Part shown: positions 1 to 64,000 of the stretch, one piece after another
Position numbering within the stretch: position 1 is the stretch's first letter
How the letters are laid out: each line of letters begins with the position of its first letter
Origin: Synechococcus sp. CS-1332
GTDB taxonomy: Bacteria; Cyanobacteriota; Cyanobacteriia; PCC-6307; Cyanobiaceae
DNA length: 64,000 nucleotides
Assembly (NCBI RefSeq): GCF_025127995.1
Contig: NZ_JAHLYP010000052.1
Location: forward strand, 62,001-126,000
Direction: 5' to 3'
Position numbers and translations under genes: made by a program
Notes under the pieces: generated by a model
What the model saw: only the letters and a program-made list of their open reading frames with translations
Told to the model about the DNA's origin: nothing
Database searches by the model: none

Positions 1-1
1 G

Positions 2-400
2 ATCCATACGATCGTGATGCTGGAGAGCATGGCCTTCCCCCCGTCGATGGATCGGGTCGCCGAGATTGCCGGAGGGCATCACGAAACCCTTGATGGCCGG
101 GGCTACCCGAGGGGACTGACGGCGGAACAGCTGTCGATCCCGGCCCGGATTCTGGCCATCGCCGACATCTTCGAGGCCCTCACCGCCGCCGATCGCCCCT
201 ACAAGCAGGGGATGCCCCTGTCCCAGTCCCTGGGGATCCTGGCCGGCCTGCGGGACCGTGGCCGCATCGATGCGGACCTGTTCGATCTTTTCCTGGGCTC
301 CGGGGTTTACCTCACCTATGCCCAGCGATTCCTGGCTGCCGACCAGATCGATCCGGTGGACCTGGACGCTCTGCTGCAGGCCGGTTCCCGAAAGTCCTGA
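2..400 (+). CDS. HD-GYP domain protein, C-terminal part (5' truncated by window)
   Basis: The reading frame is open from the first bases of the window, so the start lies upstream. The visible ~132 residues carry the HD-GYP signature (HHETLDGRGYP) and the following helix ILAIADIFEALTAADRPY, typical of the C-terminal half of HD-GYP phosphodiesterases that hydrolyse cyclic di-GMP. The HD residues and any sensor or receiver domain are outside the window, so the full architecture is unknown. The next gene on the same strand, a glutaminase with a cNMP-binding domain, follows after about 90 bp. Family assignment is strong; substrate is inferred from the family. Confidence 0.85.
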   Translation: MHTIVMLESMAFPPSMDRVAEIAGGHHETLDGRGYPRGLTAEQLSIPARILAIADIFEALTAADRPYKQGMPLSQSLGILAGLRDRGRIDADLFDLFLGSGVYLTYAQRFLAADQIDPVDLDALLQAGSRKS

Positions 401-489
401 GGATCGCAGGCTTCGGCCACCTCTGCCGATGCCATGGTGGGAGATGGGGCAAGCAAGGGCGCCCACTTTCTGGTATCTGTTGCTACCTA

Positions 490-2379
490 ATGCCTGACCA
501 TCTTCGGGATGAACTGCTGCTGCAGGGTGCCGATCGCCATCCCAACGTCATCCAGGAGCTGCTCGGCGAGCTGTACGACTCCTTCTCCGGGGTCCGGGAA
601 GGCAGGGTGGCGGACTACATCCCCGAGCTGGCCAACGCCTGCCCCGACGATTTCGGCATCGTCATCGCCACGTCGGGTGGGCGGATCTATGAGATCGGTG
701 ACACCAGGAAGGAGTTCACGATTCAGTCGATCTCCAAGCCCTTCATCTATGCACTGGCCCTGAAGACGCTCTCGTTCGACTTCATGGCCAGCAAGATCGA
801 TGTGGAGCCCTCAGGGGAAGCCTTCAACGCCATCAGCCTCGACCCTGACTCGGGCAAGCCCCGCAATCCGATGATCAATGCCGGGGCGATCGCCGCCTCC
901 GCCCAGATCTGTGACGCCGATCCCACCGGCGCTGTTGAGCTGCTGCTGGAGTATTTCGAGGAACTGGCCGGTCGGCGCCTGACGATCAATGAAGACGTCT
1001 ACCGCTCGGAGAAGGAAACGGGACACCGCAACCGCGCCATCGGCCACCTGCTGCGCAACTTCAACATCATCGAGTCCGACCCTGAACCGGCCCTCGATCT
1101 CTATTTCCGCCAGTGCGCCATCTCCGTCACCTGTCGTGATCTGGCCGTGATGGCCTCCACCCTGGCCTGCCAGGGCCGCAATCCCTTCACCGGTGGCCAG
1201 CCCCTGTCGTACGACATCACCGTTCGGGTGTTGGCCCTGATGGGCACCTGCGGCATGTATGACTTCGCGGGCCAGTGGCTCCATGACGTCGGCATTCCGG
1301 CCAAGAGCGGGGTCGCTGGAGGGGTGATGGCGGTGATCCCGGGACGGCTCGGCATCGCCACCTACTCGCCTCCCTTGGACAACTTCGGCAACAGTGTCCG
1401 GGGAGTGGCGGTCTGCCGCCAGTTATCGGTGGGGGTGGGCCTGAGTCTGTTCAATCAGTACTACCAGGCCGATGCCACCATCCGCCGTTCCTACCAGGGG
1501 TCCCAGCGAAAATCGCGACGCTGGCGCAGTGATCGGGAGCTGGAGATCCTGGCGCCCCACCGGGATGAGGTGCGCATCATCCACGTGCAGGGAGTGCTCG
1601 ATTTCGGCGGCATCGAGCAGCTGGCCTCCGAACTGGTGCGGCTCAGCAACGACGTGCGCATCCTCATCCTCGATCTGGCCCACGTGACCGAGTGCCCGAT
1701 GGAGTCCTCAGGCCTGCTGGATCGTCAGCTCTGTTCGATCGAGGACGATGGCGTTGAGATCCTCCTCTCCCGCGCCGGTCGGCTGCCCCTGGTCTCCAAG
1801 CCCGACTGGAACATCACCGATCGGATCGACGCCTACGAGCATCTGGATTCGGCCCTCGAAGCCGCCGAAGAACTGCTCCTGACGTGGTATGACCCGCCGA
1901 CCGAAGTGGGTGCCAGTGACGCGGGCGACGACGTCGGAGAGCAGGGCTTTCTGGCGCCCCTGGGCGTGGAGCATCGGCGGATCCTGGTGGATTGCATGGC
2001 CAGGCGAGCGTTTGTGGCCGGTGATTTCGTGATCCGTCGCGGGGATCCCGGTGACGAGCTGTTCCTGGTGCGTTCCGGCTCCTTCGACATCGCCCTCGAC
2101 ATCAAGACCGGTGATGGGGTCTCCCACTCCACCCGGCTGGCCACCTTCGGCCCGGGGCTCTGCTTCGGGGAGATCGGCTTCGTGGCCCAGACACCCCGCA
2201 CCGCCGACATCATCGCCACCCGGCCCGGCGAGTGCTGGGTGTTGCACCGCAGCGACTTCGAGGCCCTCAGTGCCAGCCATCCTGACGTGGTGATCGCCCT
2301 GCTCAAGGCCCTCACCTGCGACATCGGCGCCAAGCTCAGCCAGACAAGCGTCCAGCTGACGCTGATGGAGCACTACTGA
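490..2379 (+). CDS. glsA: Glutaminase A fused to STAS and cyclic-nucleotide-binding domains
   Basis: The protein has 629 residues, about twice a plain bacterial glutaminase. Residues ~15-315 are a serine-dependent glutaminase that converts glutamine to glutamate and ammonia: the S-x-x-K pair is S80/K83 (QSISKPF), with NPMINAGAI and the FNAISL segment also present. Residues ~355-450 form a STAS domain ([13 protein letters not shown] ... LILDLAHV). Residues ~480-610 form a cNMP-binding domain whose phosphate-binding cassette reads [14 protein letters not shown], with the Glu and Arg expected in ligand-binding members. The fusion suggests cytoplasmic glutaminase activity gated by a cyclic nucleotide; that is inference. 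ATG at 490 gives the expected N-terminus. It may respond to the CHASE2 cyclases encoded downstream. Confidence 0.9.
886..893. repeat. HIP1 octamer (GCGATCGC), one of many
   Basis: HIP1 palindromes typical of cyanobacterial genomes occur here and at 2771, 3446, 11418, 18091, 29586, 39796 and 44216 among others. Confidence 0.8.
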
Positions 2380-2443
2380 GCTCCCGCCGGGCTCCGGCGC
2401 TGGGCGATCATGCCTGTCCCAGGACTCTCCCTGCGTTCTCGTC

Positions 2444-5119
2444 ATGGCTGCCGACCCCACCCGCCCCAGGCCTCGCAGCGGGGCCGAGATCCGTGAGGCC
2501 TTCCTCTCGTTTTACGAAGAACGGGGCCACCGGCGGATGGCGAGTGCCTCCCTGGTGCCCGAGGACCCCACGGTGCTGCTCACCATCGCCGGCATGCTGC
2601 CGTTCAAGCCGGTGTTCCTCGGCCAGGCGGCGCCACCGGCGCCCCGGGCCACCAGCAGCCAGAAGTGCATTCGCACCAACGACATCGAGAACGTGGGCCG
2701 CACCGCCCGGCACCACACCTTCTTCGAGATGCTGGGGAATTTCTCCTTCGGCGACTATTTCAAGGAGCAGGCGATCGCCTGGGCCTGGGAGCTCATCACC
2801 GAGGGGTTCGGACTCGATCCGGCCCACCTGGTGGTCAGCGTCTTCCGCGACGACGATGAGGCGGCCGCGATCTGGCGTGACGCCGTGGGGGTGAATCCGA
2901 AGCGGATCATCCGCATGGACGAGGCCGACAATTTCTGGGCCTCGGGCCCCACCGGCCCCTGTGGCCCCTGCTCGGAGATCTACTACGACTTCCACCCCGA
3001 GCGGGGCGATGACGCCATCGATCTCGAGGACGACGGCCGCTTCATCGAGTTCTACAACCTGGTGTTCATGCAGTACAACCGCGACGCGGCCGGTGCGCTC
3101 ACGCCCCTGGCCCGGCGCAGCATCGACACCGGTATGGGCCTGGAGCGCATGGCCCAGATCCTTCAGAAGGTCCCGAACAACTACGAAACCGACCTCATCT
3201 ATCCCCTGGTCGAGGCAGCCGCGGCGCTGGCGGGGCTGGACTACCCCGCCCTAGACACCCGCGCCCAGACCTCCCTCAAGGTGATCGGTGACCACAGCCG
3301 GGCCATCACCCTGCTGATCGCCGATGGGGTCACCGCTTCCAACCTGGGCCGGGGCTACGTCCTTCGCCGCCTGCTGCGTCGTGTGGTGCGCCATGGCCGC
3401 TTGCTGGGCATCGACCGCCCTTTCCTGGTGGCGATGGGGGAGGCGGCGATCGCCCTGATGGCCGCGGCCTACCCCCAGCTATTGGAACGGCGGGAGGTGA
3501 TCCTGGCCGAGCTGGTGCGGGAGGAGGCCCGCTTCCTGGACACCCTGGAGCGGGGCGAGAAGCTGCTGGCCGAGGTGCTCGCCACCCGGCCGGAGCGCAT
3601 CAGCGGCGACGCCGCCTTCGAGCTTTACGACACCTACGGCTTCCCCTTGGAGCTCACCGAGGAAATTGCCGAGGAGCACGGCCTGACGGTGGACCTGGAG
3701 GGTTTCGAGGCGGCTATGGAGCGCCAGCGGCAGCGGGCCAAGGCGGCGGCGGTGAGCATCGATCTCACCCTCCAGGGTGCGATCGACCAGGTGGCCGCGG
3801 CCTTGGCGCCCACCCACTTCCGTGGCTACGAGGCCCTCGATCAGGCGGCCTGCGTGCTGGCCCTGGTGGTGAACGGGGAACCGGCCACCCTCGCCACCGC
3901 CGGCGATGCGGTGCAGATCGTGCTCGACAGCACGCCGTTCTACGGCGAATCCGGCGGCCAGGTGGGCGACCGGGGGCTGCTGCTGGCCGGTGACGCGGGC
4001 GTTGAAGCTGGCCTGATCGTGCGCATCGATGCGGTCAGTCGCAACCGCAGCGTCTTCGTGCATGGCGGCCGCATCGAGCGTGGCACCTTGGCGGTGGGCG
4101 AGGTGGTGCAGGCCCGGGTGGATCGCAGCTGCCGCCGCCGCGCCCAGGCCCACCACACCGCCACCCACCTGCTGCAGGCGGCCCTCAAACAGGTGATCGG
4201 CGACGGGGTGTCCCAGGCGGGCTCCCTGGTGGATGTCGACCGGCTGCGCTTCGACTTCCACTGCCCCCGGGCCCTCACCCCGGCCGAACTGGAGCAGATC
4301 GAGGACCTGGTCAACGGCTGGATCGCCGAGGCCCATCCCCTGGAGGTGGGGGAGATGGAACTGGAGCGGGCCCGGGCCGCCGGCGCCGTGGCCATGTTCG
4401 GCGAGAAGTATGGCGAGGTTGTGCGGGTGGTGGATGTGCCCGGCGTCTCGATGGAGCTCTGCGGTGGGACCCATGTGGCCAACACCGCCGAGATCGGCCT
4501 GTTCCGGATCGTGGCCGAGACGGGCGTGGCGGCGGGCATCCGCCGCATCGAGGCGGTGGCCGGTCCCGCCCTGCTCCCCTACCTGAGGGAGCGCGACCGG
4601 GTGGTGAGGGAGCTGGCCGATCGCTTCAAGGCCCAGCCCGCTGAGATCCTTGAGCGCGTCGCCGCCCAGGCCGAAGAACTGCGGGCCACCGCCAAGGAGC
4701 TGGCGGCGGTGCGCGGCGCGTTGGCGGTGGCCAAGGCCAGCGCCCTTGGGGAGCTGGCTGAAACGATCGGCTCCCATCGGCTGCTGGTGCAGCGACTGGA
4801 TGGCGTCGATGGCGCCGGCCTCCAGGAGGCGGCCCAGTGCCTGCAGCAGCAGCTCGGTGTGGGGGCGGCCGTGGTGCTCGGCGGTCTGCCGGACCCGGCG
4901 GAGCTGGGCAAGGTGATGCTGGTGGCGGCTTTCGGTGCCGCGGTGGTGGCCTCCGGCGCCAAGGCGGGAGCCTTCATCGGTGGCATTGCCCAGCTCTGTG
5001 GCGGCGGTGGCGGCGGCCGTCCCCAGCTGGCCCAGGCCGGCGGGCGCGACGGCGCGGCCCTCGATGGGGCGCTGGTGGAGGCCCGCCGGCGGCTGCTCGA
5101 CCAGCTGGGAGGGGTCTGA
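2444..5119 (+). CDS. alaS: Alanyl-tRNA synthetase
   Basis: This 891-residue protein has the usual AlaRS length and order: a class II catalytic core at the N-terminus ([33 protein letters not shown]), a tRNA-recognition region, an editing domain with the zinc-binding HTATH (~residues 569-573) and CGGTH motifs, and a C-Ala domain ending in the glycine-rich segment GGGGGGRPQ. It charges tRNA-Ala in the cytoplasm and clears mischarged Ser or Gly. The gene starts 64 bp after glsA on the same strand and ends 17 bp before the convergent TpsB gene. Confidence 0.98.
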
Positions 5120-5136
5120 AGCCCAGCCTCTGACGC

Positions 5137-6843
5137 TCAGAAGCGGACATTCACCTTGGTGTAGAGCCCCTGCCCCAGTAGCCAGTCATTCCAGACGCCG
5201 AGGTTGTCGGTGGTGGAGAAGGGTTTGGCCCAGCCCAGCTCCACCGTCCAGTTGTTGTTGGCCAGCCAGCGCAGCAGCACCCCGCCGGCCCCCACCGTGT
5301 CGCCGAAGGAGCCACCGTTGAAGTTGGTGCGGATGCCTCCGGCGCCCATGAAGGGCACGAGCTGGAGGGCACTGGTCTTGCCGTTCCAGAAGGTCCACAC
5401 CGCTTCGGTGCTGGCCAGCCAGCCGCTGTCGCCGCTGATCAGCTGGCCGGGGAGACCACGCAGCCCCACATCGGAACCGAGGGTGAACTGCATCGAGGAG
5501 GTCAGCGGGGCAAAGGCCAGCTGGGCGGCGGTGCGCAGGTTGATCTGCCAGCGGGGGGTCACGGTCCAGGAGCCGGAGAGGAAGCCCCCGATGGCGGTGG
5601 CCCCACCGATGGCGATGCCTGCTTCCGCCAGTTGCTGGCGCTGGATGGCCGGGGTCGCTGCCGTGACGCCCTGCAGCAGGTAGGCACTGCCGTTCCAACC
5701 CAGATGGCGGCCGGTGCCGCTGCCGTTGACCCCGAAGCGCAGGTAGCCGCCGGCAGGGCTGCGAACACTTTCGGGCACGCCGGCCGGCAGGGCGGTGTCC
5801 TGCTCATAGGTGGTGCTGCGGCTGTTGCTGTAGCCGGCGAAGAGGCTCCAGCGCTGGCTGAGGGATTCGCGGAACACCCATTCGAACTGGGCCAGGGCCT
5901 GGAACTGGCTGGTGGAGAACCCATCCACCGGCGACGGCAGCTCCACCAGGTTGCGGCGGCTGAAACCGAAACCACCGGTGAGGCTGAAGGTGTCGCTGAA
6001 GGGGTAGGTGTAACTCACCGAGGCGATGGCCGCCCCCAGTTCGGGGGTGTCGGTGGCATCAAGCTCGCCGTAGATCAGCAGGGTGTCCCCTCGCCGCAGC
6101 AGGCTGGGTTTGAGCAGCGTGGCCACGGCCCGGAACTCGCCGGAGCCGCTGGTGCCGTCGTTGCGCAGCGCCAGATCCCCTTGCCAGGGTTCGCGGGCCG
6201 GCTCCACCGCGACCCGGAACACCCCTTCGGAGGGATCACTGCCCAACCGTGCCAGGGTGCCCCGCACGCTCTCGATGCCTGGTTGCCGCTTGAGCAGTTG
6301 TAGTTGCTGCTCCACCGTGGACAGCCGCAGGATCTGGCCGCGCAGGGGGCGCAACAGCCGCTCGACGCGACGGTTCAGCCGGGGATCGCCGCCGGACACC
6401 TGGATCCCGACGACACGACCCTCCACCACATCGAGATAGCCCGGGGCCGGCTCGCCCACCACGTAGACGCGGCTGCTGACATACCCATCGAAGACAAGCC
6501 GGGTGCTGAGGGCGACGGCGCAGGCCTTGAGCCGCTCCAGCGGATCGGCGATCCTGCTGCACTCGGCCAGGATCTCGCGCACCTGAAGAGGGCTGTAGAG
6601 CGTCAGCCCGCGGATCTCCGGCAGTGGGCCCGCTGGCTGCTGGGTCCCGGGAGCAGGTGTGGGAGGGGGTGGCCTGGTGCCATCGGGCTCGGACACCGGC
6701 GTTTCCAGGGGCCGGATGTCGACGGGGGCGGGCGGTAGTGGTTCGGAGGGGACCGGCCGCTCAAACTGACGCGAAGGGCCTGGCAACCGGATCGGGCCGT
6801 CCTGCAGGGGAGGGGCCACCAACTGGGCGAGAAGGAGCAGCAT
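5137..6843 (-). CDS. TpsB/FhaC/ShlB-family outer-membrane transporter of a two-partner secretion system
   Basis: The 568-residue protein has a hydrophobic N-terminus (MLLLLAQLVAPPL), a proline-rich linker (~20-70), a POTRA-type region (~80-235; YSPLQVREILAEC, YVSSRVYV) and a C-terminal 16-strand-type beta-barrel ending in aromatic residues (KVNVRF). The GLRGLPG motif (~465-471) matches the conserved arginine-containing barrel loop of the TpsB/BamA superfamily. It should sit in the outer membrane and export its TpsA partner, which is the divergent gene starting 85 bp away. The signal peptide is short for the family, so the true start could be upstream of 6843 in the shared intergenic region. 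Family assignment is firm; pairing with the adjacent TpsA is inferred from position. Confidence 0.93.
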   Translation of the reverse strand: MLLLLAQLVAPPLQDGPIRLPGPSRQFERPVPSEPLPPAPVDIRPLETPVSEPDGTRPPPPTPAPGTQQPAGPLPEIRGLTLYSPLQVREILAECSRIADPLERLKACAVALSTRLVFDGYVSSRVYVVGEPAPGYLDVVEGRVVGIQVSGGDPRLNRRVERLLRPLRGQILRLSTVEQQLQLLKRQPGIESVRGTLARLGSDPSEGVFRVAVEPAREPWQGDLALRNDGTSGSGEFRAVATLLKPSLLRRGDTLLIYGELDATDTPELGAAIASVSYTYPFSDTFSLTGGFGFSRRNLVELPSPVDGFSTSQFQALAQFEWVFRESLSQRWSLFAGYSNSRSTTYEQDTALPAGVPESVRSPAGGYLRFGVNGSGTGRHLGWNGSAYLLQGVTAATPAIQRQQLAEAGIAIGGATAIGGFLSGSWTVTPRWQINLRTAAQLAFAPLTSSMQFTLGSDVGLRGLPGQLISGDSGWLASTEAVWTFWNGKTSALQLVPFMGAGGIRTNFNGGSFGDTVGAGGVLLRWLANNNWTVELGWAKPFSTTDNLGVWNDWLLGQGLYTKVNVRF

Positions 6844-6905
6844 CAGTGAAGGCCGTGTTCTCGCTCAGAAAGACAGGCTGGTAGCGTTCTTAGATGTTGA
6901 TGAGG

Positions 6906-6925
6906 TCAGGTGGAGTAGCACCTGA
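6906..6925 (+). promoter_or_regulatory. Perfect 7-bp inverted repeat immediately upstream of the TpsA start
   Basis: TCAGGTG (6906-6912) and CACCTGA (6919-6925) form a perfect 7-bp stem with loop GAGTAG, ending 3 nt before the GTG start at 6929. The purines that could act as a ribosome-binding site (AGGTGGAG) lie within the stem and loop. The element could regulate translation or be an operator in the divergent promoter. Function is inferred. Confidence 0.45.
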
Positions 6926-6928
6926 TGC

Positions 6929-9900
6929 GTGTCTGATGGCAAAGGGATTGGTTCTAATGTTTTCGCCTGGAAAACTTACCCACCCATCAGCGTTGTGGGC
7001 AGGAATTTGAGTAGCAACAGATACCAATGTCCCAGTGAGTTGGCCCGGAAGGGCTGGTCGGGTTCGTCTCCTGTCCTGAAATCCACGCGTTGGCTCGCCC
7101 CGCTGAGGCTTGTCGCTCTGCTGGGGCTGGCGACCACGCCTGTCGCCGCCGGCGAGATCTCCGCGACTGGTGGTCCCCTGGGGCTGGGCAGCGTCGTGAA
7201 TGGCCGTCCAGGAGGCAGTTGCTTCGGCGGTGCCTGTGCGATCCAGGGGGGCACCTCCGCCGGGGCCAATCTCTTTCACCGCTTCTCCGCCTTCGATACC
7301 CGCGGTGGCATCACCGGCGTCAGCCTCGACGTGGCGGGCCATCGCAACGTCATGGTGGGCGTCACCCATCCCCTCGGCAGCTTCATCGATAAGGCCATAA
7401 CCCTGAGCGGTCCGGCCAACCTCGTCTGGCTCTCACCGGGGGGAATCCGGTTCAGTGGTTCCGGCACCTTCAACAATGTTCAGCAACTCAACCTGACCAC
7501 CGCCACCGGCCTGCGGGTGGGAGAGGGTCGTTTTGATGCGAACGGCACCACGGCCGCGGCCGCCGCCTCCCTGGCTGGAGCGCCCTTCCTGGGCCTGTCC
7601 GGGCTCAGCACCGACCCGTCCACCCTGAGCCAGCTTGGTCTTACCGCCCAGGGGGACCTGGCCATCGAGGGCGGCCTGCTCACCGTGGAGGGCGGATTGC
7701 TGCTGGATGCCCAGGGAGGCCACGTTCTGCTGGGGGGATCACGGCTTCAGGCCCCCGGGGGTCAGGTGGCCCTCCAGGGCCAGCAGGTGGCGCTTCAGAA
7801 CAGCACGGTGGATGTTTCCAACCCGGCCGGCTCTGGCGGAAGCATCAGCCTCACCGGGAAACAGGTTTCTCTGGCCGGATCCAGCCTTCTGGCGACAGGC
7901 CGCACGGCGGGAGGTGTCGTGCAGGTCGGTGCCGACCCCCTGGGGACCGCGACCGCGTTGACCACCACGGTGGATGCGTCCTCCGTTCTCCGGGCTGATG
8001 CCACCACGGCTGGCCGTGGCGGACGCCTCTTGGTCCTTGGCAAGGACGTGGCTGAAGTGCATGGTGCCGTCAGCGCCAGGGGTGGTCCTCAGGGAGGCGA
8101 TGGGGGGTTCGTAGAGACCTCGGCGGGTTGGCTGGCACTCTCCACAGCGCCGGATCTCTCGGCACCCAGGGGGCGAGGTGGAACCTGGCTGATCGATCCC
8201 CGCGACATCGAGATCGTCCCCTCCGGCACTGGGGGTGGCTCGCCTCCCGGAGGCACCTCGGTGGGTCCTCCCGGCTCTCCGTCGCGTATCGATGTCGGGC
8301 TCATCAACACGGCCCTCAATAGCGGGCAGACGGTGATCGTGGACACGACCGATCCCGTGGGCACCCAGCCGGGGACCATTTCCCTGCTGGCCTCGGTCGA
8401 GAAAACGGCTGGTGCGAACGCCAGCCTGGATTTGAGGGCCGACGGCAACATCCTGATCGACGTTCCGGGTGTGGACCCAGTCGCCTTCTCGAACACCTCC
8501 ACGCTGGGACGTCTGGATGTCGATCTCTGGTATCAGAAAACAGCTGATGCCTCCACACCTGCGGGTTCGATCAGCTGGCAGAAGGGCGCGGTTGATATCA
8601 ACACCGGCACGCTCAAAACCTTTCAGGGGGCATCCCGTATTGATGGCAACATCGAACTCACTGGTGCCGTTGAGCCCTTCAAACTTCTTTCGGGCACGGT
8701 TCGCACCGGAGAGTTTGGTTGGAGTCCAACCAGTCTGGGGGAGGTTCAGCTCTCCCTGTTTGGCAGCCCGAAACCTGCGACTCTGGATATCTCCAGGCGT
8801 TACGTTCAAGGTCCCGGTCGCACCGTCACAGCCTTTGCCACGTCACTTCTGAAAATTGGTCCTTCAGCCCAGAGCAGCCTGATCGACGGTGCCATTTTCA
8901 GGGATGCCACGCCGATCATCACGACCTTCATCCGAGTTGCTGATGGTGCCACCCTCGCCCTGAACCAGGCGACCATCAATGGTTCCAATCTGGCCGTTGA
9001 TAACGGGGCGCAGCTGCTTCTGTCGGGATCCAACCAGGTGACGGGCCTTGGCGGTGCCGGATCGATTCTGATCGCTCCCAACAGTACGTTGAATCTGCAG
9101 AGTTCGACCATTTCCCCGGGCACTTCGGTTGTTCTGCAGGGCAATGGTTCGGCCAGGCTGTTGATTGACAGTGCCACGTTCAGGAATGATGGAACCCTCC
9201 AGGGCTCCGGTGAGATTGAGGTGGGTGCCGGCGGTCTGGGGACGTTCACCAATGGCGGCTCGCCTGCGCCAGGGGCACCGGTGGCGGTGCTTGATCCCAT
9301 TGGATCGCTCCGCATTCGTGCCGCAAGTCTGCGGCTGGAGGCCAACAGCCAGCTCCTTTTCGATCTCTCCACCGACGATCAGCTCTCTGTTTTCGGTGAC
9401 ACGGTTCTTGGCGGTGGCTTGGAGGTGGTCTCTCCGCCGATCGTCGGAGTCCCCACCCCCTATGAGTTGATCCGGGCCCGCAGCATCACCGGTGCCTTCG
9501 CGCCAGGCCAGATCTTCCTGCCGATCGGTTTTGATCTTCAGGGTGTGGTGACGACAGGCGATCCGCAGTTGCCGGTCTCCTTAGGCGGAAGCCTGGCGGC
9601 AACCCTTCCCCCGCCCTTGGCACCCATCGACCCGCCCTTCACTCCCACGCCAATCCCGCCCCAGACGGTGACGGCACCCCCGGACCCGACACCGTCTTCT
9701 CCGCCGAGCCCCGCGCTCCAACTGCCCGATCTGGGGTTTCGCATCTTTCCCTCCGCCCAGACGACTCCCTTAGGTTCGAATCTCATCGCCAGCCGGCGCG
9801 GGGTGGGTTCTGATTCTCTGGCGGTGAACCTCTCGGAAGCTGATTTCAGTCTGGCCGGGGGCGCCAGCACCACACCGGGCTCCCTCAGCATCACCACCTC

Positions 9901-11248
9901 CACCCTTGCTTCGGACAAGGTGACGGCCGCGATTTCGGATGGGGAGCAACGGCGCACGGAGGACGTGAAAAGGACGCTTGGGGATGTGGGCAAGGCGGCA
10001 GATTCCAACGGAACCCTTCGCCTTGAGGAATTGCAACGACTGCTCAGCAAGGCCTCCCAGAAGGGGGACAAGGACGACGAGCGCTTCAACCCGGCGGTGC
10101 TGATGATCTCCTTCACCGAACAGAAGCAGGTGGCGGGCCAGGAGACGTCCGTTGCGGGTCAGGAGGCGAAGGCCCCAGTTGACACCGAGAAGAAACCGAC
10201 CAATTCATTCCTTGATCTGATCCTGCTCAGCCGCAAGGGTGAGCCGTTCGGCAAGCGGGTTGAGCTGTCACGGGAGCGCTTCGGCGACCAGCTGCGGGCG
10301 CTTTACCGGCAACTGGCCCGCCTCGAACCTCTGCAGGTGGAGAACCCTGAGTCCCCGTCCAGGCAGATCCACCGGGCCCTGATCGCGCCCGTGGCCGAGG
10401 AGCTCAAGGCCAAGGGCATCACCACCCTGGTGATCGCCGCCGATCGCGGCCTGCAGGGCCTTCCTTTCGCGGCCCTGCATGACGGCGCCAGCTATTTCGG
10501 TGACCAATTCGGCTTCTCGATCACCCCGTCCCTCAACCTCACGTCCTTCGGCCCTCCCCGGCTGACAAGGGGTCGGATGCTGGCCGCTGGGGCCTCGGAG
10601 TTCGAAGGACTCAGCCCCCTCCCCCTGGTGCCCGAGGAGCTGGCCGGCATCCCGGATGGGGTCGGCATCGACCGCTTCCTGAACAAGGCGTTCACCCCGG
10701 AGGTGCTGCTGAGCCAGGCGGCCGACCCGCGTTACGAGCGGCTGCACGTGGCCACCCATGCGGAGTTCATGCCAGGCGGACCGTCGCAGGCACGCATCTT
10801 CACTGGAACCGGCTCCGTCAGCCTTCAGGAGTTCGCCGGCCTGCGGCAGCAACGCAGTGGCAGTCCGCTTGAACTGTTCGTGCTGAGCGCCTGTCGCACG
10901 GCCCTGGGGGATAGCGACAGTGAGCTCGGTTTTGCAGGACTGGCCCTGCAGGCGGGATCACGCAGTGCGATCGGCACCCTCTGGTACGTGGACGATGTCG
11001 CCACCTCCGCCTATTTTCTGCAGCTCTATCGCTATCTCGATCAGGGCGTCCAGAAAGCCGATGCCCTGCGGGCCACCCGGCAGGCGATGGCCACTGGCAA
11101 AGTGCGGCTTGAGGGCGATAAGGTCATCGGGTCCGATGGTGTCCCCCTACTCACCGAATTGACACCTTCCCAGCGGCGCCGCATCGCGTCAGGCATGGCC
11201 CACCCTTACTTCTGGGCCGGGGTTCAGCTGATTGGAACCCCCTGGTGA
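6929..11248 (+). CDS. TpsA exoprotein: filamentous-haemagglutinin N-domain with C-terminal CHAT (caspase-like) domain
   Basis: The protein has 1439 residues. A long N-terminal extension leads into a signal sequence ([17 protein letters not shown], cleavage near residue 75). The TPS secretion domain follows (NLFHRFSAFDT, LVWLSPGGIRFSGSG; ~75-220), then repetitive beta-helix-like sequence to ~885, a proline-rich linker (~894-935), a charged segment, and a CHAT domain (~1150-1439). The CHAT His/Cys pair is present: H1277 in LHVATHAEF and C1322 in VLSACRTALG. TpsA proteins are normally exported by the partner TpsB, here the divergent gene. A secreted or surface-displayed caspase-like protease or adhesin is inferred. 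The start is the GTG at 6929; a TTG near 7006 would give a shorter leader. Confidence 0.92.
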   Translation: MSDGKGIGSNVFAWKTYPPISVVGRNLSSNRYQCPSELARKGWSGSSPVLKSTRWLAPLRLVALLGLATTPVAAGEISATGGPLGLGSVVNGRPGGSCFGGACAIQGGTSAGANLFHRFSAFDTRGGITGVSLDVAGHRNVMVGVTHPLGSFIDKAITLSGPANLVWLSPGGIRFSGSGTFNNVQQLNLTTATGLRVGEGRFDANGTTAAAAASLAGAPFLGLSGLSTDPSTLSQLGLTAQGDLAIEGGLLTVEGGLLLDAQGGHVLLGGSRLQAPGGQVALQGQQVALQNSTVDVSNPAGSGGSISLTGKQVSLAGSSLLATGRTAGGVVQVGADPLGTATALTTTVDASSVLRADATTAGRGGRLLVLGKDVAEVHGAVSARGGPQGGDGGFVETSAGWLALSTAPDLSAPRGRGGTWLIDPRDIEIVPSGTGGGSPPGGTSVGPPGSPSRIDVGLINTALNSGQTVIVDTTDPVGTQPGTISLLASVEKTAGANASLDLRADGNILIDVPGVDPVAFSNTSTLGRLDVDLWYQKTADASTPAGSISWQKGAVDINTGTLKTFQGASRIDGNIELTGAVEPFKLLSGTVRTGEFGWSPTSLGEVQLSLFGSPKPATLDISRRYVQGPGRTVTAFATSLLKIGPSAQSSLIDGAIFRDATPIITTFIRVADGATLALNQATINGSNLAVDNGAQLLLSGSNQVTGLGGAGSILIAPNSTLNLQSSTISPGTSVVLQGNGSARLLIDSATFRNDGTLQGSGEIEVGAGGLGTFTNGGSPAPGAPVAVLDPIGSLRIRAASLRLEANSQLLFDLSTDDQLSVFGDTVLGGGLEVVSPPIVGVPTPYELIRARSITGAFAPGQIFLPIGFDLQGVVTTGDPQLPVSLGGSLAATLPPPLAPIDPPFTPTPIPPQTVTAPPDPTPSSPPSPALQLPDLGFRIFPSAQTTPLGSNLIASRRGVGSDSLAVNLSEADFSLAGGASTTPGSLSITTSTLASDKVTAAISDGEQRRTEDVKRTLGDVGKAADSNGTLRLEELQRLLSKASQKGDKDDERFNPAVLMISFTEQKQVAGQETSVAGQEAKAPVDTEKKPTNSFLDLILLSRKGEPFGKRVELSRERFGDQLRALYRQLARLEPLQVENPESPSRQIHRALIAPVAEELKAKGITTLVIAADRGLQGLPFAALHDGASYFGDQFGFSITPSLNLTSFGPPRLTRGRMLAAGASEFEGLSPLPLVPEELAGIPDGVGIDRFLNKAFTPEVLLSQAADPRYERLHVATHAEFMPGGPSQARIFTGTGSVSLQEFAGLRQQRSGSPLELFVLSACRTALGDSDSELGFAGLALQAGSRSAIGTLWYVDDVATSAYFLQLYRYLDQGVQKADALRATRQAMATGKVRLEGDKVIGSDGVPLLTELTPSQRRRIASGMAHPYFWAGVQLIGTPW

Positions 11249-11272
11249 ACCATCGACAACGGCTGTCTTGGC

Positions 11273-11698
11273 TTGCTTCCTTCCCCCTTCCTGTCCCACC
11301 TGTGGTGGGTCTCCACGGTCCACCCAGTTCCTCATTCAGTGCCTGATCTTCCAGCGGTCTTCAACGTCTTTCTGATGCTGGCGATGGCCCATTTCCTCGG
11401 GGATTTCGGGCTCCAAAGCGATCGCATGGCGAGGGAGAAGTGTCCAGGTTGCGGGGTGACCCTTGGGTGGGGCTGGTGGCTCACCTCCCATGCCGCCATC
11501 CATGGCTTTCTGGTGGGCATGGTCACCCAATCTCCCATTTTGGGTGTGGCAGAATGGGGTGTGCATCTGTTGATCGACTTCGGCAAATGCCGACGTCTGT
11601 GGACTCTGTCCATTGATCAGGCGCTTCACATCATCTGCAAGTTCCTCTGGGCCTGGCTGGCGATTCGGCAGGCCTCCACACCACTCTGGTTCCAATGA
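11273..11698 (+). CDS. DUF3307-type membrane protein
   Basis: The 141-residue hydrophobic protein matches the DUF3307 pattern: AHFLGDFGLQSDRMAREK near residues 38-55, then two conserved His sites (SHAAIHG) and the HLLIDFGK motif, all in or beside predicted membrane helices. The family is of unknown function and is often found in mobile or accessory settings. The given start is TTG at 11273; a GTG at 11339 would remove ~22 residues and still keep the first helix. Its stop overlaps the start of the DUF928 gene (ATGA, 11695-11698), so the two are probably translationally coupled. Confidence 0.72.
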   Translation: MLPSPFLSHLWWVSTVHPVPHSVPDLPAVFNVFLMLAMAHFLGDFGLQSDRMAREKCPGCGVTLGWGWWLTSHAAIHGFLVGMVTQSPILGVAEWGVHLLIDFGKCRRLWTLSIDQALHIICKFLWAWLAIRQASTPLWFQ

Positions 11699-12420
11699 AG
11701 AGAAAGGTTGCTGGTTCCCCCATGGCTGTTCCTATGCGTTTCCGCCCCCGCGGCGCTGCGCGACGTTTCCGCTTCCCGTTGCTGGCCGCTTTCCTTCTGA
11801 CCCTGGTCCCATTGGCGGCGATCGAGCCGCCGCAGGCCCAGGCCCAGAGTGAGCTGCGTAAAAGCTTCCCAGGCAGGCGGGTGGGTGGAGGAACCCGCGG
11901 TGAGTGCGCCAGTCGCCTTCTGGCCCACCTGGTGCCCTCCAGCAGTGTCTTCGCCCCCGGCAAGGCCCGCTACCTCGGTGTGCTCGAAGGCCCCAGTGCT
12001 GCCCCCAGTCCCCTGGAGATCACCTTCCGACCGCTGAGTGATCGCGGCACCGTGGACGGATCGATGTCCTCGGGCCAACGCCGGGTGCTGCCGGCCTCCT
12101 CACCGGGCATCACCCTCCTGACCCTGCCCCCAGTGAAGGTGCCGACGATGTGGGAGTCGAGCTACATCTGCCCAGGGGCGGCGGCCACCTCCACCCCTGC
12201 TGATCCGCTCAACTTCGTGGCCGCGGACTCGCCGCCGGCCCTGAGCCTGCTGGTCACGGAAGCCTCCAAGGAGGACGCTGCCGTCCAGGCTTCCCTGGCC
12301 AAACTGCGCCAGTCCTGTGGCTCCAGCGTGTCCAGCGTGGAAGTGGGCGCCAGCTTCGGCTTGTCTGATCTGATCACGGCCCAGTGGCCAGAGCGGCTTC
12401 CAGTGCGCTGTCCCGCCTGA
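11695..12420 (+). CDS. DUF928 family secreted protein
   Basis: This 241-residue protein has a twin-arginine-rich basic start, a hydrophobic segment (LLAAFLLTLVPLAAI) and an Ala-x-Ala cleavage region near residue 50. It then has the DUF928 opening (PGRRVGGGTRGEC ... LLAHLVPSSS) and an extended beta-rich body. A real start at the downstream ATG (11722, MAVPMRF) is possible. DUF928 proteins are largely cyanobacterial, periplasmic and uncharacterised. From general familiarity (not searched), they often lie near CHAT and CHASE2 genes, as here. The gene is convergent with the CHASE2 cyclase and overlaps it by 47 bp (12374-12420). Confidence 0.75.
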   Translation: MKRKVAGSPMAVPMRFRPRGAARRFRFPLLAAFLLTLVPLAAIEPPQAQAQSELRKSFPGRRVGGGTRGECASRLLAHLVPSSSVFAPGKARYLGVLEGPSAAPSPLEITFRPLSDRGTVDGSMSSGQRRVLPASSPGITLLTLPPVKVPTMWESSYICPGAAATSTPADPLNFVAADSPPALSLLVTEASKEDAAVQASLAKLRQSCGSSVSSVEVGASFGLSDLITAQWPERLPVRCPA

Positions 12421-14326
12421 GGCCGCCCCGCAGCTCCCAGATGCGCAGGGGTTCGGTGCGTCCCTTGACGCTCAACGCGCCCCAGTCGAGCCACTCCAGG
12501 GGCAGTCCCTTGGGCAGCAGATCCAGGGTGCTGGAGGACACCAGCACCCGGCAGAGATTGTCCTGACGATCCTTGTCGATGCTTTCCAGCCGCGAGGCGC
12601 AGTTCACGGCATCGCCGATCACCGCGTACTCCAGCCGCTCGCTGCTGCCCATCGATCCCGCCAGAACAGCGCCGGAATGGACGCCGACGCGCAGGGCCAT
12701 GGCCGGAAGCCCCTCCAGCTCCAGTTCTTCATTGAGGCTGGTCACGGCCCGTTGGATGGCCAGGGCGGCATCGATGGCGGCCTTGGCGTCGGCCTGCTCG
12801 CCACTGCTCAGGGGGGCGCCGAAAACCGCCAGCAGGCCATCACCGGTGAACTTGTTGACCATGCCTCCCCGGCGTGTGATCGCGGGGACGAACAGGGCCA
12901 TGCCCCGGTTCAGCCAGTCGAGCAGCTCCCCGGGGGTGAGCCGTTCCGACACGCTCGTGAACGAGCAGGTGTCCGACATCAGCACGGTGACCGGCAGCTG
13001 GCGCCCCTCGAAGCGCCCGTCGCTGAGCAGCCCATCCCGCTGGTTCCAGAGCTGGCGGGCGACGGCCGGGGAGGTGGTCTGGCCCAGCAGCCGTTCGATC
13101 TGCTGGCGTTGTTTCTGGCTGGAGGCGCCCCGGCGCACCCAGGCTGCACCCGCCATGGCGATCAGCCCGGTCAGAGGCATGCTCAACCCGACCCAGAGAT
13201 AGTTGTAGAGCAGCAGCACGGCGCCGCCGACCAGCAGGGAGGCCACCAGCACCACGACCATCACGCTGCGGCGCAGTAGTCGGAAGGCTTCCCCCAGCAC
13301 GATCCCCAGCACCACGGCCAGCACTTCGGCGACGCGCTCCACCCAGCCAGGCAGGGTCCGCAGTCGCCGCGGGTCCCCGGCCACGTAGCGGTCCATCAGG
13401 CCGGCCAGGCGATGGGCATGGATCTCGACGCCGGGCACCAGCAGCTGTTTCGCCCCGAGGGCGGATCGGGTCTGGGGCACCGGAAACAGGTCCCGCAGGC
13501 TGGGAGCGGTGGTCCCGATCAGCACGATGTGGCCCCGGATCTGGTCCCTGGGGATCGGCCTGCGGCCGAGCACATCCTGGAGATTCCAGAGGTGGAAGCT
13601 GCCGAGCTGGTGAAAGGAGAGCATCTTCTGGAAACCCGCGGCATCCAGCTGGTCGTAGCCCCCCGACGCCGGCTCCAGCCAGGGGCCCGGTTCGGTGCCC
13701 TTCTCAAGCCGCTGCCGCAGGCTCCGCTGGCCCTTGCCCACCTCCAGCAGGCGCAGGGGCAGGGACACGGTGGCTTCGTCCTGGCCGGCCACATGCACCA
13801 GATCGCGGCGGATCACCCCATCGGCATCCAGCACCAGATCGTTGAAACCGCGCCGGTCGGCGGGCGTACCCGGCACCGGGCCGATGGCTTCGGCCACGTT
13901 GAAGATCGAAACGAGGCGGGGATTACTGCGGAAGCGCTCGCGCAGGCAGGCCTGGTCAGGGCCGACGCCCTGGTCACGGTAGATGTCGAGGCCGATCGCC
14001 ACCGCCCCTGCGGCACTCAGCCGGTCGATGGCTTCGCACAGCACCTTGTCGTCGATGGGGAACCCGTAGGTGGCGAGGTCCGATTCGTCGATGCCGATGA
14101 TCGTGATCGCTTTGTCCGTTCCGGGCGGAGCCTGGCGCAGGCTGGTGATCAGGTCGTAGAGCAGCAGGTTGAGGGTTTCGTTGATGGGGCTGCGCTGCAG
14201 GGCCAGCAGCAGCAGCCCCGCGGCCGCGTAGGGCACGAGCGAGCGGACGCCATCCCCCAGATGGTGCAACCCCAGACGTGCCAGCAGGGAGGAGAGCGCT
14301 GATCCGGGCCCTTTCTTGCTGTCCAT
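12374..14326 (-). CDS. CHASE2-domain class III adenylate/guanylate cyclase (cyclase 1)
   Basis: The 650-residue protein has an N-terminal helix (~30-44), an extracytoplasmic CHASE2 domain (~45-330; IIGIDESDLATYG), three further helices (~335-415) and a C-terminal catalytic domain (~455-625). Metal-binding Asp residues (VLMSDTCSFT, NKFTGDGLLAVFG), the purine-site Lys and the transition-state Asn/Arg (VNCASRLE) are present. The second purine-specifying position reads Ala (EYAVIGD) where cyanobacterial adenylate cyclases usually have Thr or Asp, so the nucleotide product is uncertain. The start was chosen at 14326 because this ATG overlaps the stop of the upstream channel gene by one base (TGATG); the longer frame upstream only runs through that gene. 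Confidence 0.93.
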   Translation of the reverse strand: MDSKKGPGSALSSLLARLGLHHLGDGVRSLVPYAAAGLLLLALQRSPINETLNLLLYDLITSLRQAPPGTDKAITIIGIDESDLATYGFPIDDKVLCEAIDRLSAAGAVAIGLDIYRDQGVGPDQACLRERFRSNPRLVSIFNVAEAIGPVPGTPADRRGFNDLVLDADGVIRRDLVHVAGQDEATVSLPLRLLEVGKGQRSLRQRLEKGTEPGPWLEPASGGYDQLDAAGFQKMLSFHQLGSFHLWNLQDVLGRRPIPRDQIRGHIVLIGTTAPSLRDLFPVPQTRSALGAKQLLVPGVEIHAHRLAGLMDRYVAGDPRRLRTLPGWVERVAEVLAVVLGIVLGEAFRLLRRSVMVVVLVASLLVGGAVLLLYNYLWVGLSMPLTGLIAMAGAAWVRRGASSQKQRQQIERLLGQTTSPAVARQLWNQRDGLLSDGRFEGRQLPVTVLMSDTCSFTSVSERLTPGELLDWLNRGMALFVPAITRRGGMVNKFTGDGLLAVFGAPLSSGEQADAKAAIDAALAIQRAVTSLNEELELEGLPAMALRVGVHSGAVLAGSMGSSERLEYAVIGDAVNCASRLESIDKDRQDNLCRVLVSSSTLDLLPKGLPLEWLDWGALSVKGRTEPLRIWELRGGLRRDSALEAALATGP

Positions 14327-15807
14327 CAGGTGCCTTTGAAGGCGAAGAAGAGCCGTTTCATCGTGTCCAGCAGAGCATTGGAGCGTTCCGTGTGCTGTTC
14401 GCGATCCAGGTTTTTCAGTTCCGCCTGCCGCTCCTGAACCATGGCGGCGAAGCGCTCCAGCAGGTAGGGGTTCTCGTCCAGCAGGCCCTTGATGCTCTCC
14501 CGGTCGACCTCCAGCAGCAGGCATTCCTTGGTGGCCCGCACCGTGGCGCTGCGTGGCGCGTCCAGGAAGAGGGTCATCTCACCGAACACCTCCCCAGGCC
14601 CCAGCTCACGCACGGCCACGGTGTGGCCCGGCTCCAGCTCCTTGAGGATCTCCACGGTCCCCCGCAGCACATGGAACATCGAGCGGCCTTCGGCCCCCTC
14701 CTGCACCATCGCCTCACCGGGGCCGTAGGCCACCAGGTGGCTGCCTTCGACCAGCGTCTCCAGTTGCTCGCCGCTCAGCTCGGTGAAGATTCCCACGCTG
14801 GCCAGGGTCTGGCAGCACTGCTGGGGGGACGGCCGGTCGAGCCGCTGGGGCCGGTCCCGGGTGCGACGCGGTTGCAACTCCCGCACCGGGAAGGGGATGC
14901 TCTGCCCCTCACGGGCCAGGGCGTACCAGATCTGCTCCAGGAGATCACTGCGCAGGTCGCCGATGGCCCCATCCCCCAATTCCCGCTGCCACACCTGCAG
15001 TTCGTAGGCGATGGCGCTGTCCTGGAACTCCATGACCCGGATGTGGGGGAGCGGTTCGCGCAGCACCTTCGGATGCTGCAGTACCACCTTCTCGAGCAGG
15101 GCCCTGGCCTGGGCCGGCGGCAGGTCGTAGTCGAGGCCGACGCTGAACCGGTTGCTGACGGCCCCGGAGCGCCCCAGATTCCGGAGCACCCTCGCGGTGA
15201 CGAGGCTGTTGGGGACCACCACCAGCTGGCCGTCCATGTTGCGGAGCATGGTGTCTCGCCAGCTCACCCGCACCACCACCCCGCGCACCCCCTGATCCAG
15301 CTCGAGGAAGTCACCCTCGGTGAAGTCGTCCCCCAACTGAAGCTCCAGACCCGCGAACAGGTCCTTGAGGGACTCCTGGGCCGCCAGGCCGATCACGGCG
15401 GTGAGCACGGCGGAGGTGGTCACCAGCCCCACCAGATCGAACCGCGCCGACTGCCGCACCAGCACCACCGTGGCCAGGGCGCCGCTGCCGAGCGTGAGCA
15501 GCTGCATCAGCAGCTGCGGTGGAGGCCGCCACAGCCCCAGGTGGGCCGGGACCTCCAGGGTGGCCCAGAGGGCGATGAGGATGGCGGCGTAGGTGAGCAG
15601 CAGGTCGTCGGTGAGCAGCACCCACACCCGATAGGCCGGCAGCACCCCCTGCAGCGGCAGGGAACTCAGCACCGCCCAGGCGGCGATGGCCAGCAGCGGC
15701 AACCGCAGCGGCACGGCCGGCAGGTGCCTGAGGCGGCCGAGGCGAGCCAGCACCAGCAGCCCGGCCGTGGCAGCCAGGGCGCTGATCCAGATCTGCAGCA
15801 GGGCCAA
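14326..15807 (-). CDS. MscS-family channel with C-terminal cyclic-nucleotide-binding domain
   Basis: The protein has 493 residues. About five hydrophobic segments fill residues 1-155; the MscS pore and beta domain follow (~130-300; AAQESLKDLFAGLELQLGDDF, VVVPNSLV). A cNMP-binding domain occupies ~340-455 with an intact phosphate cassette (FGEMTLFLDAPRSATV), then a coiled-coil tail. This is the architecture of bacterial cyclic-nucleotide-gated MscS-like channels, which sit in the inner membrane and open with ligand rather than only with tension. It is followed directly by a CHASE2 cyclase with a one-base stop/start overlap, a strong hint that the cyclase makes its ligand. Confidence 0.93.
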   Translation of the reverse strand: MALLQIWISALAATAGLLVLARLGRLRHLPAVPLRLPLLAIAAWAVLSSLPLQGVLPAYRVWVLLTDDLLLTYAAILIALWATLEVPAHLGLWRPPPQLLMQLLTLGSGALATVVLVRQSARFDLVGLVTTSAVLTAVIGLAAQESLKDLFAGLELQLGDDFTEGDFLELDQGVRGVVVRVSWRDTMLRNMDGQLVVVPNSLVTARVLRNLGRSGAVSNRFSVGLDYDLPPAQARALLEKVVLQHPKVLREPLPHIRVMEFQDSAIAYELQVWQRELGDGAIGDLRSDLLEQIWYALAREGQSIPFPVRELQPRRTRDRPQRLDRPSPQQCCQTLASVGIFTELSGEQLETLVEGSHLVAYGPGEAMVQEGAEGRSMFHVLRGTVEILKELEPGHTVAVRELGPGEVFGEMTLFLDAPRSATVRATKECLLLEVDRESIKGLLDENPYLLERFAAMVQERQAELKNLDREQHTERSNALLDTMKRLFFAFKGT

Positions 15808-15896
15808 GGTGCTCGCTTCGATCGCCCCATCCTGCCGCCGAACCTGGCCCTCGGCTCGAGGGACGAGCAGGCTGGTGGCAGCCGTCTCCGTTTTCG

Positions 15897-16601
15897 ATGC
15901 GCCCGTTGCTGATGCGCCCCTTCGCCGTCCTGCTGGGTCTGGTGGCGGCCGGGGTCTCCCCCCACGTTGCCGTTGCCCAGGTGCAGTTGCGCTGCGAGGG
16001 CACCCTGCTGGAGGCCCGGGGCAGCGCCGAACAGGAACGGCCCACCCGCCGGCTCTCGTTCTCCCTGTCCCTGGAGGCGGAGGCCAGCACCGCGGATGGT
16101 GCTCTCCAGAGCCTGCAGGAGCGCCTGGCGGCAGTGCGCACGGCGCTGCAGGGCCAGCAGGTGGAAGAGCTGCGGGTCACCTCGCCCAGCACCTGGCGGC
16201 GCGACGCCGAGCGCAACCGGCCGGCCGCCGTGACGGCCAGTCTTCAGGTCAGTGGCCGCCTGCTGCCCCAGCGGCTGCAGGCCCTGATCCGGGAGGTGGG
16301 GGCCCTGCCCGGGGTGCGCCTGTCACCGGTGGGCACCGAGGCCGATCGCGGCCTCGATGGGACCGTGCGGCGCCAGCTGCTGCGGGGGGCCTACCAGGAC
16401 GCCCTCGCCCAGGCCCGGGAGGTGGCCGCCGCCGTGGGCCTGAGCAAGCTCAACCCCCTCGAGGTGCAGCTGGACGGCAACGAATTGCGGCCGATGCAGA
16501 TGCGGGCTGCCACGGCCGATGCCGCCCCGCCCTTCGATCCAGCCGAGCTGGCGCTGCCGAAGGACCGCCTGAGCCTGACCGTGCGGTTCTGCGCGCGATG
16601 A
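15897..16601 (+). CDS. SIMPL (DUF541) domain periplasmic protein
   Basis: This 234-residue protein has a signal peptide (MRPFAVLLGLVAAGVSPHVAVA) followed by a SIMPL/DUF541 domain. Visible features are the oscillating beta/alpha pattern, an internal AYQDALAQAREVAAAVGLSK helix and a C-terminal strand (LSLTVRFCAR). SIMPL proteins are envelope proteins of poorly defined role. It is divergent from the MscS-like channel (89-bp gap) and overlaps a potential upstream start of the next FecR-like gene (16598). The first ATG (15897) is used; the ATG at 15912 would also leave a complete signal peptide. Confidence 0.82.
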   Translation: MRPLLMRPFAVLLGLVAAGVSPHVAVAQVQLRCEGTLLEARGSAEQERPTRRLSFSLSLEAEASTADGALQSLQERLAAVRTALQGQQVEELRVTSPSTWRRDAERNRPAAVTASLQVSGRLLPQRLQALIREVGALPGVRLSPVGTEADRGLDGTVRRQLLRGAYQDALAQAREVAAAVGLSKLNPLEVQLDGNELRPMQMRAATADAAPPFDPAELALPKDRLSLTVRFCAR

Positions 16602-16678
16602 CGCGTTTTGGGTTGCGCTGCTGCGTTTTGGGGCTCAACGAGCAGAATGAACCGATCCGGACCCGGAGCCTTGAGCGA

Positions 16679-17407
16679 ATGCGCCACCGCCTGTCGAGCG
16701 CTCTGCCGAGTCTGTCGTTTCTGCCGATCCTGATCCTGCTTGTGGGTCCGGCCCTCGGGTCGCTGCCGGTCGAGGCTTCCGAAAGCGCCGTGGTGCAGGA
16801 GATCCTCGACGGCAACGAGCTCTACATCGACGGCAAGACGGCCCAGGTGAAGCAGAAGGCCAGCGCCCCCCAGAAGCTCAGCACCCAGAACAGCCGGGGC
16901 CAGATCCGGTTCGACAGCGGTGCCGCCGGCCGCCTCAACCGCTTCGCCCTGCTCAAGCTGGGTCAGGGCTGCTTCCTGGTCGAGAAGGGCCAGATCCTGG
17001 TGTCTGGCAAGCAGAGCGGCTGCACCCGTTCGGCCCGGCTGAGCGTGCGGGGCACCAATTATCTGATCGATGTCAGCGAGTCGGGGGAGTCTGAGATCTC
17101 TGTGCTGGAAGGGTCGGTGGAGGTGGAACCGCTTGTCGACGGAGAACCCACCGGCAAACCCGCCACCACCGTGGAGGCAGGCAACAAGCTGCGGCTCTCG
17201 GCCGGTGGGGTCGTGATGGCGCTGCTGGGGCTCAGCGCGAGCGACTACAACGGCATCCTGGGCGGGCCCCTCTTCCAGGGGTTCCGGGTGCCGCTGCCGG
17301 CCTACGGCTCCCTGGAGAGCTACATCCGCTCCAAGGTGCCGGGGGTGAACCTGCCCGTGCCGGTCAGCGTCCCGTCGTTGCCTTTCGGTCTGCCGCGCTT
17401 CTTCTGA
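16679..17407 (+). CDS. FecR-like domain secreted protein (copy 1)
   Basis: The 242-residue protein has a signal peptide (LSFLPILILLVGPALGSLPVEA) and then a FecR-like beta domain (~35-150): AVVQEILDGNELYI, QNSRGQIRFDSGAAGRLNRF, GQILVSGKQSGCTRSARL, VRGTNYLIDV, ISVLEGSVEVEP. Two cysteines (GCFLV, SGCTR) are shared with the next gene and may form a disulphide. There is no other membrane segment, so it should be periplasmic. The ATG at 16679 gives a clean signal peptide; an ATG at 16598 overlaps the SIMPL stop and would add 27 residues. It is the upstream member of a tandem duplicate. FecR-like domains often accompany extracytoplasmic sensors; the ligand is unknown. Confidence 0.82.
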   Translation: MRHRLSSALPSLSFLPILILLVGPALGSLPVEASESAVVQEILDGNELYIDGKTAQVKQKASAPQKLSTQNSRGQIRFDSGAAGRLNRFALLKLGQGCFLVEKGQILVSGKQSGCTRSARLSVRGTNYLIDVSESGESEISVLEGSVEVEPLVDGEPTGKPATTVEAGNKLRLSAGGVVMALLGLSASDYNGILGGPLFQGFRVPLPAYGSLESYIRSKVPGVNLPVPVSVPSLPFGLPRFF

Positions 17408-17411
17408 GCCG

Positions 17412-18506
17412 GTGATTCGACCCCACCCGCTCCTGTTGACCGCCTTGGCGGCGGCCCTGGCCTGGCCCAGCGGCAGCGTGGCCAGCCCGGGCACGTCGGC
17501 GGTGGTTCAGGAGATCCTTGATGGCAACGAGCTCTTCATCGAACGCCGTCAGGCCCAGCTGCGGGAGAAGGCGGTTGCGCCCGAACTGGTTCGCACCCAG
17601 AACAGCCGCGGCCAGCTGGGCTTCGCCAGCGGTGCCGCCGGCCGCCTCAACCGCTTCACCCAGCTGCGCCTCGGCAGCAGCTGCTTCCTGCTCAGCAGCG
17701 GCCAGATCCTGGTGTCCGGTCCGCAGAACGGTTGCACCCGTTCCTCGCGGCTGAGCACCCGCGGCACCAACTACCTGGTCACCCTGCTCGATGGCGGCGA
17801 AGCCGAGTTGGCGGTGCTGGAGGGTGCGATCGAACTGCAGCCCCTGGCCGATGGACGACCACTGGACGCGGCGCCGCTGCTTGTGGCTGGGGGCAACAGG
17901 GTGCGTCTTTCCAGCCAGGGGGCCCTGCTCTGGCAACGGCCCCTCACCGCTGCCGACTACGCCGCGATCCTCCAGGGACCCCTGTTCCAGGGCTTCAGCG
18001 CGCCCTTGCCCGGCATGGCGGCGCTGGAGGCCTTCGTGCAGCGCCGTTACCCCGGGGTGCTTCCCGCCCAGCCCAGGCCAGCACTCAGCAGCGATCGCCT
18101 GGTGGAGACCGTCAACCGTTACCGCCGGGAGGCCGGCCGCCCTGCCCTGCAACCCCTGCCGGCGGCCCTGGCCGCCCAGAACGCCACCTATCTGGCCCCG
18201 GTGCTGGAGGGGGTGCTGGCCAGCAGCGACTGTGACCACGACCGTTCCCTCTGGGAGGCGTTCCAGAACCGCATGGCGGCGACGGCCAACCTGAGGCCCA
18301 CCAGTGAGGTGATCGCCTGCCCGATGCCAGCGGGCGCCTGGAACCCGGAGGTCATCGTGTCGCGCTGGATGGGCTCGCCCCTGCACACCCAGATCCTGAT
18401 CAACCGTCCCAGGGCCCGGGCCATCGACTGTGTGCGGCTGGAGCGCTCCGGCCGGGCCGTCGCGATCTGCACGCTGTGGAGTCCGGTGGCGGGAGCCTCC
18501 CCCTAG
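17412..18506 (+). CDS. FecR-like domain fused to CAP/SCP-like domain, secreted (copy 2)
   Basis: The protein has 364 residues, begins with GTG 4 bp after the previous stop, and has a signal peptide (LLTALAAALAWPSGSVA). Residues ~28-145 repeat the FecR-like domain of the preceding protein, including NSRGQLGFASGAAGRLNRF, GQILVSGPQNGCTRSSRL and TRGTNYLV, so the two genes arose by duplication. Residues ~230-355 resemble a CAP/SCP domain: VNRYRREAGRPALQPLP, SEVIAC in the place of the usual ENIA, and the WMGSPLHTQIL motif. Cysteines in this part could form a disulphide. CAP proteins are extracellular with varied roles. The CAP assignment is from motif layout and is moderately sure. Confidence 0.78.
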   Translation: MIRPHPLLLTALAAALAWPSGSVASPGTSAVVQEILDGNELFIERRQAQLREKAVAPELVRTQNSRGQLGFASGAAGRLNRFTQLRLGSSCFLLSSGQILVSGPQNGCTRSSRLSTRGTNYLVTLLDGGEAELAVLEGAIELQPLADGRPLDAAPLLVAGGNRVRLSSQGALLWQRPLTAADYAAILQGPLFQGFSAPLPGMAALEAFVQRRYPGVLPAQPRPALSSDRLVETVNRYRREAGRPALQPLPAALAAQNATYLAPVLEGVLASSDCDHDRSLWEAFQNRMAATANLRPTSEVIACPMPAGAWNPEVIVSRWMGSPLHTQILINRPRARAIDCVRLERSGRAVAICTLWSPVAGASP

Positions 18507-18595
18507 GGCCTGGGCCGGGCCCGCAGCGGCGGCTTCCCCGATGATGGGGGCCTGCCAGGCGCCAACGCCACCACCACCGGGAGGGGTACGACGAG

Positions 18596-20494
18596 ATGGC
18601 ACGCTCCCGAACCTTCCGCGTTCTCGTGGTGGCCGTGCTGGCCTGGGTGGGGGTCAGCTCCGGCTGGCCGGGGCCCCGGATGAGGGTCTGGGAACGGGGG
18701 GTGGAGCAGCAACTGCTGCTGCTGCGCGGTCCGCGGCGCCCCCCGGCGAAGGTGGTGCTGGTCACGGTCGACGACGCCACGCTCCAGCAGGGCGACTGGT
18801 TCGAGGAGGAGGGTCGCATCCCGGAATGGGCCAGGGGCGTCGGCAGCCTGCCCTGGCCCCGCGCCACCTACGGCATGGTGGCGGAGAAGCTGCTGCAGGC
18901 CGGCGCCAAGGCGGTGGCCGTGAATGTGGTCTTCGAGGGGCCCAGCGGCAAGGGCGCGGCCGATGACGAGGCCCTGGAGCTGCGCTTGCGGCGTTACCCC
19001 GGCCGGGTCGCCCTGGCGGCGGAGATGCTCGAGTCCAACGACACCCAGGGGGCCGGCTCGCTCACCTTCGTGCGGCCGGAGCGCTTCCTGTCGGCGATCG
19101 GCGGCACCGGCGCCCTCGGGCTCACCAACGTCCTCGCCGGCACCTCCAGCGAGGCGAGCCGCCATCCGGAGGCTTACGCCAGCGGCGTGCTCCCCGCCCG
19201 GGGCGCCGAAGGCCACAGCGCCCTCTCCTCCACCCTGCTGCGGCTGGGGGGCCACCGCAGCCGCCAGGACGACCGGGCCAGCTCCCTCAACTTCTATGGC
19301 CCTGAGGGCAGCTTCCGGCGCCTGCCGGCCTGGGAAGTGCTCGACCCCGAGCGTTGGAAGACCCATCCCCTGCGCAAGGACCTGGCCGGTTCGGTGGTGC
19401 TGCTCGGCCCTGTCGTTGCCCAGGGGGCCGATGGCTACCCCACCCCCTTCGGCAGCCTGTCCGGGCTGGAGGTGCTGGCCACCGCCACGGCCAACTCGCT
19501 GCAGGGGGACGGCCTGCAGCCCTGGCCCCGCAGCGCGCCGGGACGGGCCCTGCTGGCCCTGCTGCCGCTGCTGATCGTGCTCGGGGCGGCCCGACGCTGG
19601 AGCGACCTGCGCTGGCGTCTCGCCCTGGTGGTTCTGGTGCTGGTCCTCCAGGGGGCCCTCGTCGCCGTGGCGCTGCAGCAGGCCAACCGCTGGCTGCCGC
19701 TGCTGGCGCCCTCCTCGGGCCTGGTCCTGCTGGGCCTGCTCTACGGCGGGGATGCCTACCTGCGGGAGGGGCAGGAGCGGCGGCGCCTGCGCCGCACCTT
19801 CGAGCGCTACGTGGCTCCGGGGGTGGTGGCGGAGATCCTCTCCGACCCGGAATCGGCCCAGGGCATTCTGCGCGGCCGGCTGCTGGAGGTGACTGTGCTG
19901 ATGACCGACATCAAGGGATTCACGGTCCTCACCAAGCAGCGCAGCGGCGAAGGCCAGAGCGAGCTGCACGTGCGCCAGCTCAACGAGTACCTCGGCGCCA
20001 TGGTGGAGGTGGTCATGGCCCATGGCGGCACCGTCGACAAGTTCATCGGCGATGCGGTGATGGCGGTGTTCGGATCACCGGTGAGCAGGGGGGTGGCCGA
20101 AGAGGCCAGCCAGGCGGTGCGCTGCGCCCTGGCGATGCGAGAAGCCCTGGCCGGCCTCAACGAGGACTGGAGCCGCCGCGGCATCGCCACGCTCGACAAC
20201 GGCATCGGCCTGGCCAGCGGCCAGGTGATGGTGGGCCAGATCGGCAGCCCCCGGCGGATGGAATTCACCGTGATCGGCGACACGGTCAACCTGTCGGCCC
20301 GGCTGGAGTCGGCCACCCGGAATGTGGACGCGGCGGTGGTGTGCGACGCCCAGACCGCCAACCTGATTCAGGCTGATGTGGGCCTCGACTCCCGCTCCCT
20401 GGGGGCCCAGCCCGTGAAGAGCCTGGGGGAGGTGGAGATCTTCACGGTGTCGCTCCGGGATCAGGCCTCCAGCTCAGGTCAGGCCTCCAGGTAA
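18596..20494 (+). CDS. CHASE2-domain class III adenylate/guanylate cyclase (cyclase 2)
   Basis: The protein has 632 residues. It has an N-terminal membrane helix (~8-24), a CHASE2 domain (~25-310; VVLVTVDDATLQQGDW), three helices (~315-385) and a cyclase domain (~425-600). All catalytic positions expected of an adenylate cyclase are present: Asp in VLMTDIKGFT and KFIGDAVMAVFG, Lys before FIGD, Thr in EFTVIGD, and Asn/Arg in VNLSARLE. It follows the FecR-CAP gene after 89 bp on the same strand. It converges with speA and overlaps it by 16 bp. Of the three cyclases here it is the most canonical cAMP producer. Confidence 0.94.
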   Translation: MARSRTFRVLVVAVLAWVGVSSGWPGPRMRVWERGVEQQLLLLRGPRRPPAKVVLVTVDDATLQQGDWFEEEGRIPEWARGVGSLPWPRATYGMVAEKLLQAGAKAVAVNVVFEGPSGKGAADDEALELRLRRYPGRVALAAEMLESNDTQGAGSLTFVRPERFLSAIGGTGALGLTNVLAGTSSEASRHPEAYASGVLPARGAEGHSALSSTLLRLGGHRSRQDDRASSLNFYGPEGSFRRLPAWEVLDPERWKTHPLRKDLAGSVVLLGPVVAQGADGYPTPFGSLSGLEVLATATANSLQGDGLQPWPRSAPGRALLALLPLLIVLGAARRWSDLRWRLALVVLVLVLQGALVAVALQQANRWLPLLAPSSGLVLLGLLYGGDAYLREGQERRRLRRTFERYVAPGVVAEILSDPESAQGILRGRLLEVTVLMTDIKGFTVLTKQRSGEGQSELHVRQLNEYLGAMVEVVMAHGGTVDKFIGDAVMAVFGSPVSRGVAEEASQAVRCALAMREALAGLNEDWSRRGIATLDNGIGLASGQVMVGQIGSPRRMEFTVIGDTVNLSARLESATRNVDAAVVCDAQTANLIQADVGLDSRSLGAQPVKSLGEVEIFTVSLRDQASSSGQASR

Positions 20495-22491
20495 GTCGTC
20501 TGCTCCAGGCTGGCCCGGAGATGGGCCATCAGGCGCCGGGCGTCGCTGATGGCCAGGTCGCCCCGGCCGATGGCCTGCTCGCTGGCCAGGCGGAGCCGCT
20601 CCAGCAGCAGGTCGGGGTCGTGTTCCATCGCCTCGAGCACCTCGGCGTTGGTGTTGCCCCGCACCACGTGGTCGACCCGGTAGCCGCCCCCGGCCGCCAG
20701 CCGGATGTGCACGGCGTTGGTGCTGCCGAAGAGGTTGTGCAGGTTGCCCATCACCTCCTGGTAGGCCCCGCCCAGGAACAGCCCGATCCAGTAGGGCTCG
20801 CCCGGCCGCAGGTGGTGGAGTTCCAGCAGGGGCTTGACCTGGCCCCGATCGATGAAGCGGGCGATCTTGCCATCGGAATCGCAGGTGAGGTCGGCGAAGC
20901 TGCCGAGCCGGGTGGGCCGTTCATCGAGCCGGTGGATCGGCAGCACCGGGAAGAGCTGGTCGATCGCCCAGGTGTCCGGCGCCGAGCGGAACACCGAGAG
21001 GTTGGCGTAATAGGTTCCGGCCAGGGCCGCCGGCAGGGCCTGCAGCTCCTGGGGGATCACGGTGTCGGCGGCCAGGCCCTCGAGCTGGCCGGCGATCGCC
21101 TGGCAGCTCGCCCAGGTGAGCCGCTCGGCCGTGGCCCGCTCCGGCAGGCTCAGGTAGCCGAGCCGGAAGGCGGTGAGGGCGTCCTCCTTGAACTTGAGGG
21201 CATCGTTCCAGGCCTCCTGCAGCCGCTCCACCACGGCCCGCTCTCCCCCGCCCTCCCCTTCGACGCCCCCTGCCGTGGCGATCGCCGTGATCAGCGCGTG
21301 GGTGTCACGCAGGTTGTGCAGGATCAGGGCCTCGCCCTCGGCCGGCGGCGGCACCGCCTCGGTGTGGCCGCCGGCTCCGAGCACGTCGAACACCAGCACG
21401 CTGAAGTGGCTGGCCAGCGCCCTGCCGCTCTCACTCACCAGTGTGGGGGGGCGGATGCCGTGGGGCTCGCAGCACTCCCGGATCGTGGCGACGACGTCGT
21501 TGGCGTAGTTCTGCAGCGAGTAGTTGGTGGAGGCGGCGGTGGCAGTGCGGCTGCCGTCGTAGTCGATGCCGAGGCCACCACCCACGTCGAGGAAGCCCAT
21601 CGGGGCCCCCAGGCGAGTGAGCTCGGCGTAGATCTGGCCGGCCTCCTGCAGGGCGTCCTTGAGGACGGCGATGTCGTTGATCTGGCTGCCGACGTGGAAG
21701 TGCAGCAGGCGCAGGTCGTCGAGCAGGCCGGCCTCCCGCAGGCGCTCCACCGTGGTGAGCACGTCGGGGATCGAGAGGCCGAACTTGGCCCTCTCCCCCA
21801 CCGAGCTGCCCCAACGGCCGGTGCTGCGGGCCGAGAGCTTGGCGCGGATGCCGATGAACGGGGCCCCGCCCAGGGCGCTGCTGGCGGCGATGATCCGCTC
21901 CACCTCGTCGGCCTGCTCGATCACCACCACCGGCTGGCGCCCCAGGCGCCTGGCCAGGATCGCCGTCTCGATGTAGCGCCGGTCCTTGTAGCCGTTGCAG
22001 ATCAGCAGGGCGTCGGGGTCGTCGAGCAGGGACAGGGCGATCAGCAGCTCGGCCTTGCTGCCCGCCTCCAGGCCGAAATGCCAGCGGTGGCCGCTCTCCA
22101 CCAGCTGCTCCACCACGTGGCGCTGCTGGTTGCACTTCACCGGGAAGACGCCCTGGTAGCGGCCCTCGTAGCCGTACTGGGTGATGGCCCGCTCGAAGGC
22201 GCCGTGCAGCCGCTCCAGCCGGTCTTCGAGGATGTCGTCGAAGCGGATCAGCAGCGGCAGGGTCAGGTCGCGTCCCTGGAGCTCCCGCACCAGTTCCACC
22301 AGATCGAGGGAGCCGCCGCGGTCACCGCGGGGTTGCACCATCACGTGGCCCCGGGCGCCCACACTGAAATAGGGCTCGCCCCAGCGGTCGATTCCGTAGA
22401 GCGCCGCCCCGTCGGCGGCGCTCCAGGCGTCGGCCCGCCCGGAAGGGCCGGAGGGCACGCCCGGCGGGCTGGTCGGGTCGGCGAGCACCAT
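20479..22491 (-). CDS. speA: Biosynthetic arginine decarboxylase
   Basis: The 670-residue protein is a fold-III PLP enzyme of SpeA length that makes agmatine from arginine, the first step of this route to putrescine. The PLP lysine is in [15 protein letters not shown] (~residue 118); [23 protein letters not shown] and the C-terminal [12 protein letters not shown] are also recognisable. The start at 22491 ([11 protein letters not shown]) leaves a short unstructured N-terminus before [12 protein letters not shown]. It is divergent from ndk with a 241-bp gap and is a housekeeping gene within an otherwise signalling-rich stretch. Confidence 0.96.
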
Positions 22492-22592
22492 GGCGCCTGG
22501 GAGGAGGGAAGCCGGTCGGAGCGAATCTAGGCGTGGCCTTGTGGCGGCCGCTGCGGCACCTTCGGGTCACCGGCGGGTGCCGATCCACGGAT

Positions 22593-22610
22593 CTGTACAG
22601 GCTGTACGGG
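22593..22610. repeat. Tandem 9-bp repeat in the speA-ndk intergenic region
   Basis: CTGTACAGG (22593-22601) is followed directly by CTGTACGGG (22602-22610), an 8 of 9 match, in the divergent speA/ndk promoter gap (22492-22732). The core TGTACA is palindromic. It may be an operator; chance cannot be excluded. Confidence 0.3.
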
Positions 22611-22732
22611 CTCCGAATCACGCTGGCGCAGGACGGTCAACCCCGGCCGGGCGCCTCGCCGAAAGGGTGCGGGGTTGCTTGCCAAGCGGCAGGGCCAGCG
22701 CGGACGATGGCCCGATCCCCTTTCCCTTTGCC

Positions 22733-23191
22733 ATGGCCACCGAACGCACCTTCCTCGCCATCAAGCCCGACGGGGTGCAGCGGGGTCTGGTGGGCGAGAT
22801 CCTCGGCCGTTTCGAGACCAAGGGCTTCAAGCTGGTGGCCCTGAAGCAGCTGGTGCCCAGCCGGGACCTGGCCGAAAGCCATTACGGCGTGCACCGGGAG
22901 CGCCCCTTCTTCGCCGGCCTGGTGGACTTCATCACCAGCGGGCCGGTGGTGGCCATGGTGTGGGAAGGGGACGGCGTGATCGCCAGCGCCCGCAAGCTGA
23001 TCGGCGCCACCAAGCCCCTGGAGGCCGAGCCCGGCACCATCCGTGGCGACCTGGCCGTGAACATCGGCCGCAACGTCATCCATGGCTCCGATGCACCGGA
23101 AACGGCCGTGTTTGAGATCGGCCTCTGGTTCCAGCCCTCCGAGCTGTGTGAGTGGACGTCCGCCGACCAGGTGTGGCGGGTCGAGCCCTGA
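22733..23191 (+). CDS. ndk: Nucleoside diphosphate kinase
   Basis: The 152-residue protein matches Ndk end to end ([32 protein letters not shown]). The phospho-acceptor is the His of NVIHGSD. It moves the gamma phosphate between NTPs and NDPs and so also supplies substrate for the cyclases, though that is true of any cell. The start at 22733 is certain from the family N-terminus; the frame extends upstream but without homology. A FecR-like gene follows after 34 bp. Confidence 0.98.
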
Positions 23192-23225
23192 GCGGCCATC
23201 CTGGGGTCCTTCGCGTCCCCGGGCC

Positions 23226-23912
23226 ATGGCGCTGCTCAGGAGCTTCCGGCATCCCAGGACGCTGAGCCTGGCGGCCGGGGCCGTGATCGTTTCCGGCCTG
23301 ACCCTTGTCCTGCCGGGGGCCACGGCGGCTCCCCGGGTGCCCCGGGTGGTGGATGTGCCGTCGCGTCCGGCGTTCGTGAAGCCGCAGGCGTCACCAGAGC
23401 GCCCGGCCCTGGTGGGCCAGGTGCTCGGGCCTTCCACCGTGCTGCGCACAGAAAACCCCGGCCGGCTTCAGATCCTGCTGGCCGATGGGCGCAGCTTCCG
23501 GCTGGGGGGGAACGCCCAGCTGCGCATCGAGCCGAACCTGCTCGACCTGGTGCGCGGCCGGATCATCGCCTGGATCGATCCGGGATCGAAGGGCAGCACG
23601 CCGCTACGGGTCCGCACCCGGGTGGGCACCGCCTCGATCCAGGGCACCACGGTCTTCATCGAGGCCACCGCCGAGACGGTGCTGTTCTTGAGTTGGGAGG
23701 GGAAGGTGGAGGTGCGCGCCGCTGACGGCAGCGTGTACCGGCTGACCAGCGGCCAGCGTCTGGAGGCCACGCCCCAGGGATGGAAGGGCCCCCACCGGAT
23801 GGACGCGGCGGAGGCACGCCAGCGGCGGCGGAACAGCGAGCTGCTCAATGGCTTCCAGGCTCCGATGCAGACCCTGCCGGTGATCGAGCGCGAACTCGGG
23901 CTCGCCCCCTGA
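23226..23912 (+). CDS. FecR-like domain secreted protein, partner of cyclase 3
   Basis: The protein has 228 residues with a signal peptide (LSLAAGAVIVSGLTLVLPGATA, cleavage near residue 34). A FecR domain spans ~60-185: LQILLADGRSFRLGGNAQLRI, LVRGRIIAWIDPGS, VRTRVGTASIQGTTVFIE, LSWEGKVEVRAADGSVYRL. It is a different subtype from the two FecR-like proteins at 16679-18506 and lacks their cysteines. The stop overlaps the cyclase start by one base (TGATG at 23910-23914), so the two proteins are likely made in a fixed ratio and may act together in the periplasm. Confidence 0.86.
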   Translation: MALLRSFRHPRTLSLAAGAVIVSGLTLVLPGATAAPRVPRVVDVPSRPAFVKPQASPERPALVGQVLGPSTVLRTENPGRLQILLADGRSFRLGGNAQLRIEPNLLDLVRGRIIAWIDPGSKGSTPLRVRTRVGTASIQGTTVFIEATAETVLFLSWEGKVEVRAADGSVYRLTSGQRLEATPQGWKGPHRMDAAEARQRRRNSELLNGFQAPMQTLPVIERELGLAP

Positions 23913-25774
23913 TGCCCCCCTGGCCTGGCCTGGGGCGCCGGCTCTGGTGGCTGGCCCTGGCCGTCCCCCTGCTGGCAGGTCTGGACCGGGTGCCCCTCAC
24001 CCCCCTGGGGCAGGGGCCGAGGCTGCTCGACGACCAGCTCCTGCAGGCCTTCTTCCAGCTGCGGGGGGGGCGTTCCGCCCCAGCTGATCCGGTGATCCTG
24101 GCGATTGATGCCGACTCCCTGGAGCTGGGGGAGTTGCTGGCCCCTGGCGAACGCCAGGCGTCGCCGCTGTGGCGGCAGATGGGCCCCTGGCCCTGGCCGC
24201 GGGCCCTGCAGGCCCGGCTGGCGGCCCATGTGTTGGAGCAGGGGGCCACCCGGGTGCTGTTCAACATCGAGTACAGCGAGCCCAGCCGTTACGGGCCCGC
24301 CGATGACCGGGCCTTCGCCGCGATCCTCGCCCCCTGGCGCCAGCGGGTGCACCTGGCCGTCCACTACGACGTGCGCCAGGAGGGGGGGCTGGAGCAGAGC
24401 CGGCTGCGGCGGCCGATCCACCAGCTGGGTGCCCCCGGCCTGACCACCCTGCTCCAGTCCCCCCGAGGGGTGGTGGAGGCGGTGCCGGGCCTGGACTGGA
24501 TCCAGTCCAGGCTGGGCGCGTTCCCGCCCCCCTTGCCCAGGCCGATGGCCTTCCTGGCGCGTGCGGCGCCGCCGCCGGTGGCGCCGATGGGGCTCAACTA
24601 TCCCGGCCCCGCCGGCACCATGTCCCGGGTGCCGGCCTGGCGGCTGCTCGAACTGCCGGCGTCCACCTGGCGGGGACGCAGCGTGCTGATCGGCGTGACG
24701 GCCCCGGGTCTGGGGGACCTGCAGGAAACGCCCGTGGGCCCCATGGCCGGCACGGAGATCCAGGCGGTGGCCCTCGCCAACGTGCTGCAGAACCGGGGCC
24801 TGATCCGGCTGCCCCTGGCGGGGGACGCTCTGCTGCTGCTGGTCTGGGGAGGACTGATCGGTGTGCTGCTGCGGCGGCCCGCGAGTGCCGGCGGGACCCT
24901 GCAGCTGGCGCTGCTCCTGGCGGCGACGGTGCTGCTCACCGGCTGGGCCCTGTGGGCCGTGGCTCTGTTGCGCCTGCCCCTGGCCGCCCTGCTGCTGGCC
25001 CCCGTTGCCGGAGGTGGGGTGCGGGCCGTGGGGCAGGGGCTGGCGGAGAGCCGGGAGCGGGCCTACCTGCACCAGGTGCTGAGCCGGCGGGTCTCCCCCA
25101 CCCTGCTGCGCGACATCCTGCGCAGCCCAGGGCCGGTGTGGAACCAGGCGGTGGGCAGCCGGGCCCGCTGCGCCGTGCTGTTCAGTGACCTGGTGGGGTT
25201 CACGCCCCTGAGTGCCGTGCTGGAGCCGGCCGAGCTGTTCGCCCTGCTGAACCGCTACTTCGAGGCGATGGCCGCGGCGGTGCTGGAGCAGGAGGGACTG
25301 CTCGACAAGTTCATCGGCGACGCCGTGATGGCGGAGTTCGGGGTGCCCCGCAGCCGTGGGGATGCCGAGGAGGCCAGGGCCGCGGTGCGGGCGGCCCTGG
25401 CGATGCAGGAACGGCTGGAGGCCCTGAACGCCGAGCTGGTCGCGGCGGGCACACCACCGTTGCGGCACGGGATCGGGCTCCATTTCGGCGAGGTGATCGC
25501 CGGCAACCTGGGCTCCTCCCAGCGCCTGGAGTTCACGGTGGTGGGGGCCAGCGTCAACGTGACCAGCCGCCTGGAGGGATTGACGCGACTCTTCCCCGAG
25601 CACCCGATCCTGATCAGCGGCGATCTGCTGGCGCTGCTGCCGGGGGAGCTGGCGGTGCTGCCGCTGGGGGGCCACGCCCTCAAGGGCTGGCCCGTGCCCC
25701 TGGAGGTGTATGCGCTGCAGGGGTTGCAGGCTGCGGCCGGTCCCAGCGAAACGGCGCCAGCAATTCGGGGCTAG
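23912..25774 (+). CDS. CHASE2-domain class III adenylate/guanylate cyclase (cyclase 3)
   Basis: The protein has 620 residues: an N-terminal helix (~9-24), a CHASE2 domain (~25-295; VILAIDADSLELGELLAPG), three helices (~300-375) and a cyclase domain (~405-580). Metal Asp residues (LFSDLVGFTPLS, KFIGDAVMAEFG), the Lys, Thr (EFTVVG) and Asn/Arg (VNVTSRLE) are kept. The usual GDTVN reads GASVN, a change next to the active site whose effect is unknown. The start at 23912 was chosen for the one-base overlap with the FecR stop and a membrane helix directly after it. The 3' end overlaps the convergent thiO gene by 95 bp. Confidence 0.93.
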   Translation: MPPWPGLGRRLWWLALAVPLLAGLDRVPLTPLGQGPRLLDDQLLQAFFQLRGGRSAPADPVILAIDADSLELGELLAPGERQASPLWRQMGPWPWPRALQARLAAHVLEQGATRVLFNIEYSEPSRYGPADDRAFAAILAPWRQRVHLAVHYDVRQEGGLEQSRLRRPIHQLGAPGLTTLLQSPRGVVEAVPGLDWIQSRLGAFPPPLPRPMAFLARAAPPPVAPMGLNYPGPAGTMSRVPAWRLLELPASTWRGRSVLIGVTAPGLGDLQETPVGPMAGTEIQAVALANVLQNRGLIRLPLAGDALLLLVWGGLIGVLLRRPASAGGTLQLALLLAATVLLTGWALWAVALLRLPLAALLLAPVAGGGVRAVGQGLAESRERAYLHQVLSRRVSPTLLRDILRSPGPVWNQAVGSRARCAVLFSDLVGFTPLSAVLEPAELFALLNRYFEAMAAAVLEQEGLLDKFIGDAVMAEFGVPRSRGDAEEARAAVRAALAMQERLEALNAELVAAGTPPLRHGIGLHFGEVIAGNLGSSQRLEFTVVGASVNVTSRLEGLTRLFPEHPILISGDLLALLPGELAVLPLGGHALKGWPVPLEVYALQGLQAAAGPSETAPAIRG

Positions 25775-26816
25775 CCCCGGAGCGCTGCTCGGCCGCTGTG
25801 ATCGCTTCGGCGATCAGCTCCGCGGTGATGGCCGCCAGCAGCACGCCGTTGCGGTAGTGGCCCGTGGCCAGCCAGACCCCCTCGATGGGGCCGGGGCCGA
25901 GCAGCGGTGCCCCGTCGGGTGTGCCGGGCCGGAAGCCCCACCAGCGCTCCATCGGCGGCCAGAGCGCTGCTTCCGGCAGCAGGGCGACGAGACCCTGCTG
26001 CAGCTGCTTCTGGCCCTCGGGGGTGAGGCCGTCGTCGAAACTGGCCTCCGGTTCGCTGGTGGCGCCCACCACGAGCAGGCCGTCCTCCCGCGGCACCAGG
26101 TAGGTGCCGGGTCCGAACAACACCCTCTTCAGGCTGGCCCTGGGGCCCTGCAGCGACAGCATCTGGCCCTTCACAGGACGCACCGGCAGCGAGGGCAGCA
26201 GCTGGCCACTCCAGGCGCCGCAGGCGAGCACCGCCGTGGTGGCGGCGATCGTGTGCTCGCCCCCCTCGGCCCGGCGCAGCCGCACCCCCCGCAGGCGACC
26301 GCCGTCCCCGGTGAGCAGCTCCAGCACCTGGCTGCCCTCCTCGAAGCGCACCCCCAGGGCGACGCAGGCCCGCTCCAGGGCGCGCATCAGGCGGCGGCGG
26401 TTGTCGATCTGGCCGTCCTGGGCAAACAGCAGTCCATGCCGCCAGGGCGTGCCGAGGCCCGGCAGCTCCCGTTCCAGGCCGGTGCGGTCGAGGGGCACGC
26501 CCCAGGCGGCGGTGGGGTAGGCGTCGCGCTCGGCAGCACTGGAGAAGGGGACGACGATGCCGCAGGGCCGCAGGCCGCAGGGGAGGCCGCTGTCGGCCTC
26601 GATGCGGGCCACCCAGGCCGGAATGCGCTCCAGGCTGGCCTGGCCCAGGGCCAGCATCGGGCCGCTGAGGCCTTCGGCGTGGGGGGCGAGCATGCCGGCG
26701 GCCACGAAGCCCGCCGCCTCGCTGCGCCGGCGGCTGAGCACGGTCACGGCCCTGCCCAGGCGGGCCAGCTGGTGGGCAATGGCGAGGCCCATCAGGCCGC
26801 CACCCAGCAGCAGCAC
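25680..26816 (-). CDS. thiO: FAD-dependent glycine/D-amino-acid oxidase, ThiO type
   Basis: The protein has about 378 residues with an N-terminal Rossmann FAD motif (LLLGGGLMGLAIAHQLARLG), a central substrate domain, the KGQMLSLQGP segment and a C-terminal FAD motif (VWLATGHYRNGVLLA). ThiO oxidises glycine to the imine used for the thiazole ring of thiamine. The GTG start at 26816 begins within four residues of the FAD strand and may be a little late: the frame stays open upstream (LAGTPSNHPP) but without an ATG. The C-terminal tail is alanine/proline-rich and lies antisense to the end of cyclase 3. Confidence 0.9.
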   Translation of the reverse strand: MLLLGGGLMGLAIAHQLARLGRAVTVLSRRRSEAAGFVAAGMLAPHAEGLSGPMLALGQASLERIPAWVARIEADSGLPCGLRPCGIVVPFSSAAERDAYPTAAWGVPLDRTGLERELPGLGTPWRHGLLFAQDGQIDNRRRLMRALERACVALGVRFEEGSQVLELLTGDGGRLRGVRLRRAEGGEHTIAATTAVLACGAWSGQLLPSLPVRPVKGQMLSLQGPRASLKRVLFGPGTYLVPREDGLLVVGATSEPEASFDDGLTPEGQKQLQQGLVALLPEAALWPPMERWWGFRPGTPDGAPLLGPGPIEGVWLATGHYRNGVLLAAITAELIAEAITAAEQRSGASPELLAPFRWDRPQPATPAAHTPPGARASP

Positions 26817-26966
26817 GGGAGGGTGATTGGAAGGGGTGCCAGCCAGTGTCCGTGCCTCCGGGTCTTGCGGGTTTCAATTCAAGCGGCTGCCCGCCGCTGC
26901 ATAGGATCGGATCCACTGCCTCCGGCCGACGGCGGGAGGCCGACAGCGCCGGCAGGACTCGCGACC

Positions 26967-28478
26967 ATGGTTGAAGGGAACATCGCTGAAGGCAAGATTG
27001 CTGAAGAGAGCGGGGTAGAAGCCTGGGAGGCCGTGATCGGCCTGGAAACCCACGTGCAGCTGGGTACCGCCAGCAAGATCTTCACCGCCGCCTCCACCAG
27101 CTTCGGCGACGAGCCCAACACCCACATCGATCCGGTCGTGTGCGGCCTGCCCGGCACCCTGCCGGTGCTCAATCAGAAAGTGCTCGAGTACGCCGTCAAG
27201 GCGTCGTTGGCCCTCAACCTGCAGGTGGCGGAGCACAGCAAGTTCGACCGCAAGCAGTACTTCTATCCCGATCTGCCCAAGAACTACCAGATCTCCCAGT
27301 ACGACCAACCGATCGCCGAGGACGGCTGGATCGAGGTGGAGGTGGCCGAGAAGGGCAAGGACACGTATCTGAAACGCGTGGGCATCGAGCGGCTGCACAT
27401 GGAGGAGGACGCCGGCAAGCTTGTGCACGCCGGTAGCGACCGCCTCGCCGGCTCCACCCACTCCCTCGTCGACTACAACCGGGCCGGGGTGGCCCTGGCC
27501 GAGATCGTCAGCAAGCCGGATCTGCGCACAGGCCGGGAGGCGGCGGAGTATGCCTCTGAGATCCGCCGCATCATGCGTTATCTGGGCGTCAGCGACGGCA
27601 ACATGCAGGAGGGTTCCCTGCGCTGCGACGTCAACATCTCGGTGCGCCGCGGGCCCGAGGCCCCTTTCGGTGTGAAGGTGGAGATCAAGAACATGAACTC
27701 CTTCTCCGCCATCCAGAAGGCGATCGATTTCGAGATCGCTCGCCAGATCAAGGCTTACGAATCCGGTGAGCCGGTGGTGCAGGAAACCCGTCTCTGGGAC
27801 GAGAGCAAGCAGCTCACCAAGAGCATGCGCAGTAAGGAAGGGGCCAGCGACTACCGCTACTTCCCGGACCCGGATCTGGGGCCGATCGAAGTGAGCGCGC
27901 AGCAGCGTGCGGTCTGGCTGGCGGAGCTGCCCGAGCTGCCGGCGGCCAAGCGCCACCGTTACGCCGATGCCCTTGGTCTCTCGATCTACGACGCCCGGGT
28001 GCTCACCGATGAGCGCGCCATGGCGGAGTACTTCGAGGCGGCAGTGGCCGCTGGCGGAGACCCCAAGGCCGTGGCCAACTGGGTGACAGGCGACATCGCC
28101 GCCCATGTGAACGCCAACCGGCTGTCGATCACCGAGCTGCCCCTGGGGCCCGAGCAGCTGGCCGAGATGGTGCAGCTGATCGAGACGGGCGCCATCAGCG
28201 GCAAGATCGCCAAGGATCTGCTGCCGGAACTGCTCGAAAAGGGCGGATCGGCGGCTGCGATCGTGGAGTCCCGCGGCCTGGGCATGATCAGCGACCCGGC
28301 GGCGATCACCGCCATCGTGACGGAGCTGCTGGCGGCCCACCCGGAGGAGGTGGAGGCCTTCCGTGGCGGCAAGAACAAGCTGCAGGGCTTCTTTGTGGGG
28401 CAGCTGATGAAGCGCACCGGCGGCCGCGCCGACCCCAAGCTGGCCAACCGGATCCTCAGCGAGCAGCTCAAGGGCTGA
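26967..28478 (+). CDS. gatB: Asp-tRNA(Asn)/Glu-tRNA(Gln) amidotransferase subunit B
   Basis: The 503-residue protein matches GatB throughout: WEAVIGLETHVQLGTASKIF, VCGLPGTLPVLNQ, KQYFYPDLPKNYQISQYDQP, and a C-terminal GatB/YqeY domain (~350-500) ending LANRILSEQL. It acts with GatA and GatC to amidate mischarged tRNAs. The start at 26967 gives a short N-terminal extension of the kind common in cyanobacteria. It is divergent from thiO with a 150-bp gap and ends 18 bp before the convergent DUF900 gene. Confidence 0.97.
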   Translation: MVEGNIAEGKIAEESGVEAWEAVIGLETHVQLGTASKIFTAASTSFGDEPNTHIDPVVCGLPGTLPVLNQKVLEYAVKASLALNLQVAEHSKFDRKQYFYPDLPKNYQISQYDQPIAEDGWIEVEVAEKGKDTYLKRVGIERLHMEEDAGKLVHAGSDRLAGSTHSLVDYNRAGVALAEIVSKPDLRTGREAAEYASEIRRIMRYLGVSDGNMQEGSLRCDVNISVRRGPEAPFGVKVEIKNMNSFSAIQKAIDFEIARQIKAYESGEPVVQETRLWDESKQLTKSMRSKEGASDYRYFPDPDLGPIEVSAQQRAVWLAELPELPAAKRHRYADALGLSIYDARVLTDERAMAEYFEAAVAAGGDPKAVANWVTGDIAAHVNANRLSITELPLGPEQLAEMVQLIETGAISGKIAKDLLPELLEKGGSAAAIVESRGLGMISDPAAITAIVTELLAAHPEEVEAFRGGKNKLQGFFVGQLMKRTGGRADPKLANRILSEQLKG

Positions 28479-28496
28479 TCGTCGCCAGCTCCTTGC

Positions 28497-29627
28497 TCAG
28501 GCCCAGGTGTTGATCGGCGGCTGGAGCAGCAGATCGGCGATAGTGCTGATCACCGCCGGGGCGTCGAAGTAATCGCCGTGGTCGATGGCGCGATTGGTCA
28601 GCCGGGTGGCGTTGTACCCCGTCATGTTGGGCGGCGCCAGCGAAGGCAGGGGATTGAGGCCAAGGCTGCTTTCCCAGCGTTTGGTGAGTTCGGGGCCCGT
28701 GAGTCGCTGCTTGAGTTTTTCGATCGGTTCGCGCAGGGCCTCCTTCTCCAGCACCGAAGCCTGAAGGGCGCTGTCGTGGCGTGAGTAGAAGAGATGGGTA
28801 TGACCCACCAGGTGCTTGAGTCCACCGTAGAAGGGTCCGTTGTAATGAAGTCGCTGGGAGCGGACCTGCACATTCGGACACTGGGTGACCTCCCTTCGTT
28901 CCACATCGGGAGCCAGCATGATGTATTGATCCACGAAGGATTCGGTGCCATTGAGTTCCCTGCGCGACAGGCGGCCCGTCAGCCGACGGCCGGCGTCGTC
29001 GCCGCTGAAGGCCTGCATCGGCCAACTTTCCTCGTTGAGGAGATTGGCCAGCATGTTGCAGGTGAGGTAATTGCCCATGCTGTGGGCGATGATCGCAATG
29101 CCGGCGCCGGGATTCACGGTCCGGATCGTGGCGATGGTGTTAGCCAGTGCGGCGGTGGACTGGGTCGCTTCGTTGCGATCCGACTGATAGGCCAGCACGC
29201 TGCCATCGGATGGCCAGGAAAAGCCGATGAAGGCCAAGTGATCCCTGCTCTCGTCGATGTCCCCCGGGCCCATCAGCAGTGAGTGCCCTTGCTGGGCCAG
29301 TTGTTGCTGCAGCAGCTCCGCCAGCAGCGAAAAGGAAGTGATGGCACCATGCAGCGGCACGTTGAAGCCGTGAATGCCGATCACCACCGTTCGGATGCAA
29401 GGTTTGGCGAGAAACCTCTTCAGATCCTCGCGTTGTTCTTCGGCGATCACCGCCTCGATCGGAAGGCTGGAGGGATCGGTGCTGCCCAGGTACTGGGCCA
29501 TGCAGATCTCGGTGTCGATCCAGTGGTAGCCATTGCGTTGCAACTTGATGCGCTCCGCATCATCAAAGGCCCGCCCGAGCTTCTGGCGATCGCGATTGGT
29601 GGCGAAGTAACGAATGGTGCGTGACAT
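28497..29627 (-). CDS. DUF900-type alpha/beta hydrolase
   Basis: The 376-residue protein has an alpha/beta hydrolase layout: oxyanion strand VVIGIHGFNV (~81-90), FSWPSDGSVLAYQSDRNEA typical of DUF900, the nucleophile elbow AHSMGN with S183, and a late His in NRAIDHGDYFDAP. There is no signal peptide, so it should be cytoplasmic. The substrate is unknown. Base composition is visibly less GC-rich than in gatB or argJ, and the gene is preceded by an AT-rich intergenic stretch, so recent acquisition is possible. It is convergent with gatB. Confidence 0.8.
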   Translation of the reverse strand: MSRTIRYFATNRDRQKLGRAFDDAERIKLQRNGYHWIDTEICMAQYLGSTDPSSLPIEAVIAEEQREDLKRFLAKPCIRTVVIGIHGFNVPLHGAITSFSLLAELLQQQLAQQGHSLLMGPGDIDESRDHLAFIGFSWPSDGSVLAYQSDRNEATQSTAALANTIATIRTVNPGAGIAIIAHSMGNYLTCNMLANLLNEESWPMQAFSGDDAGRRLTGRLSRRELNGTESFVDQYIMLAPDVERREVTQCPNVQVRSQRLHYNGPFYGGLKHLVGHTHLFYSRHDSALQASVLEKEALREPIEKLKQRLTGPELTKRWESSLGLNPLPSLAPPNMTGYNATRLTNRAIDHGDYFDAPAVISTIADLLLQPPINTWA

Positions 29628-29685
29628 TCATGTATTCCGGCCAGCGGTCATTGTCATGGGAGGTCCTGTGCCCAAGTTGATCCTT

Positions 29686-29720
29686 GAACCTTTTTGCTAA
29701 AATCTTTACATCAAAGGTTC
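29686..29720. promoter_or_regulatory. AT-rich inverted repeat enclosing an extended -10-like box
   Basis: GAACCTTT (29686-29693) and AAAGGTTC (29713-29720) are perfect 8-bp inverted repeats separated by 19 bp. Between them the plus strand reads TGCTAAAAT, an extended -10-like match, with TTGATC 15 bp before its hexamer. The nearest genes are both on the minus strand, so a plus-strand transcript from here would be non-coding or antisense to coaE. It may instead be an operator for the DUF900 gene. Inference from sequence alone. Confidence 0.35.
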
Positions 29721-29780
29721 TTGTCTGTGGCCTTCGCTGTCGAGCTTGCGGTATCGCGTTCATTGCCGCCAGATCGTCCG

Positions 29781-30410
29781 TCAATGCTGGGGCTGGAGCA
29801 GGTTGATCAGCTGTGAGGGAAGGTTGCTGCTGGCCTGGTTGTTATCGATCACGGCATTAGCGAGTGCCCGTTTGCGGGCAAGCGGCCACTGGGAGTGGAT
29901 GCGGTCGGTGGCCTCCCCAGCGTCGAGTCCATCGCGAGCCATCAGGCGTCGAAGCTGCTCGACCTCGTCGCAATCCACCAGCCACACTTCGCTGCAGAGG
30001 TTCTCCAGCCCCGCCTCAAACAGCAGCGGAACCATCAGGACCACGGCGGGCACCTCCTGGAGCCGTTCCAGCTCGGCGCCAAAGCAGGCCCGCACCAGGG
30101 GGTGCACCAACTCCTCCAGCCAGGCCCGTTCCGCTGCGTCGGCAAACACGATCCTGCCCAGGGCGGCCCGGTCCAGGGACGGGCAAGCATCAGCGGACGC
30201 CGGGGCCGCCTCACCGCGCGCCCGCACCTGCCCGCCGTAGCGGGCCAGCACCGCCATCGCTCCGGGGCTGCCGGGGGCGAGGGCCTCGCGGGCGAAGCGG
30301 TCGGCGTCCAGTACAGGCAGCCCGAATCGATGCTCCAGCAGGGCGGCCACCGTGCTCTTACCGGTGGCGATCCCGCCGGTCAGTCCGATGCGGCGCTGGG
30401 GCAGGCTCAG
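29781..30410 (-). CDS. coaE: Dephospho-CoA kinase
   Basis: The ~209-residue protein carries the CoaE P-loop (RIGLTGGIATGKSTVAALL), the LDADRFAREAL segment and the LVDCDEVEQLRRLMARDGL motif. It phosphorylates dephospho-CoA, the last step of CoA synthesis. No ATG, GTG or TTG lies close to the expected N-terminus (LSLPQRRIGLTGG); the frame is open to a GTG at 30596 that would add an unlikely 62 residues, with a TTG in between. The coordinate given uses a CTG at 30410 and is only an estimate. An upstream base error would also explain the absent start. Confidence 0.85.
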   Translation of the reverse strand: MSLPQRRIGLTGGIATGKSTVAALLEHRFGLPVLDADRFAREALAPGSPGAMAVLARYGGQVRARGEAAPASADACPSLDRAALGRIVFADAAERAWLEELVHPLVRACFGAELERLQEVPAVVLMVPLLFEAGLENLCSEVWLVDCDEVEQLRRLMARDGLDAGEATDRIHSQWPLARKRALANAVIDNNQASSNLPSQLINLLQPQH

Positions 30411-30416
30411 GGCGCG

Positions 30417-30901
30417 TTGGTTTCGCTGGGTGCACTCTGGGGCCTGGCGCCGTCGATGGACGCCGACGAGCCAGAGCAGAAATGTCCGCGAAAGGATCTT
30501 TCCTGGACGGTGCAACGTTTCAGCTCCTGGTCCGAGCGTCAGGCCCACCTCACCCGCTGGGTGCTGCAGCAGGCCCGGGATCAACTCGCGGCCCACCAGG
30601 CCCTGGCGCAGGCCGCTCCGGTAAACCCCTGCAGCCTTTCGCCACTGATGGGTCGCTCGAGGAGATGGCCCGGATCCGCAGCGGTGAACCCATCGCAGAG
30701 GTGTCCTTCGTCGTGGACCATCCCCGGCGCGCCGAGGGGCGGGCCATCGACGGACCCGCCACGGTGCTGGTGTTCGACGGTTCGGAGCTCGAGCAGTTGC
30801 TCCAGCAATCGTCGGAGTTCAATCGGGGCCCGCTCCATACCCTGGCCCTGAGGCTCGGGGACTTTTACGGCAAGCTGGACAGCTCCAACGTCTCCCGCTG
30901 A
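30417..30901 (+). pseudogene. Small unknown gene, apparently frameshifted near 30620
   Basis: One frame (positions divisible by 3) gives protein-like sequence from ~30417 or the ATG at 30456: DLSWTVQRFSSWSERQAHL, then WVLQQARDQLAAHQALAQAA. It loses this character near 30620. The frame one base back continues with LQPFATDGSLEEMARIRSG and EVSFVVDHPRRAEGRAIDG, then LVFDGSELEQLLQQSSEF, to a stop at 30901. A single missing base after the Ala-Ala would join them. Alternatively, only the 78-residue part from the ATG at 30665 is translated. I do not recognise the family. It ends 4 bp before argJ and starts beside the divergent coaE. Confidence 0.5.
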
Positions 30902-30905
30902 GTCC

Positions 30906-32141
30906 GTGATCCCTCCCTCTCCGTGGCAGCCCATCCCCGGTGGCGTCACGGCCCCGGAAGGATTTCTGGCGTCGGGCCTCACGGCGGGCCTGAAACCCTC
31001 CGGCAAGCCTGATCTGTGCCTGCTGCTGGCGCCGCAGGGGGCGGTCTGTGCCGGCAGCTTCACCACCAACCGGGTGCGGGCGGCCTGTATCGACCTCTGT
31101 GCCGAACGGCTGGCCGCCACGGGCGGTACGGCCAGGGCCGTGCTCACCAACTCCGGCCAGGCCAACGCCTGCACCGGAGAGCGCGGTCTGGCCGACAGCC
31201 TGCGCGCCACCGGGGAGGTGGCCGCGCGCCTGGGCCTGCCGGTGGAGCAGGTGCTGATCTGCTCCACCGGCGTGATCGGCGTGCCGATACCGATGGATGG
31301 TCTCGAAGCGGGCCTCGATCCCCTGGTGGCCGCCCTTAGCCCCGAAGGCGGCGGCGCCGCCGCCCAGGCGATCCTCACCACCGACCTGGTGACCAAGGAA
31401 ATCGCCCTAGAGGCCAGCCTCGGCGGCCGCCGCGTGCGCATCGGCGGCATGGCCAAGGGGTCGGGAATGATCCACCCCGACATGGCCACGCTGCTGGCCT
31501 ACCTCAGCTGTGATGCTGGCGTGCCGGCGGAGGTGTGGCAGGTGATGGTGAAGCGGGCGGTGGATCGCTCCTTCAACGCGATCACCGTGGACGGCGACAC
31601 CAGCACCAACGACTCCTTCCTGGCCTTCGCCGCCGGCGAGTCCCTGGCCCAGGAGCACCACGGAGCCCTGGAGGCGGGCCTCACGGCGGTGGCCCAGCAC
31701 CTGGCCCGGGCCGTGGCCCGCGATGGTGAAGGGGCCACCTGCCTGATCGAGGTGCGGGTGGAGGGCACCGACGACGACGAGGCCGCCCGCGCCATCGCCC
31801 GCACTGTCTGTGGCTCCTCCCTGGTGAAGACGGCCATCCATGGCCGCGATCCCAACTGGGGCCGCATCCTGGCCGCCGCCGGCCGGGCCGGGGTGGACTT
31901 CCAGCCGCAGGCCGTCGCCCTCTGGCTGGGGGAGCACCAGCTGATGGCGGAGGGCCAGCCTGTGGGCTTCGACCGTCCGGCGGCGTCGGCCTACATGCGG
32001 GCGCGGGCCGCAGGCGCTTACCTGAGCGATGACACGATTGAGATCTGCCTGCATGTCGGGGCGGGTCCAGGCAGCGGCACCGCCTGGGGCTGCGACCTCT
32101 CGGATCAGTACGTGCGCATCAACGCCGACTACACCACCTGA
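30906..32141 (+). CDS. argJ: Bifunctional ornithine acetyltransferase / N-acetylglutamate synthase
   Basis: The 411-residue protein matches ArgJ: FTTNRVRAACIDL, TNSGQANACTGERG, and the self-cleavage site KGSGMIHPDMATLL, where cleavage before the Thr yields the alpha and beta chains. NPNWGRILAAAGRAG (as DPNWGRILAAAGRAG) and the C-terminal YVRINADYTT are also present. It recycles the acetyl group in arginine synthesis and so feeds the speA product pathway. It starts with GTG at 30906, four bases after the preceding small gene. Confidence 0.97.
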   Translation: MIPPSPWQPIPGGVTAPEGFLASGLTAGLKPSGKPDLCLLLAPQGAVCAGSFTTNRVRAACIDLCAERLAATGGTARAVLTNSGQANACTGERGLADSLRATGEVAARLGLPVEQVLICSTGVIGVPIPMDGLEAGLDPLVAALSPEGGGAAAQAILTTDLVTKEIALEASLGGRRVRIGGMAKGSGMIHPDMATLLAYLSCDAGVPAEVWQVMVKRAVDRSFNAITVDGDTSTNDSFLAFAAGESLAQEHHGALEAGLTAVAQHLARAVARDGEGATCLIEVRVEGTDDDEAARAIARTVCGSSLVKTAIHGRDPNWGRILAAAGRAGVDFQPQAVALWLGEHQLMAEGQPVGFDRPAASAYMRARAAGAYLSDDTIEICLHVGAGPGSGTAWGCDLSDQYVRINADYTT

Positions 32142-32164
32142 GGCCACCGGTCGGACCCGGCAAG

Positions 32165-32746
32165 ATGGCAGCGATTGCGCTGACGTCGATGGTCACGGCC
32201 AGGCCCACTTCCCCGCCCCGCGGGCCCCGTGCCCGCGGGGGTTCACGCCCCGGCTGGGACTGGCGGGTGTGGTGGATCGTCGGCCTCTGCTTCGGGCTCG
32301 GCTATGGCGCCAGTCTTCGGCTGATGAGTTTGGGTGGTGAGGACGAGCAGGGTGCCAGCCAGCGCTTCGACGTGCAACCCGCCCCCGGGACGACGTTGGA
32401 TTCCCTGCGCCAGCGCTTCGGCGGCGACGCCCGGGACATCCGTGGTGACCTGGACTTGATCGAGCAGGAGCAGCAGCAGAAACAGGAGGAGGCCGACCTC
32501 AAGGAGCGGCGCGAGTCCATGGAGGAGCGGGAGGCGCAGGAGAGGCAACGGCTGCTCGAGCAGACCTCCACTCCCATCGAGGGCGACCCACCGTCAGCGA
32601 CTGGGCCCGGAGACGTCGAGTCCCTGTCAGCTCCTGTGCTGCCTCCACCGCGGACGCCGCCGGCCCGCGAGCGGGAGGCCGCCGGCCCCGCGCCGATCGC
32701 CCCGCCTCCGGTGAGCGGCCCACCGGCTCCCGGAACCCAGCCCTGA
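32165..32746 (+). CDS. Unknown single-pass membrane protein with coiled coil and proline-rich tail
   Basis: The 193-residue protein has a basic N-terminus, one hydrophobic segment (WWIVGLCFGLGYGASLRL, ~36-54), a charged coiled-coil-like stretch rich in Glu, Gln and Arg (~95-140), and a proline-rich C-terminus. I recognise no enzyme or binding motif. The exact start is uncertain: GTG/ATG codons at 32165 and 32192 are possible. It lies 23 bp after argJ and is probably co-transcribed with the next two genes. Confidence 0.6.
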   Translation: MAAIALTSMVTARPTSPPRGPRARGGSRPGWDWRVWWIVGLCFGLGYGASLRLMSLGGEDEQGASQRFDVQPAPGTTLDSLRQRFGGDARDIRGDLDLIEQEQQQKQEEADLKERRESMEEREAQERQRLLEQTSTPIEGDPPSATGPGDVESLSAPVLPPPRTPPAREREAAGPAPIAPPPVSGPPAPGTQP

Positions 32747-32780
32747 TCTGCCACAGTTCGGTGATCCCTCCGGCTTTGTC

Positions 32781-33125
32781 ATGAGCGCGCCGCAGTCCCT
32801 CGCCATGGCGGCCATGAATCGCCTGGCCGCCCGCCTGGGCAGCGGTCTGGCCGATGCGGCGGCCACCCTGGCGGTTCTCGCCCAGGACACGCCTGCCCGG
32901 GTGCAACACGAACTCAGCCTGTTCTGGGAAGAGGTGGCCATGGAAGCCGAACGGATCGAGAAGGACCGCAACGCAGCGGCGGCCGCCTCCAGGGGGGGCT
33001 CAGCTGAGGATCCCCAGGAACGGATCGACGCCCTGCGGACCAAGGTCGCCGAACTGTCCAGGCGCCTCGATCAGGTCCCAGCCGTCGCCCCCGATGGTCC
33101 GCCGCGGTCTCCGGGGCAGGCCTGA
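32781..33125 (+). CDS. Unknown small conserved-type protein upstream of an AarF/UbiB kinase
   Basis: The 114-residue soluble protein is helical and charged (LFWEEVAMEAERIEKDRNAAA, then IDALRTKVAELSRRLDQV). I recognise no domain. Its stop overlaps the start of the UbiB-family gene by one base (TGATG at 33123-33127), so the two are probably coupled in translation and may work together. Confidence 0.65.
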   Translation: MSAPQSLAMAAMNRLAARLGSGLADAAATLAVLAQDTPARVQHELSLFWEEVAMEAERIEKDRNAAAAASRGGSAEDPQERIDALRTKVAELSRRLDQVPAVAPDGPPRSPGQA

Positions 33126-34822
33126 TGGCGGCCCCCTCCAGCCCCGGGGTCCTGCTGCCCCGCCTGTGGCGTCCCCTGCGCATCTGGAGGCTCGTCATCC
33201 AGTTGCTGGCAGGACTCTGGTGGGATGCCCGCCCCTGGACCTACCCGGGGGGGCGAACCCCCGAACGCCAGGCCGCGCGCCAGCGTCGCCGGGCCCGCTG
33301 GCTCACCGCCCAATTCCTTGAGCTCGGTTCCGCCTTCATCAAGCTCGGACAGTTGCTGTCGGCCCGCCCCGATGTGCTCCCTGCCGACGTGGTGGAGGAG
33401 CTGGCCCATCTGCAGGACCGGGTGCCCGCGTTTCCCTTCCCTGTGGTGGAGTCCCTGCTGGATCAGGAACTGGGGGAGCGGCGGGCGGAGATCATCGATC
33501 TCGAGGTGGAGCCACTCGGTTCGGCGAGCCTGGCCCAGGTGCACCGGGCCAGCCTGCGCAGCGGCCGGCAGGTGGTCTTCAAGGTGCAGCGGCCGGGGCT
33601 GGAGCGGCTGTTCCGGCTGGATCTGGAGGTGCTGCAGCAGGTGGCGGCGGTGGTCCAGCGCCATCCCCGCTGGGGGGCCGGTCGCGACTGGGTGGGCATC
33701 GCCAAGGAATGCCGGCGGGTGCTGCTGCGGGAACTGGATTTCCGGCTGGAGGCAGAGCACGCCGCCCGTTTCCGGCAGCAGTTCCTGGATGACCCCGGCA
33801 TCCGCATTCCAGCGGTGATCTGGGAACTCAGCTCCCGTCGGGTGCTGTGCCTGGACTACGTCCCCGGCATCAAGATCAACGATCGGGAGGCCCTGGTCCG
33901 CGCCGGCATCGATCCGGCGGCGGTGGCGGAAAAGGGGGCCGCCAGCTACTTGCAGCAGCTTGTCCTTTACGGGTTCTTCCACGCCGATCCCCATCCTGGA
34001 AATCTCGCGGTCGCCAGCGATGGGTCGCTGATCTACTACGACTTCGGCATGATGGGCCAGATTTCCGAGCGGCTGCGAAGCCGGCTGGGGCGCATGGTGC
34101 GAGCCGCAGCGGCCCGGGATGCCTCGACCCTGGTGGAGGAGCTGCAGCAGGCAGGGCTGATCGCCCAGGGTATCGATCCCGGGCCAGTGCGGCGGCTGGT
34201 GCGGGTGATGCTCACCGAGGCGTTAACTCCGCCATTCAGCGCCAACGTGCTGGACAAGCTCTCCGGTGATCTCTACGAGCTGGTGTACGGCCAGCCCTTC
34301 CGCCTGCCCCCGGAGTTCATCTTCGTGATGCGGGCCCTCTCCACCTTCGAGGGGGTGGGCCGCAGCCTGGATCCGGGCTTTAGCCTGATCGCCATCGCCC
34401 GTCCCTATCTGCTGCCCCTCATGACCGCCAGCGGTAACGGACCGAATGAGCTGTTCAACGAGATCTCCCGCCAGGCGGCCGAGGTGGGCAGCCGGGCCCT
34501 GGGGATCCCCCGGCGGCTGGAGGAAAGCCTCTCCCGCATCGAACAGGGGGATCTGCAAGTGCTGATCCGGGCGGGTGAAACCGATCGCCTGCTGCGGCGC
34601 CTGGCCCTGGCCCAGCAGAGCACCGGCCAGTCGTTCCTGCTGGGGGGTCTGGCGGTGGCGGCGGCGCTGCTGGCGGCCAGCAGCCGGCCTGCCCTGGTGG
34701 CGGTGCCCCTGGTGCTGGGGCTCCCTGTGGGCTTGTCCTGGCTGAAGCTTCAGTCGAGGCTCAAGCGCGATGGTCGCCTCGACCAGCTGCCCGGCGTTGC
34801 CGCATCAGCACGCAGGGAGTGA
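33125..34822 (+). CDS. AarF/ABC1/UbiB-family atypical kinase
   Basis: The 565-residue protein has the ABC1/UbiB kinase-like core: the family motif AFIKLGQLLSARPDVLP (~68-85), the Ala-rich loop GSASLAQVHRA (~137-147), the ATP-site Lys in VVFKVQRPG, catalytic HADPHPGNLAV and the DFGMMGQI metal site. Two hydrophobic segments lie at the C-terminus (~505-545). Family members support quinone or lipid metabolism at membranes. The start ATG overlaps the previous stop by one base. Cyanobacteria have several such paralogues, so no gene symbol is given. Confidence 0.92.
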   Translation: MAAPSSPGVLLPRLWRPLRIWRLVIQLLAGLWWDARPWTYPGGRTPERQAARQRRRARWLTAQFLELGSAFIKLGQLLSARPDVLPADVVEELAHLQDRVPAFPFPVVESLLDQELGERRAEIIDLEVEPLGSASLAQVHRASLRSGRQVVFKVQRPGLERLFRLDLEVLQQVAAVVQRHPRWGAGRDWVGIAKECRRVLLRELDFRLEAEHAARFRQQFLDDPGIRIPAVIWELSSRRVLCLDYVPGIKINDREALVRAGIDPAAVAEKGAASYLQQLVLYGFFHADPHPGNLAVASDGSLIYYDFGMMGQISERLRSRLGRMVRAAAARDASTLVEELQQAGLIAQGIDPGPVRRLVRVMLTEALTPPFSANVLDKLSGDLYELVYGQPFRLPPEFIFVMRALSTFEGVGRSLDPGFSLIAIARPYLLPLMTASGNGPNELFNEISRQAAEVGSRALGIPRRLEESLSRIEQGDLQVLIRAGETDRLLRRLALAQQSTGQSFLLGGLAVAAALLAASSRPALVAVPLVLGLPVGLSWLKLQSRLKRDGRLDQLPGVAASARRE

Positions 34823-34834
34823 ACGGGGGCGGCC

Positions 34835-36154
<1,320 letters not shown>

Positions 36155-36271
36155 CTATGGGGGGCTCTCCGCCGCTGCCTGTGTTCCCTGCGCCACCCCC
36201 CGGCAATGGCGCGGGCCCAGGCCCAGGCCCGCGGCACCCTGGTCAGAATGGCCCCAGCTGGTCCAGCGCCG

Positions 36272-36673
36272 ATGCGACTGCTTCACACCATGCTCAGGGT
36301 GGGCGATCTGGAGCGTTCCCTGCGCTTCTACATCGAGGTGCTCGGCATGAAGCTGCTGCGCCGCAAGGACTATCCCGGTGGCTCCTACACCCTGGCCTTT
36401 GTGGGCTACGGCGATGAAAAGGACACCACCGTCCTGGAACTCACCCACAACTGGGGCACCGGCGCCTACGAGCTCGGCACGGGTTTCGGCCACCTGGCCA
36501 TCGGTGTCGATGACATCTATGCCACCTGCGCGGCCATCGCCGCCAAAGGCGGCCGGGTGGTGCGCGAACCGGGCCCGAAGCAGCACGGCACCAGCGTGAT
36601 TGCCTTTGTGGAGGATCCCGACGGCTACAAGGTGGAACTGATCCAGACGTCGTCACGGTCCGATGCGCCCTGA
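36272..36673 (+). CDS. gloA: Lactoylglutathione lyase (glyoxalase I)
   Basis: The 133-residue protein matches the nickel-type glyoxalase I length. The metal ligands are visible: His in [15 protein letters not shown], Glu in [10 protein letters not shown], His in [11 protein letters not shown] and Glu in KVELIQT. It converts the methylglyoxal-glutathione adduct to lactoylglutathione. ATG 36272 fits the family N-terminus; the frame extends upstream without homology. It overlaps the start of clpB by 11 bp. Confidence 0.96.
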
Positions 36674-39509
36674 CTCCCGCCCCCGCGACGATCGGGAGCC
36701 GGCGGCAGCTCCCGCCAGCCTCACCAGCGATCCCGACCGCTTCAGTGACGCCGCCTGGGATCTGCTGATCGCCTCCCAGGAGCAGGCGAGGCGCTGGCGC
36801 CATGGCGCCATGGACGTGGAGCACCTGCTGCTCACCCTGCTGCTGAACCGGCGCTTCGCCACCTGGGTGGCGCCGCTGCCCCTTGACGAGGACCGGCTGC
36901 TCGACCGCCTGGAAGCTTTCTGCGCCGAGCAACCCGGCGGAGACGGCGGCACGCTCTACATCGGTGACGCCCTTGAAGATCTCCTGGAGGAGGCCGACCG
37001 CCGCCGGGCGGCCTGGGGATCCCGGCTGCTGGATGTCCCCCACGTGCTGCTGGCCCTGCTGGTGGAACCCCGGATCGGGGCGTCCCTGCTGGTGGAGGAG
37101 GGGCTGAGCGAGGACCTGCTGCTGCGCCAGTGGCGGCCGCTGCCCGCCGTTGCCCAGCCCCCCGCCGCCATGCCACCTGTTGCCATGCCACCCGCCACGC
37201 TGCCCTCACCCGCTGCCCCGCCGGCAACGGATCCGGTGGCCCCGCCATCACCCGCAACGGACACCACCATGACCCTGCGGCGGGAGGAGGACCCCGAACC
37301 CGGTGCCCTGGCCCGTTACGGCCGTGACCTCACGGCCGCCGCCCGGGCCGGAGAACTCGATCCCGTGGTGGGAAGGGATCCGGAGATCCGCCGGCTCATC
37401 CAGGTCCTCTCCCGCCGCAGCAAGAACAACCCGGTGCTGATCGGTGAGCCTGGCGTCGGCAAGACCGCCGTGGCCGAATCCCTGGCCCAGCGGATCGTGG
37501 CCGGCGAGGTGCCCGATGCGCTGCGGGGGCTGCGGCTGGTCGCCCTGGATCTGGGGGCCCTGATCGCCGGGGCCAAGTTCCGCGGCCAGTTCGAGGAGCG
37601 CTTGCGCAGCGTGCTGGCCGAGGTCCGCGACTGCGACGGTGCGAGAGGCGAGGAGGGGGGTGCCCGAGGTGCCGGCGGGGTGGTGCTGTTCATCGACGAA
37701 CTGCACACGGTGGTGGGCAGCGACCGCTCCGGCACTGATGCGGCCAGCATCCTCAAGCCGGTACTGGCCCGGGGGGACCTGCGCTGCATCGGCGCCACCA
37801 CCCCCGAGGACTACCGGCGCAGCATCGAGAAGGATCCTGCCCTGGAGCGCCGTTTCCAGCAGGTGGTGATCCGCGAGCCCGACGGTCCCACCTGCCTCGA
37901 GATCCTGCGGGGGCTGAAGGAGCGCTACGAGCTCCACCATGGCGTCACCATCACCGATGGGGCCCTGGTGGCGGCCTCCAGGCTCGCGGCCCGCTACATC
38001 AGCGACCGCTGCCTGCCGGATTCGGCCATCGACCTGATCGACGAGGCCGCCGCCAACCTGCGTATGGAAGCCACCTCCAAGCCCCAGGTGGTGGAGGCGG
38101 CCGAAGCGGACCTGCGGCGGGTGGAGCTGGAGCTGCTGGCGGCTGAAGCTTCCCCTGTGGAGGACCGTCTGCCGCTGCAGGAACAGCGGCGCCTCGCCCA
38201 TGAGCAGCTCGAACGGCTGCAGCGCCGCTGGGCGGGGGAGCGGGAGCGCCTGGAGGAACTGCGCGAGCTCATGCACCAGGACGAGGACCTGCGCCACGCC
38301 ATCGCTGAGGCGGAGCGAGACGGGGACCTGGAAGAGGCGGCCCGTCTCCAGTACGACCAGCTGCACGGGGTGCAGCAACGCCGCGCCGCTGTCGAGGCGG
38401 AGCTGCAGAGCGATCCGATGCTGCGCGAGCAGGTGGAGGAGGGGGACATCGCCGATGTGGTGGCCCGCTCCACCGGCATCCCCGTTCAGCAGTTGCTGGC
38501 GGGAGAACGGCAGAAGCTGCTGGAGTTGGAGCAGCGGCTGGCTGGGCGGGTGATCGGCCAGCCGGAGGCGGTGGCGGCGGTGGCGGCCTCGATCCGCCGT
38601 TCCCGGGCCGGTATGCAGGCCCCCACCCGGCCGGTGGGGTCGTTCCTGTTCCTGGGGCCCACAGGTGTCGGCAAGACGGAACTGGCCAAGGCCCTGGCGG
38701 CAGCCCTCTTCGATGAGGAGGAGGCGCTGGTGCGGCTGGATATGAGCGAATTCATGGAGCGCAACGCCGTCGCCCGCCTGGTGGGGGCTCCCCCCGGCTA
38801 TGTGGGTTACGAGGAGGGGGGGCAGCTCACCGAGGCCGTACGCCGCCGCCCCTATGCCGTGCTGCTGCTCGACGAGGTGGAAAAGGCCCACCCTGACGTG
38901 TTCAACCTGCTGCTGCAGGTTCTCGACGACGGCCGTCTCACCGATTCCCAGGGGCGCACGGTGGACTTTCGCCACACGGTGGTGATCATGACCAGCAACC
39001 TGGCCAGCCGGGCGATTCTGGAGCGGGCCCGCTCCGCCTCCAACCCTGATGGTGGCGGGGATTCCCAGCCCCCGGAGGGGGAGCTGGATCAGGAGCGTGC
39101 CCTCGATCTGGCGGTGGAGGAGGCCCTGTCGCGCCAGTTCCGCCCGGAATTCCTCAACCGCATCGATGAAGTGATCCGGTTCCGTCCCCTGGCCCGAGCC
39201 GATCTCGAGCGCATCGTGCGGCTGCAGCTGGCGGAGCTGGCGGCCCTGCTGCGGGAGCAGCACCTGGAGCTGGAACTGGATGAGGCCGTCGTGGTGGCCC
39301 TGGCCCAGCAGGGCTACGAGCCGGAGTACGGCGCCCGCCCGCTGCGGCGGGTGCTGCGCCGTCGCATCGAGAACCCCCTGGCCACAGAGTTACTGGAGGA
39401 TCACTTCAGTGGGGCCAGGGGGGTGCGGCTGGAGCTCGCCGGCCCCGGGGAAGCGGGCTTTCGCTTCGTTCCTCTCAAGGCCGTGGGGGAAGGACGTCCG
39501 GTAGGGTGA
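36663..39509 (+). CDS. ClpB-type AAA+ disaggregase, divergent cyanobacterial paralogue (ClpB2-like)
   Basis: The 948-residue protein has a poorly conserved Clp N-domain (~25-165), a proline/alanine linker (~170-205) and two AAA+ modules. NBD1 has Walker [11 protein letters not shown] and Walker [17 protein letters not shown]2 has [10 protein letters not shown] and [15 protein letters not shown] coiled-coil middle domain (~475-595) separates them, which marks ClpB rather than ClpC. A glycine/acid insert precedes the NBD1 Walker B and a ~20-residue insert lies in NBD2. It rescues aggregated proteins with DnaK in the family; the second cyanobacterial ClpB may differ. The start overlaps gloA, and secE follows after 10 bp. 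Confidence 0.9.
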
Positions 39510-39519
39510 TCGTTTGCCG

Positions 39520-39852
39520 ATGCGTGCCGACGTAACGGCATCCATCGGAATCCACGCTGTGGAACCCATCCCCCCCGTCACCACCACCACGAGCAGTCCC
39601 GAAGGGCCCCTGGCCCAAGGGAATGGCCTGTCCGCACCCGAGGATGGGCCGGACGGTCCTTCCGCCGAGGAGGAGACCCCCACCGGTTTCTTCGCGGTGA
39701 CCTACGCGGAGCTTCAAAAGGTTGTCTGGCCGAGCCGCCAGCAGCTGTTCAGCGAGTCGGTGGCGGTGATCCTGATGGTGAGTCTTTCGGCCGCGGCGAT
39801 CGCTGCGATCGACCGTTTTTATCACTGGGGATCGGCCCAGATCTTCCGTTGA
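39520..39852 (+). CDS. secE: Preprotein translocase subunit SecE
   Basis: The 110-residue protein ends with the SecE signature (FFAVTYAELQKVVWPSRQQL) followed by one membrane helix (SVAVILMVSLSAAAIAAI). The ~55-residue N-terminus before it is low-complexity and acidic, so a later GTG start (39559) is possible. SecE stabilises the SecY channel. The stop overlaps the nusG ATG by one base, and the secE-nusG order is the usual bacterial one. Confidence 0.93.
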   Translation: MRADVTASIGIHAVEPIPPVTTTTSSPEGPLAQGNGLSAPEDGPDGPSAEEETPTGFFAVTYAELQKVVWPSRQQLFSESVAVILMVSLSAAAIAAIDRFYHWGSAQIFR

Positions 39853-40577
39853 TGACCCTTCCCCTGACTTCCGTGCCCGAGACCGTGCCCGAGATCGAAC
39901 CCGACGCCCCAGAGGTGCTCGAGCTTCCTGGCGAAGGCACTGGCCTTGTCGCTGACGGGTCTGACCTTGCCGCCGCTGATCCCGCCGTCGAGGCGGGTGA
40001 AGCCACCAAGCCCCAGGTGGCCCGTTGGTATGCGGTTCAGGTGGCTTCCAGCTGCGAGAAGAAGGTGAAGGCCACGCTGGAGCAGCGGGCCGTCACGCTG
40101 GGGGTCAGCAACCGGATCCTGGAGATCGAGATCCCCCAGACCCCTGGTGTCAAGCTGAAAAAGGACGGCAGCCGCCAGTCCATCGAGGAGAAGGTGTTCC
40201 CCGGCTACGTGCTGGTGCGCATGGTTCTCGATGAGGACACGATGATGGCGGTGCGCAGCACCCCCAACGTCATCAACTTCGTGGGCCAGGAGGAACGCCG
40301 CGCCACCGGCAAGGCTCGCGGCCACATCAGGCCACGGCCCCTGAGCCGTCAGGAGGTCGACCGCATCTTCAAGCGTGCCGCTGAGAAGAAGCCCGTCCTC
40401 AAGGTCGACCTCACCGAAGGCGACCAGATTCTCGTCACGGCCGGCCCCTTCAAGGACTTCCAGGGCGAGGTGATCGAAGTCTCCGGAGAACGCAGCAAGC
40501 TGAAGGCCCTCCTGTCGATCTTCGGCAGGGAGACCCCGGTCGAGCTCGAGTTCTCCCAGATCAGCAAACAGAGCTGA
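39852..40577 (+). CDS. nusG: Transcription termination/antitermination protein NusG
   Basis: The 241-residue protein has an acidic N-terminal extension of ~55 residues, common in cyanobacteria, then the NGN domain ([37 protein letters not shown]) and a C-terminal KOW domain ([20 protein letters not shown]). ATG 39852 is chosen for its one-base overlap with the secE stop. NusG binds RNA polymerase and modulates elongation. It leads into the ribosomal-protein genes. Confidence 0.97.
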
Positions 40578-40585
40578 TCAGCGGC

Positions 40586-40610
40586 GGCCGCCTCCCTGCG
40601 GAGGGCGGCC
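40586..40610 (+). promoter_or_regulatory. GC-rich hairpin in the rplK leader
   Basis: GGCCGCCTCC (40586-40595) and GGAGGGCGGCC (40600-40610) form a ~10-bp stem with one bulged G and loop CTGC, 9 bp after the nusG stop. There is no T-tract, so it is not a standard terminator. Attenuation or RNA processing is possible. Confidence 0.45.
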
Positions 40611-40679
40611 CCGGGTGGTTCCTTACGGGGCTGCCACACCGCCGGGCCGGCTATCGCCCCACCCCGGCCATCCGCAGCA

Positions 40680-40728
40680 CTCCCGCGAGGGAGTTCCGTC
40701 CCGCTCTCCCGCAAGGGAGTTCCGTCCC
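40680..40728 (+). repeat. Two near-identical 23-bp units with GNRA-tetraloop hairpins before rplK
   Basis: The units 40680-40702 and 40706-40728 differ at one base. Each begins with CTCCC-GNRA-GGGAG: the first has loop GCGA, the second GCAA, both GNRA tetraloops on a perfect 5-bp stem, and each continues TTCCGTCCC. The only difference falls inside the loop and keeps it GNRA. The second unit ends 12 nt before the rplK ATG. It is likely a structured mRNA leader; the ligand is unknown. Confidence 0.6.
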
Positions 40729-40740
40729 CTAGCCCAGACG

Positions 40741-41166
40741 ATGGCCAAGAAAGTCGTAGCTGTGATCAAGCTGGCCCTCCAGGCCGGCAAAGCGAACCCC
40801 GCACCACCGGTGGGCCCTGCCCTCGGTCAGCACGGGGTCAACATCATGGCGTTCTGCAAGGAGTACAACGCCCGCACCCAGGAAAAGGCCGGGTACGTGA
40901 TCCCGGTGGAGATCTCGGTCTTTGAAGACCGCAGCTTCACCTTCATCACCAAGACCCCGCCCGCCTCGGTGCTCATCTCCAAGGCCGCCGGCATCGACAA
41001 GGGTGCCGCCACGTCCGCCAAGGGTGCGGTGGGTGCCATCAGCCGCGCCCAGCTCGAGGAGATCGCCAAGACCAAACTGCCCGACCTCAACTGCACCAGC
41101 GTTGAATCGGCCATGCGCATCATCGAAGGCACCGCCCGCAACATGGGCGTTGCCGTCAGCGACTGA
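40741..41166 (+). CDS. rplK: 50S ribosomal protein L11
   Basis: The 141-residue protein is L11 from end to end ([60 protein letters not shown]). It binds the GTPase-centre rRNA. The ATG at 40741 is set by the family N-terminus; the frame is open upstream through the repeat-bearing leader without similarity. rplA follows after 76 bp. Confidence 0.99.
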
Positions 41167-41242
41167 CCCTCCCCGGGCGTCGTTCCTTTCCATCCACCTA
41201 CCTGGGGGAGACCGCCCACGGTCGTCCGCACCCCTTCCTGCC

Positions 41243-41950
41243 ATGACGAAAATCTCCAAACGCTTCACGGCCCTCGCCGCCAAGGTTGAGGACCGCGCCT
41301 ATGAACCGCTCGAGGCCATCGAGCTGGTCAAGGACACCGCCACCGCGCGCTTCGACGAGACCATCGAAGCCCATGTGCGCCTTGGCATCGATCCCAAGTA
41401 CACCGACCAGCAACTGCGCACCACCGTGGCGCTCCCCCACGGCACCGGTCAGACCATTCGCATCGCGGTGATCGCCCGGGGTGAGAAGGTGGCCGAAGCC
41501 AAGGCCGCCGGTGCCGATCTGGCCGGTGATGATGAGCTGGTGGACCAGATCGCCGGCGGCGCGATCGACTTTGATCTGCTGATCTCCACCCCCGACATGA
41601 TGCCGAAGGTGGCCAAGCTCGGCCGGGTGCTCGGTCCCCGCGGCCTGATGCCGAACCCCAAGGCCGGCACCGTGACCACCGATCTGGCTGGCGCCATCAA
41701 CGAGTTCAAAGCCGGCAAGCTGGAATTCCGGGCCGACCGGGCCGGAATCGTGCACGTGCGCTTCGGCAAGGCCAGCTTCCCGAGCGACAAGTTGCTGGAG
41801 AACCTCAAGGCCCTGCAGGAAACCATCGACCGCAACAAGCCCAGCGGTGCCAAGGGCCGCTACTGGAGGACCCTCTATGTGGCCTCCACCATGGGCCCGT
41901 CGGTCCAGGTCGACTTCGCCGCTCTCCAGGACATCAAGCAGGACAGCTGA
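41243..41950 (+). CDS. rplA: 50S ribosomal protein L1
   Basis: The 235-residue protein matches L1 ([62 protein letters not shown]). It forms the L1 stalk and in many bacteria also represses its own operon by binding the leader RNA, which makes the rplK leader repeats of interest. The start at 41243 fits the family. An SGNH hydrolase gene follows after 9 bp. Confidence 0.99.
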
Positions 41951-41959
41951 GCCCCTGTC

Positions 41960-42619
41960 GTGTCTGCGTCGTCATGGGTCCGGATCGTTGGCTGGGTGGC
42001 GGTTCCGCTCACCCTGCTGAGCCTGGGGTGGGGCCTGCTTTCCAGGCCAGGCGCCAGGTCCATCGCCTCCGTGGCGCCGCCGCCGTCCGGATCGCCGCCC
42101 TCCCGCGGTGGTCCGGTCACTTTCGTCGGTGATTCGCTCACGGCCCAGGGCGACTGGCAGGCCGCTTTCCCCGACCGTGTGGTCCACAACCAGGGCGTGA
42201 GCGGTGACACCAGCTTCCAGCTGATGGCCCGGCTGCCGGAGATCCGCCGGACGGGTGCCAGTACCTATCTGGTGATGGTGGGGATCAATGACATCGTCTG
42301 GGGCTACGACCCCAGCCGCATTGCTGGCCGGATTCAGTGGCTGCGCACCGGCCTGCAGATCGGCAGCGGGGCACGGGTGATTGTCCAATCCACCATCCCC
42401 TGTGCCCGGTTCCGCTGTGGCCCTGACGGTGTTCGCAGAGTGGCGGAACTCAACCACCGGCTGGCACAGCAGATTCCCCCTCAGGACTATGTCGATCTCA
42501 CCCCGGTGATGGCCGATGCCGATGGGCTGAAGCGCCCCTACACGGTGGATGGCGTGCATCTCAACGCCGCTGGCTACGCCCGTTGGCAGGCACGGCTTCG
42601 GGAACTTGACCTGCCGTGA
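41960..42619 (+). CDS. SGNH/GDSL-family hydrolase inserted in the ribosomal-protein cluster
   Basis: The 219-residue protein has an N-terminal membrane/signal segment (IVGWVAVPLTLLSLGWGLL), a proline-serine linker, and the four SGNH blocks: VGDSLT (nucleophile Ser, ~57), GVSGD (Gly), GIND (Asn) and DGVHLN (Asp/His). It should be a periplasmic or membrane-anchored esterase or lipase; the substrate is unknown. The start is GTG at 41960. Its place between rplA and rplJ on the same strand, 9 bp after rplA, is unusual. It may be co-transcribed or an insertion. Confidence 0.88.
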   Translation: MSASSWVRIVGWVAVPLTLLSLGWGLLSRPGARSIASVAPPPSGSPPSRGGPVTFVGDSLTAQGDWQAAFPDRVVHNQGVSGDTSFQLMARLPEIRRTGASTYLVMVGINDIVWGYDPSRIAGRIQWLRTGLQIGSGARVIVQSTIPCARFRCGPDGVRRVAELNHRLAQQIPPQDYVDLTPVMADADGLKRPYTVDGVHLNAAGYARWQARLRELDLP

Positions 42620-42664
42620 TGTAGGTTGATGAACTGGATTCGTCCAGAAGGGCACGCGCCCCAC

Positions 42665-42735
42665 CCAAGACAGCAGGTCGTCAAGAACGTCGATTTCGGT
42701 CGCTCGTTCCTTCTCGTAAGTCCTGCCGAGGTCCA
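42665..42735 (+). ncRNA. Putative ribosomal protein L10 leader
   Basis: Before rplJ, AGACAGCAGG (stem strand GCAGG, 42673-42677) can pair with CCTGC (42722-42726) in CCTGCCGAGGT, enclosing a further stem region. This arrangement and the CCTGCCGAGG sequence resemble L10 leader RNAs, bound by the L10(L12)4 complex to repress rplJ-rplL. Rfam comparison was not possible; identification rests on recall and position. Confidence 0.55.
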
Positions 42736-42875
42736 CGCGATTGGTTTTTGCCTGTGCTGGTGTCTCCGCCGGAGCCACTCAGATCGGAGCGGAGCGATGA
42801 GCAGCCTCGAAGCCCCCCACCAGGAGCTGTCCGGGCCGCGTTTCCTGCTTGTTCCCCCGATCCGATCCACCTCCT

Positions 42876-43403
42876 ATGGGCCGCACGCTGGAGAACAAGC
42901 AACAGATCGTCGAAGAGCTCAAAGGGCTCCTCGGTGAAGCCGAAATGGCGCTGGTCCTCGATTTCAAGGGCCTGACCATCAAGGAAATGACTGATCTGCG
43001 GACCCGTCTGCAGGCCAGCAACGGTGTGTGCAAGGTGACCAAAAACACCTTGATGCGCCGTGCCATTGATGGTGACAGCGCCTGGTCGGATCTCGATTCC
43101 CTGCTCACTGGCACCAATGCCTTCGTCCTGATCAAGGGCGATGTCGGCGGTGCGGTGAAGGCCCTGCAGTCCTTCCAGAAGGACACCAAGAAGTCGGATG
43201 TGAAGGGAGGCCTTTTCGAAGGCAAGCTCCTTTCCCCTTCCGACATCCAGGCCATCGGGGATCTGCCCTCCAAGGAGGTGCTCATGGCCCAGATCGCCGG
43301 TGCGATCAATGGCCTGGCCACCAAGTTGGCTGTGGGCATCAACGAGGTTCCGTCCGGTCTCGCCAGGGCACTCAAGCAGCACGCCGAATCCGGCGAAGGT
43401 TGA
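42876..43403 (+). CDS. rplJ: 50S ribosomal protein L10
   Basis: The 175-residue protein matches L10 ([48 protein letters not shown]) and has the C-terminal helix that binds L7/L12 dimers ([20 protein letters not shown]). ATG 42876 is the family start. It is preceded by a ~255-bp leader with a likely L10 regulatory element and followed by rplL after 63 bp. Confidence 0.99.
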
Positions 43404-43466
43404 GTTCGCCTTTCGCGAACCCCTGGGCTCCACCGATCCTCCCGTTCTGTTGCTGATTCCCCCCCC

Positions 43467-43853
43467 ATGTCCGCTACCACCGACCAGATTCTCGAACAAC
43501 TGAAAACCCTCTCCCTGCTTGAGGCTTCCGAGCTCGTCAAGCAGATCGAAGAGGCCTTTGGCGTGTCCGCCGCCGCTTCGGCTGGCGTCGTGATGGCCGC
43601 CGCCGCCCCCGGCGCGGCCGCCGAGGCCGTCGAGGAGCAGACCGAGTTCGACGTCATCCTCGATGGCTTCGATCCGGCCGCCAAGATCAAGGTGCTCAAG
43701 GCCGTCCGCGAGGCCACTGGCCTCGGTCTGGGCGAAGCCAAGGCCCTTGTGGAAGCCGCTCCCAAGGCCGTCAAGGAAGGCATCTCCAAGAACGATGCCG
43801 AAGCTCTCAAGAAGAGCATCGAAGAAGTGGGTGGCAAGGTCTCCATCAAGTGA
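43467..43853 (+). CDS. rplL: 50S ribosomal protein L7/L12
   Basis: The 128-residue protein has the L12 N-terminal dimerisation helices ([20 protein letters not shown]), an alanine-rich hinge and the C-terminal domain ([43 protein letters not shown]). It recruits translation GTPases to the ribosome. A strong terminator follows 45 bp after the stop, closing the cluster. Confidence 0.99.
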
Positions 43854-43897
43854 CCAGCCGAAGCTGTGCCTCCGGGCCCAGCTTCCCTTTCCTTCCG

Positions 43898-43922
43898 GCC
43901 GGTCCTTCGGGGCCGGCTTTTT
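43898..43922 (+). terminator. Rho-independent terminator after rplL
   Basis: An 8-bp stem GCCGGTCC / GGGCCGGC with a TTCG tetraloop is followed directly by five T residues (43918-43922). It ends the rplJ-rplL transcript. Confidence 0.9.
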
Positions 43923-43978
43923 CATGGCAGTGGTCGGTGATGACAGGGCTGTGGCCTGGCGCAAGGACGTCATCCCAT

Positions 43979-44008
43979 AAAAAAGAGCCCCGCCGAAGGC
44001 AGGGCTCT
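43979..44008 (-). terminator. Rho-independent terminator facing the DUF3747 gene
   Basis: On the minus strand AGAGCCCTGCC-TTC-GGCGGGGCTCT forms a long stem with one mismatch and is followed by six T residues (plus-strand A-run 43979-43984). It fits as the terminator of the minus-strand DUF3747 gene ending at 44170. Confidence 0.85.
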
Positions 44009-44060
44009 GGAGATGGAACGTTTCCGGGAGTCTGTCCTCGTTTCGACCCTGGAAGAGCGT

Positions 44061-44100
44061 CCTCCACTCCTCACCTGTTGAATTTAAGTGAGGTGGGAGG
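44061..44100. other. Imperfect hairpin in the rplL-DUF3747 gap
   Basis: CCTCC(44061-44065)/GGAGG(44096-44100) and CCTCAC(44069-44074)/GTGAGG(44088-44093) make a two-part stem with a 13-nt AT-rich loop and a small internal loop. There is no T-tract on either side. The surrounding 316-bp gap (43854-44169) holds this, the two terminators and no visible gene. Function unknown. Confidence 0.4.
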
Positions 44101-44169
44101 CAGGTGCTGGGTGAACAGTCCGGTGATTCAACTGGCCATCGGTTCGGTGGCTTGGGACTTGGCGAGGAC

Positions 44170-44916
44170 TCAGAGCCCTCCTGCATTGGTGTCGCTGTAG
44201 GGAATCACCTGGAGGGCGATCGCCCGACTGGAGCGTTCCGAGCCCATGCTCTCGTCGCTCTGGTTGAGCATCGGCAGGCTGGCGGCAACGCCAGGGAGTT
44301 CGGCTCTGCCGGGACGCAGCGGACCCCGGAAGGTCTGGGTGCCGCCCGCCCGGGCGATCAGCTGTTCCAGGGGGGTCGCACTGGCGAAATAGAGGTGCGT
44401 CAGTGCCCTCTCCTCGTAGGTTCGGCGCTTGAGGTCCCAGCCGGGATCAAGCTTGAGGGCCACGAAGCCGTCACGGTCGCGCAGGGGAATGTCGGCCCTG
44501 CCCACCACGAGAATGTCGGAGCTTCTGGAGGAGATGGCCTGCAGCTCCAGTCGGGATCCGACCTGCTGGACCCGGAGGCTGTAACTGGTGCCCATGTCCT
44601 GGTCAGCGACCCGTAGCGAATAGCCGTTGCTGTCGAGGTAGCGGTTGCAGATGCCGGTGTAGTCGAAGCGGTTCAAGGTGGGATCCACCAGCCCGTCAGG
44701 GCGCGCCTGCCAGCAGGAGGGTTGGGGGGCCAGCTGCTCGAGGACCAGCAGGGTCCAGTCGTTGTCGCCCACTGGCCTGGCCAGGACTGCGAAACGATCG
44801 GCGTTCACCTCCGTGCTCTGGAAAAGGCCAGCGGCCATGGCCAGCCTGGGCTGGACCATCGGCAGGCCTGCTCCGGCCAGGGCCAGGCCCGCCAGGGCCA
44901 GGTAGGTTCGCTGCAT
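44170..44916 (-). CDS. DUF3747 family secreted protein
   Basis: The 248-residue protein has a signal peptide ([23 protein letters not shown]) and the DUF3747 core: [52 protein letters not shown] and [19 protein letters not shown]. The family is essentially cyanobacterial and uncharacterised; the conserved Cys pair may be a disulphide. It should be extracytoplasmic. It is divergent from rnhA (72-bp gap) and ends in a terminator at 43979-44008. Confidence 0.85.
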
Positions 44917-44988
44917 GGGAACACCTCCAGGGCCCGGGCGTTCTCCGGGAAGAGGGACCTATTCAAGCGATGCTGTCAAGGTGACTCC

Positions 44989-45783
44989 ATGGATGATCGT
45001 CCGGTGCGGGTAGTGGCTGCCGCCTGCGACGGGGCCTGCAGTGGTAACCCTGGGCCGGGGGGCTGGGGCGCCTTGCTGCGCTTTGAGAACGGGTCCAGGC
45101 GGGAGCTGGGGGGGGCAGCACCGGCCACCACCAACAACCGCATGGAGCTCACAGCGGCCCTGGCGGTGCTGGAGGCCCTGCGAGACCTGCCACGCCACCC
45201 CGATCTGGTGCTGCGCACCGACAGCCGGTACCTGATCGATGGTTTTGAGAAGTGGATGGCCGGCTGGAAGCGCAAGGGCTGGCGCACCGCGTCCGGTGGG
45301 CCCGTGCTCAATCGGGACCTCTGGGAGCTGCTGGATGCCGCCAGGCTGCCGGGGCTGGCCCTGCGTCACGTGCGCGGACACAGTGGTGATCCGGACAACG
45401 ATCGCTGCGATGTCATCGCCGTGGCGTATTCCCGCGGGCAGGCCCCAAAACTGGCGATCGAAAGCCAGGCCTCCCCGGCCTCGGCGGCTGAAGTCGCGCC
45501 GGCGGCAGAGGCTGCTGCTGAGGGGGTGGACGTTGCCGAAGCTGTGGATCGGGCCCCCAGGTCGTTGCAGGAGTTGCTTTCCCGCATGGAGCTGGCCGAT
45601 CGGCTCGCCGCAGGGGGCTACAGCCTGCGGGCCGTGGAGCTCGCCAGGTTGCTGGAGGTGCCGACGGCCAGCCTCGAGGGGAAAGGGGAACCCTGGCTCT
45701 GGCGTGACTGGCTCGTGAGGCCCGTTGGCAATGGGTGCTGGCGTCTGGAGCGCGGCGCGGGAGGATTGGCCAGGCCGCAGTGA
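44989..45783 (+). CDS. rnhA: Ribonuclease HI with C-terminal extension
   Basis: The 264-residue protein starts with a complete RNase HI domain (~8-150). The catalytic acids are visible: Asp in [16 protein letters not shown], Glu in [10 protein letters not shown], Asp in [11 protein letters not shown] and Asp in NDRCDVIA, with the HVRGHSGD loop. It cuts RNA in RNA-DNA hybrids. A ~110-residue extension follows: an alanine/glutamate-rich linker, then [38 protein letters not shown] and a Trp-rich end that looks like a small helical nucleic-acid-binding or recognition domain. pyrD follows after 10 bp. Confidence 0.95.
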
Positions 45784-45793
45784 GGAGACAGGG

Positions 45794-46981
45794 ATGCCGC
45801 AGGAGCAATCGACCGGCGGCGGCCAGGTGGGAACCGGGGCTCTCTATGCCCGGTTCGTCGAGCCGCTGCTGCGCCGTGACGACGGTGCCGACGCTGAACA
45901 GCTGAGTCGTCTGACGCTTCTGGCCCTGGGCCAGGCGTCCCTGCGCCGCAGCTGGCCCTTGGTGAGCGGCAGCCTGGCGGGGCTGGGGGTGGAGCTGCAG
46001 CGGCGGGATCCCCGCTTGGAGCAGACGCTGTTCGGTTGTCGCTTCGCCAACCCGGTGGGGCTGGCCGCGGGTTTCGACAAGAACGGCGTGGCTGCCGCGA
46101 TCTGGCACCTCTTCGGTTTCGGTTTCGCCGAGCTGGGCACGGTCACCTGGCAGCCCCAGCCGGGAAATCCCCGGCCGCGGCTGTTCCGGCTGGCCGAGGA
46201 GCGGGCCGCCCTCAACCGCATGGGCTTCAACAACGACGGGGCCAGGGGCGTGCGCCGGACCCTGGAACGCCAGGGCCTGCCTCCGCAGGGGCAACGCCCC
46301 GCCGTGCTTGGCATCAATCTCGGTAAATCCAAGAGCGTGTCGCTGGAGATGGCCCCCGACGATTACGCCGCCTCCCTGGAGCTGCTGGCTCCCCTCGCCG
46401 ACTACGCGGTCGTCAACGTCAGCTCACCCAACACCCCGGGGTTGCGGGACCTTCAGGAAGAGGCCCAGCTCCGGCGGCTGGTGGAGCGCCTCCGGCGCCT
46501 GCCGGCCTGTCCTCCCCTGCTGGTCAAGATCGCCCCCGATCTCGAGGACGATGCCATCGACACCATTGCCCGACTGGCCTACGAAGAGGGTCTGGCTGGA
46601 GTGATCGCTGTGAACACGTCTGTCCATCGACTTGGACTCGAAGGACGTCGCCTGGAGGCCACGGGCCAGACCCTCTCAGAGGAGGCGGGAGGATTGAGCG
46701 GCCGTCCCCTGCGCCGACGGGCGGTTGAGGTGCTGAGGCGGCTGCGGGCGACGGCAGGCCCCGCGTTGCCGCTGATTGGTGTGGGTGGCATCGACTCAGC
46801 CGAGGCTGCCTGGGAGCGCATCAGCGCAGGAGCGTCCCTGATCCAGATCTACACCGGTTGGATCTATGAAGGCCCCGCACTTGTCCCATCAATTCTGGAG
46901 GGATTGACCCATCAGCTCGATCGCCATGGATGTCGGACGCTTTCTGAAGTTGTAGGTTCGGGGATGCCTTGGCGCCCATAA
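45794..46981 (+). CDS. pyrD: Dihydroorotate dehydrogenase (quinone), class 2
   Basis: The 395-residue protein has an N-terminal hydrophobic/helical part and the FMN barrel: [61 protein letters not shown] with the catalytic Ser, LVKIAPDL, and the phosphate loop [13 protein letters not shown]. It oxidises dihydroorotate to orotate using quinone at the membrane. ATG 45794 was chosen; the frame is open further upstream inside rnhA. Confidence 0.96.
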
Positions 46982-47014
46982 TTCGGTAGCTTTTGCGAGC
47001 ATCGGATCGGAGCC

Positions 47015-47917
47015 TTGGTTTTTTCTGGCCTGATCGGCTTGAAGGATGATCTTGAGGATCGTCTGCGACCGATCCGCGCGCAGCTCTTCCCACGTCAATT
47101 GCTGCTCGAGCTCCAGGACGACGCCTTGAAAGGCCAGGTGCTCAGGGGTTCCGGCCCGGAGCCTGTGAGCATCGATTTGCCGTTGCCCCCACTCACCTGC
47201 CTGGATGGCCAGCCCCTGGAGAAGGAGCCCCTCGGTGATCTGATCGGTGATCTGCTGGTACGAGACGGGCTGCTTGATGCGGTCGTCCTGGCTTCCCTTC
47301 CGGAGGGAGCGGTGGAGTGGCGCGTCATTGACTGGCCCTCGGCGGCCATTCCCGACGACCCCATTGAAGCGTTGCGGACGATCGACCCAACCCTCAGCTT
47401 CTCTGTTCCCCTGGCCGAGGCGACCATCGATCTGCGCCACCTTCCGGGCGCCACCCCGCGCATGTTGCTGGCCGTGGCGTCCAGGAAGCTGGTGGAGGAC
47501 TGGATTGACGTCTTCAACCTGGCTGGCGCCCAGCTCGAGCGGCTCGCCCCGCCCCAGTCCTGCCGGCTGGCGGCTGTGAACGCCTTGCTCGAGGTGGCTC
47601 CAGGCGACGAGCTCACCGTGCTGATCCACCCGTTGGCGGTGGGGGCCCGGCTGCTTTTGCTGCGTCGTGCTGAACCGGTCTTTGACTGGCCCCTTCCGGA
47701 GGACGATGACGACCTTGTGCGCGAAGTGAATCGCTGCGTGGCCTTCTACCGTCGCCAGGATTCTTCTGTGCGTCGCCTTCGGCTGTTGCTCAGCGCGCCC
47801 CTCCCCTGCCAGGACAACCTCCAGGATGCTTTGGGGGTTCGGGCCGAAATCCTCACCCCAGAGCCCTTCGGGTCCCTGGTTCTGCAAGGGCTGGCAACCC
47901 TGGAGTCGGTCCGATGA
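47015..47917 (+). CDS. PilM-like type IV pilus assembly protein
   Basis: The 300-residue cytoplasmic protein starts at TTG 47015. It shows alternating strands and helices such as LDAVVLASLPEGAVEWRVIDW, MLLAVASRKLVEDWIDVFNLAG, LTVLIHPLAVGARLLLLRR and VREVNRCVAFYRRQDSSVRRL, compatible with the actin-like PilM fold. The usual N-terminal motif is weak. The call rests mainly on its position directly before PilN-, PilO- and PilQ-like genes, with a 4-bp stop/start overlap (ATGA at 47914). In the family PilM binds the N-terminal tail of PilN. Confidence 0.75.
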   Translation: MVFSGLIGLKDDLEDRLRPIRAQLFPRQLLLELQDDALKGQVLRGSGPEPVSIDLPLPPLTCLDGQPLEKEPLGDLIGDLLVRDGLLDAVVLASLPEGAVEWRVIDWPSAAIPDDPIEALRTIDPTLSFSVPLAEATIDLRHLPGATPRMLLAVASRKLVEDWIDVFNLAGAQLERLAPPQSCRLAAVNALLEVAPGDELTVLIHPLAVGARLLLLRRAEPVFDWPLPEDDDDLVREVNRCVAFYRRQDSSVRRLRLLLSAPLPCQDNLQDALGVRAEILTPEPFGSLVLQGLATLESVR

Positions 47918-48621
47918 CAGGACCCATCCTCGATCTGCTGCGCGAAAGGCGCAAGGAAATCGGCCAAGAGAGCATGGTCTCGGCGCTGCGCGATCGGCGG
48001 CCCCTGCTGCTGCGGGGTGCCCTGATCGGGGCTGTCCTCCTGGGGGCGGCCCTGGGCAGCACGGCTCTGGTCTTCCTCCGCTACCAGTTCGTCAAGCTCC
48101 AGACCGCCCAGCTCACCCGATTCGAAACCGAGTCGACCCAGATGCAGGCCGAGATGGCGGCCAGCAGGGCAAAGCTTGACCAGCTCACCGCCACCACCCG
48201 CAAGCTGACCGAAGGCCTCACCACCCTGCGCACCTCTTCGGCCCTCCTGGCTGATCTGCAGCTGCGCACACCCGAAGGACTTCAGCTCCAGAGTGCCGAA
48301 GTCGATGGCGACAACCTGATTCTCAAGGGGAAGGCCCTGGATCCACTGGCCTTTGCGCGCATCAATGCCTTGCAGCTGGAGCTGGCCCGCTCTCCGCTGC
48401 TGCAGGCCAAGGGGGTGACGGTCGTCAAGTTGGAGCGGGTTCCCAGCACGGCCGTTGCCGGGCAGGCCGGAGCGGTGGGCCCCGCCGCCGTCAGCTTTGA
48501 ACTGTCGGGACCCTTTGCCACCCTTGCCCCTGCCCGCCAGTTGGTTGTCATGCAGCAGCTGGGATCGGAGGGCATGGTGCGCCGGCTTCAACTACTGCAG
48601 GCGGAGGGCCTCATCCCATGA
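47914..48621 (+). CDS. PilN-like inner-membrane pilus assembly protein
   Basis: The 235-residue protein has a short cytoplasmic N-terminus (DLLRERRKEIG), one membrane helix (~33-56; GALIGAVLLGAALGSTALVF), a coiled-coil region (~60-110) and a periplasmic ferredoxin-like domain with RINALQLELARSPLLQ. This is the PilN layout. It overlaps the PilM- and PilO-like genes by 4 bp each (ATGA), showing a tight operon. Confidence 0.83.
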   Translation: MTGPILDLLRERRKEIGQESMVSALRDRRPLLLRGALIGAVLLGAALGSTALVFLRYQFVKLQTAQLTRFETESTQMQAEMAASRAKLDQLTATTRKLTEGLTTLRTSSALLADLQLRTPEGLQLQSAEVDGDNLILKGKALDPLAFARINALQLELARSPLLQAKGVTVVKLERVPSTAVAGQAGAVGPAAVSFELSGPFATLAPARQLVVMQQLGSEGMVRRLQLLQAEGLIP

Positions 48622-49430
48622 CAAATCTCCAACAAGGGTCCTCCAGGCTCCCCGTTTCTACCCTGCGCCTGATCTGGCTGATCCTGCCGGCGGCTGTGCT
48701 GGGTGGGTTGGGTCTCCTGGTCGTCCTGGCCGGCCTGTTGCCCCTGTGGGCGACCCTTCAACGGGACAGCCAGCGTCTTCAGGAGCTGGAACAACTGCGT
48801 GACCAGGTGACGTTGATGCGGGGCCAGCTGGTGACCACCCAGGAAAACACCGAGGCGGCCATGGCCAGCAAGGCCAAGATCGAGAGGCTGATCACGGGCA
48901 ACGGCGACCTCTCCACCTTTCTGGCCATGCTCGACCGCGAGGCCGAGGCTTCGGCCGTCCAGCTGACGCTTTACGAGCCCACCCAGGCCGTCGCTGCCCC
49001 AGGAACGCCGCCTGGCGCTGCTGCTCCACCCGCCGCCGCACCGCCACCGGGTACCCCTGCCGCTCCAGGAGCCCCACAGGCCGATCCCCTGGCTTTACAG
49101 GGTCTCACCCAGCGAACGTTGTTGGTGTCGGCCCGGGGCTCGTTCCCTTCCCTCCTGTCCTTTCTGCGTCGCCTGGAAGCGCTCAACGTGCTGGTTGTCC
49201 AGAGCGACCTCAACCTCACGCTCCCCGATGCCGGAGCCTCGGCCGCCAGGCCCCTCAAGCCCAGCAATGAGGTCGTGATGAAGCTCACGCTGGGCCTGTA
49301 CAGCCGCTCCCCGGCACCAGCGGTTCCCCCTGCCACGGCAGCGCCGGCTGCAGCTGCAGCAGCCCCGGCTCCGGCGGCTCCGGCACCGGCAGCAGCCCCC
49401 GCTCCAGCATCCCCCGCAACTCCCAACTGA
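48618..49430 (+). CDS. PilO-like inner-membrane pilus assembly protein
   Basis: The 270-residue protein has one membrane helix (~15-40; LIWLILPAAVLGGLGLLVVLAGLL), a coiled coil (~45-85) and a periplasmic domain (~90-220; SFPSLLSFLRRLEALNVLVV). Alanine/proline-rich low-complexity segments interrupt it (~118-140) and fill its last ~40 residues. PilO pairs with PilN to link the inner-membrane platform to the secretin. Two bases separate it from the PilQ-like gene. Confidence 0.83.
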   Translation: MTNLQQGSSRLPVSTLRLIWLILPAAVLGGLGLLVVLAGLLPLWATLQRDSQRLQELEQLRDQVTLMRGQLVTTQENTEAAMASKAKIERLITGNGDLSTFLAMLDREAEASAVQLTLYEPTQAVAAPGTPPGAAAPPAAAPPPGTPAAPGAPQADPLALQGLTQRTLLVSARGSFPSLLSFLRRLEALNVLVVQSDLNLTLPDAGASAARPLKPSNEVVMKLTLGLYSRSPAPAVPPATAAPAAAAAAPAPAAPAPAAAPAPASPATPN

Positions 49431-49432
49431 CC

Positions 49433-51778
49433 ATGCCGACGCAACCGAATCCGGCAAGTGGCCGTTTTGCACAATCGCCGATACCATTCGTCCGATTCGG
49501 AGATCAGCGGAACGTGGCAAAACGTCAGTGGCGGCACGTTCTTTCTGCATCGCTTGGTGTTGTGGTCCTGCAGCAGGCCACTGGCCTCGCTGCCGTTGCC
49601 GCTGTTGCCGTTCCATCCGCCGCTGGGGAGTCACCCAGAGCCCGGCTCTCCGACATCGCCCAGGTCAGCGGCGCCCTTGACATCAAGCTGCGGCGCTTGC
49701 CGGATTCCGTTGAGCTGACGATTGAAGGGACGGGCCCTTCCCCCGTTCTCCAGCAGACCACCCAGGGAGCCGTCTGGGTGGGCCGGCTGCAGACGGCCGT
49801 CCCCATGGCCCTGCGTCGTGGCCCGGTGCAGCTCTCCCTCCCTGAGGCTGGGCTCCAGAGCATCAGCTTTGAGGGTTCGGGCAGCGTCTTCGAACTGAGA
49901 GTTTCCCCCACCCAGGGCTTCCCGGTCGGCCGACCTGTGGTCAGCGCCGATGGCCGCAGCCTGATCCTCACCTTCAACGCCCCGGCGCTGAGCACCCTTC
50001 AGACCCTGACGCCCAACGTCAACACCCCTGGAAGGGTTCCCCAGCCAGGCTTCATTCCCCCCCTCCAGCCGCGCGCCGTTGCCCCGCCACTGGGCGACAT
50101 GGCCGTTGGGACCATGACCATCAGCAATCCCAGCTATGTGAGCGTCAGCGGCCCGCCGGTCACCATGACCCTGCGCAACGCCCCGGCCAAGGATGTGCTG
50201 ATGGCCCTCAGCCAGCTGGGCGGGTATGGATTCGTCTATGTCGATGAAGCCAGCACCCCCGGCACGACCACCCCGGCAGCCGCGACGTCTGCCGCCATGC
50301 GGCCCATCTCGATCTCCTTTCGCCGCGAGAGCTACGGCCGGGCGATCAACTCGGCCCTCCTGGCGGCCGGACTGCAGGGCAAGCGCGACGGCAACACGAT
50401 CTTCGCCGGCCCCAACGTGCTGGCCAAGAGCTTCGGCGCCCAGCTGTCCAAGGTGTACCGGCTGAACCAGGTGCCCGCCAACTCCGCGGCCGACTACCTG
50501 GCCAACCTGGGGGCCCAGGTCACCAAGACCAACACGATCACAACGGCGGTCTCCGAGGGCGTCGCTGCCACCGCCGCTCCAGCCGGCAGCCCGACGGCCT
50601 CCACCACCTCCTCCAGCACCACCACCACGGTGGAATCCTTCGGGGCCTTGAATGGCCCACTCATCGGCCTGCGGGCCACCACCGACACCCGGCTCGGCAC
50701 CATCACTCTGGTGGGCGCGCCAAGGCTGGTGGCCATCGCCGAGCAGTATCTCAAGCAACTTGATCTACGCCAGCGGCAGGTGGCACTCTCGGTGAAGATT
50801 CTGGATGTGAACCTCGAGAATGACTTTGAGGTTGCCAATAGTTTCGCCTTCCGCTGGGGCAATAATTTTATCGTCAACGACAATGGTTCACTAGCAGCAA
50901 ACTTTGGATCTCTTCTTGGTGGTAGTTCGCCCAGAGCACCTGGCCAGCAACAGATACCTGCGGTGATTCCATTTCAAGGTTTTAATGGCGACCCCAACCC
51001 CGGGAATAACTATCCCATCAATAACTTCTTCGACTTTGTACAGGCTCAAATTCTTTCTCGCAATAGCAAGCTCATTGCCAGCCCGACACTTATTTTGCAG
51101 GAGAATCCCTCGGTTCTTCGAGAGGCCGGTACAGGAGGATCCAGCTCCGCCAGTGGCGACACGGGGGCTACTGGTGGCCTAGATCAATACACGATTGATT
51201 CTCCGATTGGTCGGAGAAGGGCCAATGAAGCAGTCGTTCGTGTTGGTACCAATGTGATTACGGAATTTGAGACAAGTTCATCTGCAGGTGCCGGGACGAC
51301 GAGCAATGTCATCACTTGCACGCCAACCTTGTCCACGGCCGGTTTGGTGCTCGGAGCTCGAATCGAAAAGATTGACGACAATGGATTTGTTACATTTACT
51401 CTGTCCCCAAGCATTTCTGCCGTCACCGCTACCCTGCCTGTAACGGGCTGCGGCGATATTCAGATTTTAAGTATTCGACGCTTGGATACAGGCTCTCTGC
51501 GGGTTAGGGACGGGCAAACCCTGATCCTCACCGGGGTGATTTCCGATTTCGACCGGGCTATAGTCACCAAATGGCCGATTCTCGGGGACATCCCGATCAT
51601 TGGGCAGTTCTTCCGCGCTTCCAGCAACAACCGGGAGAAGAGGGAACTGGTGATCATGGTGACGCCGCGCATCATCAACGACACCGAAGGCGGCACTTAC
51701 GGCTACGGCTATCAGCCCTCGACACCGTCCTCCCGTGCCTTCATGGGCGGCGAACCCCAGCCTTCAATGACCCCCTGA
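49433..51778 (+). CDS. pilQ: PilQ-type secretin of the type IV pilus
   Basis: The 781-residue protein has a late hydrophobic signal segment (~35-65), an AMIN-like region (~72-180), an STN/N0 domain (~230-330), an N1-type domain, and a C-terminal secretin domain (~440-765). The secretin signature is clear: LILTGVISDFDRAIVTKWPI, LGDIPIIGQFFRASSNN, ELVIMVTPRIIND. It forms the outer-membrane pore for pili, which in cyanobacteria serve motility and DNA uptake. From ~50815 to ~51490 the DNA is clearly AT-richer, with codons such as AAT, TTT, ATT and TTA that its flanks rarely use. Confidence 0.93.
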   Translation: MPTQPNPASGRFAQSPIPFVRFGDQRNVAKRQWRHVLSASLGVVVLQQATGLAAVAAVAVPSAAGESPRARLSDIAQVSGALDIKLRRLPDSVELTIEGTGPSPVLQQTTQGAVWVGRLQTAVPMALRRGPVQLSLPEAGLQSISFEGSGSVFELRVSPTQGFPVGRPVVSADGRSLILTFNAPALSTLQTLTPNVNTPGRVPQPGFIPPLQPRAVAPPLGDMAVGTMTISNPSYVSVSGPPVTMTLRNAPAKDVLMALSQLGGYGFVYVDEASTPGTTTPAAATSAAMRPISISFRRESYGRAINSALLAAGLQGKRDGNTIFAGPNVLAKSFGAQLSKVYRLNQVPANSAADYLANLGAQVTKTNTITTAVSEGVAATAAPAGSPTASTTSSSTTTTVESFGALNGPLIGLRATTDTRLGTITLVGAPRLVAIAEQYLKQLDLRQRQVALSVKILDVNLENDFEVANSFAFRWGNNFIVNDNGSLAANFGSLLGGSSPRAPGQQQIPAVIPFQGFNGDPNPGNNYPINNFFDFVQAQILSRNSKLIASPTLILQENPSVLREAGTGGSSSASGDTGATGGLDQYTIDSPIGRRRANEAVVRVGTNVITEFETSSSAGAGTTSNVITCTPTLSTAGLVLGARIEKIDDNGFVTFTLSPSISAVTATLPVTGCGDIQILSIRRLDTGSLRVRDGQTLILTGVISDFDRAIVTKWPILGDIPIIGQFFRASSNNREKRELVIMVTPRIINDTEGGTYGYGYQPSTPSSRAFMGGEPQPSMTP

Positions 51779-51794
51779 TCAAGGTAACGCCTGA

Positions 51795-52643
51795 TCAGAA
51801 CGCCAGGGGCAGCAGGAACTTCATGGCCAGGGGGGCCAGGGCCGAGGCGAATCCGGCAGCGCCGGAGAGCATCTGGCCGCCCATGCCGCTGCCCTGGTTG
51901 GCTTTTTTGCCGGGTTTGAGCAGGGCAGTGGCGACCTCGGTGAGTTGTTTGGCCTGGGCCTCCTCGCCGGCCTGGCCATAGAGGACGGCGGCGTAGCTCA
52001 GGTCCTGGGCGGCCAGCTCCGTTTTGCCCTGTTCGGTGCGGCTCAGCCCCCGGGCCACCCAGCTGATCGCTGCCTCCGGCTGCAGGCGGATCGCCTCGGA
52101 AAACAGCTGCTCGGCCTGGGGATGGCGGCCCTCCAGGGCCGCGGTGACGCCGGCGTTGTGCAGCTCGGGATAGCTCAGCACCGCAGGGCCGACACCCCGG
52201 GCGTCTTGCCAGTGGCTGCGGGCGAGGCCGCCGGGATCAAGCAGGGCGCCGCTCAGATCGCTCTGGCGCAGGTCGGTTCCCTCCAGGTTGGCTCCGCGCA
52301 GATCGGCGCCCCGCAGGGAGGCTCCCTGGAGGCTGGTGAAGCGGAGGTCGGCGCCCTCCAGGCGCGCCCCATCCAGCTTGGCCTGGCCCAGATTGGCGCG
52401 TTGGAGCTTGGCACCCCGCAAATCCGCATCCCGCAGGTCGGCATGGACCAGGTCGGCGTCCTGCAGCTTGCAGCGGGGACAGTTGCGCTGATTCAGCAGC
52501 CGGATCACATCGCCGTCGTTGCTCGCCCTCACAGGACCTGGCAGCAGCAGGGCCAGAAACGCTGAGCCGGCGAGCAGCAGGCCCCAGAGGTGGGTCGGGC
52601 CAGCTCCTGAAAAGCTCCGGGCGGACCCGTGCACGCTGGTCAT
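51795..52643 (-). CDS. Secreted pentapeptide-repeat protein with TPR-like C-terminus
   Basis: The 282-residue protein has a signal peptide (LLLAGSAFLALLLPGPVRA), then CPRC and about 16 pentapeptide repeats of the A(D/N)LxX type (~60-140; ADLVHADLRDADLRGAKL). These form a right-handed beta-helix. A TPR-like helical part follows (~155-235; LEGRHPQAEQLFSEAIRLQP), then a hydrophobic C-terminus. The start at 52643 is set by the signal peptide; the frame upstream runs inside the transglutaminase gene, which ends 10 bp before. The role is unknown, probably scaffolding in the periplasm or thylakoid lumen. Confidence 0.87.
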   Translation of the reverse strand: MTSVHGSARSFSGAGPTHLWGLLLAGSAFLALLLPGPVRASNDGDVIRLLNQRNCPRCKLQDADLVHADLRDADLRGAKLQRANLGQAKLDGARLEGADLRFTSLQGASLRGADLRGANLEGTDLRQSDLSGALLDPGGLARSHWQDARGVGPAVLSYPELHNAGVTAALEGRHPQAEQLFSEAIRLQPEAAISWVARGLSRTEQGKTELAAQDLSYAAVLYGQAGEEAQAKQLTEVATALLKPGKKANQGSGMGGQMLSGAAGFASALAPLAMKFLLPLAF

Positions 52644-52653
52644 GGTCGCCGGT

Positions 52654-54498
52654 TCAGGGGTGCTCCCGTTGTACCGCTTCCTTTGACCGGTTGCCGGTTC
52701 GCAGGGAACGGCGCAGGACCCGTCCCAGCCGGCGGGCCTGGCGCCGGCCCATACGGCTGGGGGTGCTGGCGAAGCGTTGCCGCTGGTAGTGCCCGACGAA
52801 GTCGTCGAGGGGGCCGGCCAGGCCTGGCCACCGTTGGGCAAGCCGCTGGGCGAAGACGGGGAGGGTTTCCCCTGCCTGCGGCGCCATGCCTTGCCTGGCG
52901 AAGGCACGCAGGGTGCGCTCCAGCTCCAGGCGCAGGGGATCGCCGCTGCGGCGGCGGCCCAGCCAGCCCAGGCCCCCCAGGCTGGCGGCCAGGCTGAGGG
53001 CCACCGCCAGCAACACCACCAGCCCAAGCAGGTGGCGATGGTCGCCCAGCAGCCGACGCACCAGGGCCTGCTGCTGTTCACTGTCGTACCCCAGCCACCA
53101 GCGGGCCCAGGCGATGTCGAGACCCCACCACTGCTGCTGCAGCCAGTCCCAGGGGGGAATGCCGGCGCGATCGGCGCCGGCGGCCAGGGTGCGTGCCAGG
53201 GAGTCACCATCGGCCCAGGCGGTGGGATCGACCCGCTGCCAGCCTTCCCCCTCCAGCCACACTTCGCTCCAGGCGTGGGCATCGGCCTGGCGCAGGTCCA
53301 CGTAGCCGCTGCCGCCCACCGGCTGCACCCACTGCCCCCCCCGATAGCCGCTCACCACCCGCGCCGGCACCCCTGCCGCCCGCATCAGGGTGGTGAAGGC
53401 GCTGGCGTAGTGGCCGCAGAAGCCGAGCCGGGTTTCGAAGAGGAAATGGTCGAGGGGGGCCTGGCGGGGAAGGGCCCCGGGCTCGAGCGTGTAGCGGAAG
53501 GGCTGGCCGCGAAACCAGCTGCCGGCGGCATCGAGCCGCTCCCGGTTGCTGCCCAGGCGCCCCCAGGTGGTGGCCAGGGCCTCCAGCCTCGGGTTCTCGC
53601 CCCGGGGCAGGACCAGATCGATGGGCCTGGGCGGTTCGGTGCGCCAGTCGCCTTGATCCGCCGCCTGGGTCAGGGCATAGACGCGCCGTTGGCTACCCGG
53701 CGCCCGGTTCTGGAGTTCGCCGCTGCGCTGCAGGGTCAGGTCGGCGGAGAGGGGCCGGCCGGCCCCGCTCCAGGGGACCGCCGACAGGCCGCTGGGTTCG
53801 ATCAGCCAGAGCTGGATCCCTTCGCCGGGGGTGGCGGGCGGCGGTGGCGGCGGAGTGGGCTGGCCCGCCGGAGGCCTGGGGAGTCGCGGGGCGGCGCTGC
53901 GCCAGCGGCGGCCATCGAAGCGCTCGTGCACCAGCACCCGCCAGTAGCGCTGCTCCAGGGCAGGTGGGGCGCCGCCGAGGGGGAAGGCGACCCGGGCCGC
54001 AGCCTCCCGGCTGACAGCAAGCCTGGCGATGGAGCCTGGCTCCATGCTGTCGCTGAGGCCGGTCATCGCCCCCATGCCCTGGCCCGCGCCGAAGTTGCTG
54101 AAGGGCATCAGCCGGGGCAGCAGCAGGAACAGCACCAGGGCGATCGGTAGGGCCGCCACCAGCACCTGCAGGCTGCGGCGCAGCAGGGCTTTCCAGTCGG
54201 GCCCTGCCCCAAGTTCCAGGGCCAGCAAGCCGGCCAGGGCCATCAGGATGGCCAGGCCCTGCAGCAGGCTCGGGCCCAGTTCGGGTCGCAGGGCCGCCAG
54301 CAGGCCGGCCCCGACCAGCTGCAACAGGGCCACCACCCGCCGTTCCTCGAGGCTGCGGGCTTCGCGCAGCTTGAGGGCCGTCAGCACCGCCAGGCCGAAG
54401 GCCAGCAGACTCAGGGACAGGGTCGGCGACAGCCCCAGCAACCCAACGGCCAGCAGGCCCATGGTCAGCCATTGCAGGGGGGCAGCCGCGCGGCTCAT
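52654..54498 (-). CDS. TgpA-like transglutaminase-domain membrane protein (DUF3488)
   Basis: The 614-residue protein has about six N-terminal membrane helices (~8-165), an extracytoplasmic transglutaminase-like domain (~330-450), a further helix (~500-522) and a cytoplasmic DUF4129-like tail. The cysteine is in LGFCGHYASAFTTLMRAAGV, the His in ADAHAWSEVWLEGEG and the Asp in RVDPTAW, an intact triad. The start at 54498 overlaps the upstream stop (ATGA). It forms an operon with DUF58 and MoxR genes, a common bacterial trio linked to envelope proteolysis or protein maturation. Confidence 0.93.
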   Translation of the reverse strand: MSRAAAPLQWLTMGLLAVGLLGLSPTLSLSLLAFGLAVLTALKLREARSLEERRVVALLQLVGAGLLAALRPELGPSLLQGLAILMALAGLLALELGAGPDWKALLRRSLQVLVAALPIALVLFLLLPRLMPFSNFGAGQGMGAMTGLSDSMEPGSIARLAVSREAAARVAFPLGGAPPALEQRYWRVLVHERFDGRRWRSAAPRLPRPPAGQPTPPPPPPATPGEGIQLWLIEPSGLSAVPWSGAGRPLSADLTLQRSGELQNRAPGSQRRVYALTQAADQGDWRTEPPRPIDLVLPRGENPRLEALATTWGRLGSNRERLDAAGSWFRGQPFRYTLEPGALPRQAPLDHFLFETRLGFCGHYASAFTTLMRAAGVPARVVSGYRGGQWVQPVGGSGYVDLRQADAHAWSEVWLEGEGWQRVDPTAWADGDSLARTLAAGADRAGIPPWDWLQQQWWGLDIAWARWWLGYDSEQQQALVRRLLGDHRHLLGLVVLLAVALSLAASLGGLGWLGRRRSGDPLRLELERTLRAFARQGMAPQAGETLPVFAQRLAQRWPGLAGPLDDFVGHYQRQRFASTPSRMGRRQARRLGRVLRRSLRTGNRSKEAVQREHP

Positions 54499-55406
54499 CG
54501 GCAACAGGCCAGGGCCGCCAGGCACTGGTCGCGGTGCACCACACCCCGTCCGGCCTCGACGCTGTGGCTCGGCAGCACCAGGCCGTAGCTGAGGCCATGG
54601 CCGTGGTAGCTCCAGATGCGCTCACTGAGGTGTTCAAGGGCCACCTCCAAGGGCAGGCCAGGTTCCGGGGCCAGCAGGGGTGCCGTTTCGGGTTGGTCGA
54701 GGAACCGCTTGGCGTACTCTCCCCGCCCCTGGGCCAGCAGCTTCCAGGCCAGCCGGCTCGGACTGTCCTGGGGGCGATGGGGGGCCAGGTCACGCCAGTC
54801 CTCGCTGCCCTCCTGGGGGCTGGCGACGGCTGGCTCACCCGCCAGCGGTGGGTTGGCGCCTGCCAGCAGCCGCACCGGTCCGGCCCGTCGGGCCGGATAA
54901 ATCAGCTGGGCGGCGCCTGGGTACCAGCGGGACCAGCAGCAGAACAGCCCCAGGGGTGCCGTGGTCTGTACCCGCAGCAGGCCGGGTTTGTGCCAGCCCC
55001 GTCCGGGTGGCCTCCAGGCCACTCCGAACTCGTGCTCCCCTGCCGGTAGCGACAGCGGCGGGCCCGCGGCCTCCCCCCCCAGCCGCAGCCGCACCCCTTC
55101 GCTGCGACCGGGGCAGTGCATCTGGATCGGGTAGGCGACGGGATCCCCGGCGAAGCCAGGTGCCGGTGCACCGCAGCCCAGCTCCACACCCTGCAGGTTG
55201 AAGTGGGTGAGATGCAGGGTGAGCAGGAACAGGCTGAGCATCAGGAAGCTCAGCAGCAGCGTTCCGTTGCTCTGCATCTGGACGCCGATCACCTGCATCA
55301 GCACGGTGCCCGCCAGCCAGAGCCAGCCGAAGCGCGTCGGCAGGATGTAGAGGTTGCGCATCCGCAGGCGCACCCGATCACCCTGCTGGGGCCTACCGAA
55401 GTCCAT
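54495..55406 (-). CDS. DUF58 domain membrane protein
   Basis: The 303-residue protein has two N-terminal membrane helices (~25-42, ~46-66; LLLSFLMLSLFLLTLHLTHF), a beta-rich middle (~75-180) and the DUF58 region (EGSEDWRDLAPHRPQDSPSR, ~200-220). It ends soon after the start of the vWA-like part, so it is shorter than many DUF58 proteins. It lies between MoxR (14-bp overlap) and the transglutaminase gene (4-bp overlap). Confidence 0.88.
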   Translation of the reverse strand: MDFGRPQQGDRVRLRMRNLYILPTRFGWLWLAGTVLMQVIGVQMQSNGTLLLSFLMLSLFLLTLHLTHFNLQGVELGCGAPAPGFAGDPVAYPIQMHCPGRSEGVRLRLGGEAAGPPLSLPAGEHEFGVAWRPPGRGWHKPGLLRVQTTAPLGLFCCWSRWYPGAAQLIYPARRAGPVRLLAGANPPLAGEPAVASPQEGSEDWRDLAPHRPQDSPSRLAWKLLAQGRGEYAKRFLDQPETAPLLAPEPGLPLEVALEHLSERIWSYHGHGLSYGLVLPSHSVEAGRGVVHRDQCLAALACCR

Positions 55407-56304
55407 CGATACCCGCCTGGAGTCGCTGGCTCAGCTCCCCATCGCGCTCCCCCCGCTGGCCGCCGTCCATGCGGTGCTCGCAGACGGCGCCCAGCACCGC
55501 CTGGACGTCGTCAGGAATGACATGGTCGCGACCTTGCAGGAGCGACCAGGCACGGGCGGCGGCCACCAGGGCCAGCCCGGCCCGGGGGGAGAGGGGATGG
55601 CCCTGGCCCGGCTGACGTCGGCTGCGCTCCAGCAGGTCGAGGACGTAGTCGAGCAGGGCGGCACTGCAGTGCTGCCGGTCGCAACGGGCCTGCAGCTCCA
55701 GCAGATCCTCCGGGCCGAAGGTGCGGCTGAGGTCGTCGGGCCGCAGGCCCTCGCCCTGCAGCAGGGCCCGCTCCGCCTGGCGGGGCGGGTAGCCCAGGCT
55801 GAGGCGCATCAGGAACCGGTCCAGCTGGGATTCCGGCAGGGCCGACGTTCCCCCCTGGTCGAGGCCGTTCTGGGTGGCGATCACCAGAAAGGGTTGGGGA
55901 AGGGGATGGCTGGTGCCGTCGACGCTCACCCTGCCGGCGGCCATCGCCTCCAGCAGGGCGCTCTGGGTGCGGGGGCTGGCCCGGTTGATCTCGTCGGCGA
56001 GGAGCACCTGGCTGAACAGGGGACCGGGCTGGAAATGGAAGCTGGCGGCGCCGGGGTCGAACACGTTCAGGCCGGTCAGATCGGCGGGCAGCAGATCGCT
56101 GGTGAAGCTCACCCGCTTGAACCCGAGCCCGAAACTGCGGGCCAGGGCCTCCGCAAGGGTGGTTTTGCCCATGCCAGGCAGGTCTTCGATCAGCAGGTGA
56201 CCGCGGGCCAGCAGGCAGGCCAGGGCCAGGCGCACCTGATGCTCCTTGCCCAGCAACACCGCACCGATCGCGCTGATCACCGGCTGGAGGGGGGAAGGGG
56301 GCAC
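55393..56304 (-). CDS. MoxR-family AAA+ ATPase
   Basis: The 303-residue protein has Walker A as DLPGMGKTTLAEALARSF (~38-55), Walker B VLLADEINRASPRTQSALLEAM, sensor 1 IATQN and the MoxR lid (SPRAGLALVAAARAWSLLQG). MoxR ATPases act as chaperones that activate vWA/DUF58 partners. It is the first gene of the MoxR-DUF58-transglutaminase operon and is divergent from the aminotransferase gene. Confidence 0.95.
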   Translation of the reverse strand: MPPSPLQPVISAIGAVLLGKEHQVRLALACLLARGHLLIEDLPGMGKTTLAEALARSFGLGFKRVSFTSDLLPADLTGLNVFDPGAASFHFQPGPLFSQVLLADEINRASPRTQSALLEAMAAGRVSVDGTSHPLPQPFLVIATQNGLDQGGTSALPESQLDRFLMRLSLGYPPRQAERALLQGEGLRPDDLSRTFGPEDLLELQARCDRQHCSAALLDYVLDLLERSRRQPGQGHPLSPRAGLALVAAARAWSLLQGRDHVIPDDVQAVLGAVCEHRMDGGQRGERDGELSQRLQAGIDGLR

Positions 56305-56359
56305 GGGGTGGGTGCGGTCACCGGTGGTTCCCCCATTGCAGCAGTCCCGCCACCCTTCC

Positions 56360-57547
56360 GTGTTACAAACGCCTGAATGTTCCCTGGAGCCGGTGCCAGC
56401 TCACCACCCGGTGACGGAGCTTCCCGAACCGCCGGAACTCCATGGCGGCAACCTCCAGGCGGCTGCCCGACGCCTTGGCTGCCGTCCGGACCAAGTGCTG
56501 GATGTCAGCGCCTCCCTGGTGCCCTTCGGCCCGCCGCCGCGGCTGAATCGCCTGCTGCGCCGGGCGCTGGACACCGATCTGCGGGACTATCCCGACCGGG
56601 ACTACGGGGCCCTGTGCGGGGCGATCGCCGCCTGGCACGGGCTGGATCCGGCCATGGTTCTGCCCGGCAACGGGGCTGCCGAACTGTTCACCTGGGCTGG
56701 GCGGGACGCCGCCGCCTGTGGTCTGAGTCTGCTGCCGGCACCCGGCTTCGCCGACTACCGCCGGGCCCTGGACTGCTGGGGCGGCGACTGGCGGAGCCTG
56801 CCGCTGCCACTGGACTGGCGGGGGCCCGGGCCCAGCGTCTGGCCCCTGGAAGAGGCCGCCATCGCTACGGCCGCCGCGACAGACCGCCCGGCCGTGCTGT
56901 GGCTCACCAATCCCCACAATCCCACCGGCCAACTCTGGAGCCGGGCCTCGCTGCAGCCCCTGCTGGAGCGGTTTGCCCTGGTGATCGTGGATGAGGCGTT
57001 CCTGCCGCTGGTGCCGGCCGGCGAGGACCAGTCGCTGGTGCCGTTGCTGCCCGCCCACCCCAACCTGGTGGTGATCCGCAGCCTCACCAAGCTCTTCGCG
57101 ATTGCCGGTCTGCGTCTCGGCTACGCCCTGGGCGGTGCCGAGCGGCTGGCCCGCTGGGCCGCCTGGCGCGACCCCTGGCCCGTCAACGGCCTGGCGGCGG
57201 CGGTGGGCCAGGGCCTGATGGCCGACCAGGCTGGCCTGCGGCGCTGGCAGCAGCGGGTGCAGGGCTGGGTGGCCGGGGAGGGCGCCTGGCTGGCAGCCCA
57301 TCTGGCCCGGGAGCCCGGACTGGAGCCCCTGCCCTCGGCCGCCAATTACCTGCTGGTGCGAAGCACACCAGCGGCCGGTTCGCTCCAGCCACTGCGGCTG
57401 GCGCTGGAACGTCAGCACCGGATCCTGGTGCGCGACTGCCGCTCCTTCGAGGGTTTGGGGGAGAGCTGGCTGCGGATCGCGCTGCAGAGCAGGGCAGGCA
57501 ACTGCCGCCTCCTTGGGGCCCTGCAGCGCCTCAACCGCGCCCCCTGA
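56360..57547 (+). CDS. PLP-dependent class I/II aminotransferase, CobD (threonine-phosphate decarboxylase)-like
   Basis: The ~395-residue protein resembles CobD/HisC-type enzymes: [58 protein letters not shown], and the PLP lysine in [18 protein letters not shown]. The HGGN opening and the SxxPxGP segment favour CobD, which makes aminopropanol phosphate for corrinoids, over histidinol-phosphate aminotransferase. No cob gene is nearby. The start is uncertain among GTG codons at 56360, 56393 and 56411. The end overlaps convergent murG by 17 bp. Confidence 0.82.
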
Positions 57548-58625
57548 CCTGCTCCAGCACCTGCTCCAGCACCTGCACCAGCCGCCGGTCGGCGTCCCGC
57601 ACCGCCAGGGCCTCCATGCCATGCCGCATCGGCTCCAGGGGATCGGCGCCGGCGGCGGCGCCCCGCAGACGGGGCCCCAGCAGCCGCCACACGGCCCGCT
57701 CCAGGGCCGGCTCCCCGGGCTCGTGCTGCCAGACGATCACCGCGGCGCCCAGGCTGGCGGCGGCGGCGGCATTGGCGTCCTGATGCCGGTCGGCGGCTTG
57801 GGGGAAGGGCACAAGGATCGCCGGGGTGCCGCAGACGGCCAGTTCGCTGAGGCTGCCGGCGCCGGCCCGGCTGACGGCCAGATCGCAGTGCTGCAGCAGC
57901 CCCGGAAGTTCGTCGCTGAAGGCCCGCTCCACCACCGCGTCGAGGCGCAACTGCCCCGCCTCCGGATCCTGGCTGCCGGTGAGGTGCACGATGCGGCAGC
58001 CACTGGCTGCCAACGGCGGCAGCAGGGGCCGCACCATGCGGTTGAGGCGCAGGGCCCCCTGGCTGCCCCCCATCACCAGCAGCAGGGGGCCGTCGCCCCT
58101 CGGCACCCACTCCGGCAGGGGGGTGGGGGTGAGGAAGTCGCGCCGCACCGGGGTGCCGCAGACCAGGGGACGGCAGCGGGGCAGCCGCTCAGCCGCCTGG
58201 GGAAGCCCCACCGCCACCCGCGTGCACAGGGGGCCCAGCAGCCGGGTCACCCGGCCTGGGATGGCGTTGCTCTCATGCAGCACCACCGGCACCCCGCACC
58301 AGCGGGCGGCCAGGATCGCCGGGGCGGCGATGTACCCCCCGCTGCTGAACACCACGCTCACCCCCTCCCGCCGGATCAGGCGCCGCATCGGCATCACGGC
58401 CAGCAGCAGCTGCAACAGGTTCCAGAGCTTCCGCAGCCCCCGGCCCTGCAGTCCGCCGGCCCGCACCATGTGCAGAGGGTAACGACTGGGGACGAGTTCA
58501 GTCTCCAGCCGGTTCGGCACCCCCACCCAGTGCACCTGCCAGTCGTCAGGCAGGGCTTCGGCCACCGCCAGGGCGGGGAACAGGTGGCCACCCGTACCGC
58601 TGGCGGCGATCAGCAGGGTCGGCAT
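57531..58625 (-). CDS. murG: UDP-N-acetylglucosamine transferase MurG
   Basis: The 364-residue protein is a GT-B enzyme that adds GlcNAc to lipid I to give lipid II at the inner membrane. The N-terminal glycine loop ([21 protein letters not shown]), [31 protein letters not shown], the second loop [12 protein letters not shown] and the UDP site ([20 protein letters not shown]) are all visible. It starts 77 bp from the divergent secreted-protein gene. Confidence 0.97.
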
Positions 58626-58702
58626 GGGCGGGTGGGACGAGCGCGCCTAACTTAAAAGCCGATTCCGGTCCGCTCACCGCCGCCCCGGTTCCCTCCCTCT
58701 CC

Positions 58703-59494
58703 ATGGCCCCGACCCGCCCGCTGCACGCCCCCCTGACCCCAGTTCGGTCGCCGCGGCAGCTCGGCACCCTCCTGGCGACCCTGGTGCTGGCCGGCGCTGC
58801 CGTGACCCCCGCCCTGGCCGCTCCCCCCTCGCCCGCCCAGCTGCAGGCCCTCGAGAGCGCCCTGAACAGCAGCTCCGACACGGCCCTGGCCGGTCTGCTG
58901 CAGGCGGGCCCTGGGTTGGATCCCGCCCTGCTGGAGAGCCGTCGCCGCCTTCTGCGGCAGCAGTTTCCCGATGCCCGCTGGCAGCTGCGCAGCGGCGCCC
59001 AACTGCGCAACGGCCAGCCCACGGTGACCCTCCGGGTGGACGGCACCCGGCGCCAGGGCGGCACCACCTACCGGTTGGAGGCGGAGCAGCAGCTGGCCCT
59101 GCAGAGCGACGGCACCCGCATCAACGGCCAGACGGTGCTGCGGGAGCGGTCGCTGCTGCGCAGCGGCGACAAGCCCCTGCCGGTGAGCCTGCTGATCCCT
59201 GATGCGGTGCTGACCGGCCAGCGCTACGACGTCGATGTGATCTTCGACGATCCGCTCGATGGTGCCCTCTCCGCTGGGGGCATCGCGGCCATCACACCCC
59301 AGCAGCAGGCCACGATGGCCAGCCCGAGCATGGAACTCGGTGCCCTCGGCGGTGGCGGACTGTTCAAAATCGTGCGGGCGCCCCTCTCCCCCGGTTCCCA
59401 GACCTGGGCGGTGCTGTTGGTGCATCCCGACGGCATCGTCAGCGCCACCAAGCGGGTGCGCGTCGTCGCCGATCGCCAATCACTCGAGCCCTGA
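58703..59494 (+). CDS. Unknown secreted protein upstream of a two-component system
   Basis: The 263-residue protein has a signal peptide (LGTLLATLVLAGAAVTPALA) followed by a helical part (LQALESALNSSSDTALAGLL) and a beta-rich part (VTLRVDGTRRQGGTTYRLEA, LPVSLLIPDAVLTGQRYDVDV, WAVLLVHPDGIVSATKRVRV). I recognise no named domain. It should be periplasmic. It ends 3 bp before the response-regulator gene on the same strand, so it is probably in the same operon and may be a sensor partner or target. Confidence 0.7.
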   Translation: MAPTRPLHAPLTPVRSPRQLGTLLATLVLAGAAVTPALAAPPSPAQLQALESALNSSSDTALAGLLQAGPGLDPALLESRRRLLRQQFPDARWQLRSGAQLRNGQPTVTLRVDGTRRQGGTTYRLEAEQQLALQSDGTRINGQTVLRERSLLRSGDKPLPVSLLIPDAVLTGQRYDVDVIFDDPLDGALSAGGIAAITPQQQATMASPSMELGALGGGGLFKIVRAPLSPGSQTWAVLLVHPDGIVSATKRVRVVADRQSLEP

Positions 59495-59497
59495 ACC

Positions 59498-60223
59498 ATG
59501 GGCCGACCGCATCGGATCTGGGTGGTGGATGACGATCCGGATCTGCGCCATCTCCTGTCCACCTACCTGGGGGACCAGGGCTACGAGGTCCGCTGCATGG
59601 GGGATGGTGCCCAGCTGATGGCCCGGTTGGAGGGCCAGCGTCCCGATCTGCTGGTGCTCGACCTGATGCTGCCTGGCGACGACGGCCTCACCCTGCTGCG
59701 GCGCTTGCGGGACGGGGAGGATGACCTGCCGGTGCTGATGCTCACGGCCCGGGCCGATGCGGTGGACCGGATCATCGGCCTGGAGCAGGGGGCCGACGAC
59801 TACCTGGCCAAGCCCTTCCTGCCGCGGGAGCTGACCGCCCGGATCGAAGCGGTGCTGCGCCGCCGCGGCACCCTCCCAGGCGGATTGCCCCAGCCGGACG
59901 GTGCCCGGATCGGTTTTGGCGAGCTGGAGGTGGATCTGGCGGCGCGCACCCTGGAGCGCCTTGGGGAGGCGCTGACGATCACCGGCGGCGAGTTCGCCCT
60001 GTTGGCAGCCTTCGTCCAGCACCCCCACCGGCCCCTGTCACGGGAGCGGCTGATCGAACTGGCCCGGGGCCCGGGCAGCGACACCGACAGCCGCAGCATG
60101 GATGTGCAGGTCTCCCGGCTGCGGCGGCTGATTGAACCGGAACCGGCCCGGCCCCGCTACGTGCAGACGGTCTGGGGCTATGGCTACGTGTTCGTCCCCG
60201 ATGGCAAGCCCCGCCAGTCCTGA
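59498..60223 (+). CDS. OmpR/PhoB-family response regulator
   Basis: The 241-residue protein has a receiver domain (1-~118) with acidic residues D11-D13, phospho-acceptor D55 (LLVLDLMLPGDDG), T83 and K105 (AKPFLP). A winged-helix DNA-binding domain follows (~140-235; LTITGGEFALLAAFVQHPHR, YVQTVWGYGYVF). It regulates transcription when phosphorylated by its cognate kinase, surely the next gene, which overlaps it by 23 bp. Targets unknown. Confidence 0.95.
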   Translation: MGRPHRIWVVDDDPDLRHLLSTYLGDQGYEVRCMGDGAQLMARLEGQRPDLLVLDLMLPGDDGLTLLRRLRDGEDDLPVLMLTARADAVDRIIGLEQGADDYLAKPFLPRELTARIEAVLRRRGTLPGGLPQPDGARIGFGELEVDLAARTLERLGEALTITGGEFALLAAFVQHPHRPLSRERLIELARGPGSDTDSRSMDVQVSRLRRLIEPEPARPRYVQTVWGYGYVFVPDGKPRQS

Positions 60224-61598
60224 ACCCTTCTGGCGGCCGTCCCTGGGACGCACGTTGGCGTACCTGCTGGCTGGCACCGGTGCGGCTGCCCTCAGCTTGC
60301 TGCTGCTGCACCTGCTCGTCGGTCGGCGCCTGGCCCAGCAACTGCTGATCCAGACGGGCTCGGAGGTGGCCTCGAACCTGGTGCTGGGGGAAGTGGCCCT
60401 GGAGCGCTTCAGCCCGGAGGTGCTCGGGCAGATCAGTGGCCTGCCACTGGTGATAAGCCGCCTGCCGGAGCCGGCTGCGTTTGAGTTGGCCCGAAGGGAC
60501 CGGCTGCTGCGCTGGCAGACCCAGCGGCTGCAGGCGGAACTGTGCCGCCGTCTGGGCCGTTGTCCGGCGGTGCGGCCGGCCTCCTTGCCGCGGCGGGGGG
60601 TGTGGGTGGAAATGGCTTCCCCCCTCGAGCCGGTGTGGCTGTTCGTCCCCCTGCCCTCACCGCGCGGTTGGCCGCCCGATCCGTTGCTGCTGTCCCTGTC
60701 CGTCGGCCTGGGGGGGCTGGGGGCCCTGCTGCTCTTCCTGACGCTGGAGATCCAGCGGCCCCTGACCCGCCTGCAGGAGGCCCTGGCCGACGTGGGCCTC
60801 GAAGCCCTGCCCGCCGCCCTGCCGGACCAGGGCGCCCCGGCGGTGCGCCAGCTGATGGCCCGCTTCAACGCCATGCTCGTGCGGCTGGAGGACTCTGGCC
60901 GGGAGCGCACCACGATGCTGGCCGGCATCGCCCATGACCTGCGCAGTCCCCTCACCCGGCTGCGCTTGCGCCTGGCCCTCGCCGCCGAAGGCCCCATGGC
61001 CCCACAGGAGCTGGAGCGGGCCCAGGCCGACATCCGATCGATTGAGCGGATCACCCGCCAGTTCATGATCTTCGCGGGGGCCGAAAGCGGGGAGAGTCCG
61101 GTGCTCGTGCCGCTCGATGCCCTGGTGGCGGAGGCGGCGGCGGCGGTGGGGGAGGTGCCCCTGGAACTGGATCTGGAGCCGCTGGTGCGGCGGGTGCGGC
61201 CGATCGCGCTGGCGCGGGCGGTGGGCAACCTGCTCGACAACGCCCTCACCTACGGGCGGCCGCCCCTGCGGGTGGTGCTGCGGCCCCTGGGCCCGGGGGA
61301 TGGGGTGGTGCGCCCCCACAGCGACGCCGGCCCCGTGGAAAGTGGCTTTGAGATCCAGGTCTGGGACTGTGGTGAAGGCATCGACCCACAGCAGTGGCAG
61401 AAGGCCATGACGCCCTTCCAGCGGCTCGACCAGGCCCGCGGCGGCGAGGGGCACTGCGGCCTGGGCCTGGCCATCGCCGCCAAGGTGGCTCGTGACCACG
61501 GCGGTGACCTGCGCCGGCTGGAGGCCCCAGCCACCGCCGAGCCGCTGCTGGGGCGCTTCGGTGTGGTCCTGAGGGCCTGGCCCCTGCCGGGAGACTGA
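60201..61598 (+). CDS. EnvZ-type sensor histidine kinase
   Basis: The 465-residue protein has TM1 (~18-40), a periplasmic domain of ~120 residues, TM2 (~161-183), HAMP (~184-236), and a dimerisation helix with the phospho-His H245 (AGIAHDLRSPLTRLRLR). The ATP-binding domain shows N (VGNLLDNALTYG), G1 (WDCGEGID) and G2 (GHCGLGLAIAAK) boxes. ATG 60201 is chosen because the first helix follows at once; it lies inside the end of the regulator gene. The layout resembles kinases that read envelope or ionic state. Confidence 0.94.
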   Translation: MASPASPEPFWRPSLGRTLAYLLAGTGAAALSLLLLHLLVGRRLAQQLLIQTGSEVASNLVLGEVALERFSPEVLGQISGLPLVISRLPEPAAFELARRDRLLRWQTQRLQAELCRRLGRCPAVRPASLPRRGVWVEMASPLEPVWLFVPLPSPRGWPPDPLLLSLSVGLGGLGALLLFLTLEIQRPLTRLQEALADVGLEALPAALPDQGAPAVRQLMARFNAMLVRLEDSGRERTTMLAGIAHDLRSPLTRLRLRLALAAEGPMAPQELERAQADIRSIERITRQFMIFAGAESGESPVLVPLDALVAEAAAAVGEVPLELDLEPLVRRVRPIALARAVGNLLDNALTYGRPPLRVVLRPLGPGDGVVRPHSDAGPVESGFEIQVWDCGEGIDPQQWQKAMTPFQRLDQARGGEGHCGLGLAIAAKVARDHGGDLRRLEAPATAEPLLGRFGVVLRAWPLPGD

Positions 61599-61717
61599 GG
61601 GGGCTGCCCCGGTTGTCCTGGGCGCGGTAGTCGCATCCGGTCATAGATGGCGTTCAGCCAGTCCGATTGCCGTCACACCTGCCGGTCACGATGGAATCGA
61701 TCCATCCAGTCCCTCCC

Positions 61718-62125
61718 ATGCCCTCCAACCTGCTTCAGCCCCTGAGGATCGCCGTTCTGGCGGCGGTCCTCGGCTCCACCGGTGTCGCCTTGGCCCAGAG
61801 CGGCCCCTCCGAAGCCGGACGGCCCACGCCGGCCCAGATGCAGAAGATCTTTCCCGAGCAGAAGCGGCTGGCGATCAGTGATCACCAGGCCCGTATCGCC
61901 ATCCTGCAGAGCGGCGAGCGCTGCCTGTCCGCCGCCGGCAGCAGCGAAGCCCTGCGTGCCTGCATGAAGCAGCAACGCGAAGCCAGCCAGCGCCAGCGGG
62001 AGCAGCATCGGGCGTCCATGAAGGCCCTGTTCGAGCGCAATGGCATCGCCATGCCCCAGTGGGGCAAAGGCGAGCGCAAAGGGAAATGGGGTGAGGGCCG
62101 GCCCGGCACCCCCGGGACGATCTGA
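61718..62125 (+). CDS. Small secreted helical protein of unknown function
   Basis: The ~135-residue protein has a signal peptide (LRIAVLAAVLGSTGVALA) and a charged helical body rich in Gln and Arg (SEALRACMKQQREASQRQRE). Two cysteines (GERCL, RACMK) could form a disulphide. The body is loosely reminiscent of Spy/CpxP-type periplasmic proteins, but no LTxxQ motif is seen, so this is only a suggestion. The start could also be at 61691. It follows the sensor kinase by 119 bp and converges with pgk (9-bp gap). Confidence 0.65.
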   Translation: MPSNLLQPLRIAVLAAVLGSTGVALAQSGPSEAGRPTPAQMQKIFPEQKRLAISDHQARIAILQSGERCLSAAGSSEALRACMKQQREASQRQREQHRASMKALFERNGIAMPQWGKGERKGKWGEGRPGTPGTI

Positions 62126-62134
62126 AGCCGGGCC

Positions 62135-63340
62135 TCAGGCCTCGTCGAGGGCGGCTACGCCTGGCAGCACCTTGCCCTCAAGGAGCTCCAGGCTGGCGCC
62201 GCCGCCGGTGGAGATGTGGCTCATCTTCTCGGCCACGCCCACCTTCTCCACCGCCGCCACGGAGTCTCCGCCGCCGATGATCGTGCAGCAGCCCTTGGCG
62301 CTGAGCTCGGCCAGGGTGTGGGCGATCGCATTGGTTCCCGCGGCGAAGGCGTCGAACTCGAACACGCCCATGGGGCCGTTCCAGATCACGGTCTTGCAGT
62401 CCGCCAGCGCGTCCTGGAAGGACTTCACTGAATCGGGGCCGATGTCGAGGCCCATCCAGCCATCGGGAATCGCATCGATCGCCGTGGTCTGGCTGTTGGC
62501 GTCAGGGGAGAAGTTGTCGGCCAGCACCACATCGGTGGGCAGCAGCAGCTGGACGCCCTTGGCGGCCGCCTTGGCTTCGAGCTCCTTGGCCAGTTCCAGC
62601 TTGTCCTCCTCCACCAGGCTCTTGCCCACCGACAGGCCACGGGCCTTGTAGAAGGTGAAGATCATGCCGCCGCCGATCAGCACCTTGTCGCACTTGTCGA
62701 TCAACGACTCGAGCACACCGATCTTGCTGCTCACCTTGGATCCGCCCACGATCGCGGCCAGGGGACGCTTGGGTTCGTCGATCGCCCCCTGCAGGTACTG
62801 CAGCTCCTTCTCCATCAGGAAGCCAGCCACGCTGGGGCTCAGGTAGTTGGTGACGCCCTCGGTGGAAGCGTGGGCCCGGTGGGCGGCGCCGAAGGCATCG
62901 TTCACGTAAACATCGGCCAAGGCGGCCAGCTTTTCGGCGAAGCCGGCGTCGTTCTTCTCCTCCTCGGCAAAGAAGCGCACGTTCTCGAGCAGCACCACAT
63001 CGCCATCGGCCATGGCGGCCACCTTGGCTTCGGCATCAGGGCCGATGCAGCTGTCGGTTTTGACCACGGGTTTGCCCAGCAGCTCGCTGAGGCGGGCTGC
63101 CACAGGGGTGAGGCGCATGGCGTCATTCACCTGACCCTTGGGCCGGCCGAAGTGGGCCGCCAGCAGGACCTTGGCGCCCTGGTCGATCAGGTGGCGCACG
63201 GTGGGCAGGGCGGCCCGGATGCGGGTGTCGTCTGTGATGGCACCGGCGTCGTCGAGGGGCACGTTGAAGTCGACCCTGACCAGCACGCGCTTGCCGCGGA
63301 GATCATCGGCGCTGAGGCTGGAGAGGGATCGCTTCGCCAC
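62135..63340 (-). CDS. pgk: Phosphoglycerate kinase
   Basis: The 401-residue protein is PGK of standard length ([80 protein letters not shown]). It acts in the Calvin cycle and glycolysis. The GTG start at 63340 (MAKRSLSSL) is chosen from the family N-terminus; the frame is open 81 bp upstream without similarity. It is divergent from the UspA gene with a 140-bp gap. Confidence 0.98.
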
Positions 63341-63480
63341 GGTTACATGTAAGGAAAGGCGGGGGGAGATTAGCCTCCGGCCCCTCCCGACCCGCCAGCG
63401 GCGCGATTCGGTTCTTCCCACCTCCCGTCCCTGGCGTCTGCAACGGTCGGCGCTAGGACAAGGGGGCTGGGCTTAATGCC

Positions 63481-63864
63481 ATGTTCGACACTGTCCTGTT
63501 CCCCATCGACCAAAGCCGCCAGACGATGGAAACGGCGGCCGTCGCCCTCCAGCTCGCCCAGCGCCACGACAGCCGCATCGTGCTGCTGTCGGTTGTGGAG
63601 GCTGAAGAAGGTGTGATGCATGATCCGGCCGACGTCGCTCGGCTCCTGGAGCAGGCCCGGGCCAGCTTCACCCAGGCCGGTGTGGCCTGCGAGGTGCTGG
63701 AGCGGGAGGGAAAGCCGGCCTTCGTGATCGGCGACGTGGCCGATGAGATCAATGCCGACGTGATCGTCATGGGCACCCGCGGCATCACCCTGGAGGGGGA
63801 CCACCAGAGCACCGCTGCCCGGGTGCTGCAGCTGGCGCCCTGTCCGGTGCTGGTGGTGCCCTGA
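63481..63864 (+). CDS. Universal stress protein, UspA family
   Basis: The 127-residue protein is a single UspA domain ([57 protein letters not shown]). The GTRG-(x9)-GDHQST region aligns with the ATP-binding loop (G2xG9xGST), with some change. The stop overlaps the start of the GTPase gene by one base. Confidence 0.93.
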
Positions 63865-64000
63865 TGCCGGACGTCGGCGACACGGTCCGCCTGAGCACGG
63901 CTGCCCCACCCATTCAGTGGTATCCCGGCCACATCGCCAAAGCGGAGAAGGCCCTCAGCGCCAACCTGGAGAAGGTGGATCTGGTGATCGAGGTGCGCGA
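63864..64000 (+). CDS. YlqF/RbgA-type ribosome-biogenesis GTPase, N-terminal part (truncated by window)
   Basis: Only 45 residues are visible. [19 protein letters not shown] and VDLVIEVR match the conserved N-terminus of YlqF/RbgA circularly permuted GTPases, which act in 50S subunit maturation. The ATG overlaps the UspA stop (TGATG at 63862-63866). The G motifs lie beyond the window. Confidence 0.88.

Follow-up and report, generated by a model that had tools for sequence, protein, structure and literature searches.

A conserved CHAT protease domain, predicted to be exported, on a two-partner-secretion exoprotein of Synechococcus sp. CS-1332

The window analysed here, a stretch of 64,000 nucleotides from the picocyanobacterium Synechococcus sp. 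CS-1332, encodes an adhesin-like two-partner-secretion (TPS) exoprotein that ends in a CHAT domain, and in related genomes this domain has repeatedly been joined to, or separated from, such exoproteins. The domain carries predicted export signals in both arrangements, which makes an extracytoplasmic site of action very probable. Among CHAT proteases the best studied, those of Craspase and SAVED-CHAT, are intracellular, as is separase, a eukaryotic relative; a conserved subfamily that bears export signals and is tied to TPS exoproteins would give the clan a role at the cell envelope in cyanobacteria and would suggest that such an exoprotein can have its processing built in. We found no paper in the open-access literature on this subfamily, or on CHAT together with two-partner secretion or haemagglutinins in cyanobacteria. 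What is new is the repeated fusion and fission of a CHAT predicted to be exported with an exoprotein, the constraint on the CHAT domain and its co-occurrence with CHASE2 sensors.

Architecture of the exoprotein and its transporter

The gene occupies positions 6929-11248 of the forward strand as a single open frame of 1439 residues, counted from the most upstream GTG and without an internal stop, which bears out the earlier note's claim that TPS and CHAT domains lie in one chain. From the N-terminus the order is export signal, TPS domain, β-rich stalk, proline-rich linker and C-terminal CHAT domain. The true start is uncertain, with only GTG and TTG candidates (6929, 6995, 7007 and 7040) and no ATG found ahead of the signal peptide. 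The predicted signal peptide region (7007-7150, forward strand) ends in TTPVAA^GE and would begin at the TTG at 7007, the TTG at 7040 or a GTG further upstream; its score of 3.0 as a Sec signal comes from a home-made heuristic, used for all signal peptides here instead of SignalP, and nearly all fused relatives are likewise predicted to carry one. Three congeners are 81-84% identical to the protein over almost its whole length and dN/dS lies between 0.09 and 0.25 across the TPS, stalk, linker and CHAT portions of the chain, which argues that the combined chain is not a product of chance. A promoter and terminator scan returned nothing, and there was no match in PHROGs.

The TPS secretion domain (residues about 104-318; 7238-7882, forward strand) runs on into a β-helical stalk. 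It is matched by PF05860 at E=1.4e-6 with 28.8 bits, below the curated cut-off of 33.5, and by TIGR01901 with 14 bits, below the cut-off of 29.1; PF05860 is matched by 18 of 28 relatives at E<=0.01, the best at 3.2e-12. The AlphaFold model of this region (pLDDT 90.9) adopts the TPS β-helix fold, and its best Foldseek matches in the PDB are all TPS domains: EtpA at the top (2e-7), then HMW1 (3e-6), FHA, HxuA and HpmA. The middle of the chain past this model (8219-9607, forward strand) is the least conserved part (dN/dS 0.253) and is probably a β-rich stalk. The proline-rich linker that follows (residues about 894-933; 9608-9727, forward strand) holds 18 prolines in 40 residues, and so the linker described previously stands for this protein, although not as a trait of the family, since it is absent from many fused relatives. 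Divergently adjoining the gene lies a TpsB gene for an outer-membrane transporter of the ShlB/FhaC type (5137-6843, reverse strand; PF03865, 1.6e-11), the sole PF03865 match in the genome. The window protein is predicted to be a TpsA exoprotein that would pass through the adjacent TpsB.

The CHAT domain, fused and separate

Residues 1143-1436 (10355-11236, forward strand) score 169 bits with PF12770 (E=2e-49), where the cut-off is 24. Structure prediction, proposed earlier as a check on this domain, gave an AlphaFold model (pLDDT 84) with a caspase fold, for which the best Foldseek match was Csx29/TPR-CHAT (7.6e-13), with separase, caspases and gingipain R also matched; the refuting outcome named in the earlier note, a model without such a fold, was thus not obtained. 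Searching PDB sequences with a profile of the CHAT domain gave no match. The predicted catalytic His1277 (HVATHAEF; 10757-10759) and Cys1322 (VLSACRTALG; 10892-10894), both on the forward strand, were confirmed at the positions previously assigned to them and are invariant in 44 of 44 relatives. CHAT is also the most constrained part of the chain, with a dN/dS of 0.087 and an identity of 0.93, compared with a dN/dS of 0.22 for the TPS domain, and the mean column identity across genera is 56%. The domain is apparently an intact caspase-family protease and would be expected to be proteolytic. It shares its fold and His/Cys dyad with Csx29 of Craspase and with SAVED-CHAT, but those proteins are cytoplasmic, are activated by CRISPR or by nucleotides and work with TPR or SAVED partners, whereas our CHAT is predicted to be exported and a domain profile search found no TPR match in the protein.

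The CHAT subfamily is present in 124 of 386 cyanobacterial genomes, and in 14 family loci CHAT is a gene of its own. At 11 of these 14 a long ORF precedes CHAT, and the CHAT start sits at -4, -1 or +4 relative to the stop of that ORF, abutting or overlapping it; eight of those 11 upstream ORFs have a recognised TPS domain. The CHAT tree requires at least eight changes between the fused and separate states, five of which are forced by starred branches. By our heuristic, 23 of 24 complete standalone CHATs score as having a signal peptide or an N-terminal membrane anchor, compared with one of 37 cytoplasmic controls at the same level. Because the standalone copies have these signals of their own, CHAT is predicted to be extracytoplasmic in both forms, and the split relatives thereby lend independent support to the location put forward in the earlier note. 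Its premise that CHAT proteases are usually cytoplasmic was a poor baseline, as in the same genome two TPR-CHAT proteins likewise begin with what looks like a signal peptide. Programmed frameshifting between the split ORFs was set aside, the split CHATs having their own signal peptide.

A candidate processing protease of the envelope

Having a signal peptide but lacking a TPS domain, split CHATs should be periplasmic. For this reason the best explanation, which we put forward tentatively, is an envelope protease that resembles the prodomain of FhaB and cuts its own exoprotein; here we infer that CHAT is catalytically active, sits in the periplasm and has the exoprotein as its substrate. Once the chain has passed Sec, its TPS domain would engage the neighbouring TpsB, and the β-helical stalk would be led to the surface by its N-terminus. 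Behind its flexible proline-rich linker, the folded CHAT would remain at the periplasmic end or follow only late, occupying the place that the prodomain has in FhaB, and could then cut in or near the linker so that the stalk is matured or released. In the split relatives, a CHAT that has its own signal peptide for export and appears to be co-translated with the exoprotein would cut in trans from the periplasm. These natural fused and split versions would allow the same protease to be compared in cis and in trans.

The C-terminal prodomain of Bordetella FhaB is retained and processed, and the FhaB/FhaC pair shares with our system the Sec signal, the TPS domain, the β-helical stalk, a proline-rich region, an additional C-terminal part and the TpsB partner. 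FhaB is cut by the separate proteases DegP, CtpA and SphB1 (PMC8263021), whereas in the window protein the predicted protease is the C-terminal part itself, and its retention in the periplasm would be by analogy. For secreted polymorphic toxins and large surface proteins, caspase-like peptidases have been suggested to serve as processing domains (PMC3482391). Against self-processing stand the lack of the proline-rich linker in many fused relatives, the possibility that CHAT crosses TpsB late despite being folded and works at the surface, and the standalone CHATs outside the family, most of which lack a recognised TPS gene in their neighbourhood. Given this last observation, the subfamily cannot serve TPS processing alone.

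CHASE2 neighbours and competing readings

A CHASE2 sensor with a class-III nucleotidyl cyclase domain (12374-14524, reverse strand; PF05226 8e-47, PF00211 1e-18) is a recurrent neighbour, lying close to 26 of the 44 family CHAT ORFs. This raises the possibility, which we consider rather unlikely, of outside-in signalling, in which a proteolytic signal from the exported CHAT (a cleaved peptide or receptor) is sensed by neighbouring CHASE2 cyclases and the cyclic nucleotide has the adjacent cNMP-binding channel and glutaminase as its targets. Consistent with it, the only three CHASE2 genes of the genome lie within 19 kb of the TPS-CHAT locus, which is flanked by two cNMP-binding proteins, and all 38 CHAT/CHASE2 pairs that share a contig are within 19 kb. 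In four small genomes the sole CHASE2 gene adjoins TPS-CHAT without SpeA or AlaS neighbours, and two distant genomes have CHAT-CHASE2 fusions in the vicinity of CHATs with signal peptides. CHASE2 is present in 41 of 41 genomes with a family CHAT and in 32 of 160 others, raw counts that ignore kinship and genome size. Against the reading, the argument is one of co-location and co-occurrence, those 32 genomes have CHASE2 without a family CHAT, and the ligands of CHASE2 are unknown (PMC10581220). If the link is functional, it would point to a source of the CHASE2 signal. Such signalling is compatible with self-processing and both could act together. The wider proposal, to which we give little credence, is of a cyanobacterial envelope system with inward signalling: a caspase-family protease, exported and either fused to a TPS exoprotein or co-translated with it, and repeatedly joined to and parted from it by fusion and fission, would signal through neighbouring CHASE2 cyclases to cyclic-nucleotide-binding effectors.

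The fused architecture with TpsB, and the presence of gingipain R among the structural matches, would also fit the earlier reading of a surface protease, in which the whole chain leaves through TpsB and CHAT works extracellularly on proteins of the surface or the environment. Extracellular clan-CD proteases do exist, gingipain being an example, but the split CHATs, expected to stay periplasmic, make this reading doubtful. Contact-dependent killing, also suggested previously, fares worse. TPS delivery and a caspase-like C-terminal enzymatic domain are shared with CDI (CdiA/CdiB) and with polymorphic toxins, for which caspase-like toxin tips have been proposed (PMC3482391), and a CHAT tip might likewise enter and harm neighbouring cells. 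We consider this very improbable, however, as the tip is not variable but the best conserved part of the chain, the gene 3' of CHAT differs between relatives with no constant immunity-like partner, and CHAT also occurs as an independent gene with export signals. On cell-death signalling, likewise suggested in the earlier note, the results bear neither way. That CHAT is merely a folded plug or anchor without catalysis is scarcely credible, for although such a domain at the C-terminus might keep the chain fixed at TpsB, the His and Cys are invariant and a separate CHAT could not anchor the exoprotein in cis.

HetF of Anabaena is another cyanobacterial CHAT protein linked to the cell envelope; it carries CHAT at its N-terminus together with a single transmembrane segment and TPRs, lacks a TPS domain, and has a role in cell division and heterocysts (PMC8406250). 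Foldseek also matched the CHAT model to a part of DdvA (PDB 8rot, 1.8e-8), a transmembrane anti-sigma factor; this is a membrane signalling protein, not a TPS protein, and we found no paper on it. A defence system was set aside: besides a match to BovA that falls within the CHAT domain (5.7e-8) and matches of the CHASE2 cyclase to Pycsar cyclases, PADLOC gave no component. DUF928 was rejected for the exported 241-residue neighbour h241 (11695-12420, forward strand), PF06051 having no match in the genome; this orphan protein, without a Pfam match, recurs near 22 of 44 family CHAT ORFs.

The exoprotein and its CHAT domain

The earlier note had described an open frame joining a two-partner secretion (TPS) domain to a CHAT domain (caspase-like protease, PF12770) with a His1277/Cys1322 dyad, and this is borne out. 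Positions 6929-11248 on the forward strand form a single open frame of 1439 residues in which Pfam places CHAT at residues 1143-1436 (E=2e-49), with His1277 in an HVATHAEF motif and Cys1322 in a VLSACRT motif, both unchanged in 44 of 44 relatives. The structure prediction called for in that note is equally favourable, the AlphaFold model of residues 1021-1439 (pLDDT 84, pTM 0.85) matching Csx29/TPR-CHAT (7.6e-13), separases, SAVED-CHAT and gingipain. CHAT has a mean identity of 0.93 within the genus and a dN/dS of 0.087, against 0.217 for the TPS domain, 0.253 for the middle and 0.208 for the linker region (Nei-Gojobori, six sequences), a constraint which favours its being a working enzyme.

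The window exoprotein scores below the curated thresholds of both PF05860 (28.8 bits; cut-off 33.5) and TIGR01901. PF05860 does match 18 of 28 aligned relatives, a profile built from these relatives finds EtpA in the PDB (5.7e-26), and the AlphaFold model of the domain (pLDDT 90.9) has as its top structural matches the secretion domains of EtpA, HMW1, FHA, HxuA and HpmA. The exoprotein is the only TPS-profile match in its genome, and its nearest relatives are recorded as Cyanobium, Synechococcus and Aphanothece. A heuristic score predicts signal peptide cleavage at TTPVAA^GE; only GTG or TTG starts precede this signal peptide, so the first 26-38 residues are possibly untranslated. The gene for the outer-membrane partner TpsB (5137-6843, reverse strand), the sole ShlB-family match in the genome, is divergent from that of the exoprotein. 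Its frame opens at 6843 with an ATG overlapping an in-frame TGA, and the short signal sequence, MLLLLAQLVAPPLQ, lacks a basic residue. The TPS-CHAT architecture must already be represented in sequence databases; we found no description of it in the open-access literature.

Fused and separate proteases

Close CHAT relatives (E below 1e-100) occur in 41 of 201 Cyanobiaceae genomes. Many of the genomes analysed are draft assemblies. Across 41 loci, the window included, there are 44 CHAT ORFs: 28 sit in long frames resembling the exoprotein, and the other 16 are short or standalone; contig ends truncate two of the 16, leaving 14 complete. In 11 of these 14 a long ORF precedes CHAT, and the CHAT start codon is offset by -4, -1 or +4 bases from its stop; eight of the 11 upstream ORFs carry a recognised TPS domain. 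Seven standalone loci have the overlap of 4 bases that is characteristic of translational coupling. Standalone CHATs carry N-terminal signal peptides (L060, MIRPARHWPSRYLVASLPLFLGLPVTTPVALA^AP; L065, L069, L071 and others). A simple heuristic scored the n-region, the hydrophobic core and an AXA motif: of the 24 complete standalone CHATs, family and phylum together, 23 reach at least 2.4, while among the cytoplasmic controls (AlaS, SpeA, glutaminase) 36 of 37 do not exceed 2.1. The sole exception among the CHATs, L078, has an Asp interrupting its hydrophobic N-terminus and could be a fused protein of short length. A tree of the CHAT domains (66 sequences; a quick method, with 19 weak forks) requires at least eight changes between fused and separate states, five of them forced by starred branches. 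Given these changes and the export signals, protease and exoprotein have come together and separated repeatedly, with predicted export of the protease retained.

Three giant exoproteins of about 3700-4400 residues have CHAT fused (L050, 4218-16874 forward; L070, 3883-14922 forward) or as a separate overlapping ORF (L061, 5629-18744 reverse). Across the exoproteins the stalk length thus varies several-fold and the CHAT length does not.

Proposed location and action of the protease

The best supported reading is a CHAT protease that is predicted to be extracytoplasmic and is linked, in cis or in trans, to a TPS exoprotein. Split CHATs would be expected to remain in the periplasm, because they have a signal peptide and lack a TPS domain. 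In the simplest arrangement common to both forms, the fused CHAT would sit at the chain's periplasmic end, the place of the FhaB prodomain (PMC8263021), and the most economical substrate would be its own exoprotein. The surface protease of the earlier note is possible. Contact-dependent killing, also suggested there, is disfavoured, since CHAT is the most constrained region, the reverse of the pattern in a polymorphic toxin. The premise that CHAT proteases are usually cytoplasmic proved a poor baseline here: two TPR-CHAT proteins of the same genome (L130, 2518-6111 forward, C21; L132, 1-3054 reverse, C30) also have signal-peptide-like N-termini, which suggests that exported CHATs are common in Synechococcus sp. 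CS-1332.

CHASE2 genes and wider distribution

Genes downstream of the exoprotein encode a DUF3307 protein, an exported orphan and one of three CHASE2 cyclases, as well as an MscS channel bearing a cNMP-binding domain, a FecR protein and the other two cyclases. The three CHASE2-nucleotidyl-cyclase genes (12374-14524 reverse, 18596-20494 forward, 23780-25774 forward) all lie within 19 kb of TPS-CHAT, and no other CHASE2 gene was found in the genome. CHASE2 is present in all 41 genomes with a close CHAT relative versus 32 of 160 others (Fisher 5e-23, uncorrected for phylogeny or genome size), and all 38 CHAT loci sharing a contig with a CHASE2 gene have it within 19 kb. In four genomes with assemblies of 1.4-1.9 Mb (G056, G067, G166, G190) a single CHASE2 gene was found; it adjoins TPS-CHAT, and SpeA or AlaS, companions of the locus elsewhere, are absent there. 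The association is strong and may be functional. The MscS channel (14326-15807, reverse) and a glutaminase-STAS-cNMP-binding protein (490-2379, forward) are possible effectors of the nearby cyclases. The 241-residue orphan (11695-12420, forward), which lacks a Pfam match, recurs beside TPS-CHAT and a CHASE2 cyclase; DUF928 was considered as its identity and gave no match.

Across the phylum, a CHAT-subfamily profile (E below 1e-30) matches 124 of 386 cyanobacterial genomes and 74 of 139 genera. In twenty sampled loci, ten ORFs are joined to a recognised TPS domain and ten are standalone, all of the latter bearing either a signal peptide or an N-terminal anchor. Outside the family, standalone CHATs mostly lack a recognised TPS neighbour, and so the subfamily probably has roles besides TPS processing. 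Two distant cyanobacteria (L115, 8456-16499; L119, 3309-9659) have a DUF1822 gene and a CHAT-CHASE2 fusion near a signal-peptide CHAT, and L115, the one examined for it, also has a sigma-70 region-4 protein.

Follow-up and report, generated by a model that had tools for sequence, protein, structure and literature searches.

The genes of a putative cyclic nucleotide-gated channel and of a CHASE2 sensor cyclase, CYC1, share one base in Synechococcus sp. CS-1332, and we read them as a translationally coupled operon that may encode a local sensor-nucleotide-channel circuit (probability about 0.55). The evidence lies in the overlap itself, the domains of both proteins, the intact binding residues of the channel, most catalytic residues of the cyclase and the recurrence of the pairing, all of which can be followed in the 64,000-nucleotide stretch of DNA that was analysed (the window) and in related genomes. 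The product of CYC1 probably gates the neighbouring channel.

Junction, channel and cyclase

The pair and its parts lie on the minus strand of the window:

12374 to 14326, minus strand: CHASE2 class III nucleotide cyclase CYC1, 650 aa (Pfam CHASE2, Guanylate_cyc)
13301 to 14218, minus strand: CHASE2 sensor domain, residues 37-342 (Pfam, E 6.7e-47)
12452 to 12994, minus strand: class III cyclase domain (Pfam, motif alignment)
14324 to 14328, minus strand: TGATG stop/start overlap (TGA 14328-14326, ATG 14326-14324, one base common to both)
14333 to 14337, minus strand: Shine-Dalgarno-like AAAGG (AAGGG in the majority of congeners), 6 nt upstream of the CYC1 start codon
14326 to 15807, minus strand: bCNG-type MscS channel gene, 493 aa, inferred TTG start (Pfam, AlphaFold model, Foldseek)
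15334 to 15435, minus strand: predicted pore-lining helix, residues 125-158 (AF2 model)
14905 to 15372, minus strand: MscS beta domain (146-211) and third domain (220-301) (Pfam PF00924, PF21082)
14470 to 14733, minus strand: cyclic-nucleotide-binding domain, residues 359-446 (Pfam PF00027, E 1.8e-21)
14539 to 14586, minus strand: phosphate-binding cassette FGEMTLFLDAPRSATV, including E410 and R419 (channel alignment)

Read along the minus strand, the junction is ...TTCAAAGGCACC TGATG GAC..., where the channel stop overlaps the cyclase start. This bears out the one-base overlap proposed in an earlier, sequence-only reading of the window. Of 12 congener loci read at the junction, drawn from two partly overlapping collections, 11 retain the TGATG overlap with AAGGG or AAAGG 6 nt upstream; the exception, L101, has TGAgcgATG. 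An overlap of the ATGA type, in the same gene order, is present in three genomes of genus g34 (L064-L066), and in L109 the gene of the second channel shares four bases with that of its cyclase. Gene starts are inferred throughout, and ORF-based intergenic gaps are approximate; for CYC1, an in-frame ATG is listed upstream, at 14524, and homologues align from the overlap ATG. Stop/start overlap across relatives is what would be expected of a translationally coupled pair, coupling itself being predicted. The coupling does not extend to other genes: a SIMPL gene (15897-16601) is divergent on the high-coordinate side of the pair and gene 11695-12420 is convergent on the low-coordinate side.

Within the MscS superfamily the channel falls into the bCNG type, which is already known; its own gating by cyclic nucleotide is predicted. 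It matches the Pfam families MS_channel_2nd, MS_channel_3rd and cNMP_binding, and runs from membrane helices and a pore helix through the MscS beta and C-terminal domains to the cyclic-nucleotide-binding domain. Within the pore region, LVxTSAVLTA and GLAxQExLK are strongly conserved in the channel alignment. The AlphaFold model (mean pLDDT 79.6, pTM 0.46, with relative domain placement uncertain) shows several membrane helices, the pore helix, the MscS domains and a binding domain whose C-terminal helix is long. Its first part resembles MscS and YnaI (Foldseek, E 1e-15), and the binding-domain model resembles the CNB-B domain of PKA RI-alpha with cAMP (Foldseek, TMt 0.81, rmsd 2.2); among the structure matches listed, no solved chain spans both the MscS part and the binding domain. 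The cassette FGEMTLFLDAPRSATV is intact, as the sequence-only reading had stated, with F408, G409, E410 and R419 invariant in 35 aligned channels.

In CYC1, the CHASE2 domain scores 160.6 bits against a curated Pfam cut-off of 26.3, and hydropathy places hydrophobic stretches at its C-terminal end, in line with a predicted external sensor. Motif alignment finds D452 and D496 (metals) as well as N575 and R579 (transition state) all present; in the purine-specifying pair, K492 is present and A568 takes the place of Thr/Asp at the second position, so that five of six key residues are canonical. These roles (metal, purine, transition state) are the ones generally known for class III cyclases. In the CYC1 orthologue group the A568 position is Ala in 38 and Gly in 4 of 44 sequences, and the other two CHASE2 cyclases of the window, its paralogues, have Thr there. 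Since K492 is present but A568 is unusual, the product is probably cAMP rather than cGMP, with specificity uncertain.

Conservation and recurrence of the pair

The family-level survey covered 201 genomes, and the named near relatives of the window are Cyanobium, Aphanothece and Synechococcus strains. Within the window's genus, channel and cyclase are adjacent in 7 of 11 genomes (window counted); among the remaining four, one (G062) has both genes unlinked and three are without the orthologous cyclase or without both genes. One congener (L050, in G132) has a channel 92% identical and no orthologous cyclase adjacent to it, and so offers a natural example of the channel without its cyclase. Elsewhere in the family, outside this genus, channel and cyclase genes mostly share a strand and lie 1-3 kb apart in a variable cluster beside alaS and NDK/gatB. 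At L063 a SIMPL gene stands between channel and cyclase.

Channels of the same architecture were sampled by score regardless of their neighbours, and adjacency was counted when no more than 1.2 kb separated a cyclase domain from the channel domains, a measure preferred over ORF-gap figures. A cyclase is near 10 of 32 bCNG channels in the family sample (6 on the same strand). Among other cyanobacteria, a class III cyclase adjoins 15 of 40 bCNG channels, all on the same strand and all with the cyclase first; the corresponding counts are 2/45 in other phyla, 1/20 in a sample of a further channel subfamily and 0/38 for MscS channels that lack the binding domain, taken from that same survey of genomes. 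The difference between 15/40 and 0/38 gives a Fisher p of 1.3e-5 and that between the pooled 16/60 and 0/38 a p of 1.8e-4, in tables whose rows are related and are not independent events. The channel tree holds at least eight changes of adjacency, six of them on well-supported branches, in a count that includes the mislabelled L063 and some labels unsure at ORF edges. The adjacency labels of L063 and L087 on this tree were rejected as artefacts of stop-to-stop ORF ends.

The cyclase-channel pairing appears to have arisen in at least five lineages that look independent, among the window's genus, g34 with L109, the deltaproteobacterium L119, the dCache group, L198 and L200/L252. The sequence-only reading had suggested a search for the same adjacent pair in other genomes; it is found there, so that the pair is not unique to this genome, the outcome which that reading had named as refuting. 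Both the gene order and the overlap come in two forms among the recurring pairs, as does the type of sensor, and this recurrence speaks for a functional link. Two contigs labelled Bifidobacterium breve and Rhodopirellula (L093 and L113) have channels that match or group with those of Synechococcus/Cyanobium, and are probably misbinned. We found no publication linking MscS/bCNG channels with adjacent cyclases, in a search that missed bCNG papers, and an earlier description is possible.

Integrity of paired enzymes and binding sites

The cyclases adjacent to channels are of the CHASE2 K..A/T, CHASE2 E..G (guanylyl-type) and dCache-HAMP kinds, and both gene orders occur. Their partner channels were compared at the cassette by alignment, a regex search having missed degenerate forms. 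In all CHASE2 pairs, cyclase and binding site are both intact, with L088 as an apparent exception; its rating as a degenerate pair was rejected, its cyclase being read in broken pieces. In the dCache group, Ser replaces the cassette Arg in 14/14 channels examined and a catalytic residue is lost in 12/14 cyclases, while two members keep all catalytic residues. Overall, cyclase integrity matches binding-site integrity in 28 of 31 pairs, and since the degenerate pairs form a single clade, the match amounts to about one evolutionary event. That the enzyme and the binding site agree in state suggests a link through the nucleotide. Channels that stand without a neighbouring cyclase have lost the cassette Arg as well, and adjacency was not significantly associated with this Arg in an independent-pairs (independent-contrast) test (p 1), because the coupled channels without it all belong to one clade.

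All channels with guanylyl-type (E..G) partners have Arg-Thr. A channel ligand residue covarying with cyclase type was considered and rejected, since L198, whose partner is adenylyl-type, and many unpaired channels also have Arg-Thr. The bCNG channels L192, L200, L203 and L252 stand beside CHASE2 E..G cyclases, two of these 0.9 kb off, and are possible cGMP versions of the circuit.

The genome of the window holds four class III cyclases, three CHASE2 cyclases in the window and one on contig C49 that was typed as dCache-HAMP by its likeness to Pfam-tested members. Two of the four are coupled to bCNG channels, and a rough Poisson estimate puts the chance of two adjacencies at 1e-5; 4 of the genome's 13 MscS-family matches carry the binding domain. 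The second pair is:

Contig C49 (L272, G000:C49): cyclase 1-2073 and channel 2070-3458, with an ATGA overlap

This pair is degenerate, with the catalytic Asn of the cyclase changed to Lys, its Arg to Ser, and the cassette Arg of the channel to Ser. It indicates that coupling can persist after apparent loss of the nucleotide chemistry.

Proposed circuit, alternatives and known systems

In the proposed circuit, the CHASE2 domain, predicted to lie outside the membrane, would sense a signal and control the cytoplasmic class III cyclase, whose product (cAMP likelier than cGMP) would bind the C-terminal domain of the co-made channel and shift its gating. Here we infer the enzyme activity, the identity of the ligand, opening rather than closing, the ion selectivity and the signal itself. 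The stop/start overlap would fix the ratio of the two proteins and place their synthesis together, so that a local nucleotide pool could act. Counted against the circuit, relatives often have the channel and CYC1 1-3 kb apart, unlinked (G062) or with one missing (G132), and near cyclases are rare beside channels of the further subfamily (1/20) and of other phyla (2/45). The earlier idea of a two-gene module, in which a periplasmic signal leads to a nucleotide that directly opens the channel, holds in part. The residues for synthesis and for binding are present, which makes the module the best reading; A568 is odd, and with about 20 cNMP-binding-family matches (18 above the Pfam cut-off) and three other class III cyclases in the genome, the nucleotide need not be private.

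Other genes noted in the window are:

490 to 2379, plus strand: glutaminase with STAS-like and C-terminal cNMP-binding domains
5137 to 6843, minus strand: ShlB/FhaC-type secretion pore gene
6929 to 11248, plus strand: haemagglutinin-like protein ending in a CHAT domain, adjoining the ShlB/FhaC-type gene
11695 to 12420 and 20521 to 22530, plus strand: two genes without a Pfam match, retained in the cluster across genera
18596 to 20494 and 23780 to 25774, plus strand: two further CHASE2 class III cyclases, canonical K..T, within 12 kb of the pair
29864 to 30901, plus strand: protein with a weak, partial cNMP-binding match below the Pfam cut-off

The glutaminase, possibly cyclic-nucleotide-regulated, is seen in many related clusters. 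The ShlB/FhaC-type and haemagglutinin-like/CHAT genes stay near CYC1 across genera, and gene 11695-12420 is convergent, overlapping or abutting the 3' end of CYC1 in most genomes.

The channel and CYC1 could instead be parts of a regional cyclic-nucleotide cluster, lying between alaS and gatB, in which adjacency reflects shuffling and co-regulation and a general cAMP pool serves many receptors, the glutaminase being one example and the channel just another. Such a cluster would fit the presence, within 30 kb, of three CHASE2 cyclases along with two or three proteins that carry cNMP domains; it would also fit the constant content and changing gene order across genera, where the steadiest neighbour of CYC1 is the convergent 11695-12420. 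However, the stop/start overlaps are conserved and of two different kinds, and cyclase-channel pairs exist outside the cluster and in other cyanobacterial families, so that we regard this account as rather unlikely. Direct protein contact, with the sensor enzyme regulating the channel much as a subunit would and with nucleotide chemistry secondary or lost, draws on the L272 pair, which keeps its ATGA coupling without the catalytic Asn/Arg and whose whole channel clade is without the cassette Arg. The window pair retains both sets of residues, with R419 invariant, and two cyclases of the degenerate clade retain all catalytic residues; this account seems improbable to us.

It is also conceivable, and in our view unlikely, that the channel is mainly tension-gated and that the cyclic nucleotide merely tunes or closes it. 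The complete MscS beta and C-terminal domains and the pore helix are compatible with this, whereas the name "bacterial cyclic nucleotide-gated", as it stands in Caldwell et al. (2010, PMID 20529663), implies ligand gating in other members. Extending the preferred reading of a sensor-nucleotide-channel operon beyond the window is more tentative. Sensor-cyclase/bCNG operons may be a recurrent bacterial circuit of receptor, messenger synthesis and gated channel, put together repeatedly from sensors of different types (CHASE2, dCache-HAMP) and with different messengers, made by adenylyl- or guanylyl-type cyclases; one branch, also found in this genome, would have lost catalysis and phosphate binding and would now couple by contact or through another ligand. 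We hold this broader view as possible and somewhat doubtful.

Channels of the bCNG type belong to the MscS superfamily (Caldwell et al. 2010; Malcolm et al. 2012, PMID 22206667, 23052972). Like them, the window channel joins an MscS core to a C-terminal cyclic-nucleotide-binding domain; the difference here, which may have been described before, is the overlap of its gene with that of a sensor cyclase, with predicted translational coupling. CYC1 shares the CHASE2 domain, hydrophobic stretches, metal Asp pair, Lys, Asn and Arg with cyanobacterial CHASE2 class III adenylyl cyclases, but its group has Ala or Gly (42/44) at the second purine position, where the window paralogues have Thr. The cyclic nucleotide-gated K+ channel SthK is likewise a prokaryotic channel with a C-terminal binding domain, to which that of the window channel has a sequence match, yet its pore fold is unrelated to the MscS pore found here. 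The best sequence matches of the binding domain are those of PKA RI-alpha and PKG, with a fold match to PKA RI-alpha, but these proteins are kinase regulators without a channel.

To our knowledge, the native gating cue of bCNG channels, and the reason cyanobacteria keep several of them, are not settled. The coupled cyclase names a likely source of messenger for one specific channel, which makes the question testable by heterologous co-expression, and the degenerate L272 pair in the same genome offers a natural comparison between coupling through nucleotide and coupling through contact.
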